Below are positions 1 to 64,000 of a DNA stretch of 64,000 nucleotides, in pieces (the first letter of the stretch is position 1; every line of letters begins with the position of its first letter). The notes beneath the pieces are model-generated. The model searched no databases. It was not told the DNA's origin and saw nothing but the letters and a program-made list of their open reading frames with translations. Location of the stretch: positions 248,001 to 312,000 of the forward strand of contig CALSFV010000026.1 in assembly GCA_943737045.1 (NCBI GenBank), given 5' to 3'. The stretch comes from Parapristionchus giblindavisi. Its lineage: Eukaryota > Nematoda > Chromadorea > Rhabditida > Diplogasteridae. The position numbers were made by a program, and so were the translations under genes.

Positions 1-23
1 GAAAATGTACTTGAATACTGAAT

Positions 24-48
24 CGATATTTGAATATATTTCATATCG
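24..48. other. AT-rich dyad in every monomer (CGATAT / ATATCG)
   Basis: CGATAT at 24-29 is mirrored by ATATCG at 43-48 around a 13-base AT-rich centre. The element recurs in nearly every monomer, including the 136-bp short ones. A common subfamily carries CATATAG instead of CATATCG (for example near 4174, 6073 and 14133), which breaks the right half. Whether a protein binds it is unknown. Its retention in the deletion monomers makes it a reasonable candidate for a shared binding or positioning site. Confidence 0.6.
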
Positions 49-106
49 TTGTTTTGTGAATAGCTCTCTATCATTCTTCTCCCTACTCCCATGTTAGCCA
101 AAACGC

Positions 107-128
107 CGAGAAGATCTCGCGATCGAGA
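107..128. other. Two mutually exclusive hairpins in the GC core
   Basis: The order is CGAGA (107-111), loop AGA, TCTCG (115-119), loop CGAT, CGAGA (124-128). The central TCTCG can pair with either flanking CGAGA but not both, so the core has two alternative 5-bp stems. The GTGAAGATCTCG subfamily loses one pair of the left stem. The CTCGCCATCGAG and CTCGTGATCGAG variants keep TCTCG and change only the right-hand loop. The structure is absent from the 136-bp monomers. Confidence 0.55.
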
Positions 129-3100
129 ATCTATTAGAATCAATGAAGTAATTCATATATTTGTTTTTTTTATGAAAATGTACTTGAATACTGAATCGAT
201 ATTTGAATATATTTCATATCGTTGTTTTGTGAATAGCTCTCTATCATTCTTCTCCCTACTCCCATGTTAGCCAAAACGCCGAGAAGATCTCGCGATCGAG
301 AATCTATTAGAATCAATGAAGTAATTCATATATTTGTTTTTTTATGAAAATGTACTTGAATACTGAATCGATATTTGAATATATTTCATATCGTTGTTTT
401 GTGAATAGCTCTCTATCATTCTTCTCCCTACTCCCATGTTAGCCAAAACGCCGAGAAGATCTCGCGATCGAGAATCTATTAGAATCAATGAAGTAATTCA
501 TATATTTGTTTTTTTAATGAAAATGTACTTGAATACTGAATCGATATTTGAATATATTTCATATCGTTGTTTTGTGAATAGCTCTCTATCATTCTTCTCC
601 CTACTCCCATGTTAGCCAAAACGCCGAGAAGATCTCGCGATCGAGAATCTATTAGAATCAATGAAGTAATTCATATATTTGTTTTTTTAATGAAAATGTA
701 CTTGAATACTGAATCGATATTTGAATATATTTCATATCGTTGTTTTGTGAATAGCTCTCTATCATTCTTCTCCCTACTCCCATGTTAGCCAAAACGCCGA
801 GAAGATCTCGCGATCGAGAATCTATTAGAATCAATGAAGTAATTCATATATTTGTTTTTTTTAATGAAAATGTACTTGAATACTGAATCGATATTTGAAT
901 ATATTTCATATCGTTGTTTTGTGAATAGCTCTCTATCATTCTTCTCCCTACTCCCATCTTAGCCAAAACGCCGAGAAGATCTCGCGATCGAGAATCTATT
1001 AGAATCAATGAAGTAATTCATATATTTGTTTTTTTTTATGAAAATGTACTTGAATACTGAATCGATATTTGAATATATTTCATATCGTTGTTTTGTGAAT
1101 AGCTCTCTATCATTCTTCTCCCTACTCCCATCTTAGCCAAAAGGCCGAGAAGATCTCGCGATCGAAAATCTACCAGAATCAATGAAATACTTCATATAAT
1201 TGATTTTATGAAAATGTACTTGAATACTGAATCGATATTTGAATATATTTCATATCGTTGTTTTGTGAATAGCTCTCTATCATTCTTCTCCCTTCTCCCA
1301 TCTGAGCCAAAAGGCCGTGAACATCTCGCGATCGAGAATCTACTGGAATCAATGAAGTAATTGATATAATTGATTTTATGAAAATGTACTAGAAAACTGA
1401 ATCGATATTTGAATATATTTTATATCGTTGTTTTGTGAATAGCTCTCTATCATTCTTCTCCCTACTCCCATCTTAGCCAAAAGGCCGAGAAGATCTCGCG
1501 ATCGAAAATCTACCAGAATCAATGAAATACTTCATATAATTGATTTTATGAAAATGTACTTGAATACTGAATCGATATTTGAATATATTTCATATCGTTG
1601 TTTTGTGAATAGCTCTCTATCATTCTTCTCCCTTCTCCCATCTGAGCCAAAAGGCCGTGAACATCTCGCGATCGAGAATCTACTGGAATCAATGAAGTAA
1701 TTGATATAATTGATTTTATGAAAATGTACTAGAAAACTGAATCGATATTTGAATATATTTTATATCGCTGTTTTGTGAATAGCTCTCTATCATTCTTTTC
1801 CCTACTCCCATCTTAGCCAAAAGGCCGAGAAGATCTCGCTATCGAGAATCTACTAGAATCAATGAAGTAATTGATATAATTGATTTTATGAAAATGTACT
1901 AGAAAACTGAATCGATATTTGAATATATTTTATATCGCTGTTTTGTGAATAGCTCTCTATCATTCTTCTCCCTACTCCCATCTTAGCCAAAACGCCGAGA
2001 AGATCTCGCGATCGAGAATCTATTAGAATCAATGAAGTAATTCATATATTTGTTTTTTTTATGAAAATGTACTTGAATACTGAATCGATATTTGAATATA
2101 TTTCATATCGTTGTTTTGTGAATAGCTCTCTATCATTCTTCTCCCTACTCCCATGTTAGCCAAAACGCCGAGAAGATCTCGCGATCGAGAATCTATTAGA
2201 ATCAATGAAGTAATTCATATATTTGTTTTTTTTAATGAAAATGTACTTGAATACTGAATCGATATTTGAATATATTTCATATCGTTGTTTTGTGAATAGC
2301 TCTCTATCATTCTTCTCCCTACTCCCATGTTAGCCAAAACGCCGAGAAGATCTCGCGATCGAGAATCTATTAGAATCAATGAAGTACTTCATATATTTGT
2401 TTTTTTTTAATGAAAATGTACTTGAATACTGAATCGATATTTGAATATATTTCATATCGTTGTTTTGTGAATAGCTCTCTATCATTCTTCTCCCTACTCC
2501 CATGTTAGCCAAAACGCCGAGAAGATCTCGCGATCGAGAATCTATTAGAATCAATGAAGTAATTCATATATTTGTTTTTTTTAATGAAAATGTACTTGAA
2601 TACTGAATCGATATTTGAATATATTTCATATCGTTGTTTTGTGAATAGCTCTCTATCATTCTTCTCCCTACTCCCATCTTAGCCAAAACGCCGAGAAGAT
2701 CTCGCGATCGAGAATCTATTAGAATCAATGAAGTAATTCATATATTTGTTTTTTTTATGAAAATGTACTTGAATACTGAATCGATATTTGAATATATTTC
2801 ATATCGTTGTTTTGTGAATAGCTCTCTATCATTCTTCTCCCTACTCCCATCTTAGCCAAAAGGCCGAGAAGATCTCGCGATCGAAAATCTACCAGAATCA
2901 ATGAAATACTTCATATAATTGATTTTATGAAAATGTACTTGAATACTGAATCGATATTTGTATATATTTCATACCGTTGTTTTGTGAATAGCTCTCTATC
3001 ATTCTTCTCCCTTCTCCCATCTGAGCCAAAAGGCCGAGAAGATCTCGCTATCGAGAATCTACTAGAATCAATGAAGTAATTCATATATTTGTTTTTTTTT

Positions 3101-6100
3101 AATGAAAATGTACTTGAATACTGAATCGATATTTGAATATATTTCATATCGTTGTTTTGTGAATAGCTCTCTATCATTCTTCTCCCTACTCCCATGTTAG
3201 CCAAAACGCCGAGAAGATCTCGCGATCGAGAATCTATTAGAATCAATGAAGTAATTCATATATTTGTTTTTTTTAATGAAAATGTACTTGAATACTGAAT
3301 CGATATTTGAATATATTTCATATCGTTGTTTTGTGAATAGCTCTCTATCATTCTTCTCCCTACTCCCATCTTAGCCAAAACGCCGAGAAGATCTCGCGAT
3401 CGAGAATCTATTAGAATCAATGAAGTAATTCATATATTTGTTTTTTTTATGAAAATGTACTTGAATACTGAATCGATATTTGAATATATTTCATATCGTT
3501 GTTTTGTGAATAGCTCTCTATCATTCTTCTCCCTACTCCCATCTTAGCCAAAAGGCCGAGAAGATCTCGCGATCGAAAATCTACCAGAATCAATGAAATA
3601 CTTCATATAATTGATTTTATGAAAATGTACTTGAATACTGAATCGATATTTGAATATATTTCATATCGTTGTTTTGTGAATAGCTCTCTATCATTCTTCT
3701 CCCTTCTCCCATCTGAGCCAAAAGGCCGTGAACATCTCGCGATCGAGAATCTACTGGAATCAATGAAGTAATTGATATAATTGATTTTATGAAAATGTAC
3801 TAGAAAACTGAATCGATATTTGAATATATTTTATATCGCTGTTTTGTGAATAGCTCTCTATCATTCTTTTCCCTACTCCCATCTTAGCCAAAAGGCCGAG
3901 AAGATCTCGCTATCGAGAATCTACTAGAATCAATGAAGTAATTTATATATTTGATTTTATGAAAATGTACTTGAAAACTGAATCGATATTTGAATATATT
4001 TCATATCGTTGTTTTGTGAATAGCTCTCTATCATTCTTCTCCCTTCTCCCATCTGAGCCAAAAGGCCGTGAAGATCTCGTGATCGAGAATCTACTGGAAT
4101 CAATGAAGTAATTGACATAATTGATTTTATGAAAATGTACTAGAAAACTGAATCGATATTTGAATATATTTCATATAGTTGTTTTGTGAATAGCTCTCTA
4201 TCATTCTTCTCCCTACTCCCATGTTAGCCAAAACGCCGAGAAGATCTCGCGATCGAGAATCTGTTAGAATCAATGAAGTAATTCATATATTTGTTTTTTT
4301 TATGAAAATGTACTTGAATACTGAATCGATATTTGAATATATTTCATATCGTTGTTTTGTGAATAGCTCTCTATCATTCTTCTCCCTTCTCCCATCTGAG
4401 CCAAAAGGCCGTGAAGATCTCGTGATCGAGAATCTACTGGAATCAATGAAGTAATTGATATAATCGATTTTATGAAAATGTACTAGAAAACTGAATCGAT
4501 ATTTGAATATATTTCATATAGTTGTTTTGTGAATAGCTCTCTATCATTCTTCTCCCTTCTTCCATCTGAGCCAAAAGGCCGTGAAGATCTCGCGATCGAG
4601 AATCTACTGGAATCAATGAAGTAATTGATATAATTGATTTTATGAAAATGTACTAGAAAACTGAATCGATATTTGAATATATTTCATATCGCTGTTTTGT
4701 GAATAGCTCTCTATCATTCTTCTCCCTTCTCCCATGTTAGCCAAAACGCCGAGAAGATCTCGCGATCGAGAATCTATTAGAATCAATGAAGTAATTCATA
4801 TATTTGTTTTTTTTATGAAAATGTACTTGAATACTGAATCGATATTTGAATATATTTCATATCGTTGTTTTGTGAATAGCTCTCTATCATTCTTCTCCCT
4901 ACTCCCATGTTAGCCAAAACGCCGAGAAGATCTCGCGATCGAGAATCTATTAGAATCAATGAAGTAATTCATATATTTGTTTTTTTTAATGAAAATGTAC
5001 TTGAATACTGAATCGATATTTGAATATATTTCATATCGTTGTTTTGTGAATAGCTCTCTATCATTCTTCTCCCTACTCCCATGTTAGCCAAAACGCCGAG
5101 AAGATCTCGCGATCGAGAATCTATTAGAATCAATGAAGTAATTCATATATTTGTTTTTTTTAATGAAAATGTACTTGAATACTGAATCGATATTTGAATA
5201 TATTTCATATCGTTGCTTTGTGAATAGCTCTCTATCATTCTTCTCCCTACTCCCATGTTAGCCAAAACGCCGAGAAGATCTCGCGATCGAGAATCTATTA
5301 GAATCAATGAAGTAATTCATATATTTGTTTTTTTTATGAAAATGTACTTGAATACTGAATCGATATTTGAATATATTTCATATCGTTGTTTTGTGAATAG
5401 CTCTCTATCATTCTTCTCCCTACTCCCATCTTAGCCAAAAGGCCGAGAAGATCTCGCGATCGAGAATTTATTAGAATCAATGAAGTAATTCATATATTTG
5501 TTTTTTTTTATGAAAATGTACTTGAATACTGAATCGATATTTGAATATATTTCATATCGTTGTTTTGTGAATAGCTCTCTATCATTCTTCTTCCTACTCC
5601 CATGTTAGCCAAAACGCCGAGAAGATCTCGCGATCGAGAATCTATTAGAATCAATGAAGTAATTCATATATTTGTTTTTTTTTATGAAAATGTACTTGAA
5701 TACTGAATCGATATTTGAATATATTTCATATCGTTGTTTTGTGAATAGCTCTCTATCATTCTTCTCCCTACTCCCATGTTAGCCAAAACGCCGAGAAGAT
5801 CTCGCGATCGAGAATCTATTAGAATCAATGAAGTAATTCATATATTTGTTTTTTTTAATGAAAATGTACTTGAATACTGAATCGATATTTGAATATATTT
5901 CATATCGTTGTTTTGTGAATAGCTCTCTATCATTCTTCTCCCTACTCCCATCTTAGCCAAAGGCCGAGAAGATCTCGCGATCGAAAATCTACCAGAATCA
6001 ATGAAGTAATTGATATAATTGATTTTATGAAAATGTACTAGAAAACTGAATCGATATTTGAATATATTTCATATAGTTGTTTTGTGAATAGCTCTCTATC

Positions 6101-7724
6101 ATTCTTCTCCCTACTCCCATGTTAGCCAAAACGCCGAGAAGATCTCGCGATCGAGAATCTATTAGAATCAATGAAGTAATTCATATATTTGTTTTTTTAT
6201 GAAAATGTACTTGAATACTGAATCGATATTTGAATATATTTCATATCGTTGTTTTGTGAATAGCTCTCTATCATTCTTCTCCCTACTCCCATCTTAGCCA
6301 AAAGGCCGAGAAGATCTCGCGATCGAGAATTTATTAGAATCAATGAAGTAATTCATATATTTGTTTTTTTTAATGAAAATGTACTTGAATACTGAATCGA
6401 TATTTGAATATATTTCATATCGTTGTTTTGTGAATAGCTCTCTATCATTCTTCTTCCTACTCCCATGTTAGCCAAAACGCCGAGAAGATCTCGCGATCGA
6501 GAATCTATTAGAATCAATGAAGTAATTCATATATTTGTTTTTTTTTATGAAAATGTACTTGAATACTGAATCGATATTTGAATATATTTCATATCGTTGT
6601 TTTGTGAATAGCTCTCTATCATTCTTCTCCCTACTCCCATGTTAGCCAAAACGCCGAGAAGATCTCGCGATCGAGAATCTATTAGAATCAATGAAGTAAT
6701 TCATATATTCGTTTTTTTATGAAAATGTACTTGAATACTGAATCGATATTTGAATATATTTCATATCGCTGTTTTGTGAATAGCTCTCTATCATTCTTCT
6801 CCCTACTCCCATCTTAGCCAAAAGGCCGAGAAGATCTCGCGATCGAAAATCTACCAGAATCAATGAAATAATTCATATAATTGATTTTATGAAAATGTAC
6901 TTGAATACTGAATCGATATTTGAATATATTTCATATCGTTGTTTTGTGAATAGCTCTCTATCATTCTTCTCCCTTCTCCCATGTTAGCCAAAACGCCGAG
7001 AAGATCTCGCGATCGAGAATCTATTAGAATCAATGAAGTAATTCATATATTTGTTTTTTTATGAAAATGTACTTGAATACTGAATCGATATTTGAATATA
7101 TTTCATATCGCTGTTTTGTGAATAGCTCTCTATCATTCTTCTCCCTACTCCCATGTTAGCCAAAACGCCGAGAAGATCTCGCGATCGAGAATCTATTAGA
7201 ATCAATGAAGTAATTCATATATTTGTTTTTTTATGAAAATGTACTTGAATACTGAATCGATATTTGAATATATTTCATATCGCTGTTTTGTGAATAGCTC
7301 TCTATCATTCTTCTCCCTACTCCCATGTTAGCCAAAACGCCGTGAAGATCTCGTGATCGAGAATCTACTGGAATCAATGATGTAATTGATATAATTGATT
7401 TTATGAAAATGTACTAGAAAACTGAATCGATATTTGAATATATTTCATATAGTTGTTTTGTGAATAGCTCTCTATCATTCTTCTCCCTTCTCCCATCTTA
7501 GCCAAAAGGCCGAGAAGATCTCGCGATCTAGAATCTACTAGAATCAATGAAGTAATTCATATAATTGATTTTATGAAAATGTACTTGAATACTGAATCGA
7601 TATTTGAATATATTTCATATCGTTGTTTTGTGAATAGCTCTCTATCATTCTTCTCCCTTCTCCCATCTGAGCCAAAAGGCCGTGAAGATCTCGCGATCGA
7701 GAATCTATTAGAATCAATGAAGTA

Positions 7725-9448
7725 ATTCATATATATATGTTTTTTTATGAAAATGTACTTGAATACTGAATCGATATTTGAATATATTTCATATCGCTGT
7801 TTTGTGAATAGCTCTCTATCATTCTTCTCCCTACTCCCATGTTAGCCAAAACGCCGAGAAGATCTCGCGATCGAGAATCTATTAGAATCAATGAAGTAAT
7901 TCATATATATGTTTTTTTATGAAAATGTACTTGAATACTGAATCGATATTTGAATATATTTCATATCGCTGTTTTGTGAATAGCTCTCTATCATTCTTCT
8001 CCCTACTCCCATGTTAGCCAAAACGCCGAGAAGATCTCGCGATCGAGAATCTATTAGAATCAATGAAGTAATTCATATATTTGTTTTTTTATGAAAATGT
8101 ACTTGAATACTGAATCGATATTTGAATATATTTCATATCGCTGTTTTGTGAATAGCTCTCTATCATTCTTCTCCCTACTCCCATCTTAGCCAAAAGGCCG
8201 AGAAGATCTCGCGATCGAGAATCTACTAGAATCAATGAAGTAATTCATATATTTGTTTTTTTTATGAAAATGTACTTGAATACTGAATCGATATTTGAAT
8301 ATATTTCATATCGCTGTTTTGTGAATAGCTCTCTATCATTCTTCTCCCTACTCCCATCTTAGCCAAAAGGCCGAGAAGATCTCGCGATCGAGAATCTACT
8401 AGAATCAATGAAGTAATTCATATATTTGTTTTTTATGAAAATGTACTTGAATACTGAATCGATATTTGAATATATTTCATATCGTTGTTTTGTGAATAGC
8501 TCTCTATCATTCTTCTCCCTTCTCCCATCTGAGCCAAAAGGCCGTGAAGATCTCGCGATCGAGAATCTATTAGAATCAATGAAGTAATTCATATATATAT
8601 GTTTTTTTATGAAAATGTACTTGAATACTGAATCGATATTTGAATATATTTCATATCGCTGTTTTGTGAATAGCTCTCTATCATTCTTCTCCCTACTCCC
8701 ATGTTAGCCAAAACGCCGAGAAGATCTCGCGATCGAGAATCTATTAGAATCAATGAAGTAATTCATATATATGTTTTTTTATGAAAATGTACTTGAATAC
8801 TGAATCGATATTTGAATATATTTCATATCGCTGTTTTGTGAATAGCTCTCTATCATTCTTCTCCCTACTCCCATGTTAGCCAAAACGCCGAGAAGATCTC
8901 GCGATCGAGAATCTATTAGAATCAATGAAGTAATTCATATATTTGTTTTTTTATGAAAATGTACTTGAATACTGAATCGATATTTGAATATATTTCATAT
9001 CGCTGTTTTGTGAATAGCTCTCTATCATTCTTCTCCCTACTCCCATCTTAGCCAAAAGGCCGAGAAGATCTCGCGATCGAGAATCTACTAGAATCAATGA
9101 AGTAATTCATATATTTGTTTTTTTTATGAAAATGTACTTGAATACTGAATCGATATTTGAATATATTTCATATCGCTGTTTTGTGAATAGCTCTCTATCA
9201 TTCTTCTCCCTACTCCCATCTTAGCCAAAAGGCCGAGAAGATCTCGCGATCGAGAATCTACTAGAATCAATGAAGTAATTCATATATTTGTTTTTTATGA
9301 AAATGTACTTGAATACTGAATCGATATTTGAATATATTTCATATCGTTGTTTTGTGAATAGCTCTCTATCATTCTTCTCCCTTCTCCCATCTGAGCCAAA
9401 AGGCCGAGAAGATCTCGCGATCGAGAATCTACTAGAATCAATGAAGTA
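7725..9448 (+). repeat. 862-bp higher-order repeat, two copies
   Basis: The unusual ATTCATATATATATG variant occurs at 7725 and again at 8587, exactly 862 bp apart, and the order of monomer variants between them repeats. The unit is five monomers. A near-identical stretch recurs at about 14.95-15.8 kb: the segment at 9221-9454 matches 15558-15791. This shows a block duplicated both locally and at a distance. Confidence 0.75.
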
Positions 9449-11099
9449 ATTCATATAATTGATTTTATGAAAATGTACTTGAATACTGAATCGATATTTG
9501 AATATATTTCATATCGTTGTTTTGTGAATAGCTCTCTATCATTCTTCTCCCTTCTCCCATCTGAGCCAAAAGGCCGTGAAGATCTCGTGATCGAGAATCT
9601 ACTGGAATCAATGAAGTAATTGATATAATTGATTTTATGAAAATGTACTAGAAAACTGAATCGATATTTGAATATATTTCATATAGTGGTTTTGTGAATA
9701 GCTCTCTATCATTCTTCTCCCTTCTCCCATCTGAGCCAAAAGGCCGTGAAGATCTCGTGATCGAGAATCTACTGGAATCAATGAAGTAATTGATATAATT
9801 GATTTTATGAAAATGTACTAGAAAACTAAATCGATATTTGAATATATTTCATATCGTTGTTTTGTGAATAGCTCTCTATCATTCTTCTCCCTTCTCCCAT
9901 CTGAGCCAAAAGGCCGTGAAGATCTCGCGATCGAGAATCTATTAGAATCAATGAAGTAATTCATATATATGTTTTTTTTATGAAAATGCACTTGAATACT
10001 GAATCGATATTTGAATATATTTCATATCGCTGTTTTGTGAATAGCTCTCTATCATTCTTCTCCCTTCTCCCATCTGAGCCAAAAGGCCGTGAAGATCTCG
10101 CGATCGAGAATCTATTAGAATCAATGAAGTAATTCATATATATGTTTTTTATGAAAATGTACTTGAATACTGAATCGATATTTGAATATATTTCATATCG
10201 CTGTTTTGTGAATAGCTCTCTATCATTCTTCTCCCTACTCCCATGTTAGCCAAAACGCCGAGAAGATCTCGCGATCGAGAATCTATTAGAATCAATGAAG
10301 TAATTCATATATTTGTTTTTTTTTATGAAAATGTACTTGAATACTGAATCGATATTTGAATATATTTCATATCGTTGTTTTGTGAATAGCTCTCTATCAT
10401 TCTTCTCCCTACTCCCATGTTAGCCAAAACGCCGAGAAGATCTCGCGATCGAGAATCTATTAGAATCAATGAAGTAATTCATATATTTGTTTTTTTTTAT
10501 GAAAATGTACTTGAATACTGAATCGATATTTGAATATATTTCATATCGCTGTTTTGTGAATAGCTCTCTATCATTCTTCTCCCTACTCCCATGTTAGCCA
10601 AAACGCCGAGAAGATCTCGCGATCGAGAATCTATTAGAATCAATGAAGTAATTCATATATTTGTTTTTTTTTATGAAAATGTACTTGAATACTGAATCGA
10701 TATTTGAATATATTTCATATCGCTGTTTTGTGAATAGCTCTCTATCATTCTTCTCCCTACTCCCATGTTAGCCAAAACGCCGAGAAGATCTCGCGATCGA
10801 GAATCTATTAGAATCAATGAAGTAATTCATATATTTGTTTTTTTTATGAAAATGTACTTGAATACTGAATCGATATTTGAATATATTTCATATCGTTGTT
10901 TTGTGAATAGCTCTCTATCATTCTTCTCCCTACTCCCATGTTAGCCAAAACGCCGAGAAGATCTCGCGATCGAGAATCTATTAGAATCAATGAAGTAATT
11001 CATATATTTGTTTTTTTTAATGAAAATGTACTTGAATACTGAATCGATATTTGAATATATTTCATATCGCTGTTTTGTGAATAGCTCTCTATCATTCTT

Positions 11100-14000
11100 C
11101 TCCCTACTCCCATCTTAGCCAAAAGGCCGTGAAGATCTCGCGATCGAGAATCTACTGGAATCAATGAAGTAATTGATATAATTGATTTTATGAAAATGTA
11201 CTAGAAAACTGAATCGATATTTGAATATATTTCATATCGTTGTTTTGTGAATAGCTCTCTATCATTCTTCTCCCTACTCCCATCTTAGCCAAAAGGCCGT
11301 GAAGATCTCGCGATCGAGAATCTACTGGAATCAATGAAGTAATTGATATAATTGATTTTATGAAAATGTACTAGAAAACTGAATCGATATTTGAATATAT
11401 TTCATATCGCTGTTTTGTGAATAGCTCTCTATCATTCTTCTCCCTACTCCCATCTTAGCCAAAAGGCCGTGAAGATCTCGCGATCGAGAATCTATTAGAA
11501 TCAATGAAGTAATTCATATATTTGTTTTTTTTAATGAAAATGTACTTGAATACTGAATCGATATTTGAATATATTTCATATCGCTGTTTTGTGAATAGCT
11601 CTCTATCATTCTTCTCCCTACTCCCATCTTAGCCAAAAGGCCGTGAAGATCTCGCGATCGAGAATCTACTGGAATCAATGAAGTAATTGATATAATTGAT
11701 TTTATGAAAATGTACTAGAAAACTGAATCGATATTTGAATATATTTCATATCGCTGTTTTGTGAATAGCTCTCTATCATTCTTCTCCCTACTCCCATCTT
11801 AGCCAAAAGGCCGTGAAGATCTCGCGATCGAGAATCTACTGGAATCAATGAAGTAATTGATATAATTGATTTTATGAAAATGTACTAGAAAACTGAATCG
11901 ATATTTGAATATATTTCATATCGTTGTTTTGTGAATAGCTCTCTATCATTCTTCTCCCTACTCCCATCTTAGCCAAAAGGCCGTGAAGATCTCGCGATCG
12001 AGAATCTACTGGAATCAATGAAGTAATTGATATAATTGATTTTATGAAAATGTACTAGAAAACTGAATCGATATTTGAATATATTTCATATCGCTGTTTT
12101 GTGAATAGCTCTCTATCATTCTTCTCCCTACTCCCATCTTAGCCAAAAGGCCGTGAAGATCTCGCGATCGAGAATCTACTGGAATCAATGAAGTAATTGA
12201 TATAATTGATTTTATGAAAATGTACTAGAAAACTGAATCGATATTTGAATATATTTCATATCGTTGTTTTGTGAATAGCTCTCTATCATTCTTCTCCCTA
12301 CTCCCATCTTAGCCAAAAGGCCGTGAAGATCTCGCGATCGAGAATCTACTGGAATCAATGAAGTAATTGATATAATTGATTTTATGAAAATGTACTAGAA
12401 AACTGAATCGATATTTGAATATATTTCATATCGCTGTTTTGTGAATAGCTCTCTATCATTCTTCTCCCTACTCCCATCTTAGCCAAAAGGCCGTGAAGAT
12501 CTCGCGATCGAGAATCTACTGGAATCAATGAAGTAATTGATATAATTGATTTTATGAAAATGTACTAGAAAACTGAATCGATATTTGAATATATTTCATA
12601 TCGTTGTTTTGTGAATAGCTCTCTATCATTCTTCTCCCTACTCCCATCTTAGCCAAAAGGCCGTGAAGATCTCGCGATCGAGAATCTACTGGAATCAATG
12701 AAGTAATTGATATAATTGATTTTATGAAAATGTACTAGAAAACTGAATCGATATTTGAATATATTTCATATCGCTGTTTTGTGAATAGCTCTCTATCATT
12801 CTTCTCCCTACTCCCATCTTAGCCAAAAGGCCGTGAAGATCTCGCGATCGAGAATCTACTGGAATCAATGAAGTAATTGATATAATTGATTTTATGAAAA
12901 TGTACTAGAAAACTGAATCGATATTTGAATATATTTCATATCGTTGTTTTGTGAATAGCTCTCTATCATTCTTCTCCCTACTCCCATGTTAGCCAAAACG
13001 CCGAGAAGATCTCGCGATCGAGAATCTATTAGAATCAATGAAGTAATTCATATATTTGTTTTTTTTAATGAAAATGTACTTGAATACTGAATCGATATTT
13101 GAATATATTTCATATCGCTGTTTTGTGAATAGCTCTCTATCATTCTTCTCCCTACTCCCATCTTAGCCAAAAGGCCGTGAAGATCTCGCGATCGAGAATC
13201 TACTGGAATCAATGAAGTAATTGATATAATTGATTTTATGAAAATGTACTAGAATACTGAATCGATATTTGAATATATTTCATATCGTTGTTTTGTGAAT
13301 AGCTCTCTATCATTCTTCTCCCTACTCCCATGTTAGCCAAAACGCCGAGAAGATCTCGCGATCGAGAATCTATTAGAATCAATGAAGTAATTGATATAAT
13401 TGATTTTATGAAAATGTACTAGAAAACTGAATCGATATTTGAATATATTTCATATCGTTGTTTTGTGAATAGCTCTCTATCATTCTTCTCCCTTCTCCCA
13501 TCTGAGCCAAAAGGCCGTGAAGATCTCGTGATCGAGAATCTACTGGAATCAATGAAGTAATTGATATAATTGATTTTATGAAAATGTACTAGAAAACTGA
13601 ATCGATATTTGAATATATTTCATATCGTTGTTTTGTGAATAGCTCTCTATCATTCTTCTCCCTACTCCCATCTTAGCCAAAAGGCCGTGAAGATCTCGCG
13701 ATCGAGAATCTACTGGAATCAATGAAGTAATTGATATAATTGATTTTATGAAAATGTACTAGAAAACTGAATCGATATTTGAATATATTTCATATCGTTG
13801 TTTTGTGAATAGCTCTCTATCATTCTTCTCCCTTCTCCCATCTGAGCCAAAAGGCCGTGAAGATCTCGTGATCGAGAATCTACTGGAATCAATGAAGTAA
13901 TTGATATAATTGATTTTATGAAAATGTACTAGAAAACTGAATCGATATTTGAATATATTTCATATCGTTGTTTTGTGAATAGCTCTCTATCATTCTTCTC

Positions 14001-14120
14001 CCTACTCCCATCTTAGCCAAAAGGCCGTGAAGATCTCGCGATCGAGAATCTACTGGAATCAATGAAGTAATTGATATAATTGATTTTATGAAAATGTACT
14101 AGAAAACTGAATCGATATTT
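11100..14120 (+). repeat. Homogenised 170-bp subfamily with 340-bp dimers
   Basis: Nearly every unit here is the 170-bp CTAGAAAACTG / GGCCGTGAAGATCTCG / CTACTGGAATC type. From about 11,750 to 12,950 the base after CATATCG alternates C, T, C, T (GCTG near 11,751, GTTG near 11,921, GCTG near 12,091 and so on), giving a strict 340-bp dimer period. This is the most uniform stretch in the window and suggests recent amplification. Confidence 0.8.
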
Positions 14121-17100
14121 GAATATATTTCATATAGTTGTTTTGTGAATAGCTCTCTATCATTCTTCTCCCTACTCCCATGTTAGCCAAAACGCCGAGA
14201 AGATCTCGCGATCGAGAATCTATTAGAATCAATGAAGTAATTCATATATTTGTTTTTTTTTATGAAAATGTACTAGAAAACTGAATCGATATTTGAATAT
14301 ATTTCATATAGTTGTTTTGTGAATAGCTCTCTATCATTCTTCTCCCTACTCCCATGTTAGCCAAAACGCCGAGAAGATCTCGCGATCGAGAATCTATTAG
14401 AATCAATGAAGTAATTCATATATTCGTTTTTTTATGAAAATGTACTTGAATACTGAATCGATATTTGAATATATTTCATATCGCTGTTTTGTGAATAGCT
14501 CTCTATCATTCTTCTCCCTACTCCCATCTTAGCCAAAAGGCCGAGAAGATCTCGCGATCGAAAATCTACCAGAATCAATGAAATAATTCATATAATTGAT
14601 TTTATGAAAATGTACTTGAATACTGAATCGATATTTGAATATATTTCATATCGTTGTTTTGTGAATAGCTCTCTATCATTCTTCTCCCTTCTCCCATCTG
14701 AGCCAAAAGGCCGTGAAGATCTCGCGATCGAGAATCTACTGGAATCAATGAAGTAATTGATATATTTGATTTTATGAAAATGTACTAGAAAACTGAATCG
14801 ATATTTGAATATATTTCATATAGTTGTTTTGTGAATAGCTCTCTATCATTCTTCTCCCTACTCTTATGTTAGCCAAAACGCCGAGAAGATCTCGCGATCG
14901 AGAATCTATTAGAATCAATGAAGTAATTCATATATTCGTTTTTTTATGAAAATGTACTTGAATACTGAATCGATATTTGAATATATTTCATATCGCTGTT
15001 TTGTGAATAGCTCTCTATCATTCTTCTCCCTACTCCCATCTTAGCCAAAACGCCGAGAAGATCTCGCGATCGAGAATCTATTAGAATCAATGAAGTAATT
15101 CATATATATGTTTTTTTATGAAAATGTACTTGAATACTGAATCGATATTTGAATATATTTCATATCGCTGTTTTGTGAATAGCTCTCTATCATTCTTCTC
15201 CCTACTCCCATGTTAGCCAAAACGCCGAGAAGATCTCGCGATCGAGAATCTATTAGAATCAATGAAGTAATTCATATATTTGTTTTTTTATGAAAATGTA
15301 CTTGAATACTGAATCGATATTTGAATATATTTCATATCGCTGTTTTGTGAATAGCTCTCTATCATTCTTCTCCCTACTCCCATCTTAGCCAAAAGGCCGA
15401 GAAGATCTCGCGATCGAGAATCTACTAGAATCAATGAAGTAATTCATATATTTGTTTTTTTTATGAAAATGTACTTGAATACTGAATCGATATTTGAATA
15501 TATTTCATATCGCTGTTTTGTGAATAGCTCTCTATCATTCTTCTCCCTACTCCCATCTTAGCCAAAAGGCCGAGAAGATCTCGCGATCGAGAATCTACTA
15601 GAATCAATGAAGTAATTCATATATTTGTTTTTTATGAAAATGTACTTGAATACTGAATCGATATTTGAATATATTTCATATCGTTGTTTTGTGAATAGCT
15701 CTCTATCATTCTTCTCCCTTCTCCCATCTGAGCCAAAAGGCCGAGAAGATCTCGCGATCGAGAATCTACTAGAATCAATGAAGTAATTCATATAATTGAT
15801 TTTATGAAAATGTACTTGAATACTGAATCGATATTTGAATATATTTCATATCGTTGTTTTGTGAATAGCTCTCTATCATTCTTCTCCCTTCTCCCATCTG
15901 AGCCAAAAGGCCGAGAAGATCTCGCGATCGAGAATCTACTAGAATCAACGAAGTAATTCATATAATTGATTTTATGAAAATGTACTTGAATACTGAATCG
16001 ATATTTGAATATATTTCATATCGTTGTTTTGTGAATAGCTCTCTATCATTCTTCTCCCTTCTCCCATCTGAGCCAAAAGGCCGTGAAGATCTCGTGATCG
16101 AGAATCTACTGGAATCAATGAAGTAATTGATATAATTGATTTTATGAAAATGTACTAGAAAACTGAATCGATATTTGAATATATTTCATATAGTGGTTTT
16201 GTGAATAGCTCTCTATCATTCTTCTCCCTTCTCCCATCTGAGCCAAAAGGCCGTGAAGATCTCGCGATCGAGAATCTATTAGAATCAATGAAGTAATTCA
16301 TATATATGTTTTTTAATGAAAATGTACTTGAATACTGAATCGATATTTGAATATATTTCATATCGCTGTTTTGTGAATAGCTCTCTATCATTCTTCTCCC
16401 TACTCCCATGTTAGCCAAAACGCCGAGAAGATCTCGCGATCGAGAATCTATTAGAATCAATGAAGTAATTCATATATTTGTTTTTTTATGAAAATGTACT
16501 TGAAAACTGAATCGATATTTGAATATATTTCATATCGTTGTTTTGTGAATAACTCTCTATCATTCTTCTCCCTACTCCCATCTTAGCCAAAAGGCCGAGA
16601 AGATCTCGCGATCGAGAATCTACTAGAATCAATGAAGTAATTCATATATTTGTTTTTTTTATGAAAATGTACTTGAATACTGAATCGATATTTGAATATA
16701 TTTCATATCGCTGTTTTGTGAATAGCTCTCTATCATTCTTCTCCCTACTCCCATCTTAGCCAAAAGGCCGAGAAGATCTCGCGATCGAGAATCTACTAGA
16801 ATCAATGAAGTAATTCATATATTTGTTTTTTTATGAAAATGTACTTGAATACTGAATCGATATTTGAATATATTTCATATCGCTGTTTTGTGAATAGCTC
16901 TCTATCATTCTTCTCCCTACTCCCATCTTAGCCAAAAGGCTGAGAAGATCTCGCGATCGAGAATCTATTAGAATCAATGAAGTAATTCATATATTTGATT
17001 TTATGAAAATGTACATGAAAACTGAATCGATATTTGAATATATTTCATATCGTTGTTTTGTGAATAGCTCTCTATCATTCTTCTCCCTTCTCCCATCTTA

Positions 17101-18530
17101 GCCAAAAGGCCGAGAAGATCTCGCCATCGAGAATCTACTAGAATCAATGAAGTAATTCATATATTTGATTTTATGAAAATGTACTTGAAAACTGAATCGA
17201 TATTTGAATATATTTCATATCGCTGTTTTGTGAATAGCTCTCTATCATTCTTCTCCCTACTCCCATCTTAGCCAAAAGGCTGAGAAGATCTCGCGATCGA
17301 GAATCTATTAGAATCAATGAAGTAATTCATATATTTGATTTTATGAAAATGTACTTGAAAACTGAATCGATATTTGAATATATTTCATATCGTTGTTTTG
17401 TGAATAGCTCTCTATCATTCTTCTCCCTACTCCCATCTTAGCCAAAAGGCCGAGAAGATCTCGCCATCGAGAATCTACTAGAATCAATGAAGTAATTCAT
17501 ATATTTGATTTTATGAAAATGTACTTGAAAACTGAATCGATATTTGAATATATTTCATATCGTTGTTTTGTGAATAGCTCTCTATCATTCTTCTCCCTTC
17601 TCCCATCTGAGCCAAAAGGCCGTGAAGATCTCGTGATCGAGAATCTACTGGAATCAATGAAGTAATTGATATAATTGATTTTATGAAAATGTACTAGAAA
17701 ACTGAATCGATATTTGAATATATTTCTTATAGTTGTTTTGTGAATAGCTATCTATCATTCTTCTCCCTACTCCCATGTTAGCCAAAACGCCGAGAAGATC
17801 TCGCGATCGAGAATCTATTAGAATCAATGAAGTAATTCATATAATTGATTTTATGAAAATGTACTTGAATACTGAATCGATATTTGAATATATTTCATAT
17901 CGCTGTTTTGTGAATAGCTCTCTATCATTCTTCTCCCTACTCCCATGTTAGCCAAAACGCCGAGAAGATCTCGCGATCGAGAATCTATTAGAATCAATGA
18001 AGTAATTCATATAATTGATTTTATGAAAATGTACTTGAATACTGAATCGATATTTGAATATATTTCATATCGCTGTTTTGTGAATAGCTCTCTATCATTC
18101 TTCTCCCTACTCCCATGTTAGCCAAAACGCCGAGAAGATCTCGCGATCGAGAATCTATTAGAATCAATGAAGTAATTCATATAACTGATTTTATGAAAAT
18201 GTACTTGAAAACTGAATCGATATTTGAATATATTTCATATAGTTGTTTTGTGAATAGCTCTCTATCATTCTTCTCCCTACTCCCATGTTAGCCAAAACGC
18301 CGAGAAGATCTCGCGATCGAGAATCTATTAGAATCAATGAAGTAATTCATATATTTGTTTTTTTATGAAAATGTACTTGAATACTGAATCGATATTTGAA
18401 TATATTTCATATCGCTGTTTTGTGAATAGCTCTCTATCATTCTTCTCCCTACTCCCATCTTAGCCAAAAGGCCGAGAAGATCTCGCGATCGAGAATCTAC
18501 TAGAATCAATGAAGTAATTCATATATTTGT
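14120..18530 (+). repeat. Satellite domain 2: mixed full-length monomers
   Basis: T-run monomers return from 14,250 and mix with TTGATTTTA units. A variant with GGCTGAGAAG (near 16,940 and 17,280) alternates with a CTCGCCATCGAG variant (near 17,122 and 17,462), giving a dimer-like arrangement. Nothing but satellite is seen. Confidence 0.85.
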
Positions 18531-20440
18531 TTTTTATGAAAATGTACTTGAATACTGAATCGATATTTGAATATATTTCATATCGCTGTTTTGTGAATAG
18601 CTCTCTATCATTCTTCTCCCTACTCCCGTCTTAGCCAAAAGGCCGTGAAGATCTCGCGATCGAGAATCTACTGGAATCAATGAAGTAATTGATATAATTG
18701 ATTTTATGAAAATGTACTAGAAAACTGAATCGATATTTGAATATATTTCATATAGTTGTTTTGTGAATAGCTCTCTATCATTTTTCTCCCTACTCCCATT
18801 TTAGCCAAAAGGCTGAGAAGATCTCGCGATCGAGAATCTATTAGAATCAATGAAGTAATTCATATATTTGTTTTTTTTTAATGAAAATGTACTTGAATAC
18901 TAAATCGATATTTGAATATATTTCATATAGTTGTTTTGTGAATAGCTCTCTATCATTCTTCTCCCTACTCCCATGTTAGCCAAAACGCCGAGAAGATCTC
19001 GCGATCGAGAATCTATTAGAATCAATGAAGTAATTCATATATTTGTTTTTTTTTAATGAAAATGTACTTGAATACTGAATCGATATTTGAATATATTTCA
19101 TATATCGCTGTTTTGTGAATAGCTCTCTATCATTCTTCTCCCTTCTCCCATCTGAGCCAAAAGGCCGTGAAGATCTCGCGATCGAGAATCTACTGGAATC
19201 AATGAAGTAATTGATATAATTGATTTTATGAAAATGTACTTGAATACTGAATCGATATTTGAATATATTTCATATCGTTGTTTTGTGAATAGCTCTCTAT
19301 CATTCTTCTCCCTTCTCCCATCTGAGCCAAAAGGCCGTGAAGATCTCGCGATCGAGAATCTACTGGAATCAATGAAGTAATTGATATAATTGATTTTATG
19401 AAAATGTACTTGAATACTGAATCGATATTTGAATATATTTCATATCGCTGTTTTGTGAATAGCTCTCTATCATTCTTCTCCCTACTCCCATCTTAGCCAA
19501 AAGGCCGAGAAGATCTCGCGATCGAGAATCTACTAGAATCAATGAAGTAATTCATATATTTGTTTTTTATGAAAATGTACTTGAATACTGAATCGATATT
19601 TGAATATATTTCATATCGCTGTTTTGTGAATAGCTCTCTATCATTCTTCTCCCTACTCCCGTCTTAGCCAAAAGGCCGTGAAGATCTCGCGATCGAGAAT
19701 CTACTGGAATCAATGAAGTAATTGATATAATTGATTTTATGAAAATGTACTAGAAAACTGAATCGATATTTGAATATATTTCATATAGTTGTTTTGTGAA
19801 TAGCTCTCTATCATTTTTCTCCCTACTCCCATTTTAGCCAAAAGGCTGAGAAGATCTCGCGATCGAGAATCTATTAGAATCAATGAAGTAATTCATATAT
19901 TTGTTTTTTTTTAATGAAAATGTACTTGAATACTAAATCGATATTTGAATATATTTCATATAGTTGTTTTGTGAATAGCTCTCTATCATTCTTCTCCCTA
20001 CTCCCATGTTAGCCAAAACGCCGAGAAGATCTCGCGATCGAGAATCTATTAGAATCAATGAAGTAATTCATATATTTGTTTTTTTTTAATGAAAATGTAC
20101 TTGAATACTGAATCGATATTTGAATATATTTCATATATCGCTGTTTTGTGAATAGCTCTCTATCATTCTTCTCCCTTCTCCCATCTGAGCCAAAAGGCCG
20201 TGAAGATCTCGCGATCGAGAATCTACTGGAATCAATGAAGTAATTGATATAATTGATTTTATGAAAATGTACTTGAATACTGAATCGATATTTGAATATA
20301 TTTCATATCGTTGTTTTGTGAATAGCTCTCTATCATTCTTCTCCCTTCTCCCATCTGAGCCAAAAGGCCGTGAAGATCTCGCGATCGAGAATCTACTGGA
20401 ATCAATGAAGTAATTGACATAATTGATTTTATGAAAATTT
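18530..20440 (+). repeat. 1033-bp higher-order repeat
   Basis: The rare TCATTTTTCTCCC variant is at 18778 and again at 19811, a spacing of 1033 bp, which is six monomers. CATATATCGCTG, which carries two extra bases, follows in both copies (near 19,101 and 20,134). The same marker series occurs again near 23.5 kb and 40.7 kb. Confidence 0.75.
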
Positions 20441-21380
20441 ACTAGAAAACTGAATCGATATTTGAATATATTTCATATAGTTGTTTTGTGAATAGCTCTC
20501 TATCATTCTTCTCCCTACTCCCATGTTAGCCAAAACGCCGAGAAGATCTCGCGATCGAGAATCTATTAGAATCAATGAAGTAATTCATATATTTGTTTTT
20601 TTTTATGAAAATGTACTTGAATACTGAATCGATATTTGAATATATTTCATATCGCTGTTTTGTGAATAGCTCTCTATCATTCTTCTCCCTACTCCCATCT
20701 TAGCCAAAAGGCCGAGAAGATCTCGCGATCGAAAATCTACCAGAATCAATGAAATAATTCATATAATTGATTTTATGAAAATGTACTTGAATACTGAATC
20801 GATATTTGAATATATTTCATATCGTTGTTTTGTGAATAGCTCTCTATCATTCTTCTCCCTTCTCCCATCTGAGCCAAAAGGCCGTGAAGATCTCGCGATC
20901 GAGAATCTACTGGAATCAATGAAGTAATTGATATATTTGATTTTATGAAAATGTACTAGAAAACTGAATCGATATTTGAATATATTTCAGATAGTTGTTT
21001 TGTGAATAGCTCTCTATCATTCTTCTCCCTACTCCCATGTTAGCCAAAACGCCGAGAAGATCTCGCGATCGAGAATCTATTAGAATCAATGAAGTAATTC
21101 ATATATTTGTTTTTTTTAATGAAAATGTACTTGAATACTGAATCGATATTTGAATATATTTCATATCGCTGTTTTGTGAATAGCTCTCTATCATTCTTCT
21201 CCCTTCTCCCATCTGAGCCAAAAGGCCGTGAAGATCTCGCGATCGAGAATCTACTGGAATCAATGAAGTAATTGACATAATTGATTTTATGAAAATGTAC
21301 TAGAAAACTGAATCGATATTTGAATATATTTCATATAGTTGTTTTGTGAATAGCTCTCTATCATTCTTCTCCCTACTCCC

Positions 21381-22984
21381 ATGTTAGCCAAAACGCCGAG
21401 AAGATCTCGCGATCGAGAATCTATTAGAATCAATGAAGTAATTCATATATTTGTTTTTTTAATGAAAATGTACTTGAATACTGAATCGATATTTGAATAT
21501 ATTTCATATCGCTGTTTTGTGAATAGCTCTCTATCATTCTTCTCCCTTCTCCCATCTGAGCCAAAAGGCCGTGAAGATCTCGTGATCGAGAATCTACTGG
21601 AATCAATGAAGTAATTCATATAATTGATTTTATGAAAATGTACTTGAATACTGAATCGATATTTGAATATATTTCATATCGCTGTTTTGTGAATAGCTAT
21701 CTATCATTCTTCTCCCTACTCCCATGTTAGCCAAAACGCCGAGAAGATCTCGCGATCGAGAATCTATTAGAATCAATGAAGTAATTCATATAATTGATTT
21801 TATGAAAATGTACTTGAATACTGAATCGATATTTGAATATATTTCATATCGCTGTTTTGTGAATAGCTCTCTATCATTCTTCTCCCTTCTCCCAATGAAG
21901 TAATTCATATAATTGATTTTATGAAAATGTACTTGAATACTGAATCGATATTTGAATATATTTCATATCGCTGTTTTGTGAATAGCTCTCTATCATTCTT
22001 CTCCCTTCTCCCATCTGAGCCAAAAGGCCGTGAAGATCTCGTGATCGAGAATCTACTGGAATCAATGAAGTAATTCATATAATTGATTTTATGAAAATGT
22101 ACTTGAATACTGAATCGATATTTGAATATATTTCATATCGCTGTTTTGTGAATAGCTATCTATCATTCTTCTCCCTACTCCCATGTTAGCCAAAACGCCG
22201 AGAAGATCTCGCGATCGAGAATCTATTAGAATCAATGAAGTAATTCATATATTTGTTTTTTTAATGAAAATGTACTTGAATACTGAATCGATATTTGAAT
22301 ATATTTCATATCGCTGTTTTGTGAATAGCTCTCTATCATTCTTCTCCCTTCTCCCATCTGAGCCAAAAGGCCGTGAAGATCTCGTGATCGAGAATCTACT
22401 GGAATCAATGAAGTAATTCATATAATTGATTTTATGAAAATGTACTTGAATACTGAATCGATATTTGAATATATTTCATATCGCTGTTTTGTGAATAGCT
22501 ATCTATCATTCTTCTCCCTACTCCCATGTTAGCCAAAACGCCGAGAAGATCTCGCGATCGAGAATCTATTAGAATCAATGAAGTAATTCATATAATTGAT
22601 TTTATGAAAATGTACTTGAATACTGAATCGATATTTGAATATATTTCATATCGCTGTTTTGTGAATAGCTCTCTATCATTCTTCTCCCTACTCCCATGTT
22701 AGCCAAAACGCCGAGAAGATCTCGCGATCGAGAATCTATTAGAATCAATGAAGTAATTCATATAATTGATTTTATGAAAATGTACTTGAATACTGAATCG
22801 ATATTTGAATATATTTCATATCGCTGTTTTGTGAATAGCTCTCTATCATTCTTCTCCCTACTCCCATGTTAGCCAAAACGCCGAGAAGATCTCGCGATCG
22901 AGAATCTATTAGAATCAATGAAGTAATTCATATAACTGGTTTTATGAAAATGTACTTGAAAACTGAATCGATATTTGAATATAT
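21381..22984 (+). repeat. 802-bp direct repeat with a truncated monomer
   Basis: The segment 21381-21614 repeats almost perfectly at 22183-22416, a shift of 802 bp. The shift is not a whole number of 171-bp units because a shortened 119-bp monomer lies between the copies. This looks like a duplication accompanied by a deletion, as expected from unequal exchange. Confidence 0.7.
21804..21922 (+). repeat. Truncated 119-bp monomer
   Basis: Monomer starts at 21804 and 21923 are only 119 bp apart. CTTCTCCCTTCTCCC joins directly to AATGAAGTAATTC near 21,893, removing 51 bp that include the whole hairpin core. It is distinct from the 136-bp deletion monomer further right. Confidence 0.85.
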
Positions 22985-24129
22985 TTCATATAGTTGTTTT
23001 GTGAATAGCTCTCTATCATTCTTCTCCCTACTCCCATGTTAGCCAAAACGCCGAGAAGATCTCGCGATCGAGAATCTATTAGAATCAATGAAGTAATTCA
23101 TATATTTGTTTTTTTATGAAAATGTACTTGAATACTGAATCGATATTTGAATATATTTCATATCGCTGTTTTGTGAATAGCTCTCTATCATTCTTCTCCC
23201 TACTCCCATCTTAGCCAAAAGGCCGAGAAGATCTCGCGATCGAGAATCTACTAGAATCAATGAAGTAATTCATATATTTGTTTTTTATGAAAATGTACTT
23301 GAATACTGAATCGATATTTGAATATATTTCATATCGCTGTTTTGTGAATAGCTCTCTATCATTCTTCTCCCTACTCCCGTCTTAGCCAAAAGGCCGTGAA
23401 GATCTCGCGATCGAGAATCTACTGGAATCAATGAAGTAATTGATATAATTGATTTTATGAAAATGTACTAGAAAACTGAATCGATATTTGAATATATTTC
23501 ATATAGTTGTTTTGTGAATAGCTCTCTATCATTTTTCTCCCTACTCCCATTTTAGCCAAAAGGCTGAGAAGATCTCGCGATCGAGAATCTATTAGAATCA
23601 ATGAAGTAATTCATATATTTGTTTTTTTTTTATGAAAATGTACTTGAATACTAAATCGATATTTGAATATATTTCATATAGTTGTTTTGTGAATAGCTCT
23701 CTATCATTCTTCTCCCTACTCCCATGTTAGCCAAAACGCCGAGAAGATCTCGCGATCGAGAATCTATTAGAATCAATGAAGTAATTCATATATATTTTTT
23801 TTTTAATGAAAATGTACTTGAATACTGAATCGATATTTGAATATATTTCATATATCGCTGTTTTGTGAATAGCTCTCTATCATTCTTCTCCCTACTCCCA
23901 TCTTAGCCAAAAGGCCGTGAAGATCTCGCGATCGAGAATCTACTGGAATCAATGAAGTAATTGATATAATTGATTTTATGAAAATGTACTAGAAAACTGA
24001 ATCGATATTTGAATATATTTCATACCGTTGTTTTGAGAATAGCTCTCTATCATTCTTCTCCCTTCTCCCATCTGAGCCAAAAGGCCGTGAAGATCTCGCG
24101 ATCGAGAATCTACTGGAATCAATGAAGTA

Positions 24130-25550
24130 ATTGACATAATTGATTTTATGAAAATGTACTAGAAAACTGAATCGATATTTGAATATATTTCATATAGTTG
24201 TTTTGTGAATAGCTCTCTATCATTCTTCTCCCTACTCCCATGTTAGCCAAAACGCCGAGAAGATCTCGCGATCGAGAATCTATTAGAATCAATGAAGTAA
24301 TTCATATATTTGTTTTTTTTTATGAAAATGTACTTGAATACTGAATCGATATTTGAATATATTTCATATCGCTGTTTTGTGAATAGCTCTCTATCATTCT
24401 TCTCCCTTCTCCCATCTGAGCCAAAAGGCCGTGAAGATCTCGCGATCGAGAATCTACTGGAATCAATGAAGTAATTGACATAATTGATTTTATGAAAATT
24501 TACTAGAAAACTGAATCGATATTTGAATATATTTCATATAGTTGTTTTGTGAATAGCTCTCTATCATTCTTCTCCCTACTCCCATGTTAGCCAAAACGCC
24601 GAGAAGATCTCGCGATCGAGAATCTATTAGAATCAATGAAGTAATTCATATATTTGTTTTTTTTTATGAAAATGTACTTGAATACTGAATCGATATTTGA
24701 ATATATTTCATATCGCTGTTTTGTGAATAGCTCTCTATCATTCTTCTCCCTTCTCCCATCTGAGCCAAAAGGCCGTGAAGATCTCGCGATCGAGAATCTA
24801 CTGGAATCAATGAAGTAATTGACATAATTGATTTTATGAAAATGTACTAGAAAACTGAATCGATATTTGAATATATTTCATATAGTTGTTTTGTGAATAG
24901 CTCTCTATCATTCTTCTCCCTACTCCCATGTTAGCCAAAACGCCGAGAAGATCTCGCGATCGAGAATCTATTAGAATCAATGAAGTAATTCATATATTTG
25001 TTTTTTTTTATGAAAATGTACTTGAATACTGAATCGATATTTGAATATATTTCATATCGCTGTTTTGTGAATAGCTCTCTATCATTCTTCTCCCTTCTCC
25101 CATCTGAGCCAAAAGGCCGTGAAGATCTCGCGATCGAGAATCTACTGGAATCAATGAAGTAATTGACATAATTGATTTTATGAAAATTTACTAGAAAACT
25201 GAATCGATATTTGAATATATTTCATATAGTTGTTTTGTGAATAGCTCTCTATCATTCTTCTCCCTACTCCCATGTTAGCCAAAACGCCGAGAAGATCTCG
25301 CGATCGAGAATCTATTAGAATCAATGAAGTAATTCATATATTTGTTTTTTTTTATGAAAATGTACTTGAATACTGAATCGATATTTGAATATATTTCATA
25401 TCGCTGTTTTGTGAATAGCTCTCTATCATTCTTCTCCCTTCTCCCATCTGAGCCAAAAGGCCGTGAAGATCTCGCGATCGAGAATCTACTGGAATCAATG
25501 AAGTAATTGACATAATTGATTTTATGAAAATGTACTAGAAAACTGAATCG
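24130..25550 (+). repeat. Dimer/tetramer HOR (about 343 and 687 bp)
   Basis: A 170-bp monomer with ATTGACATAATTG alternates with a T-run monomer. The GACATAATTG marker is near 24,131, 24,477, 24,822, 25,166 and 25,509, a period of about 343-346 bp. Within this, the following GAAAATGTACTAG alternates with GAAAATTTACTAG, giving a second-order period near 687 bp. A homologous block near 41.3 kb has only one such unit. Confidence 0.75.
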
Positions 25551-27337
25551 ATATTTGAATATATTTCATATAGTTGTTTTGTGAATAGCTCTCTATCATT
25601 CTTCTCCCTACTCCCATGTTAGCCAAAACGCCGAGAAGATCTCGCGATCGAGAATCTATTAGAATCAATGAAGTAATTCATATATTTGTGTTTTTTTAAT
25701 GAAAATGTACTTGAATACTGAATCGATATTTGAATATATTTCATATCGCTGTTTTGTGAATAGCTCTCTATCATTCTTCTCCCTACTCCCATCTTAGCCA
25801 AAAGGCCGAGAAGATCTCGCGATCGAAAATCTACCAGAATCAATGAAATAATTCATATAATTGATTTTATGAAAATGTACTTGAATACTGAATCGATATT
25901 TGAATATATTTCATATCGTTGTTTTGTGAATAGCTCTCTATCATTCTTCTCCCTTCTCCCATCTGAGCCAAAAGGCCGTGAAGATCTCGCGATCGAGAAT
26001 CTACTGGAATCAATGAAGTAATTGATATATTTGATTTTATGAAAATGTACTAGAAAACTGAATCGATATTTGAATATATTTCAGATAGTTGTTTTGTGAA
26101 TAGCTCTCTATCATTCTTCTCCCTACTCCCATGTTAGCCAAAACGCCGAGAAGATCTCGCGATCGAGAATCTATTAGAATCAATGAAGTAATTCATATAT
26201 TTGTTTTTTTTATGAAAATGTACTTGAATACTGAATCGATATTTGAATATATTTCATATCGCTGTTTTGTGAATAGCTCTCTATCATTCTTCTCCCTACT
26301 CCCATGTTAGCCAAAACGCCGAGAAGATCTCGCGATCGAGAATCTATTAGAATCAATGAAGTAATTCATATATTCGTTTTTTTATGAAAATGTACTTGAA
26401 TACTGAATCGATATTTGAATATATTTCATATCGTTGTTTTGTGAATAGCTCTCTATCATTCTTCTCCCTTCTCCCATCTGAGCCAAAAGGCCGTGAACAT
26501 CTCGCGATCGAGAATCTACTAGAATCAATGAAGTAATTCATATATTTGTTTTTTTATGAAAATGTACTTGAATACTGAATCGATATTTGAATATATTTCA
26601 TATCGCTGTTTTGTGAATAGCTCTCTATCATTCTTCTCCCTACTCCCGTCTTAGCCAAAAAGGCCGAGAAGATCTCGCGATCGAGAATCTACTAGAATCA
26701 ATGAAGTACTTCATATATTTGTTTTTTATGAAAATGTACTTGAATACTGAATCGATATTTGAATATATTTCATATCGCTGTTTTGTGAATAGCTCTCTAT
26801 CATTCTTCTCCCTACTCCCATCTTAGCCAAAAGGCTGAGAAGATCTCGCGATCGAGAATCTACTAGAATCAATGAAGTAATTCATATATTTGATTTTATG
26901 AAAATGTACTTGAAAACTGAATCGATATTTGAATATATTTCATATCGTTGTTTTGTGAATAGCTCTCTATCATTCTTCTCCCTTCTCCCATCTGAGCCAA
27001 AAGGCCGAGAAGATCTCGCGATCGAGAATCTACTAGAATCAATGAAGCAATTCATATAATTGATTTTATGAAAATGTACTTGAATACTGAATCGATATTT
27101 GAATATATTTCATATCGCTGTTTTGTGAATAGCTCTCTATCATTCTTCTCCCTACTCCCATGTTAGCCAAAACGCCGAGAAGATCTCGCGATCGAGAATC
27201 TATTAGAATCAATGAAGTAATTCATATATTTGTTTTTTTATGAAAATGTACTTGAATACTGAATCGATATTTGGATATATTTCATATCGCTGTTTTGTGA
27301 ATAGCTCTCTATCATTCTTCTCCCTACTCCCATCTTA

Positions 27338-27729
27338 TGGCGCACTAAAAAATAGTGGAAAACGGAAAATGGCGGCTTTCCAGGGTCTAAAAAAGCACCT
27401 GGAAACTCGGAAATTTGAATTCGCGGGCGCGAAAAAAGGTGCGGGAATTCAAATTCTGGCTTTCCAACTGCGGTTTTCTGCGGTTTAAAAAGGATGTTAA
27501 GTAGGAATTTAAGTTCCTACGCTTCATAAAGGTCGAAAAATGAAATTTCGGCTTTATATAAGTTTTATAACCGCAGAAAATCGCAGCTAGAAAGTCAGAA
27601 TTTGAATTCCCGCGCCTTATTCGCGCCCGCGAATTCAAATTTCGAGTTTCCATTTTCGGTTTTCCAGTGTACTTTTTTAGACCCCGGAAAGTCGCCATTT
27701 TCCGTTTTCCACTATTTTTTAGTGCGCCA
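27338..27729. mobile_element. 392-bp foldback MITE with TTA duplication
   Basis: The satellite CATCTTAGCC is split here. The left end reads CATC-TTA-TGGCGCACTAAAAAATAG and the right end reads CTATTTTTTAGTGCGCCA-TTA-GCC. TTA (27335-27337 and 27730-27732) is a 3-bp target duplication. The terminal inverted repeat extends inward as imperfect arms of about 150-165 bp on each side (roughly 27338-27490 and 27565-27729), so nearly the whole element folds back. No transposase is encoded; open frames across it are chance. TTA duplications occur in PIF/Harbinger-type elements, so that superfamily is possible, but the TIR alone does not settle it. Intact empty sites are present at 28585-28587 and 43346-43348 in paralogous satellite. 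Confidence 0.93.
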
Positions 27730-27732
27730 TTA

Positions 27733-28756
27733 GCCAAAAGGCCGAGAAGATCTCGCGATCGAGAATCTATTAGAATCAATGAAGTAATTCATATATATGT
27801 TTTTTTATGAAAATGTACTTGAATACTGAATCGATATTTGAATATATTTCATATCGCTGTTTTGTGAATAGCTCTCTATCATTCTTCTCCCTACTCCCAT
27901 CTTAGCCAAAAGGCCGAGAAGATCTCGCGATCGAGAATCTACTAGAATCAATGAAGTAATTCATATATTTGTTTTTTATGAAAATGTACTTGAATACTGA
28001 ATCGATATTTGAATATATTTCATATCGCTGTTTTGTGAATAGCTCTCTAACATTCTTCTCCCTACTCCCATCTTAGCCAAAAGGCTGAGAAGATCTCGCG
28101 ATCGAGAATCTACTAGAATCAATGAAGTAATTCATATATTTGATTTTATGAAAATGTACTTGAAAACTGAATCGATATTTGAATATATTTCATATCGTTG
28201 TTTTGTGAATAGCTCTCTATCATTCTTCTCCCTTCTCCCATCTGAGCCAAAAGGCCGAGAAGATCTCGCGATCGAGAATCTACTAGAATCAATGAAGCAA
28301 TTCATATAATTGATTTTATGAAAATGTACTTGAATACTGAATCGATATTTGAATATATTTCATATCGCTGTTTTGTGAATAGCTCTCTATCATTCTTCTC
28401 CCTACTCCCATGTTAGCCAAAACGCCGAGAAGATCTCGCGATCGAGAATCTATTAGAATCAATGAAGTAATTCATATATTTGTTTTTTTATGAAAATGTA
28501 CTTGAATACTGAATCGATATTTGGATATATTTCATATCGCTGTTTTGTGAATAGCTCTCTATCATTCTTCTCCCTACTCCCATCTTAGCCAAAAGGCCGA
28601 GAAGATCTCGCGATCGAGAATCTATTAGAATCAATGAAGTAATTCATATATATGTTTTTTTATGAAAATGTACTTGAATACTGAATCGATATTTGAATAT
28701 ATTTCATATCGCTGTTTTGTGAATAGCTCTCTATCATTCTTCTCCCTACTCCCATC
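27733..28756 (+). repeat. Satellite between the two transposons; 855-bp HOR
   Basis: This holds about six full-length monomers. A variant with TTTGGATAT at 27,273 recurs at 28,523. Subtracting the 395-bp MITE plus duplication leaves 855 bp, a five-monomer unit. The same 855-bp spacing links 31,581-32,436 and 34,663-35,518. Confidence 0.8.
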
Positions 28757-28759
28757 TTA

Positions 28760-29090
28760 CAAGGGAACTACCCCAGCTTGCTTTTTTCAAACTGTATGAA
28801 ATTTTGCATAGGCATAGCTGAACATATTATAAGATCAGGTGTGAAATCTAGAAATTCTGGCACGCAATAGCCGAGCCAGAAAATTGGTCCAAAGTTTTGA
28901 CCCAGGCGCAGTTAAGTTTCACACGCTCTGTGTCAAAACAATTTTACGATTCATTGTCTGTTCCCTGAAGGGAAAGAACAAGTGGAGCGGTGGTGTAGTG
29001 GCGAAGTGTCTTCGGTTACTTGGCAATAGTAGTGGGTTAGATGCCGCTATGCTGCTGCATTTTTTTGCATTTTTTTCAGAGATCGATAAA
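28760..29090 (+). repeat. Left terminal inverted repeat
   Basis: It starts CAAGGGAACTACCCCAGC and ends near TTTTTTTCAGAGATCGATAAA. It matches the reverse complement of the right arm along its full length with scattered substitutions, such as TTAGATGCC here against TTCGATGCC there. It contains a degraded tRNA-like segment. The open frame 28884-29129 runs through this arm and has no recognisable product. Confidence 0.9.
28991..29045 (+). other. Degraded tRNA-like box pair in left TIR
   Basis: TGGTGTAGTGG (A-box-like) is followed 33 bp later by GGTTAGATGCC, where the invariant TTCGA of the B box has become TTAGA. This is the diverged counterpart of the right-arm pair. Confidence 0.4.
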
Positions 29091-29669
29091 AATTCAATAA
29101 ATGTTTATTCAATAGTAAAATTTAAATAATAAAGTATTCTCTTGACCAATCTAAATTTCATATTGCGTATTTATCGTTTGTAACTTGATAATGCTCGGAC
29201 ATGGTGGTAGCACATTTAATGTAATTTATCATCACAACAGAACATTACAATATAACAATAAGAACAGAACAGAACATTACAATATTGTAGATGAATAGGG
29301 AGAAACTTTGTGTTCAAATATGAAAGGAAAGAGAATCAAGAGATGAGCAGAGAAGCATAAAATAAGATGAAATAAACAGATGAACATCAACAATAATGGT
29401 AATTCTCAATGAAATGAATAAAGAAAAAGTGTTATCACAAACAGCACATTTGATGAATCAAACTATTGAACAATTGGGAGATGAACAAGTAGCAGACATC
29501 GAAGAATGAAAGAGATATTGTGCAGGAGTAACAAAGGGGGCAAAGGGGGTATATTAGGCAAGAGCATGGTCCATCTAAAAGATCAATGATCAACTCGATG
29601 TTTAAACAGAGATTCGAAAAAAGAAAAAAATAATCGAATAAAACAAGGTAAAAGACGAAAGATCAAAGA
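29091..29669. other. Non-satellite, non-coding left part of TIR element core
   Basis: This is AT-rich unique sequence with no convincing reading frame. It contains a short direct repeat, ACAGAACATTACAAT, twice within 29235-29285, and a purine-rich patch around 29531-29551 (CAAAGGGGGCAAAGGGGG). If the minus-strand exon to its right is real, this stretch would be its downstream intron, consistent with the donor-like GTATGT at 29678-29673. Confidence 0.6.
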
Positions 29670-29678
29670 TCAACATAC

Positions 29679-29949
29679 CTCTTTCTTTGATACTTTGACC
29701 CTTCCAAAGTTCATTTCATCCTCCGCAGCTGCTCCTATATACGAAAGATCATCATCATCAGCATTCCAGTCAGGATCCGTTTCCTCGTCTTCATCCCTTA
29801 ACAGATCAGACTCCGATCCAACGTCCAACTCTCCTTCTTCACCACTCCGAAGAATATTGATTAGTTCTTGATCGACTTTTGACTCTCTCCGAGCAAGCAG
29901 CGATGTGTCCTGAGGGGTCCCAAAGACTTGAATCAGTCGACCAATGACT
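29679..29949 (-). CDS. Candidate internal exon, acidic protein fragment (unrecognised)
   Basis: The minus-strand open frame 29670-30035 (121 codons) contains a stretch that looks like true coding sequence. After about residue 28 it reads VIGRLIQVFGTPQDTSLLAR, then a long acidic region including ESDLLRDEDEETDPDWNADD, then a basic end KVSKKE. A splice-donor-like GTATGT lies directly after KKE (29678 downward), and a pyrimidine tract with CAG lies upstream at 29952-29950, so the likely exon is 29679-29949 (271 bp). The first 28 residues of the open frame would then be intron read-through. I do not recognise the family. It may be the acidic N-terminal part of a transposase or a captured host gene fragment. 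No complete gene is present in the element. Confidence 0.45.
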
Positions 29950-30114
29950 CTGTCGGAAGAAAACATTGGGAATAAACGACACGGAATGATAAAAAAAGTA
30001 ATTATCGCCGTACAAAATAGGTTGTGGTAGATCAATCGATCGAATACATATTGGGAATAGACAATTGTTTAATTGAAAACAACTATGAATTTCATGAAAT
30101 CAAAGAATCAACTA
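29950..30114. other. Non-coding right part of TIR element core
   Basis: This AT-rich sequence lies between the candidate exon and the right inverted repeat. On the minus strand it ends in a pyrimidine-rich tract and CAG next to the exon, as an upstream intron would. Nothing else is recognised. Confidence 0.5.
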
Positions 30115-30445
30115 TTTATCGAGCTCTGAAAAAAATGCAAAAAAATGCAGCAGCATAGCGGCATCGAACCCACTAATATTGCCAAGTAACCGAAGACACT
30201 TCGCCACTACACCACCGCTCCACTTGTTATTTCCCTTCAGGGAACAGACAATGAATCGTAAAATTGTTTTGACACAGTGCGTGTGAAACTTAACTGCACC
30301 TGGGTCAAAACTTTGGACCAATTTTCTGGCTCGGCTATTGCCTGCCAGAATTTCTAGACTTCACACCTGATCTTATAATATGTTCAGCTATGCCTATGCA
30401 AAATTTCATACAGTTTGAAAAAAGCAAGCTGGGGTAGTTCCCTTG
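30115..30445 (-). repeat. Right terminal inverted repeat
   Basis: This is the inverted partner of the left arm, ending GGGGTAGTTCCCTTG. It keeps the better B-box-like sequence of the two arms. The 69-residue frame 30112-30321 on the minus strand is the mirror image of the left-arm frame, as expected of two repeat copies, and is not a gene. Confidence 0.9.
30160..30214 (-). other. tRNA-like Pol III box pair in right TIR
   Basis: Read on the minus strand, TGGTGTAGTGG (30204-30214) resembles a Pol III A box, and GGTTCGATGCC (30160-30170) resembles a B box (family consensus GGTTCGANNCC). They are 33 bp apart, a tRNA-like spacing. The left arm has the same A box at 28991-29001 and a mutated B box, GGTTAGATGCC, at 29035-29045. 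This could be a tRNA-derived SINE head absorbed into the transposon end. A functional tRNA is unlikely: I do not see a proper acceptor stem. Confidence 0.5.
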
Positions 30446-30448
30446 TTA

Positions 30449-31330
30449 GCCAAAAGGCCGAGAAGATCTCGCGATCGAGAATCTACTAGAATCAATGAAG
30501 TAATTCATATATTTGTTTTTTATGAAAATGTACTTGAATACTGAATCGATATTTGAATATATTTCATATCGCTGTTTTGTGAATAGCTCTCTATCATTCT
30601 TCTCCCTACTCCCATCTTAGCCAAAAGGCTGAGAAGATCTCGCGATCGAGAATCTATTAGAATCAATGAAGTAATTCATATATTTGATTTTATGAAAATG
30701 TACTTGAAAACTGAATCGATATTTGAATATATTTCATATCGTTGTTTTGTGAATAGCTCTCTATCATTCTTCTCCCTACTCCCATCTTAGCCAAAAGGCC
30801 GAGAAGATCTCGCCATCGAGAATCTACTAGAATCAATGAAGTAATTCATATATATGTTTTTTTATGAAAATGTACTTGAATACTGAATCGATATTTGAAT
30901 ATATTTCATATCGCTGTTTTGTGAATAGCTCTCTATCATTCTTCTCCCTACTCCCATGTTAGCCAAAACGCCGAGAAGATCTCGCGATCGAGAATCTATT
31001 AGAATCAATGAAGTAATTCATATATTTGTTTTTTTATGAAAATGTACTTGAAAACTGAATCGATATTTGAATATATTTCATATCGTTGTTTTGTGAATAA
31101 CTCTCTATCATTCTTCTCCCTACTCCCATCTTAGCCAAAAGGCCGAGAAGATCTCGCGATCGAGAATCTACTAGAATCAATGAAGTAATTCATATATTTG
31201 ATTTTATGAAAATGTACTTGAAAACTGAATCGATATTTGAATATATTTCATATCGTTGTTTTGTGAATAGCTCTCTATCATTCTTCTCCCTTCTCCCATC
31301 TGAGCCAAAAGGCCGAGAAGATCTCGCGAT
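30449..31330 (+). repeat. Satellite right of the TIR element
   Basis: Full-length monomers continue in the same phase: TTAGCC at 30446 completes the monomer interrupted at 28759. Variants include GGCTGAGAAG, CTCGCCATCGAG and TGTGAATAACTC (31,097). Confidence 0.85.
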
Positions 31331-34300
31331 CGAGAATCTACTAGAATCAATGAAGCAATTCATATAATTGATTTTATGAAAATGTACTTGAATACTGAAT
31401 CGATATTTGAATATATTTCATATCGCTGTTTTGTGAATAGCTCTCTATCATTCTTCTCCCTACTCCCATGTTAGCCAAAACGCCGAGAAGATCTCGCGAT
31501 CGAGAATCTATTAGAATCAATGAAGTAATTCATATATTTGTTTTTTTATGAAAATGTACTTGAATACTGAATCGATATTTGGATATATTTCATATCGCTG
31601 TTTTGTGAATAGCTCTCTATCATTCTTCTCCCTACTCCCATCTTAGCCAAAAGGCCGAGAAGATCTCGCGATCGAGAATCTATTAGAATCAATGAAGTAA
31701 TTCATATATATGTTTTTTTATGAAAATGTACTTGAATACTGAATCGATATTTGAATATATTTCATATCGCTGTTTTGTGAATAGCTCTCTATCATTCTTC
31801 TCCCTACTCCCATCTTAGCCAAAAGGCCGAGAAGATCTCGCGATCGAGAATCTACTAGAATCAATGAAGTAATTCATATATTTGTTTTTTATGAAAATGT
31901 ACTTGAATACTGAATCGATATTTGAATATATTTCATATCGCTGTTTTGTGAATAGCTCTCTAACATTCTTCTCCCTACTCCCATCTTAGCCAAAAGGCTG
32001 AGAAGATCTCGCGATCGAGAATCTACTAGAATCAATGAAGTAATTCATATATTTGATTTTATGAAAATGTACTTGAAAACTGAATCGATATTTGAATATA
32101 TTTCATATCGTTGTTTTGTGAATAGCTCTCTATCATTCTTCTCCCTTCTCCCATCTGAGCCAAAAGGCCGAGAAGATCTCGCGATCGAGAATCTACTAGA
32201 ATCAATGAAGCAATTCATATAATTGATTTTATGAAAATGTACTTGAATACTGAATCGATATTTGAATATATTTCATATCGCTGTTTTGTGAATAGCTCTC
32301 TATCATTCTTCTCCCTACTCCCATGTTAGCCAAAACGCCGAGAAGATCTCGCGATCGAGAATCTATTAGAATCAATGAAGTAATTCATATATTTGTTTTT
32401 TTATGAAAATGTACTTGAATACTGAATCGATATTTGGATATATTTCATATCGCTGTTTTGTGAATAGCTCTCTATCATTCTTCTCCCTACTCCCATCTTA
32501 GCCAAAAGGCCGAGAAGATCTCGCGATCGAGAATCTATTAGAATCAATGAAGTAATTCATATATATGTTTTTTTATGAAAATGTACTTGAATACTGAATC
32601 GATATTTGAATATATTTCATATCGCTGTTTTGTGAATAGCTCTCTATCATTCTTCTCCCTACTCCCATCTTAGCCAAAAGGCCGAGAAGATCTCGCGATC
32701 GAGAATCTACTAGAATCAATGAAGTAATTCATATATTTGTTTTTTATGAAAATGTACTTGAATACTGAATCGATATTTGAATATATTTCATATCGCTGTT
32801 TTGTGAATAGCTCTCTATCATTCTTCTCCCTACTCCCATCTTAGCCAAAAGGCTGAGAAGATCTCGCGATCGAGAATCTATTAGAATCAATGAAGTAATT
32901 CATATATTTGATTTTATGAAAATGTACTTGAAAACTGAATCGATATTTGAATATATTTCATATCGTTGTTTTGTGAATAGCTCTCTATCATTCTTCTCCC
33001 TACTCCCATCTTAGCCAAAAGGCCGAGAAGATCTCGCCATCGAGAATCTACTAGAATCAATGAAGTAATTCATATATATGTTTTTTTATGAAAATGTACT
33101 TGAATACTGAATCGATATTTGAATATATTTCATATCGCTGTTTTGTGAATAGCTCTCTATCATTCTTCTCCCTACTCCCATGTTAGCCAAAACGCCGAGA
33201 AGATCTCGCGATCGAGAATCTATTAGAATCAATGAAGTAATTCATATATTTGTTTTTTTATGAAAATGTACTTGAAAACTGAATCGATATTTGAATATAT
33301 TTCATATCGTTGTTTTGTGAATAACTCTCTATCATTCTTCTCCCTACTCCCATCTTAGCCAAAAGGCCGAGAAGATCTCGCGATCGAGAATCTACTAGAA
33401 TCAATGAAGTAATTCATATATTTGTTTTTTTATGAAAATGTACTTGAATACTGAATCGATATTTGAATATATTTCATATCGCTGTTTTGTGAATAGCTCT
33501 CTATCATTCTTCTCCCTACTCCCATCTTAGCCAAAAGGCCGAGAAGATCTCGCGATCGAGAATCTACTAGAATCAATGAAGTAATTCATATATTTGTTTT
33601 TTATGAAAATGTACTTGAATACTGAATCGATATTTGAATATATTTCATATCGCTGTTTTGTGAATAGCTCTCTATCATTCTTCTCCCTACTCCCATCTTA
33701 GCCAAAAGGCCGAGAAGATCTCGCGATCGAGAATCTATTAGAATCAATGAAGTAATTCATATATATGTTTTTTTATGAAAATGTACTTGAATACTGAATC
33801 GATATTTGAATATATTTCATATAGTTGTTTTGTGAATAGCTCTCTATCATTCTTCTCCGTACTCCCATCTTAGCCAAAAGGCCGAGAAGATCTCGCGATC
33901 GAGAATCTACTAGAATCAATGAAGTAATTCATATATTTGTTTTTTATGAAAATGTACTTGAATACTGAATCGATATTTGAATATATTTCATATCGCTGTT
34001 TTGTGAATAGCTCTCTATCATTCTTCTCCCTACTCCCATCTTAGCCAAAAGGCCGAGAAGATCTCGCGATCGAGAATCTACTAGAATCAATGAAGTAATT
34101 CATATAATTGATTTTATGAAAATGTACTTGAATACTGAATCGATATTTGAATATATTTCATATAGTTGTTTTGTGAATAGCTCTCTATCATTCTTCTCCC
34201 TACTCCCATCTTAGCCAAAAGGCCGTGAAGATCTCGCGATCGAGAATCTACTAGAATCAATGAAGTAATTCATATATTTGTTTTTTTATGAAAATGTACT

Positions 34301-37300
34301 TGAATACTGAATCGATATTTGAATATATTTCATATCGCTGTTTTGTGAATAGCTCTCTATCATTCTTCTCCCTACTCCCATGTTAGCCAAAACGCCGAGA
34401 AGATCTCGCGATCGAGAATCTACTAGAATCAATGAAGCAATTCATATAATTGATTTTATGAAAATGTACTTGAATACTGAATCGATATTTGAATATATTT
34501 CATATCGCTGTTTTGTGAATAGCTCTCTATCATTCTTCTCCCTACTCCCATGTTAGCCAAAACGCCGAGAAGATCTCGCGATCGAGAATCTATTAGAATC
34601 AATGAAGTAATTCATATATTTGTTTTTTTATGAAAATGTACTTGAATACTGAATCGATATTTGGATATATTTCATATCGCTGTTTTGTGAATAGCTCTCT
34701 ATCATTCTTCTCCCTACTCCCATCTTAGCCAAAAGGCCGAGAAGATCTCGCGATCGAGAATCTATTAGAATCAATGAAGTAATTCATATATATGTTTTTT
34801 TATGAAAATGTACTTGAATACTGAATCGATATTTGAATATATTTCATATCGCTGTTTTGTGAATAGCTCTCTATCATTCTTCTCCCTACTCCCATCTTAG
34901 CCAAAAGGCCGAGAAGATCTCGCGATCGAGAATCTACTAGAATCAATGAAGTAATTCATATATTTGTTTTTTATGAAAATGTACTTGAATACTGAATCGA
35001 TATTTGAATATATTTCATATCGCTGTTTTGTGAATAGCTCTCTAACATTCTTCTCCCTACTCCCATCTTAGCCAAAAGGCTGAGAAGATCTCGCGATCGA
35101 GAATCTACTAGAATCAATGAAGTAATTCATATATTTGATTTTATGAAAATGTACTTGAAAACTGAATCGATATTTGAATATATTTCATATCGTTGTTTTG
35201 TGAATAGCTCTCTATCATTCTTCTCCCTTCTCCCATCTGAGCCAAAAGGCCGAGAAGATCTCGCGATCGAGAATCTACTAGAATCAATGAAGCAATTCAT
35301 ATAATTGATTTTATGAAAATGTACTTGAATACTGAATCGATATTTGAATATATTTCATATCGCTGTTTTGTGAATAGCTCTCTATCATTCTTCTCCCTAC
35401 TCCCATGTTAGCCAAAACGCCGAGAAGATCTCGCGATCGAGAATCTATTAGAATCAATGAAGTAATTCATATATTTGTTTTTTTATGAAAATGTACTTGA
35501 ATACTGAATCGATATTTGGATATATTTCATATCGCTGTTTTGTGAATAGCTCTCTATCATTCTTCTCCCTACTCCCATCTTAGCCAAAAGGCCGAGAAGA
35601 TCTCGCGATCGAGAATCTATTAGAATCAATGAAGTAATTCATATATATGTTTTTTTATGAAAATGTACTTGAATACTGAATCGATATTTGAATATATTTC
35701 ATATCGCTGTTTTGTGAATAGCTCTCTATCATTCTTCTCCCTACTCCCATCTTAGCCAAAAGGCCGAGAAGATCTCGCGATCGAGAATCTACTAGAATCA
35801 ATGAAGTAATTCATATATTTGTTTTTTATGAAAATGTACTTGAATACTGAATCGATATTTGAATATATTTCATATCGCTGTTTTGTGAATAGCTCTCTAT
35901 CATTCTTCTCCCTACTCCCATCTTAGCCAAAAGGCTGAGAAGATCTCGCGATCGAGAATCTATTAGAATCAATGAAGTAATTCATATATTTGATTTTATG
36001 AAAATGTACTTGAAAACTGAATCGATATTTGAATATATTTCATATCGTTGTTTTGTGAATAGCTCTCTATCATTCTTCTCCCTACTCCCATCTTAGCCAA
36101 AAGGCCGAGAAGATCTCGCCATCGAGAATCTACTAGAATCAATGAAGTAATTCATATATATGTTTTTTTATGAAAATGTACTTGAATACTGAATCGATAT
36201 TTGAATATATTTCATATCGCTGTTTTGTGAATAGCTCTCTATCATTCTTCTCCCTACTCCCATGTTAGCCAAAACGCCGAGAAGATCTCGCGATCGAGAA
36301 TCTATTAGAATCAATGAAGTAATTCATATATTTGTTTTTTTATGAAAATGTACTTGAAAACTGAATCGATATTTGAATATATTTCATATCGTTGTTTTGT
36401 GAATAACTCTCTATCATTCTTCTCCCTACTCCCATCTTAGCCAAAAGGCCGAGAAGATCTCGCGATCGAGAATCTACTAGAATCAATGAAGTAATTCATA
36501 TATTTGTTTTTTTATGAAAATGTACTTGAATACTGAATCGATATTTGAATATATTTCATATCGCTGTTTTGTGAATAGCTCTCTATCATTCTTCTCCCTA
36601 CTCCCATCTTAGCCAAAAGGCCGAGAAGATCTCGCGATCGAGAATCTACTAGAATCAATGAAGTAATTCATATATTTGTTTTTTATGAAAATGTACTTGA
36701 ATACTGAATCGATATTTGAATATATTTCATATCGCTGTTTTGTGAATAGCTCTCTATCATTCTTCTCCCTACTCCCATCTTAGCCAAAAGGCCGAGAAGA
36801 TCTCGCGATCGAGAATCTATTAGAATCAATGAAGTAATTCATATATATGTTTTTTTATGAAAATGTACTTGAATACTGAATCGATATTTGAATATATTTC
36901 ATATAGTTGTTTTGTGAATAGCTCTCTATCATTCTTCTCCGTACTCCCATCTTAGCCAAAAGGCCGAGAAGATCTCGCGATCGAGAATCTACTAGAATCA
37001 ATGAAGTAATTCATATATTTGTTTTTTATGAAAATGTACTTGAATACTGAATCGATATTTGAATATATTTCATATCGCTGTTTTGTGAATAGCTCTCTAT
37101 CATTCTTCTCCCTACTCCCATCTTAGCCAAAAGGCCGAGAAGATCTCGCGATCGAGAATCTACTAGAATCAATGAAGTAATTCATATAATTGATTTTATG
37201 AAAATGTACTTGAATACTGAATCGATATTTGAATATATTTCATATAGTTGTTTTGTGAATAGCTCTCTATCATTCTTCTCCCTACTCCCATCTTAGCCAA

Positions 37301-37493
37301 AAGGCCGTGAAGATCTCGCGATCGAGAATCTACTAGAATCAATGAAGTAATTCATATATTTGTTTTTTTATGAAAATGTACTTGAATACTGAATCGATAT
37401 TTGAATATATTTCATATCGCTGTTTTGTGAATAGCTCTCTATCATTCTTCTCCCTACTCCCATGTTAGCCAAAACGCCGAGAAGATCTCGCGA
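31330..37493 (+). repeat. 3,082-bp higher-order repeat, two copies
   Basis: Marker variants recur with an exact shift of 3,082 bp: TTTGGATAT at 31,581/34,663 and 32,436/35,518; AATGAAGCAATT at 31,353/34,435; TGTGAATAACTC at 33,321/36,403; CTTCTCCGTACTCC at 33,859/36,941. The unit is 18 monomers and itself contains an 855-bp five-monomer repeat, so the structure is nested. Copies are approximately 31,330-34,411 and 34,412-37,493, and look almost identical. Confidence 0.88.
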
Positions 37494-39690
37494 TCGAGAA
37501 TCTATTAGAATCAATGAAGTAATTCATATATTTGTTTTTTTTTAATGAAAATGTACTTGAATACTGAATCGATATTTGAATATATTTCATATATCGCTGT
37601 TTTGTGAATAGCTCTCTATCATTCTTCTCCCTACTCCCATCTTAGCCAAAAGGCCGTGAAGATCTCGCGATCGAGAATCTACTGGAATCAATGAAGTAAT
37701 TCATATATTTGATTTTATGAAAATGTACTTGAAAACTGAATCGATATTTGAATATATTTCATATCGTTGTTTTGTGAATAGCTCTCTATCATTCTTCTCC
37801 CTACTCCCATCTTAGCCAAAAGGCCGAGAAGATCTCGCCATCGAGAATCTACTAGAATCAATGAATTAATTCATATATATGTTTTTTTATGAAAATGTAC
37901 TTGAATACTGAATCGATATTTGAATATATTTCATATCGCTGTTTTGTGAATAGCTCTCTATCATTCTTCTCCCTACTCCCATCTTAGCCAAAAGGCCGAG
38001 AAGATCTCGCGATCGAGAATCTACTAGAATCAATGAAGTAATTCATATATTTGTTTTTTATGAAAATGTACTTGAATACTGAATCGATATTTGAATATAT
38101 TTCATATCGCTGTTTTGTGAATAGCTCTCTATCATTCTTCTCCCTACTCCCATCTTAGCCAAAAGGCCGAGAAGATCTCGCGATCGAGAATCTACTAGAA
38201 TCAATGAAGTAATTCATATAATTGATTTTATGAAAATGTACTTGAATACTGAATCGATATTTGAATATATTTCATATAGTTGTTTTGTGAATAGCTCTCT
38301 ATCATTCTTCTCCCTACTCCCATCTTAGCCAAAAGGCCGTGAAGATCTCGCGATCGAGAATCTACTAGAATCAATGAAGTAATTCATATATTTGTTTTTT
38401 TATGAAAATGTACTTGAATACTGAATCGATATTTGAATATATTTCATATCGCTGTTTTGTGAATAGCTCTCTATCATTCTTCTCCCTACTCCCATGTTAG
38501 CCAAAACGCCGAGAAGATCTCGCGATCGAGAATCTATTAGAATCAATGAAGTAATTCATATATTTGTTTTTTTTTAATGAAAATGTACTTGAATACTGAA
38601 TCGATATTTGAATATATTTCATATATCGCTGTTTTGTGAATAGCTCTCTATCATTCTTCTCCCTACTCCCATCTTAGCCAAAAGGCCGTGAAGATCTCGC
38701 GATCGAGAATCTACTGGAATCAATGAAGTAATTCATATATTTGATTTTATGAAAATGTACTTGAAAACTGAATCGATATTTGAATATATTTCATATCGTT
38801 GTTTTGTGAATAGCTCTCTATCATTCTTCTCCCTACTCCCATCTTAGCCAAAAGGCCGAGAAGATCTCGCCATCGAGAATCTACTAGAATCAATGAAGTA
38901 ATTCATATATATGTTTTTTTATGAAAATGTACTTGAATACTGAATCGATATTTGAATATATTTCATATCGCTGTTTTGTGAATAGCTCTCTATCATTCTT
39001 CTCCCTACTCCCATGTTAGCCAAAACGCCGAGAAGATCTCGCGATCGAGAATCTATTAGAATCAATGAAGTAATTCATATATTTGTTTTTTTATGAAAAT
39101 GTACTTGAAAACTGAATCGATATTTGAATATATTTCATATCGTTGTTTTGTGAATAACTCTCTATCATTCTTCTCCCTACTCCCATCTTAGCCAAAAGGC
39201 CGAGAAGATCTCGCGATCGAGAATCTACTAGAATCAATGAAGTAATTCATATATTTGTTTTTTTATGAAAATGTACTTGAATACTGAATCGATATTTGAA
39301 TATATTTCATATCGCTGTTTTGTGAATAGCTCTCTATCATTCTTCTCCCTACTCCCATCTTAGCCAAAAGGCCGAGAAGATCTCGCGATCGAGAATCTAC
39401 TAGAATCAATGAAGTAATTCATATATTTGTTTTTTATGAAAATGTACTTGAATACTGAATCGATATTTGAATATATTTCATATCGCTGTTTTGTGAATAG
39501 CTCTCTATCATTCTTCTCCCTACTCCCATCTTAGCCAAAAGGCCGAGAAGATCTCGCGATCGAGAATCTATTAGAATCAATGAAGTAATTCATATATATG
39601 TTTTTTTATGAAAATGTACTTGAATACTGAATCGATATTTGAATATATTTCATATAGTTGTTTTGTGAATAGCTCTCTATCATTCTTCTC
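37494..39690 (+). repeat. 1,032-bp higher-order repeat
   Basis: The CATATATCGCTG variant is at 37,588 and again at 38,620, a shift of 1,032 bp (six monomers), and surrounding variant order repeats. One difference is AATGAATTAATTC in the first copy (37,861) against AATGAAGTAATTC in the second. Confidence 0.75.
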
Positions 39691-39697
39691 CGTACTC

Positions 39698-39721
39698 TTG
39701 AATACTGAATCATCATTACTC
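39698..39721 (+). repeat. 24-bp templated insertion inside a monomer
   Basis: Paralogous monomers read CTCCGTACTCCCATC (for example 33,859 and 36,941). Here 24 bp are inserted after CGTACTC, beginning TTGAATACTGAATCATCATT. The first 15 bases copy the satellite's own TTGAATACTGAATC segment about 110 bp upstream in the monomer, followed by TACTC that restores the flank. This looks like filler copied during break repair. Confidence 0.75.
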
Positions 39722-40509
39722 CCATCTTAGCCAAAAGGCCGAGAAGATCTCGCGATCGAGAATCTACTAGAATCAATGAAGTAATTCATATATTTGTTTT
39801 TTATGAAAATGTACTTGAATACTGAATCGATATTTGAATATATTTCATATCGCTGTTTTGTGAATAGCTCTCTATCATTCTTCTCCCTACTCCCATCTTA
39901 GCCAAAAGGCCGAGAAGATCTCGCGATCGAGAATCTACTAGAATCAATGAAGTAATTCATATAATTGATTTTATGAAAATGTACTTGAATACTGAATCGA
40001 TATTTGAATATATTTCATATAGTTGTTTTGTGAATAGCTCTCTATCATTCTTCTCCCTACTCCCATCTTAGCCAAAAGGCCGTGAAGATCTCGCGATCGA
40101 GAATCTACTAGAATCAATGAAGTAATTCATATATTTGTTTTTTTATGAAAATGTACTTGAATACTGAATCGATATTTGAATATATTTCATATCGCTGTTT
40201 TGTGAATAGCTCTCTATCATTCTTCTCCCTACTCCCATCTTAGCCAAAAGGCCGAGAAGATCTCGCGATCTAGAATCTACTAGAATCAATGAAGTAATTC
40301 ATATAATTGATTTTATGAAAATGTACTTGAATACTGAATCGATATTTGAATATATTTCATATCGCTGTTTTGTGAATAGCTCTCTATCATTCTTCTCCCT
40401 ACTCCCATCTTAGCCAAAAGGCCGAGAAGATCTCGCGATCGAGAATCTACTAGAATCAATGAAGTAATTCATATAATTGATTTTATGAAAATGTACTTGA
40501 ATACTGAAT

Positions 40510-43350
40510 CGATATTTGAATATATTTCATATCGCTGTTTTGTGAATAGCTCTCTATCATTCTTCTCCCTACTCCCGTCTTAGCCAAAAGGCCGTGAAGA
40601 TCTCGCGATCGAGAATCTACTGGAATCAATGAAGTAATTGATATAATTGATTTTATGAAAATGTACTAGAAAACTGAATCGATATTTGAATATATTTCAT
40701 ATAGTTGTTTTGTGAATAGCTCTCTATCATTTTTCTCCCTACTCCCATTTTAGCCAAAAGGCTGAGAAGATCTCGCGATCGAGAATCTATTAGAATCAAT
40801 GAAGTAATTCATATATTTGTTTTTTTTTATGAAAATGTACTTGAATACTAAATCGATATTTGAATATATTTCATATAGTTGTTTTGTGAATAGCTCTCTA
40901 TCATTCTTCTCCCTACTCCCATGTTAGCCAAAACGCCGAGAAGATCTCGCGATCGAGAATCTATTAGAATCAATGAAGTAATTCATATATTTGTTTTTTT
41001 TTAATGAAAATGTACTTGAATACTGAATCGATATTTGAATATATTTCATATATCGCTGTTTTGTGAATAGCTCTCTATCATTCTTCTCCCTACTCCCATC
41101 TTAGCCAAAAGGCCGTGAAGATCTCGCGATCGAGAATCTACTGGAATCAATGAAGTAATTGATATAATTGATTTTATGAAAATGTACTAGAAAACTGAAT
41201 CGATATTTGAATATATTTCATATCGTTGTTTTGAGAATAGCTCTCTATCATTCTTCTCCCTTCTCCCATCTGAGCCAAAAGGCCGTGAAGATCTCGCGAT
41301 CGAGAATCTACTGGAATCAATGAAGTAATTGACATAATTGATTTTATGAAAATTTACTAGAAAACTGAATCGATATTTGAATATATTTCATATCGCTGTT
41401 TTGTGAATAGCTCTCTATCATTCTTCTCCCTACTCCCATGTAAGCCAAAACGCCGAGAAGATCTCGCGATCGAGAATCTATTAGAATCAATGAAGTAATT
41501 CATATATTTGTTTTTTTTATGAAAATGTACTTGAATACTGAATCGATATTTGAATATATTTCATATCGCTGTTTTGTGAATAGCTCTCTATCATTCTTCT
41601 CCCTACTCCCATCTGAGCCAAAAGGCCGTGAAGATCTCGCGATCGAGAATCTACTGGAATCAATGAAGTAATTGATATATTTGATTTTATGAAAATGTAC
41701 TAGAAAACTGAATCGATATTTGAATATATTTCAGATAGTTGTTTTGTGAATTGCTCTCTATCATTCTTCTCCCTACTCCCATGTTAGCCAAAACGCCGAG
41801 AAGATCTCGCGATCGAGAATCTATTAGAATCAATGAAGTAATTCATATATTTGTTTTTTTTATGAAAATGTACTTGAATACTGAATCGATATTTGAATAT
41901 ATTTCATATCGCTGTTTTGTGAATAGCTCTCTATCATTCTTCTCCCTACTCCCATGTTAGCCAAAACGCCGAGAAGATCTCGCGATCGAGAATCTATTAG
42001 AATCAATGAAGTAATTCATATATTCGTTTTTTTATGAAAATGTACTTGAATACTGAATCGATATTTGAATATATTTCATATCGTTGTTTTGTGAATAGCT
42101 CTCTATCATTCTTCTCCCTTCTCCCATCTGAGCCAAAAGGCCGTGAAGATCTCGCGATCGAGAATCTACTGGAATCAATGAAGTAATTCATATATATGTT
42201 TTTTTATGAAAATGTACTTGAATACTGAATCGATATTTGAATATATTTCATATCGCTGTTTTGTGAATAGCTCTCTATCATTCTTCTCCCTACTCCCATG
42301 TAAGCCAAAACGCCGAGAAGATCTCGCGATCGAGAATCTATTAGAATCAATGAAGTAATTCATATAATTGATTTTATGAAAATGTACTTGAATACTGAAT
42401 CGATATTTGAATATATTTCATATCGCTGTTTTGTGAATAGCTCTCTATCATTCTTCTCCCTACTCCCATCTTAGCCAAAAGGCCGAGAAGATCTCGCGAT
42501 CGAGAATCTACTAGAATCAATGAAGTAATTCATATATTTGTTTTTTTTATGAAAATGTACTTGAATATGAAAATGTACTTGAATACTGAATCGATATTTG
42601 AATATATTTCATATCGCTGTTTTGTGAATAGCTCTCTATCATTCTTCTCCCTACTCCCGTCTTAGCCAAAAAGGCCGAGAAGATCTCGCGATCGAGAATC
42701 TACTAGAATCAATGAAGTACTTCATATATTTGTTTTTTATGAAAATGTACTTGAATACTGAATCGATATTTGAATATATTTCATATCGCTGTTTTGTGAA
42801 TAGCTCTCTATCATTCTTCTCCCTACTCCCATCTTAGCCAAAAGGCTGAGAAGATCTCGCGATCGAGAATCTACTAGAATCAATGAAGTAATTCATATAT
42901 TTGATTTTATGAAAATGTACTTGAAAACTGAATCGATATTTGAATATATTTCATATCGTTGTTTTGTGAATAGCTCTCTATCATTCTTCTCCCTTCTCCC
43001 ATCTGAGCCAAAAGGCCGAGAAGATCTCGCGATCGAGAATCTACTAGAATCAATGAAGCAATTCATATAATTGATTTTATGAAAATGTACTTGAATACTG
43101 AATCGATATTTGAATATATTTCATATCGCTGTTTTGTGAATAGCTCTCTATCATTCTTCTCCCTACTCCCATGTTAGCCAAAACGCCGAGAAGATCTCGC
43201 GATCGAGAATCTATTAGAATCAATGAAGTAATTCATATATTTGTTTTTTTATGAAAATGTACTTGAATACTGAATCGATATTTGGATATATTTCATATCG
43301 CTGTTTTGTGAATAGCTCTCTATCATTCTTCTCCCTACTCCCATCTTAGC
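40510..43350 (+). repeat. Second copy of the 23.3-27.3 kb block, without the MITE
   Basis: CCCGTCTTAG followed by TCATTTTTCTCCC and CATATATCGCTG occurs near 23.38-23.86 kb and 40.58-41.05 kb, a shift of 17,198 bp. TACTCCCGTC with GCCAAAAAGGCC occurs at 26,641 and 42,652, a shift of 16,011 bp. The 1,187-bp difference (about seven monomers) reflects the missing dimer expansion. The MITE site is empty at 43346-43348. Confidence 0.78.
42549..42584 (+). repeat. 18-bp tandem duplication inside a monomer
   Basis: ATGAAAATGTACTTGAAT is present at 42549-42566 and again at 42567-42584. The homologous monomer at about 26,558 has it once, so this is a private replication-slippage type change. Confidence 0.9.
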
Positions 43351-45560
43351 CAAAAGGCCGAGAAGATCTCGCGATCGAGAATCTATTAGAATCAATGAAG
43401 TAATTCATATATATGTTTTTTTATGAAAATGTACTTGAATACTGAATCGATATTTGAATATATTTCATATCGCTGTTTTGTGAATAGCTCTCTATCATTC
43501 TTCTCCCTACTCCCATCTTAGCCAAAAGGCCGAGAAGATCTCGCGATCGAGAATCTACTAGAATCAATGAAGTAATTCATATATTTGTTTTTTATGAAAA
43601 TGTACTTGAATACTGAATCGATATTTGAATATATTTCATATCGCTGTTTTGTGAATAGCTCTCTATCATTCTTCTCCCTACTCCCATCTTAGCCAAAAGG
43701 CTGAGAAGATCTCGCGATCGAGAATCTATTAGAATCAATGAAGTAATTCATATATTTGATTTTATGAAAATGTACTTGAAAACTGAATCGATATTTGAAT
43801 ATATTTCATATCGTTGTTTTGTGAATAGCTCTCTATCATTCTTCTCCCTACTCCCATGTTAGCCAAAACGCCGAGAAGATCTCGCGATCGAGAATCTATT
43901 AGAATCAATGAAGTAATTCATATATTTGTTTTTTTATGAAAATGTACTTGAATACTGAATCGATATTTGGATATATTTCATATCGCTGTTTTGTGAATAG
44001 CTCTCTATCATTCTTCTCCCTACTCCCATCTTAGCCAAAAGGCCGAGAAGATCTCGCGATCGAGAATCTATTAGAATCAATGAAGTAATTCATATATATG
44101 TTTTTTTATGAAAATGTACTTGAATACTGAATCGATATTTGAATATATTTCATATCGCTGTTTTGTGAATAGCTCTCTATCATTCTTCTCCCTACTCCCA
44201 TCTTAGCCAAAAGGCCGAGAAGATCTCGCCATCGAGAATCTACTAGAATCAATGAAGTAATTCATATATATGTTTTTTTATGAAAATGTACTTGAATACT
44301 GAATCGATATTTGAATATATTTCATATCGCTGTTTTGTGAATAGCTCTCTATCATTCTTCTCCCTACTCCCATGTTAGCCAAAACGCCGAGAAGATCTCG
44401 CGATCGAGAATCTATTAGAATCAATGAAGTAATTCATATATTTGTTTTTTTATGAAAATGTACTTGAAAACTGAATCGATATTTGAATATATTTCATATC
44501 GTTGTTTTGTGAATAACTCTCTATCATTCTTCTCCCTACTCCCATCTTAGCCAAAAGGCCGAGAAGATCTCGCGATCGAGAATCTACTAGAATCAATGAA
44601 GTAATTCATATATTTGTTTTTTTATGAAAATGTACTTGAATACTGAATCGATATTTGAATATATTTCATATCGCTGTTTTGTGAATAGCTCTCTATCATT
44701 CTTCTCCCTACTCCCATCTTAGCCAAAAGGCCGAGAAGATCTCGCGATCGAGAATCTACTAGAATCAATGAAGTAATTCATATATATGTTTTTTTATGAA
44801 AATGTACTTGAATACTGAATCGATATTTGAATATATTTCATATCGTTGTTTTGTGAATAACTCTCTATCATTCTTCTCCCTACTCCCATCTTAGCCAAAA
44901 GGCCGAGAAGATCTCGCGATCGAGAATCTATTAGAATCAATGAAGTAATTCATATATATGTTTTTTTATGAAAATGTACTTGAATACTGAATCGATATTT
45001 GAATATATTTCATATAGTTGTTTTGTGAATAGCTCTCTATCATTCTTCTCCGTACTCCCATCTTAGCCAAAAGGCCGAGAAGATCTCGCGATCGAGAATC
45101 TACTAGAATCAATGAAGTAATTCATATATTTGTTTTTTATGAAAATGTACTTGAATACTGAATCGATATTTGAATATATTTCATATCGCTGTTTTGTGAA
45201 TAGCTCTCTATCATTCTTCTCCCTACTCCCATCTTAGCCAAAAGGCCGAGAAGATCTCGCGATCGAGAATCTACTAGAATCAATGAAGTAATTCATATAA
45301 TTGATTTTATGAAAATGTACTTGAATACTGAATCGATATTTGAATATATTTCATATAGTTGTTTTGTGAATAGCTCTCTATCATTCTTCTCCCTACTCCC
45401 ATCTTAGCCAAAAGGCCGTGAAGATCTCGCGATCGAGAATCTACTAGAATCAATGAAGTAATTCATATATTTGTTTTTTTATGAAAATGTACTTGAATAC
45501 TGAATCGATATTTGAATATATTTCATATCGCTGTTTTGTGAATAGCTCTCTATCATTCTT
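43350..45560 (+). repeat. Full-length monomers with 685-bp HOR spacing
   Basis: TTTGGATAT occurs at 43,284 and 43,969, a 685-bp four-monomer spacing rather than the 855 bp seen elsewhere. This indicates loss of one monomer from the HOR. CTTCTCCGTACTCC is at 45,052. Nothing but satellite is seen. Confidence 0.75.
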
Positions 45561-45699
45561 CTCCTGGCGATTGAGAATCTACTAGAATCAATGAAGTAAT
45601 TCATATAATTGATTTTATGAAAATGTACTTGAATACTGAATCGATATTTGAATATATTTCATATCGCTGTTTTGTGAATAGCTCTCTATCATTCTTCTC

Positions 45700-48600
45700 C
45701 CTTCTCCCATCTTAGCCAAAAGGCCGAGAAGATCTCGCGATCTAGAATCTACTAGAATCAATGAAGTAATTCATATAATTGATTTTATGAAAATGTACTT
45801 GAATACTGAATCGATATTTGAATATATTTCATATCGCTGTTTTGTGAATAGCTCTCTATCATTCTTCTCCCTACTCCCATCTTAGCCAAAAGGCCGAGAA
45901 GATCTCGCGATCGAGAATCTACTACAATCAATGAAGTAATTCATAAAATTGATTTTATGAAAATGTACTTGAAAACTGAATCGATATTTGAATATATTTC
46001 ATATCGTTGTTTTGTGAATAGCTCTCTATCATTCTTCTCCCTTCTCCCATCTTAGCCAAAAGGCCGAGAAGATCTCGCCATCGAGAATCTACTAGAATCA
46101 ATGAAGTAATTCATAAAATTGATTTTATGAAAATGTACTTGAAAACTGAATCGATATTTGAATATATTTCATATCGTTGTTTTGTGAATAGCTCTCTATC
46201 ATTCTTCTCCCTTCTCCCATCTTAGCCAAAAGGCCGAGAAGATCTCGCCATCGAGAATCTACTAGAATCAATGAAGTAATTCATATAATTGATTTTATGA
46301 AAATGTACTTGAAAACTGAATCGATATTTGAATATATTTCATATCGATGTTTTGTGAATAGCTCTCTATCATTCTTCTCCTGGCGATTGAGAATCTACTA
46401 GAATCAATGAAGTAATTCATATAATTGATTTTATGAAAATGTACTAGAAAACTGAATCAATATTTGAATATATTTCATATAGTTGTTTTGTGAATAGCTC
46501 TCTATCATTCTTCTCCTGGCGATTGAGAATCTACTAGAATCAATGAAGTAATTCATATAATTGATTTTATGAAAACGTACTTGAATACTGAATCGATATT
46601 TGAATATATTTCATATCGTTGTTTTGTGAATAGCTCTCTATCATTCTTCTCCCTACTCCCATCTTAGCCAAAAGGCCGAGAAGATCTCGCGATCGAGAAT
46701 CTACTAGAATCAATGAAGTAATTCATATAATTGATTTTATGAAAATGTACTAGAAAACTGAATCAATATTTGAATATATTTCATATAGTTGTTTTTTGAA
46801 TAGCTCTCTATCATTCTTCTCCTGGCGATTGAGAATCTACTAGAATCAATGAAGTAATTCATATAATTGATTTTATGAAAACGTACTTGAATACTGAATC
46901 GATATTTGAATATATTTCATATCGCTGTTTTGTGAATAGCTCTCTATCATTCTTCTCCCTACTCCCATCTTAGCCAAAAGGCCGAGAAGATCTCGCGATC
47001 GAGAATCTACTAGAATCAATGAAGTAATTCATATAATTGATTTTATGAAAATGTACTAGAAAACTGAATCGATATTTGAATATATTTCATATAGTTGTTT
47101 TGTGAATAGCTCTCTATCATTCTTCTCCGTACTCCCATCTTAGCCAAAAGGCCGAGAAGATCTCGCGATCGAGAATCTACTGGAATCAATGAAGTAATTG
47201 ATATAATTGATTTTATGAAAATGTACTAGAAAACTGAATCGATATTTGAATATATTTCATATAGTTGTTTTGTGAATAGCTCTCTATCATTCTTCTCCGT
47301 ACTCCCATCTTAGCCAAAAGGCCGAGAAGATCTCGCGATCGAGAATCTACTAGAATCAATGAAGTAATTCATATATTTGTTTTTTATGAAAATGTACTTG
47401 AATACTGAATCGATATTTGAATATATTTCATATCGCTGTTTTGTGAATAGCTCTCTATCATTCTTCTCCCTACTCCCATCTTAGCCAAAAGGCCGAGAAG
47501 ATCTCGCGATCGAGAATCTACTAGAATCAATGAAGTAATTCATATAATTGATTTTATGAAAATGTACTTGAATACTGAATCGATATTTGAATATATTTCA
47601 TATAGTTGTTTTGTGAATAGCTCTCTATCATTCTTCTCCCTACTCCCATCTTAGCCAAAAGGCCGTGAAGATCTCGCGATCGAGAATCTACTAGAATCAA
47701 TGAAGTAATTCATATATTTGTTTTTTTATGAAAATGTACTTGAATACTGAATCGATATTTGAATATATTTCATATCGCTGTTTTGTGAATAGCTCTCTAT
47801 CATTCTTCTCCCTACTCCCATCTTAGCCAAAAGGCCGAGAAGATCTCGCGATCTAGATTCTACTAGAATCAATGAAGTAATTCATATAATTGATTTTATG
47901 AAAATGTACTTGAATACTGAATCGATATTTGAATATATTTCATATCGCTGTTTTGTGAATAGCTCTCTATCATTCTTCTCCCTACTCCCATCTTAGCCAA
48001 AAGGCCGAGAAGATCTCGCGATCGAGAATCTACTAGAATCAATGAAGTAATTCATATAATTGATTTTATGAAAATGTACTTGAATACTGAATCGATATTT
48101 GAATATATTTCATATCGCTGTTTTGTGAATAGCTCTCTATCATTCTTCTCCCTACTCCCATCTTAGCCAAAAGGCCGAGAAGATCTCGCGATCGAGAATC
48201 TACTACAATCAATGAAGTAATTCATAAAATTGATTTTATGAAAATGTACTTGAAAACTGAATCGATATTTGAATATATTTCATATCGTTGTTTTGTGAAT
48301 AGCTCTCTATCATTCTTCTCCCTTCTCCCATCTTAGCCAAAAGGCCGAGAAGATCTCGCCATCGAGAATCTACTAGAATCAATGAAGTAATTCATAAAAT
48401 TGATTTTATGAAAATGTACTTGAAAACTGAATCGATATTTGAATATATTTCATATCGTTGTTTTGTGAATAGCTCTCTATCATTCTTCTCCCTTCTCCCA
48501 TCTTAGCCAAAAGGCCGAGAAGATCTCGCCATCGAGAATCTACTAGAATCAATGAAGTAATTCATATAATTGATTTTATGAAAATGTACTTGAAAACTGA

Positions 48601-50260
48601 ATCGATATTTGAATATATTTCATATCGATGTTTTGTGAATAGCTCTCTATCATTCTTCTCCTGGCGATTGAGAATCTACTAGAATCAATTAAGTAATTCA
48701 TATAATTGATTTTATGAAAATGTACTAGAAAACTGAATCAATATTTGAATATATTTCATATAGTTGTTTTGTGAATAGCTCTCTATCATTCTTCTCCTGG
48801 CGATTGAGAATCTACTAGAATCAATGAAGTAATTCATATAATTGATTTTATGAAAACGTACTTGAATACTGAATCGATATTTGAATATATTTCATATCGT
48901 TGTTTTGTGAATAGCTCTCTATCATTCTTCTCCCTTCTCCCATCTGAGCCAAAAGGCCGAGAAGATCTCGCGATCGAGAACCTACTAGAATCAATGAAGT
49001 AATTGATATAATTGATTTTATGAAAATGTACTAGAAAACTGAATCAATATTTGAATATATTTCATATAGTTGTTTTGTGAATAACTCTCTATCATTCTTC
49101 TCCCTACTCCCATCTTAGCCAAAAGGCCGAGAAGATCTCGCGATCGAGAATCTACTAGAATCAATGAAGTAATTCATATAATTGATTTTATGAAAATGTA
49201 CTTGAAAACTGAATCGATATTTGAATATATTTCATATCGATGTTTTGTGAATAGCTCTCTATCATTCTTCTCCTGGCGATTGAGAATCTACTAGAATCAA
49301 TGAAGTAATTCATATAATTGATTTTATGAAAACGTACTTGAATACTGAATCGATATTTGAATATATTTCATATCGTTGTTTTGTGAATAGCTCTCTATCA
49401 TTCTTCTCCCTTCTCCCATCTGAGCCAAAAGGCCGAGAAGATCTCGCGATCGAGAATCTACTAAAATCAATGAAGTAATTGATATAATTGATTTTATGAA
49501 AATGTACTAGAAAACTGAATCAATATTTGAATATATTTCATATAGTTCTTTTGTGAATAACTCTCTATCATTCTTCTCCCTACTCCCATCTTAGCCAAAA
49601 GGCCGAGAAGATCTCGCGATCGAGAATCTACTAAAATCAATGAAGTAATTCATAAAATTGATTTTATGAAAATGTACTTGAAAACTGAATCGATATTTGA
49701 ATATATTTCATATCGTAGTTTTGTGAATAGCTCTCTATCATTCTTCTCCCTTCTCCCATCTTAGCCAAAAGGCCGAGAAGATCTCGCGATCGAGAATCTA
49801 CTAAAATCAATGAAGTAATTCATAAAATTGATTTTATGAAAATGTACTTGAAAACTGAATCGATATTTGAATATATTTCATATCGTAGTTTTGTGAATAG
49901 CTCTCTATCATTCTTCTCCCTTCTCCCATCTTAGCCAAAAGGCCGAGAAGATCTCGCGATCGAGAATCTACTAGAATCAATGAAGTAATTGATATAATTG
50001 ATTTTATGAAAATGTACTAGAAAACTGAATCAATATTTGAATATATTTCATATAGTTGTTTTGTGAATAACTCTCTATCATTCTTCTCCCTACTCCCATC
50101 TTAGCCAAAAGGCCGAGAAGATCTCGCGATCGAGAATCTACAAAAATCAATGAAGTAATTCATAAAATTGATTTTATGAAAATGTACTTGAAAACTGAAT
50201 CGATATTTGAATATATTTCATATAGTTGTTTTGTGAATAACTCTCTATCATTCTTCTCCC
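45700..50260 (+). repeat. 2,281-bp higher-order repeat
   Basis: The rare CTACTACAATC variant (ACTAC at 45,921 and 48,202) and the short-monomer junction (46,381 and 48,662) both recur at a shift of exactly 2,281 bp, with the same order of 170-bp and 136-bp units between. Beyond about 48.9 kb the copies diverge. Confidence 0.75.
46299..46434 (+). repeat. Representative 136-bp deletion monomer
   Basis: It keeps the AT dyad and pyrimidine-rich stretch. It lacks TAGCCAAAAGG and both hairpins, which are replaced by TGG. CGATCGAG has become CGATTGAG. The 3-bp filler at the junction suggests one end-joining event followed by amplification of the shortened unit. Confidence 0.9.
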
Positions 50261-50744
50261 TACTCCCATCTTAGCCAAAAGGCCGAGAAGATCTCGCGAT
50301 CGAGAATCTACTAGAATCAATGAAGTGATTGATATAATTGATTTTATGAAAATGTACTAGAAAACTGAATCAATATTTGAATATATTTCATATAGTTGTT
50401 TTGTGAATAACTCTCTATCATTCTTCTCCCTACTCCCATCTTAGCCAAAAGGCCGAAAAGATCTCGCGATCGAGAATCTACTAAAATCAATGAAGTAATT
50501 CATAAAATTGATTTTATGAAAATGTACTTGAAAACTGAATCGATATTTGAATATATTTCATATCGTTGTTTTGTGAATAGCTCTCTATCATTCTTCTCCC
50601 TTCTCCCATCTTAGCCAAAAGGCCGAGAAGATCTCGCCATCGAGAATCTACTAGAATCAATGAAGTAATTCATATAATTGATTTTATGAAAATGTACTTG
50701 AAAACTGAATCGATATTTGAATATATTTCATATCGATGTTTTGT

Positions 50745-51613
50745 GAATAGCTCTCTATCATTCTTCTCCTGGTGATTGAGAATCTACTAAAATCAATGAA
50801 GTAATTCATAAAATTGATTTTATGAAAATGTACTTGAAAACTGAATCGATATTTGAATATATTTCATATCGTTGTTTTGTGAATAGCTCTCTATCATTCT
50901 TCTCCCTTCTCCCATCTTAGCCAAAAGGCCGAGAAGATCTCGCCATCGAGAATCTACTAGAATCAATGAAGTAATTCATATAATTGATTTTATGAAAATG
51001 TACTTGAAAACTGAATCGATATTTGAATATATTTCATATCGATGTTTTGTGAATTTTCATAAAATCAATTATATCAATTACTTCATTGATTCTAGTAGAT
51101 TCTCGATCGCGAGATCTTCTCGGCCTTTTGGCTCAGATGGGAGAAGGGAGAAGAATGATAGAGAGCTATTCACAAAACAACGATATGAAATATATTCAAA
51201 TATCGATTCAGTATTCAAGTACATTTTCATAAAATCAATTATATGAATTACTTCATTGATTCTAGTAGATTCTCAATCGCCAGGAGAAGAATGATAGAGA
51301 GCTATTCACAAAACATCGATATGAAATATATTCAAATATCGATTCAGTTTTCAAGTACATTTTCATAAAATCAATTATATGAATTACTTCATTGATTCTA
51401 GTAGATTCTCGATGGCGAGATCTTCTCGGCCTTTTGGCTAAGATGGGAGAAGGGAGAAGAATGATAGAGAGCTATTCACAAAACAACGATATGAAATATA
51501 TTCAAATATCGATTCAGTTTTCAAGTACATTTTCATAAAATCAATTTTATGAATTACTTCATTGATTTTAGTAGATTCTCAATCGCCAGGAGAAGAATGA
51601 TAGAGAGCTATTC
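50745..51613. repeat. Inverted satellite duplication 1 (foldback)
   Basis: Orientation flips at TGTGAAT|TTTCATAAAATC (51054/51055) and returns at AGAGCTATTC|TTGATTTTATG (51613/51614). The inverted block 51055-51613 is 559 bp. Its outer part (about 51304-51613), read on the minus strand, repeats the variant order of the forward stretch just before it (about 50745-51054: one 136-bp unit, then one CTCGCCATCGAG 170-bp unit). It is therefore an inverted copy rather than a simple flip, with arms of about 306 bp around a 250-bp spacer. The frame 50992-51246 spans the junction and is not a gene. Confidence 0.9.
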
Positions 51614-53360
51614 TTGATTTTATGAAAATGTACTTGAAAACTGAATCGATATTTGAATATATTTCATATCGATTTTTTGTGAATAGCTCTCTATCATTCT
51701 TCTCCTGGCGATTGAGAATCTACTAGAATCAATGAAGTAATTCATATAATTGATTTTATGAAAATGTACTTGAATACTGAATCGATATTTGAATATATTT
51801 CATATCGTTGTTTTGTGAATAACTCTCTATCATTCTTCTCCCTACTCCCATCTTAGCCAAAATGCCGAGAAGATCTCGCGATCGAGAATCTACTAAAATC
51901 AATGAAGTAATTCATAAAATTGATTTTATGAAAATGTACTTGAAAACTGAATCGATATTTGAATATATTTCATATCGTTGTTTTGTGAATAGCTCTCTAT
52001 CATTCTTCTCCCTTCTCCCATCTTAGCCAAAAGGCCGAGAAGATCTCGCCATCGAGAATCTACTAGAATCAATGAAGTAATTCATATAATTGATTTTATG
52101 AAAATGTACTTGAATACTGAATCGATATTTGAATATATTTCATATAGTTGTTTTGTGAATAGCTCTCTATCATTCTTCTCCGTACTCCCATCTTAGCCAA
52201 AAGGCCGAGAAGATCTCGCCATCGAGAATCTACTAGAATCAATGAAGTAATTCATATAATTGATTTTATGAAAATGTACTTGAATACTGAATCGATATTT
52301 GAATATATTTCATATAGTTGTTTTGTGAATAGCTCTCTATCATTCTTCTCCGTACTCCCATCTTAGCCAAAAGGCCGAGAAGATCTCGCGATCGAGAATC
52401 TACTAGAATCAATGAAGTAATTCATATATTTGTTTTTTATGAAAATGTACTTGAATACTGAATCGATATTTGAATATATTTCATATCGCTGTTTTGTGAA
52501 TAGCTCTCTATCATTCTTCTCCCTACTCCCATCTTAGCCAAAAGGCCGAGAAGATCTCGCGATCGAGAATCTACTAGAATCAATGAAGTAATTCATATAT
52601 TTGTTTTTTATGAAAATGTACTTGAATACTGAATCGATATTTGAATATATTTCATATCGTTGTTTTGTGAATAGCTCTCTATTATTCTTCTCCCTTCTCC
52701 CATCTGAGCCAAAAGGCCGAGAAGATCTCGCGATCGAGAATCTACTAGAATCAATGAAGTAATTCATATAATTGATTTTATGAAAATGTACTTGAATACT
52801 GAATCGATATTTGAATATATTTCATATAGTTGTTTTGTGAATAGCTCTCTATCATTCTTCTCCCTACTCCCATCTTAGCCAAAAGGCCGTGAAGATCTCG
52901 CGATCGAGAATCTACTAGAATCAATGAAGTAATTCATATATTTGTTTTTTTATGAAAATGTACTTGAATACTGAATCGATATTTGAATATATTTCATATC
53001 GCTGTTTTGTGAATAGCTCTCTATCATTCTTCTCCCAACTCCCATCTTAGCCAAAAGGCCGAGAAGATCTCGCGATCTAGAATCTACTAGAATCAATGAA
53101 GTAATTCATATAATTGATTTTATGAAAATGTACTTGAATACTGAATCGATATTTGAATATATTTCATATCGCTGTTTTGTGAATAGCTCTCTATCATTCT
53201 TCTCCCTACTCCCATCTTAGCCAAAAGGCCGAGAAGATCTCGCGATCGAGAATCTACTAGAATCAATGAAGTAATTCATATAATTGATTTTATGAAAATG
53301 TACTTGAAAACTGAATCGATATTTGAATATATTTCATATCGATGTTTTGTGAATAGCTCT
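51614..53360 (+). repeat. Forward satellite after inversion 1
   Basis: A monomer starting at TTGATTTTATG with ATCGATTTTTTGTG (51,670) follows the junction, then a 136-bp unit, then 170-bp units including two with CTTCTCCGTACTCC (52,182 and 52,352). The first 0.5 kb repeats at 58.8-59.3 kb. Confidence 0.8.
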
Positions 53361-53373
53361 CTATCATTCTTCT

Positions 53374-54600
53374 CCTGGCGATTGAGAATCTACTAGAATC
53401 AATGAAGTAATTCATATAATTGATTTTATGAAAATGTACTAGAAAACTGAATCAATATTTGAATATATTTCATATAGTTGTTTTGTGAATAGCTCTCTAT
53501 CATTCTTCTCCTGGCGATTGAGAATCCACTAGAATCAATGAAGTAATTCATATAATTGATTTTATGAAAACGTACTTGAATACTGAATCGCTATTTGAAT
53601 ATATTTCATATCGTTGTTTTGTGAATAGCTCTCTATCATTCTTCTCCCTTCTCCCATCTGAGCCAAAAGGCCGAGAAGATCTCGCGATCGAGAACCTACT
53701 AGAATCAATGAAGTAATTGATATAATTGATTTTATGAAAATGTACTAGAAAACTGAATCAATATTTGAATATATTTCATATAGTTGTTTTGTGAATAACT
53801 CTCTATCATTCTTCTCCCTACTCCCATCTTAGCCAAAAGGCCGAGAAGATCTCGCCATCGAGAATCTACTAGAATCAATGAAGTAATTCATATAATTGAT
53901 TTTATGAAAATGTACTTGAAAACTGAATCGATATTTGAATATATTTCATATCGATGTTTTGTGAATAGCTCTCTATCATTCTTCTCCTGGCGATTGAGAA
54001 TCTACTAGAATCAATGAAGTAATTCATATAATTGATTTTATGAAAATGTACTAGAAAACTGAATCAATATTTGAATATATTTCATATAGTTGTTTTGTGA
54101 ATAGCTCTCTATCATTCTTCTCCTGGCGATTGAGAATCCACTAGAATCAATGAAGTAATTCATATAATTGATTTTATGAAAACGTACTTGAATACTGAAT
54201 CGCTATTTGAATATATTTCATATCGTTGTTTTGTGAATAGCTCTCTATCATTCTTCTCCCTTCTCCCATCTGAGCCAAAAGGCCGAGAAGATCTCGCGAT
54301 CGAGAACCTACTAGAATCAATGAAGTAATTGATATAATTGATTTTATGAAAATGTACTAGAAAACTGAATCAATATTTGAATATATTTCATATAGTTGTT
54401 TTGTGAATAACTCTCTATCATTCTTCTCCCTACTCCCATCTTAGCCAAAAGGCCGAGAAGATCTCGCCATCGAGAATCTACTAGAATCAATGAAGTAATT
54501 CATATAATTGATTTTATGAAAATGTACTTGAAAACTGAATCGATATTTGAATATATTTCATATCGATGTTTTGTGAATAGCTCTCTATCATTCTTCTCCT
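53374..54600 (+). repeat. 612-bp HOR of 136+136+170+170 bp units
   Basis: AGAATCCACT is at 53521 and 54133, a shift of 612 bp, equal to two short plus two full monomers. AATCGCTATTTG and GAGAACCTACTAG recur in the same register. The unit recurs around 55.72-56.33 kb. Confidence 0.85.
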
Positions 54601-54830
54601 GGCGATTGAGAATCTACTAGAATCAATGAAGTAATTCATATAATTGATTTTATGAAAATGTACTAGAAAACTGAATCAATATTTGAATATATTTCATATA
54701 GTTGTTTTGTGAATAGCTCTCTATCATTCTTCTCCTGGCGATTGAGAATCTACTAGAATCAATGAAGTAATTCATATAATTGATTTTATGAAAACGTACT
54801 TGAATACTGAATCGATATTTGAATATATTA

Positions 54831-55019
54831 TTCTATCCATTTCGTATTATTCTCCCTTATAGGATTTCTACTACCCATACTACATGTGCCTCTAGAAGTA
54901 TAGACTGTTGGAATTCACTCCCATCAGAATTAGTTCTTTCTTCCCCTAAACCCTTCCGTGCAGGGTTATCAAATCTCCCCTCTACCCTCATCATTAAAGA
55001 TTCTCGAATTCGTCCCTAA
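54831..55019 (+). pseudogene. LINE reverse-transcriptase C-terminal fragment, copy 1
   Basis: The frame ends in TAA at 55017-55019. It contains SRSIDCWNSLPSELVLSS followed by PFRAGLSNL. The pattern of an aromatic-Asn-Ser-Leu-Pro motif followed by a hydrophobic Phe...Leu helix is the familiar tail of many LINE ORF2 proteins. The longer open frame from 54819 begins in satellite sequence, so its first residues do not belong to the element. Only about 62 residues remain, so it has no activity. Confidence 0.82.
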
Positions 55020-55162
55020 ACCCTCATCCTTTACAAACTGCCACCGAGCCAAAACCGAAATCGCCTTATGCGACGGAAATCCATCTATCCCTCTTCTGTG
55101 TACACGTCATCCTACTATTATATATATTTGATGGAATAAAGAATAAATAAATAAATAAATAA
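55020..55162 (+). other. LINE 3' UTR and AAAT-type tail, copy 1
   Basis: After the stop come about 115 bp of non-coding sequence, ending GATGGAATAAAG, then five or six AAAT/AATA units. Microsatellite tails rather than pure poly(A) are common in several arthropod LINE clades. Confidence 0.75.
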
Positions 55163-55167
55163 ATATT

Positions 55168-56561
55168 TCATATCGTTGTTTTGTGAATAGCTCTCTATCA
55201 TTCTTCTCCCTTCTCCCATCTGAGCCAAAAGGCCGAGAAGATCTCGCGATCGAGAACCTACTAGAATCAATGAAGTAATTGATATAATTGATTTTATGAA
55301 AATGTACTAGAAAACTGAATCAATATTTGAATATATTTCATATAGTTGTTTTGTGAATAACTCTTTATCATTCTTCTCCCTACTCCCATCTTAGCCAAAA
55401 GGCCGAGAAGATCTCGCGATCGAGAATCTACTAGAATCAATGAAGTAATTCATATAATTGATTTTATGAAAATGTACTTGAAAACTGAATCGATATTTGA
55501 ATATATTTCATATCGCTGTTTTGTGAATAGCTCTCTATCATTCTTCTCCCTACTCCCATCTTAGCCAAAAGGCCGAGAAGATCTCGCGATCGAGAATCTA
55601 CTAGAATCAATGAAGTAATTCATATAATTGATTTTATGAAAATGTACTTGAAAACTGAATCGATATTTGAATATATTTCATATCGATGTTTTGTGAATAG
55701 CTCTCTATCATTCTTCTCCTGGCGATTGAGAATCTACTAGAATCAATGAAGTAATTCATATAATTGATTTTATGAAAATGTACTAGAAAACTGAATCAAT
55801 ATTTGAATATATTTCATATAGTTGTTTTGTGAATAGCTCTCTATCATTCTTCTCCTGGCGATTGAGAATCCACTAGAATCAATGAAGTAATTCATATAAT
55901 TGATTTTATGAAAACGTACTTGAATACTGAATCGCTATTTGAATATATTTCATATCGTTGTTTTGTGAATAGCTCTCTATCATTCTTCTCCCTTCTCCCA
56001 TCTGAGCCAAAAGGCCGAGAAGATCTCGCGATCGAGAACCTACTAGAATCAATGAAGTAATTGATATAATTGATTTTATGAAAATGTACTAGAAAACTGA
56101 ATCAATATTTGAATATATTTCATATAGTTGTTTTGTGAATAACTCTCTATCATTCTTCTCCCTACTCCCATCTTAGCCAAAAGGCCGAGAAGATCTCGCC
56201 ATCGAGAATCTACTAGAATCAATGAAGTAATTCATATAATTGATTTTATGAAAATGTACTTGAAAACTGAATCGATATTTGAATATATTTCATATCGATG
56301 TTTTGTGAATAGCTCTCTATCATTCTTCTCCTGGCGATTGAGAATCTACTAGAATCAATGAAGTAATTCATATAATTGATTTTATGAAAATGTACTAGAA
56401 AACTGAATCAATATTTGAATATATTTCATATAGTTGTTTTGTGAATAGCTCTCTATCATTCTTCTCCTGGCGATTGAGAATCTACTAGAATCAATGAAGT
56501 AATTCATATAATTGATTTTATGAAAACGTACTTGAATACTGAATCGATATTTGAATATATT
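55168..56561 (+). repeat. Satellite between the two LINE copies
   Basis: This contains 170-bp units and a 136/136/170/170 block homologous to 53.37-54.6 kb. One monomer carries the private change ACTCTTTATC (near 55,361). Nothing but satellite is present. Confidence 0.8.
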
Positions 56562-56894
56562 ATTCTATCCATTTCGTATTATTCTCCCTTATAGGATTTC
56601 TACTACCCATACTACATGTGCCTCTAGAAGTATAGACTGTTGGAATTCACTCCCATCAGAATTAGTTCTTTCTTCCCCTAAACCCTTCCGTGCAGGGTTA
56701 TCAAATCTCCACTCTACCCTCATCATTAAAGATTCTCGAATTCGTCCCTAAACCCTCATCCTTTACAAACTGCCACCGAGCCAAAACCGAAATCGCCTTA
56801 TGCGACGGAAATCCATCTATCCCTCTTCTGTGTACACGTCATCCTACTATTATATATATTTGATGGAATAAAGAATAAATAAATAAATAAATAA
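56562..56894 (+). mobile_element. 5'-truncated LINE 3' end, copy 2 (duplicated with satellite)
   Basis: It has the same 5' truncation point, the same insertion site and the same tail length as copy 1. One difference noticed in the coding part is CTCCCCTCTACC in copy 1 against CTCCACTCTACC here, changing Pro to His. Two independent insertions would not share the truncation point and tail, so this copy arose by duplication of the flanking satellite. Confidence 0.9.
56563..56751 (+). pseudogene. LINE reverse-transcriptase C-terminal fragment, copy 2
   Basis: It is identical to copy 1 except LSNLHSTL in place of LSNLPSTL. It retains WNSLPSEL and ends at the same TAA. It is a non-functional remnant. 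Confidence 0.82.
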
Positions 56895-58246
56895 ATATTT
56901 CATATCGTTGTTTTGTGAATAGCTCTCTATCATTCTTCTCCCTTCTCCCATCTGAGCCAAAAGGCCGAGAAGATCTCGCGATCGAGAATCTACTAAAATC
57001 AATGAAGTAATTGATATAATTGATTTTATGAAAATGTACTAGAAAACTGAATCAATATTTGAATATATTTCATATAGTTGTTTTGTGAATAACTCTCTAT
57101 CATTCTTCTCCCTACTCCCATCTTAGCCAAAAGGCCGAGAAGATCTCGCGATCGAGAATCTACTAAAATCAATGAAGTAATTCATAAAATTGATTTTATG
57201 AAAATGTACTTGAAAACTGAATCGATATTTGAATATATTTCATATCGTAGTTTTGTGAATAGCTCTCTATCATTCTTCTCCCTTCTCCCATCTTAGCCAA
57301 AAGGCCGAGAAGATCTCGCGATCGAGAATCTACTAGAATCAATGAAGTAATTGATATAATTGATTTTATGAAAATGTACTAGAAAACTGAATCAATATTT
57401 GAATATATTTCATATAGTTGTTTTGTGAATAACTCTCTATCATTCTTCTCCCTACTCCCATCTTAGCCAAAAGGCCGAGAAGATCTCGCGATCGAGAATC
57501 TACTAAAATCAATGAAGTAATTCATAAAATTGATTTTATGAAAATGTACTTGAAAACTGAATCGATATTTGAATATATTTCATATAGTTGTTTTGTGAAT
57601 AACTCTCTATCATTCTTCTCCCTACTCCCATCTTAGCCAAAAGGCCGAGAAGATCTCGCGATCGAGAATCTACTAGAATCAATGAAGTAATTGATATAAT
57701 TGATTTTATGAAAATGTACTAGAAAACTGAATCAATATTTGAATATATTTCATATCGTTGTTTTGTGAATAGCTCTCTATCATTCTTCTCCCTTCTCCCA
57801 TCTTAGCCAAAAGGCCGAGAAGATCTCGCCATCGAGAATCTACTAGAATCAATGAAGTAATTCATATAATTGATTTTATGAAAATGTACTTGAAAACTGA
57901 ATCGATATTTGAATATATTTCATATCGATGTTTTGTGAATAGCTCTCTATCATTCTTCTCCTGGTGATTGAGAATCTACTAAAATCAATGAAGTAATTCA
58001 TAAAATTGATTTTATGAAAATGTACTTGAAAACTGAATCGATATTTGAATATATTTCATATCGTTGTTTTGTGAATAGCTCTCTATCATTCTTCTCCCTT
58101 CTCCCATCTTAGCCAAAAGGCCGAGAAGATCTCGCCATCGAGAATCTACTAGAATCAATGAAGTAATTCATATAATTGATTTTATGAAAATGTGCTTGAA
58201 AACTGAATCGATATTTGAATATATTTCATATCGATGTTTTGTGAAT
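56895..58246 (+). repeat. Satellite between LINE copy 2 and inversion 2
   Basis: 170-bp units alternate CTAGAAAACTGAATCAATATT and CTTGAAAACTG types (about 340-bp dimers at 56.95-57.75 kb, as at 49.4-50.5 kb). These are followed by the TGGTGATTGAG short unit that also precedes inversion 1. Confidence 0.8.
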
Positions 58247-58805
58247 TTTCATAAAATCAATTATATCAATTACTTCATTGATTCTAGTAGATTCTCGATC
58301 GCGAGATCTTCTCGGCCTTTTGGCTCAGATGGGAGAAGGGAGAAGAATGATAGAGAGCTATTCACAAAACAACGATATGAAATATATTCAAATATCGATT
58401 CAGTATTCAAGTACATTTTCATAAAATCAATTATATGAATTACTTCATTGATTCTAGTAGATTCTTAATCGCCAGGAGAAGAATGATAGAGAGCTATTCA
58501 CAAAACATCGATATGAAATATATTCAAATATCGATTCAGTTTTCAAGTACATTTTCATAAAATCAATTATATGAATTACTTCATTGATTCTAGTAGATTC
58601 TCGATGGCGAGATCTTCTCGGCCTTTTGGCTAAGATGGGAGAAGGGAGAAGAATGATAGAGAGCTATTCACAAAACAACGATATGAAATATATTCAAATA
58701 TCGATTCAGTTTTCAAGTACATTTTCATAAAATCAATTTTATGAATTACTTCATTGATTTTAGTAGATTCTCAATCGCCAGGAGAAGAATGATAGAGAGC
58801 TATTC
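58247..58805 (-). repeat. Inverted satellite block 2 (559 bp)
   Basis: Both junctions and the length are the same as in block 1 (58246/58247 and 58805/58806), exactly 7,192 bp to the right. It is a copy made by large-scale duplication. It differs by TTCTTAATCGCC (58,462) for TTCTCAATCGCC. Confidence 0.92.
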
Positions 58806-59352
58806 TTGATTTTATGAAAATGTACTTGAAAACTGAATCGATATTTGAATATATTTCATATCGATTTTTTGTGAATAGCTCTCTATCATTCTTCTCCTGG
58901 CGATTGAGAATCTACTAGAATCAATGAAGTAATTCATATAATTGATTTTATGAAAATGTACTTGAATACTGAATCGATATTTGAATATATTTCATATCGT
59001 TGTTTTGTGAATAACTCTCTATCATTCTTCTCCCTACTCCCATCTTAGCCAAAATGCCGAGAAGATCTCGCGATCGAGAATCTACTAAAATCAATGAAGT
59101 AATTCATAAAATTGATTTTATGAAAATGTACTTGAAAACTGAATCGATATTTGAATATATTTCATATCGTTGTTTTGTGAATAGCTCTCTATCATTCTTC
59201 TCCCTTCTCCCATCTTAGCCAAAAGGCCGAGAAGATCTCGCCATCGAGAATCTACTAGAATCAATGAAGTAATTCATATAATTGATTTTATGAAAATGCA
59301 CTTGAAAACTGAATCGATATTTGAATATATTTCATATCGATGTTTTGTGAAT

Positions 59353-59911
59353 TTTCATAAAATCAATTATATCAATTACTTCATTGATTCTAGTAGATTC
59401 TCGATCGCGAGATCTTCTCGGCCTTTTGGCTCAGATGGGAGAAGGGAGAAGAATGATAGAGAGCTATTCACAAAACAACGATATGAAATATATTCAAATA
59501 TCGATTCAGTATTCAAGTACATTTTCATAAAATCAATTATATGAATTACTTCATTGATTCTAGTAGATTCTCAATCGCCAGGAGAAGAATGATAGAGAGC
59601 TATTCACAAAACATCGATATGAAATATATTCAAATATCGATTCAGTTTTCAAGTACATTTTCATAAAATCAATTATATGAATTACTTCATTGATTCTAGT
59701 AGATTCTCGATGGCGAGATCTTCTCGGCCTTTTGGCTAAGATGGGAGAAGGGAGAAGAATGATAGAGAGCTATTCACAAAACAACGATATGAAATATATT
59801 CAAATATCGATTCAGTTTTCAAGTACATTTTCATAAAATCAATTTTATGAATTACTTCATTGATGTTAGTAGATTCTCAATCGCCAGGAGAAGAATGATA
59901 GAGAGCTAGTC
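59353..59911 (-). repeat. Inverted satellite block 3 (559 bp)
   Basis: It begins 1,106 bp after block 2 with the same left junction TGTGAAT|TTTCAT. The right junction reads GAGAGCTAGTC|TTGATTTTATG, with a T-to-G change. A GATGTTAGTAG change is also private (59,863). Blocks 2 and 3 therefore form a 1,106-bp tandem unit that contains both orientations. Confidence 0.92.
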
Positions 59912-62560
59912 TTGATTTTATGAAAATGTACTTGAAAACTGAATCGATATTTGAATATATTTCATATCGATTTTTTGTGAATAGCTCTCTATCATTCTTC
60001 TCCTGGCGATTGAGAATCTACTAGAATCAATGAAGAAATTCATATAATTGATTTTATGAAAATGTACTTGAATACTGAATCGATTTTTGAATATATTTCA
60101 TATCGTTGTTTTGTGAATAGCTCTCTATCATTCTTCTCCCTTCTCCCATCTTAGCCAAAAGGCCGAGAAGATCTCGCGATCTAGAATCTACTAGAATCAA
60201 TGAAGAAATTCATAAAATTGATTTTATGAAAATGTACTTGAAAACTGAATCGATATTTGAATATATTTCATATCGTTGTTTTGTGAATAACTCTCTATCA
60301 TTCTTCTCCCTACTCCCATCTTAGCCAAATGCCGAGAAGATCTCGCGATCGAGAATCTACTAAAATCAATAAAGTAATTCATAAAATTGATTTTATGAAA
60401 ATGTACTTGAAAACTGAATCGATATTTGAATATATTTCATATCGTTGTTTTGTGAATAACTCTCTATCATTCTTCTCCCTACTCCCATCTTAGCCAAATG
60501 CCGAGAAGATCTCGCGATCGAGAATCTACTAAAATCAATGAAGTAATTCATAAAATTGATTTTATGAAAATGTACTTGAAAACTGAATCGATATTTGAAT
60601 ATATTTCATATCGTTGTTTTGTGAATAGCTCTCTATCATTCTTCTCCCTTCTCCCATCTTAGCCAAAAGGCCGAGAAGATCTCGCGATCTAGAATCTACT
60701 AGAATCAATGAAGAAATTCATAAAATTGATTTTATGAAAATGTACTTGAAAACTGAATCGATATTTGAATATATTTCATATCGTTGTTTTGTGAATAACT
60801 CTCTATCATTCTTCTCCCTACTCCCATCTTAGCCAAATGCCGAGAAGATCTCGCGATCGAGAATCTACTAAAATCAATAAAGTAATTCATAAAATTGATT
60901 TTATGAAAATGTACTTGAAAACTGAATCGATATTTGAATATATTTCATATCGTTGTTTTGTGAATAACTCTCTATCATTCTTCTCCCTACTCCCATCTTA
61001 GCCAAATGCCGAGAAGATCTCGCGATCGAGAATCTACTAAAATCAATGAAGTAATTCATAAAATTGATTTTATGAAAATGTACTTGAAAACTGAATCGAT
61101 ATTTGAATATATTTCATATCGTTGTTTTGTGAATAGCTCTCTATCATTCTTCTCCCTTCTCCCATCTTAGACAAAAGGCCGAGAAGATCTCGCGATCTAG
61201 AATCTACTAGAATCAATGAAGAAATTCATAAAATTGATTTTATGAAAATGTACTTGAAAACTGAATCGATATTTGAATATATTTCATATCGATGTTTTGT
61301 GAATAGCTCTCTATCATTCTTCTCCTGGCGATTGAGAATCTACTAGAATCAATGAAGAAATTCATAAAATTGATTTTATGAAAATGTACTTGAAAACTGA
61401 ATCGATATTTGAATATATTTCATATCGCTATTTTGTGAATAGCTCTCTATCATTCTTCTCCTGGCGATTGAGAATCTACTAGAATCAATGAAGTAATTCA
61501 TATAATTGATTTTATGTAAATGTACTTGAAAACTGAATCGATATTTGAATATATTTCATATCGTGGTTTTGTGAATAACTCTCTATCATTCTTCTCCCTA
61601 CTCCCATCTTAGTCAAATGCCGAGAAGATCTCGCGATCGAGAATCTACTAGAATCAATGAAGAAATTCATAAAATTGATTTTATGAAAATGTACTTGAAA
61701 ACTGAATCGATATTTGAATATATTTCATATCGTTGTTTTGTGAATAGCTCTCTATCATTCTTCTCCCTTCTCCCATCTTAGCCAAAAGGCCGAGAAGATC
61801 TCGCGATCGAGAATCTACTAAAATCAATGAAGTAATTCATAAAATTGATTTTATGAAAATGTACTTGAAAACTGAATCGATATTTGAATATATTTCATAT
61901 AGTTGTTTTGTGAATAGCTCTCTATCATTCTTCTCCTGGCGATTGAGAATCTACTAGAATCAATGAAGTAATTCATATAATTGATTTTATGTAAATGTAC
62001 TTGAAAACTGAATCGATATTTGAATATATTTCATATCGTGGTTTTGTGAATAACTCTCTATCATTCTTCTCCCTACTCCCATCTTAGTCAAATGCCGAGA
62101 AGATCTCGCGATCGAGAATCTACTAGAATCAATGAAGTAATTCATAAAATTGATTTTATGAAAATGTACTTGAAAACTGAATCGATATTTGAATATATTT
62201 CATATAGTTGTTTTGTGAATAACTCTCTATCATTCTTCTCCCTACTCCCATCTTAGCCAAAAGGCCGAGAAGATCTCGCGATCGAGAATCTACTAGAATC
62301 AATGAAGTAATTGATATAATTGATTTTATGAAAATGTACTAGAAAACTGAATCAATATTTGAATATATTTCATATCGTTGTTTTGTGAATAGCTCTCTAT
62401 CATTCTTCTCCCTTCTCCCATCTTAGCCAAAAGGCCGAGAAGATCTCGCCATCGAGAATCTACTAGAATCAATGAAGTAATTCATATAATTGATTTTATG
62501 AAAATGTACTTGAAAACTGAATCGATATTTGAATATATTTCATATCGATGTTTTGTGAAT
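59912..62560 (+). repeat. Forward satellite with 508-bp HOR
   Basis: Monomers with a two-base-shorter core, AGCCAAATGCCGAG, appear in pairs (near 60,325 and 60,494; then 60,833 and 61,002). The shift between pairs is 508 bp, three monomers. GTAAATGTACTTG and AGTCAAATGCC variants recur at 61,514/61,991 and 61,612/62,089. Confidence 0.75.
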
Positions 62561-63765
62561 TTTCATAAAATCAATTATATCAATTACTTCATTGATTCTA
62601 GTAGATTCTCGATCGCGAGATCTTCTCGGCCTTTTGGCTCAGATGGGAGAAGGGAGAAGGATGATAGAGAGCTATTCACAAAACAACGATATGAAATATA
62701 TTCAAATATCGATTCAGTATTCAAGTACATTTTCATAAAATCAATTATATGAATTACTTCATTGATTCTAGTAGATTCTCAATCGCCAGGAGAAGAATGA
62801 TAGAGAGCTATTCACAAAACATCTATATGAAATATATTCAAATATCGATTCAGTTTTCAAGTACATTTTCATAAAATCAATTATATGAATTACTTCATTG
62901 ATTCTAGTAGATTCTCGATGGCGAGATCTTCTCGGCCTTTTGGCTAAGATGGGAGAAGGGAGAAGAATGATAGAGAGCTATTCACAAAACAACAATATGA
63001 AATATATTCAAATATCGATTCAGTTTTCAAGTACATTTTCATAAAATCAATTTTATGAATTACTTCATTGATTTTAGTAGATTCTCGATCGCGAGATCTT
63101 CTCGGCCTTTTGGCTAAGATGGGAGTAGGGAGAAGAATGATAGAGAGTTATTCACAAAACAACGATATGAAATATATTCAAATATCGATTCAGTTTTCAA
63201 GTACATTTTCATAAAATCAATTTTATGAATTTCTTCATTGATTCTAGTAGATTCTAGATCGCGAGATCTTCTCGGCCTTTTGGCTAAGATGGGAGAAGGG
63301 AGAAGAATGATAGAGAGCTATTCACAAAACAACGATATGAAATATATTCAAATATCGATTCAGTATTCAAGTACATTTTCATAAAATCAATTATATGAAT
63401 TACTTCATTGATTCTAGTAGATTCTCAATCGCCAGGAGAAGAATGATAGAGAGCTATTCACAAAACATCGATATGAAATATATTCAAATATCGATTCAGT
63501 TTTCAAGTACATTTTCATAAAATCAATTATATGAATTACTTCATTGATTCTAGTAGATTCTCGATGGCGAGATCTTCTCGGCCTTTTGGATAAGATGGGA
63601 GAAGGGAGAAGAATGATAGAGAGCTATTCACAAAACAACGATATGAAATATATTCAAATATCGATTCAGTTTTCAAGTACATTTTCATAAAATCAATTTT
63701 ATGAATTACTTCATTGATTTTAGTAGATTCTCAATCGCCAGGAGAAGAATGATAGAGAGCTATTC
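62561..63765 (-). repeat. Inverted satellite block 4 (1,205 bp)
   Basis: The left and right junctions match the other blocks, but the block is 646 bp longer. The added part, around 63,050-63,400, contains full-length inverted units including one with TCTAGATCGCGAG. This shows that the inverted blocks themselves gain and lose monomers. Confidence 0.9.
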
Positions 63766-64000
63766 TTGATTTTATGAAAATGTACTTGAAAACTGAATCG
63801 ATATTTGAATATATTTCATATCGATTTTTTGTGAATAGCTCTCTATCATTCTTCTCCTGGCGATTGAGAATCTACTAGAATCAATGAAGTAATTCATATA
63901 ATTGATTTTATGAAAATGTACTTGAATACTGAATCGATATTTGAATATATTTCATATCGCTGTTTTGTGAATAGCTCTCTATCATTCTTCTCCCTTCTCC
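63766..64000 (+). repeat. Forward satellite to window end
   Basis: Forward orientation resumes with TTGATTTTATG, the ATCGATTTTTTGTG variant and one 136-bp unit. The window then ends inside a monomer at CCCTTCTCC. Confidence 0.85.

What the first reader, a model, noticed from the sequence alone, without database searches (positions are those of the whole stretch)
51055..63765. An inverted satellite block has become part of a higher-order repeat
Four blocks of reversed monomers share identical junctions (TGTGAAT|TTTCAT and GCTATTC|TTGATT). Three are exactly 559 bp and the fourth is 1,205 bp. Spacings of 7,192 and 1,106 bp show that one inversion event was amplified as a mixed-orientation unit. 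Satellite HORs usually keep one orientation, so an amplified foldback unit is unusual and could form hairpins or cruciforms in DNA or RNA.
Basis: seen in the sequence. Interest (0 to 1): 0.78.

Follow-up and report, generated by a model that had tools for sequence, protein, structure and literature searches.

The report
Inverted satellite block, copied eight times
In a long stretch of tandemly repeated DNA, a short piece was once flipped around and the flipped piece was then copied several times nearby; similar flipped repeats are known from flour beetles, so this is a neat but not wholly new case.

Summary
The window is a head-to-tail 170-bp satellite array with four reversed blocks: 51055-51613, 58247-58805, 59353-59911 (559 bp each) and 62561-63765 (1,205 bp). 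One detail is wrong: the third block's right junction is GCTAGTC|TTGATT. Four more reversed blocks follow just outside the window. The left junction is shared by 7 of 8 blocks and the right by 8 of 8; exact searches found neither elsewhere in the 251-Mb assembly. Undoing the inversion with 4-bp and 14-bp overlaps restores the ordinary monomer at both ends, so the best account is one staggered-break inversion, later amplified locally. It is not a regular higher-order repeat: two short tandem clusters exist, but 7,192 bp is not a period. The 15.9-kb block has its own left junction, a foldback with a 5-nt loop. The genome is probably a nematode's. The closest known case is the inverted satellite subarrays with conserved inversion sites in Tribolium beetles. 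The consensus monomer also carries 23 nt of the U2 snRNA 5' end, and the array borders a 1,163-bp tandem array of U2-gene spacer, so it probably arose in a dead U2 cluster. Reads could not be checked.

The parts
1..64000 (+). 170-bp satellite array (length classes 136, 169-175 bp), head to tail except for the four reversed blocks; interrupted at 27338-27729, 28760-30438, 54830-55162, 56562-56894. Part of an array at contig 212,566-364,774.
51055..51613 (-). reversed block B1, 559 bp; junctions 51054|51055 and 51613|51614
58247..58805 (-). reversed block B2, 559 bp; junctions 58246|58247 and 58805|58806
59353..59911 (-). reversed block B3, 559 bp; right junction is the variant GCTAGTC|TTGATT
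62561..63765 (-). reversed block B4, 1,205 bp
58247..60458 (.). tandem mixed-orientation pair inside the window: B2 unit 58247-59352 and B3 unit 59353-60458, 1,106 bp each, 98.2% identical over 1,105 aligned
49703..52160 (.). segment holding B1 that recurs at 56895-59352 (2,458 bp, 98.3%); the left end of the second copy abuts a 333-bp retroelement remnant
50466..51586 (.). inverted-repeat pair at the left junction of B1: arms 50466-50997 and 51055-51586, 98.5% identical, 57-bp spacer
1130..1151 (-). first exact copy of the 22-nt stretch of the U2 snRNA 5' end; exact copies in the window: 116 antisense to the + strand, none of them in a reversed block, and 6 in sense, all six in reversed blocks

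Best explanation
A stretch of an ordinary head-to-tail 170/136-bp satellite array was inverted once, by two staggered breaks re-joined in reverse, which duplicated 4 bp at one breakpoint and 14 bp at the other. The reversed block with both its junctions was then copied within about 40 kb by local duplication and unequal exchange, which also changed its length by whole monomers (423, 559, 1,205 bp). One copy became or stayed large (15.9 kb) and its left end was rebuilt by a separate foldback. Shown here: shared breakpoints, no exact copy elsewhere in the assembly, restored monomer phase, high similarity of the copies. Inferred: staggered breaks, unequal exchange, order of events. No function is indicated: the most likely reading is satellite turnover, with hairpin capacity as a by-product.
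For: Left junction in 7 of 8 blocks and right junction in 8 of 8, base for base apart from a T/G variant on the right and one substitution in B6 on the left. Exact counts in the assembly: left 6 (B6 is missed), right 3 + 5, all on C26 in one orientation. Undoing the inversion with overlaps of 4 and 14 bp gives consensus monomer sequence on the left in 6 of 7 blocks (B6 has one substitution) and on the right in 7 of 7 (B5 not tested there). Random phases would agree this well in about 1% of cases ((9/170)x(29/170), my arithmetic). The reverse complement of each of the six blocks tested (B1-B4, B7, B8) aligns end to end to forward array at 96.9-97.9%, less than the seven copies resemble each other around the left junction (336-340 of 340), so the inversion is probably older than its spread. 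Left-junction windows of 340 bp differ from their best match in the distal part by a median of 2 positions (120 windows), forward windows by 7 (1,025). Tandem units 97.7-99.9% identical.
Against: No reads were seen. The phase argument has only moderate strength (about 1%), and two template switches could give the same picture. Spacings are irregular. B5 shares only the right junction, and around it differs from the other blocks at 11-18 of 371-404 positions, so its place in the history is unclear. In one search right-junction windows (median 9 of 340) and windows inside reversed blocks (median 27) are no closer between the two zones than forward windows (7), and 16 of the 120 left-junction windows differ at 20 or more positions; the 136-bp length difference between the two groups of blocks probably inflates these figures (not tested separately). 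The 340-bp windows overlap and are not independent.
Confidence: 0.72

Rival explanations
1. Two template switches during repair or replication: the copying strand folded back at the left junction, copied the reverse strand for some monomers, then switched again to the forward strand. The block would be an inverted duplication, not an in-place inversion. Amplification as in the main account.
For: B1 and the forward sequence just left of it form arms of 532 bp at 98.5% with a 57-bp spacer, slightly closer than the best full-length forward match elsewhere (97.9% over 559 bp). A foldback with a 5-nt loop and 31 paired bases before the first mismatch exists at the left end of B5.
Against: It does not predict that both breakpoints fall in matching monomer phase with overlaps of 4 and 14 bp. 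For B7 and B8 the six best forward matches listed tie at 96.9%, places about 30-38 kb away among them, so nothing points to the adjacent flank as the source.
Confidence: 0.2
2. Assembly artefact: collapsed or mis-joined repeats made the reversed blocks.
For: Satellites are hard to assemble, and reads could not be checked. The authors of the Tribolium study also warn of misassembly and went back to their raw reads.
Against: Copies carry their own differences (T/G variant, different lengths and flanks), there is no N in the 204 kb joined from the window and its neighbours, and the left junction recurs in seven places with outer flanks that part at different distances. An artefact would need to do this repeatedly.
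Confidence: 0.05
3. The reversed module spreads preferentially: its hairpin-forming junction is a hot spot for breaks and conversion that copies the module through the array.
For: Left-junction flanks of B1, B7 and B8, up to about 39.6 kb apart, are identical over 340 bp; left-junction windows are more alike between the two zones than forward ones (median 2 against 7); a 299-nt strand across the B1 junction folds at -142.7 kcal/mol (shuffles -27.9, sd 3.45) against -24.5 (z -1.0) for an ordinary array stretch.
Against: Eight copies in 40 kb also fit plain duplication, the copies are confined to one neighbourhood, and right-junction and interior windows show no excess similarity. Inverted-repeat arms at the left junctions of B2-B4 and B6-B8 are less perfect than at B1 (86-97% in the best local alignments, with spacers of 57-227 bp).
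Confidence: 0.1

Closest known systems
Inverted satellite subarrays ('macro-dyad symmetries') with conserved inversion sites in Tribolium madens, T. freemani, T. castaneum (PMC13081366; passages and section 7 read)
   Same: Monomers change orientation within an array; the inversion sites are nearly identical from copy to copy (98-99% in T. madens; 0-4 differences in 340 bp here); large hairpins are possible.
   Different: In T. madens thousands of inversion sites lie in megabase-scale putative (peri)centromeric regions and arrays tend to two arms of similar length; here eight blocks lie in one 40-kb zone, seven of them 0.4-1.2 kb long, inside a 152-kb array, with two-ended junctions. The organism is probably a nematode.
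Tribolium brevicornis satellite, 1,061-bp monomer with inverted ~470-bp segments (as described in PMC13081366; the original paper was not read)
   Same: A mixed-orientation unit amplified as such.
   Different: A regular monomer there; here irregular spacing and variable unit length.
Large inversions in orangutan and macaque alpha-satellite arrays (PMC10312506, passages read)
   Same: Inversion inside a satellite array.
   Different: One or two inversions of 1.0-3.2 Mb per array there; small, multiplied blocks here.
Satellites derived from gene clusters, such as the ribosomal-DNA-derived satellite of tomato (PMC2679016, search listing and start of abstract only)
   Same: Satellite next to, and probably derived from, a tandem RNA gene cluster.
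   Different: Here the cluster is U2 snRNA; the satellite keeps only 23 nt of the gene, reversed relative to the neighbouring spacer.

Membership tests
Satellite arrays with inverted subarrays and conserved inversion sites (Tribolium type) | change of monomer orientation within one array | tested here: met
   8 reversed blocks in C26:299,055-339,106
Satellite arrays with inverted subarrays and conserved inversion sites (Tribolium type) | inversion sites conserved in sequence between copies | tested here: met
   left junction 7 of 8, right junction 8 of 8; 0-4 differences in 340 bp around the left one
Satellite arrays with inverted subarrays and conserved inversion sites (Tribolium type) | direct and inverted arms of similar length (macro-dyad) | tested here: not met
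   inverted blocks 423-1,205 bp (one 15,859 bp) in an array of about 152 kb
Satellite arrays with inverted subarrays and conserved inversion sites (Tribolium type) | present at many places of the genome | tested here: not met
   exact junctions found on one contig only
Satellite arrays with inverted subarrays and conserved inversion sites (Tribolium type) | (peri)centromeric position | not testable with these tools
   no chromatin or cytological data
Higher-order repeat (HOR) | a multi-monomer unit repeated in tandem with higher identity between units than between monomers | tested here: inconclusive
   B2-B3 98.2%, B6-B7 99.9%, B7-B8 97.7% in tandem; but spacings in the window are 7,192, 1,106 and 3,208 bp and there is no 7.2-kb period
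Staggered-break inversion | inverted duplication of the breakpoint sequence at both ends | tested here: met
   overlaps of 4 bp (GAAT) and 14 bp (TTGATTTTATGAAA) restore the monomer in 6 of 7 (left) and 7 of 7 (right) blocks; the defining feature is recalled, and the papers listed were not opened
Satellite derived from a U2 snRNA cluster | homology to U2 gene and spacer, with an intermediate | tested here: met
   23-nt exact match (1,000 shuffles reached at most 16); adjoining 1,163-bp units 84-85% identical to U2 spacer over about 955 bp, and matching the satellite at 72-74% over 221 bp, with stretches of 97 bp at 77% and 52 bp at 85% against one monomer
Satellite derived from a U2 snRNA cluster | the rest of the monomer traceable to the U2 unit or its promoter | tested here: not met
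   upstream and downstream of the 22-nt core no better than shuffled sequence: 820, 587 and 984 of 2,000 as good

The most novel reading that the evidence does not exclude
In a probable nematode, a satellite born in a dead U2 snRNA gene cluster acquired one small inversion whose hairpin-forming junction has since propagated itself through the array, giving an early stage of the mixed-orientation satellite architecture so far described from Tribolium.
Probability: 0.15. Interest if true: 0.6.

Novelty: new member of a known kind. Interest (0 to 1): 0.38.

Why it matters
It shows, at single-base resolution, how a satellite array can start to carry both orientations: one break-and-rejoin event, then copying of the reversed piece with its junctions. 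The authors of the Tribolium study wrote that macro-dyad satellite symmetries had been documented only in that genus (PMC13081366, discussion passage). A small-scale case outside beetles would let one ask whether hairpin-forming inversions spread because of their structure or just by drift. The neighbouring U2-derived array adds a visible candidate intermediate between a gene cluster and a satellite.

Tried and rejected
Rejected: a 7,192-bp higher-order period (2,458 bp recur). Rejected: that the satellite carries a U2 promoter; a motif ACCCGTCTCG, noticed by eye upstream of the U2 genes printed and present upstream of 3 of 6 U1 genes, is absent from the consensus monomer and from the window on both strands, and the upstream alignment is no better than shuffled sequence. 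Rejected: selection on the U2-like stretch; it is more variable than the rest of the monomer (0.060 against 0.032; 133 of 148 windows are more conserved; 168 distinct forward monomers of 168-176 bp). Rejected: microRNA families (MIR7533, MIR6027, MIR8742 score highest) in Rfam; the matches lie below the gathering scores and reflect inverted repeats. The U2 matches are below the gathering score too; the U2 link rests on the exact match and the neighbouring array, not on that search. Led nowhere: identifying the species through a mitochondrial gene (not completed) and through a reverse transcriptase (best hit 52% identical and unnamed).

Literature: searches. None of the titles listed (15 of 23, 3 of 3) was about a satellite derived from U2 snRNA genes; I judged from listings only. 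Papers opened: PMC13081366 (passages and section 7), PMC8122249 (passages), PMC10312506 (passages), PMC13427858 (passages: it only cites the first). PMC2679016 was seen as a listing only. PMC5615363 was asked for and not shown.
Full report
WHAT IS THERE. The window is contig C26, 248,001-312,000, of a 251-Mb, 703-contig assembly. It is filled by a 170-bp satellite that runs, with interruptions, from 212,566 to 364,774 of the contig, with length classes 170, 169-175 and 136 bp. The 136-bp class lacks 34 bp in the middle of the monomer. Satellite before window position 51,055 points one way. After that, reversed blocks appear: B1 51055-51613, B2 58247-58805, B3 59353-59911 (559 bp each), B4 62561-63765 (1,205 bp). 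Beyond the window follow B5 (contig 312,162-328,020, 15,859 bp) and B6, B7, B8 (336,169-336,591, 337,511-337,933, 338,684-339,106; 423 bp each).

THE JUNCTIONS. The left junction GTGAAT|TTTCAT (TTGAAT in B6) is shared by 7 of 8 blocks; B5 differs. The right junction GCTA[T/G]TC|TTGATT is shared by 8 of 8: T in B1, B2, B4 and G in B3, B5-B8. In the whole assembly the exact 22-mer of the left junction occurs 6 times (B6 is missed) and the right junction 3 + 5 times, all on C26, all in one orientation. Around the left junction 340 bp differ by 0-4 positions among the 7 copies; B1, B7 and B8 are identical though B1 and B8 lie about 39.6 kb apart. Around the right junction (255 bp inside, 150 bp outside) B1-B4 differ by 0-4 of 405, B6-B8 by 0-5 of 404-405, the two groups by 6-7 of 371-372 plus a length difference of the 34-bp kind, and B5 from the others by 11-18 of 371-404.

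HOW IT AROSE. In monomer coordinates (from 0) the last forward base is 60, the block starts at 173 (that is 3 of the next monomer) and ends at 57, and the array resumes at 160. Turning the block back requires an overlap of 4 bp (GAAT) on one side and 14 bp (TTGATTTTATGAAA) on the other, and then gives consensus monomer sequence on the left in 6 of 7 blocks (B6 has one substitution) and on the right in 7 of 7 (B5, which has another left junction, was not tested). I read this as the mark of two staggered breaks; agreement this close by chance is about 1% (my arithmetic). The rival, two template switches, is not excluded: the left arms of B1 (532 bp, 98.5%, spacer 57 bp) look like a foldback of the adjacent array. 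In the best local alignments the left-junction arms of the other blocks are B2 97.4% (spacer 57), B3 86.5% and B4 91.1% (spacer 113), B6-B8 96.0% (spacer 227). The reverse complement of each tested block (B1, B2, B3, B4, B7, B8) aligns end to end with forward array at 96.9-97.9%. As the copies agree better with each other around the left junction, the inversion seems older than its spread.

HOW IT SPREAD. Blocks B2 and B3 lie in tandem units of 1,106 bp (98.2% identical over 1,105 aligned), B6 and B7 in units of 1,342 and 1,173 bp (99.9% over 1,173), B7 and B8 at 97.7% over 1,104 aligned of 1,173. B1 and B2 share 2,458 bp at 98.3%, not the full 7,192 bp. The left limit of that similarity at B2 is the end of a 333-bp retroelement remnant. 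I therefore call it a locally amplified mixed-orientation module rather than a regular higher-order repeat. Block lengths differ by sums of monomer lengths (559 - 423 = 136), as unequal exchange would produce. As a control, 340-bp windows of the proximal zone were matched to the distal zone: windows over left junctions differ by a median of 2 positions (120 windows; 16 of them by 20 or more), forward windows by 7 (1,025), right-junction windows by 9 (120), windows inside reversed blocks by 27 (152), mixed windows by 6.5 (32); windows touching the two retroelement remnants were dropped. So the left junction looks more recently shared than ordinary array, while the other classes do not; the two groups of blocks differ by a 136-bp monomer, which probably counts against those classes.

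BLOCK B5. The 15.9-kb block resembles forward array at 348-361 kb: 5,066 bp at 99.41% and 3,775 bp at 99.44%. Among the 60 longest of the 915 pairs found (at least 900 bp and 97%), the four above 99% are all inverted pairs. Its left junction is a separate foldback, CATTCTTCT-AAGGG-AGAAGAATG, with a 5-nt loop and 31 paired bases before the first mismatch; further out this register decays, and the best local alignment of the flanks instead has 396-bp arms at 99.0% with a 141-bp spacer. The junction word occurs once in the assembly. It suggests a second inversion-type event. B5 may be the original large inversion or a later expansion; I cannot tell which.

HAIRPINS. A 299-nt single strand across the B1 left junction folds as DNA at -142.7 kcal/mol (200 shuffles: mean -27.9, sd 3.45); one ordinary stretch of the array, of equal length, gives -24.5 (mean -21.2, sd 3.19). 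That is capacity, not evidence of formation in cells. The Rfam microRNA matches at these places are below the curated scores and reflect the inverted repeats.

WHERE THE SATELLITE COMES FROM. The consensus monomer shares 23 nt exactly with the U2 snRNA gene of this genome, near its 5' end; 1,000 dinucleotide shuffles reached at most 16 against the whole 1,571-bp unit. In the window the 22-nt core occurs 116 times antisense to the + strand, none in a reversed block, and 6 times in sense, all six in reversed blocks. Complete U2 genes were found on C7 (10, 1,571-bp units) and C13 (36, mostly about 1,540-bp units); only 46 of 23,216 candidates were scored, so these are lower bounds and other places are not excluded. 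Directly upstream of the satellite (contig 180-212.5 kb, start not reached) lies a tandem array of 1,163-bp units, 99.1-100% alike between 188 and 212.5 kb. Over about 955 bp the unit is 84-85% identical to the U2 spacer. In place of the gene it has about 221 bp that match the satellite arrays at 72-74%, with stretches of 97 bp at 77% and 52 bp at 85% against one monomer. A full unit of the C13 cluster is 87.4% identical to that of C7 over 1,566 bp. Within the 221-bp part, positions 1-58 recur at 170-227 (94.8%), that is, about 1.3 monomers with the satellite's period. I infer a third U2 cluster that lost its gene and gave birth to the satellite. Against a fuller derivation: outside the 23 nt the monomer does not resemble the U2 promoter or gene beyond chance. 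The U2-like stretch is not especially conserved within the satellite and is part of what the 136-bp class has lost.

WHICH ORGANISM. The assembly has 899 exact matches to four TTAGGC units (166 + 733); the places listed, a part of these, lie at one spot of C1 and at the very start of C3. The six U1 genes fetched start AAACTTACCTGGCTGGGGG. Both fit a nematode; that reading is from memory, not from a database.

COMPARISON WITH WHAT IS KNOWN. In Tribolium madens, satellite arrays change orientation and the inversion sites are 98-99% conserved over thousands of copies (PMC13081366, section 7). The authors state that such macro-dyad symmetries were documented only in Tribolium; the one other paper in the library with that phrase merely cites it. 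Orangutan and macaque alpha-satellite arrays carry inversions of 1.0-3.2 Mb (PMC10312506, passages). The present case works like the Tribolium one in that one set of inversion junctions was multiplied, but it lacks equal arms and genome-wide spread. I file it as a new member of a known kind.

LIMITS. No reads, no relatives, no expression data. Assembly-wide counts are exact-match counts. Of the 1.08-Mb contig, 180,001-392,000 was read, and 6 kb each from 100,001 and 1,056,001. Two further small patches of the satellite were found, on C301 (326,236-328,032) and C26 (1,059,826-1,060,768), by a search that scored 11 of 132 candidates, so more may exist.

Noticed in passing
C26:180,001-212,500 (L050, L007-L009; outside the window): A 1,163-bp tandem array, 84-85% identical to the spacer of the U2 snRNA gene clusters, with a satellite-like piece instead of the gene: a probable dead U2 cluster and parent of the satellite.
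   Followed up: partly
window 27338-27729 and 28760-30438: Two elements with different inverted ends (TGGCGCACT... and CAAGGGAACTACC...) both sit at the same TTA inside the U2-like stretch of a monomer, with TTA on both sides. The consensus monomer has four TTA/TAA sites.
   Followed up: partly
window 54830-55162 and 56562-56894; C26:345,471-346,540; C26:364,775 onwards: Two 333-bp 3' remnants of a non-LTR-type element (AATAAATA tail), in segments duplicated at a distance of 1,732 bp (2,209 bp at 98.3%), and longer elements downstream with reverse-transcriptase-like frames (the matches of the second carry Pfam PF00078).
   Followed up: partly
C26:293,483-363,622: The 136-bp monomer class equals the 170-bp one minus 34 bp that hold the U2-like stretch. 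Of 165 spacings of 136 bp, one lies at 215,547 and the rest between 293,483 and 363,622: they begin about 5.6 kb before the first reversed block and run on past the last.
   Followed up: partly
C13:1,004,806-1,020,446 and 1,043,218-1,083,010: The U2 cluster on C13 also contains two blocks of genes in opposite orientation.
   Followed up: no
L051 (C26:100,001-106,000): A different short tandem repeat (unit roughly 40 bp by eye...GATTCGACCAGGGAATCACTCAGAAGCAAGGGGCTAGCCCA...) on the same contig.
   Followed up: no
C16 (U1), C280 (U5), and single or few copies on other contigs including C26:942,741-943,299 (U5): Tandem arrays of further snRNA genes: 36 U1 matches over the cut-off (42 scored of 3,105 candidates) and 47 U5 (47 scored of 27,984).
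   Followed up: no
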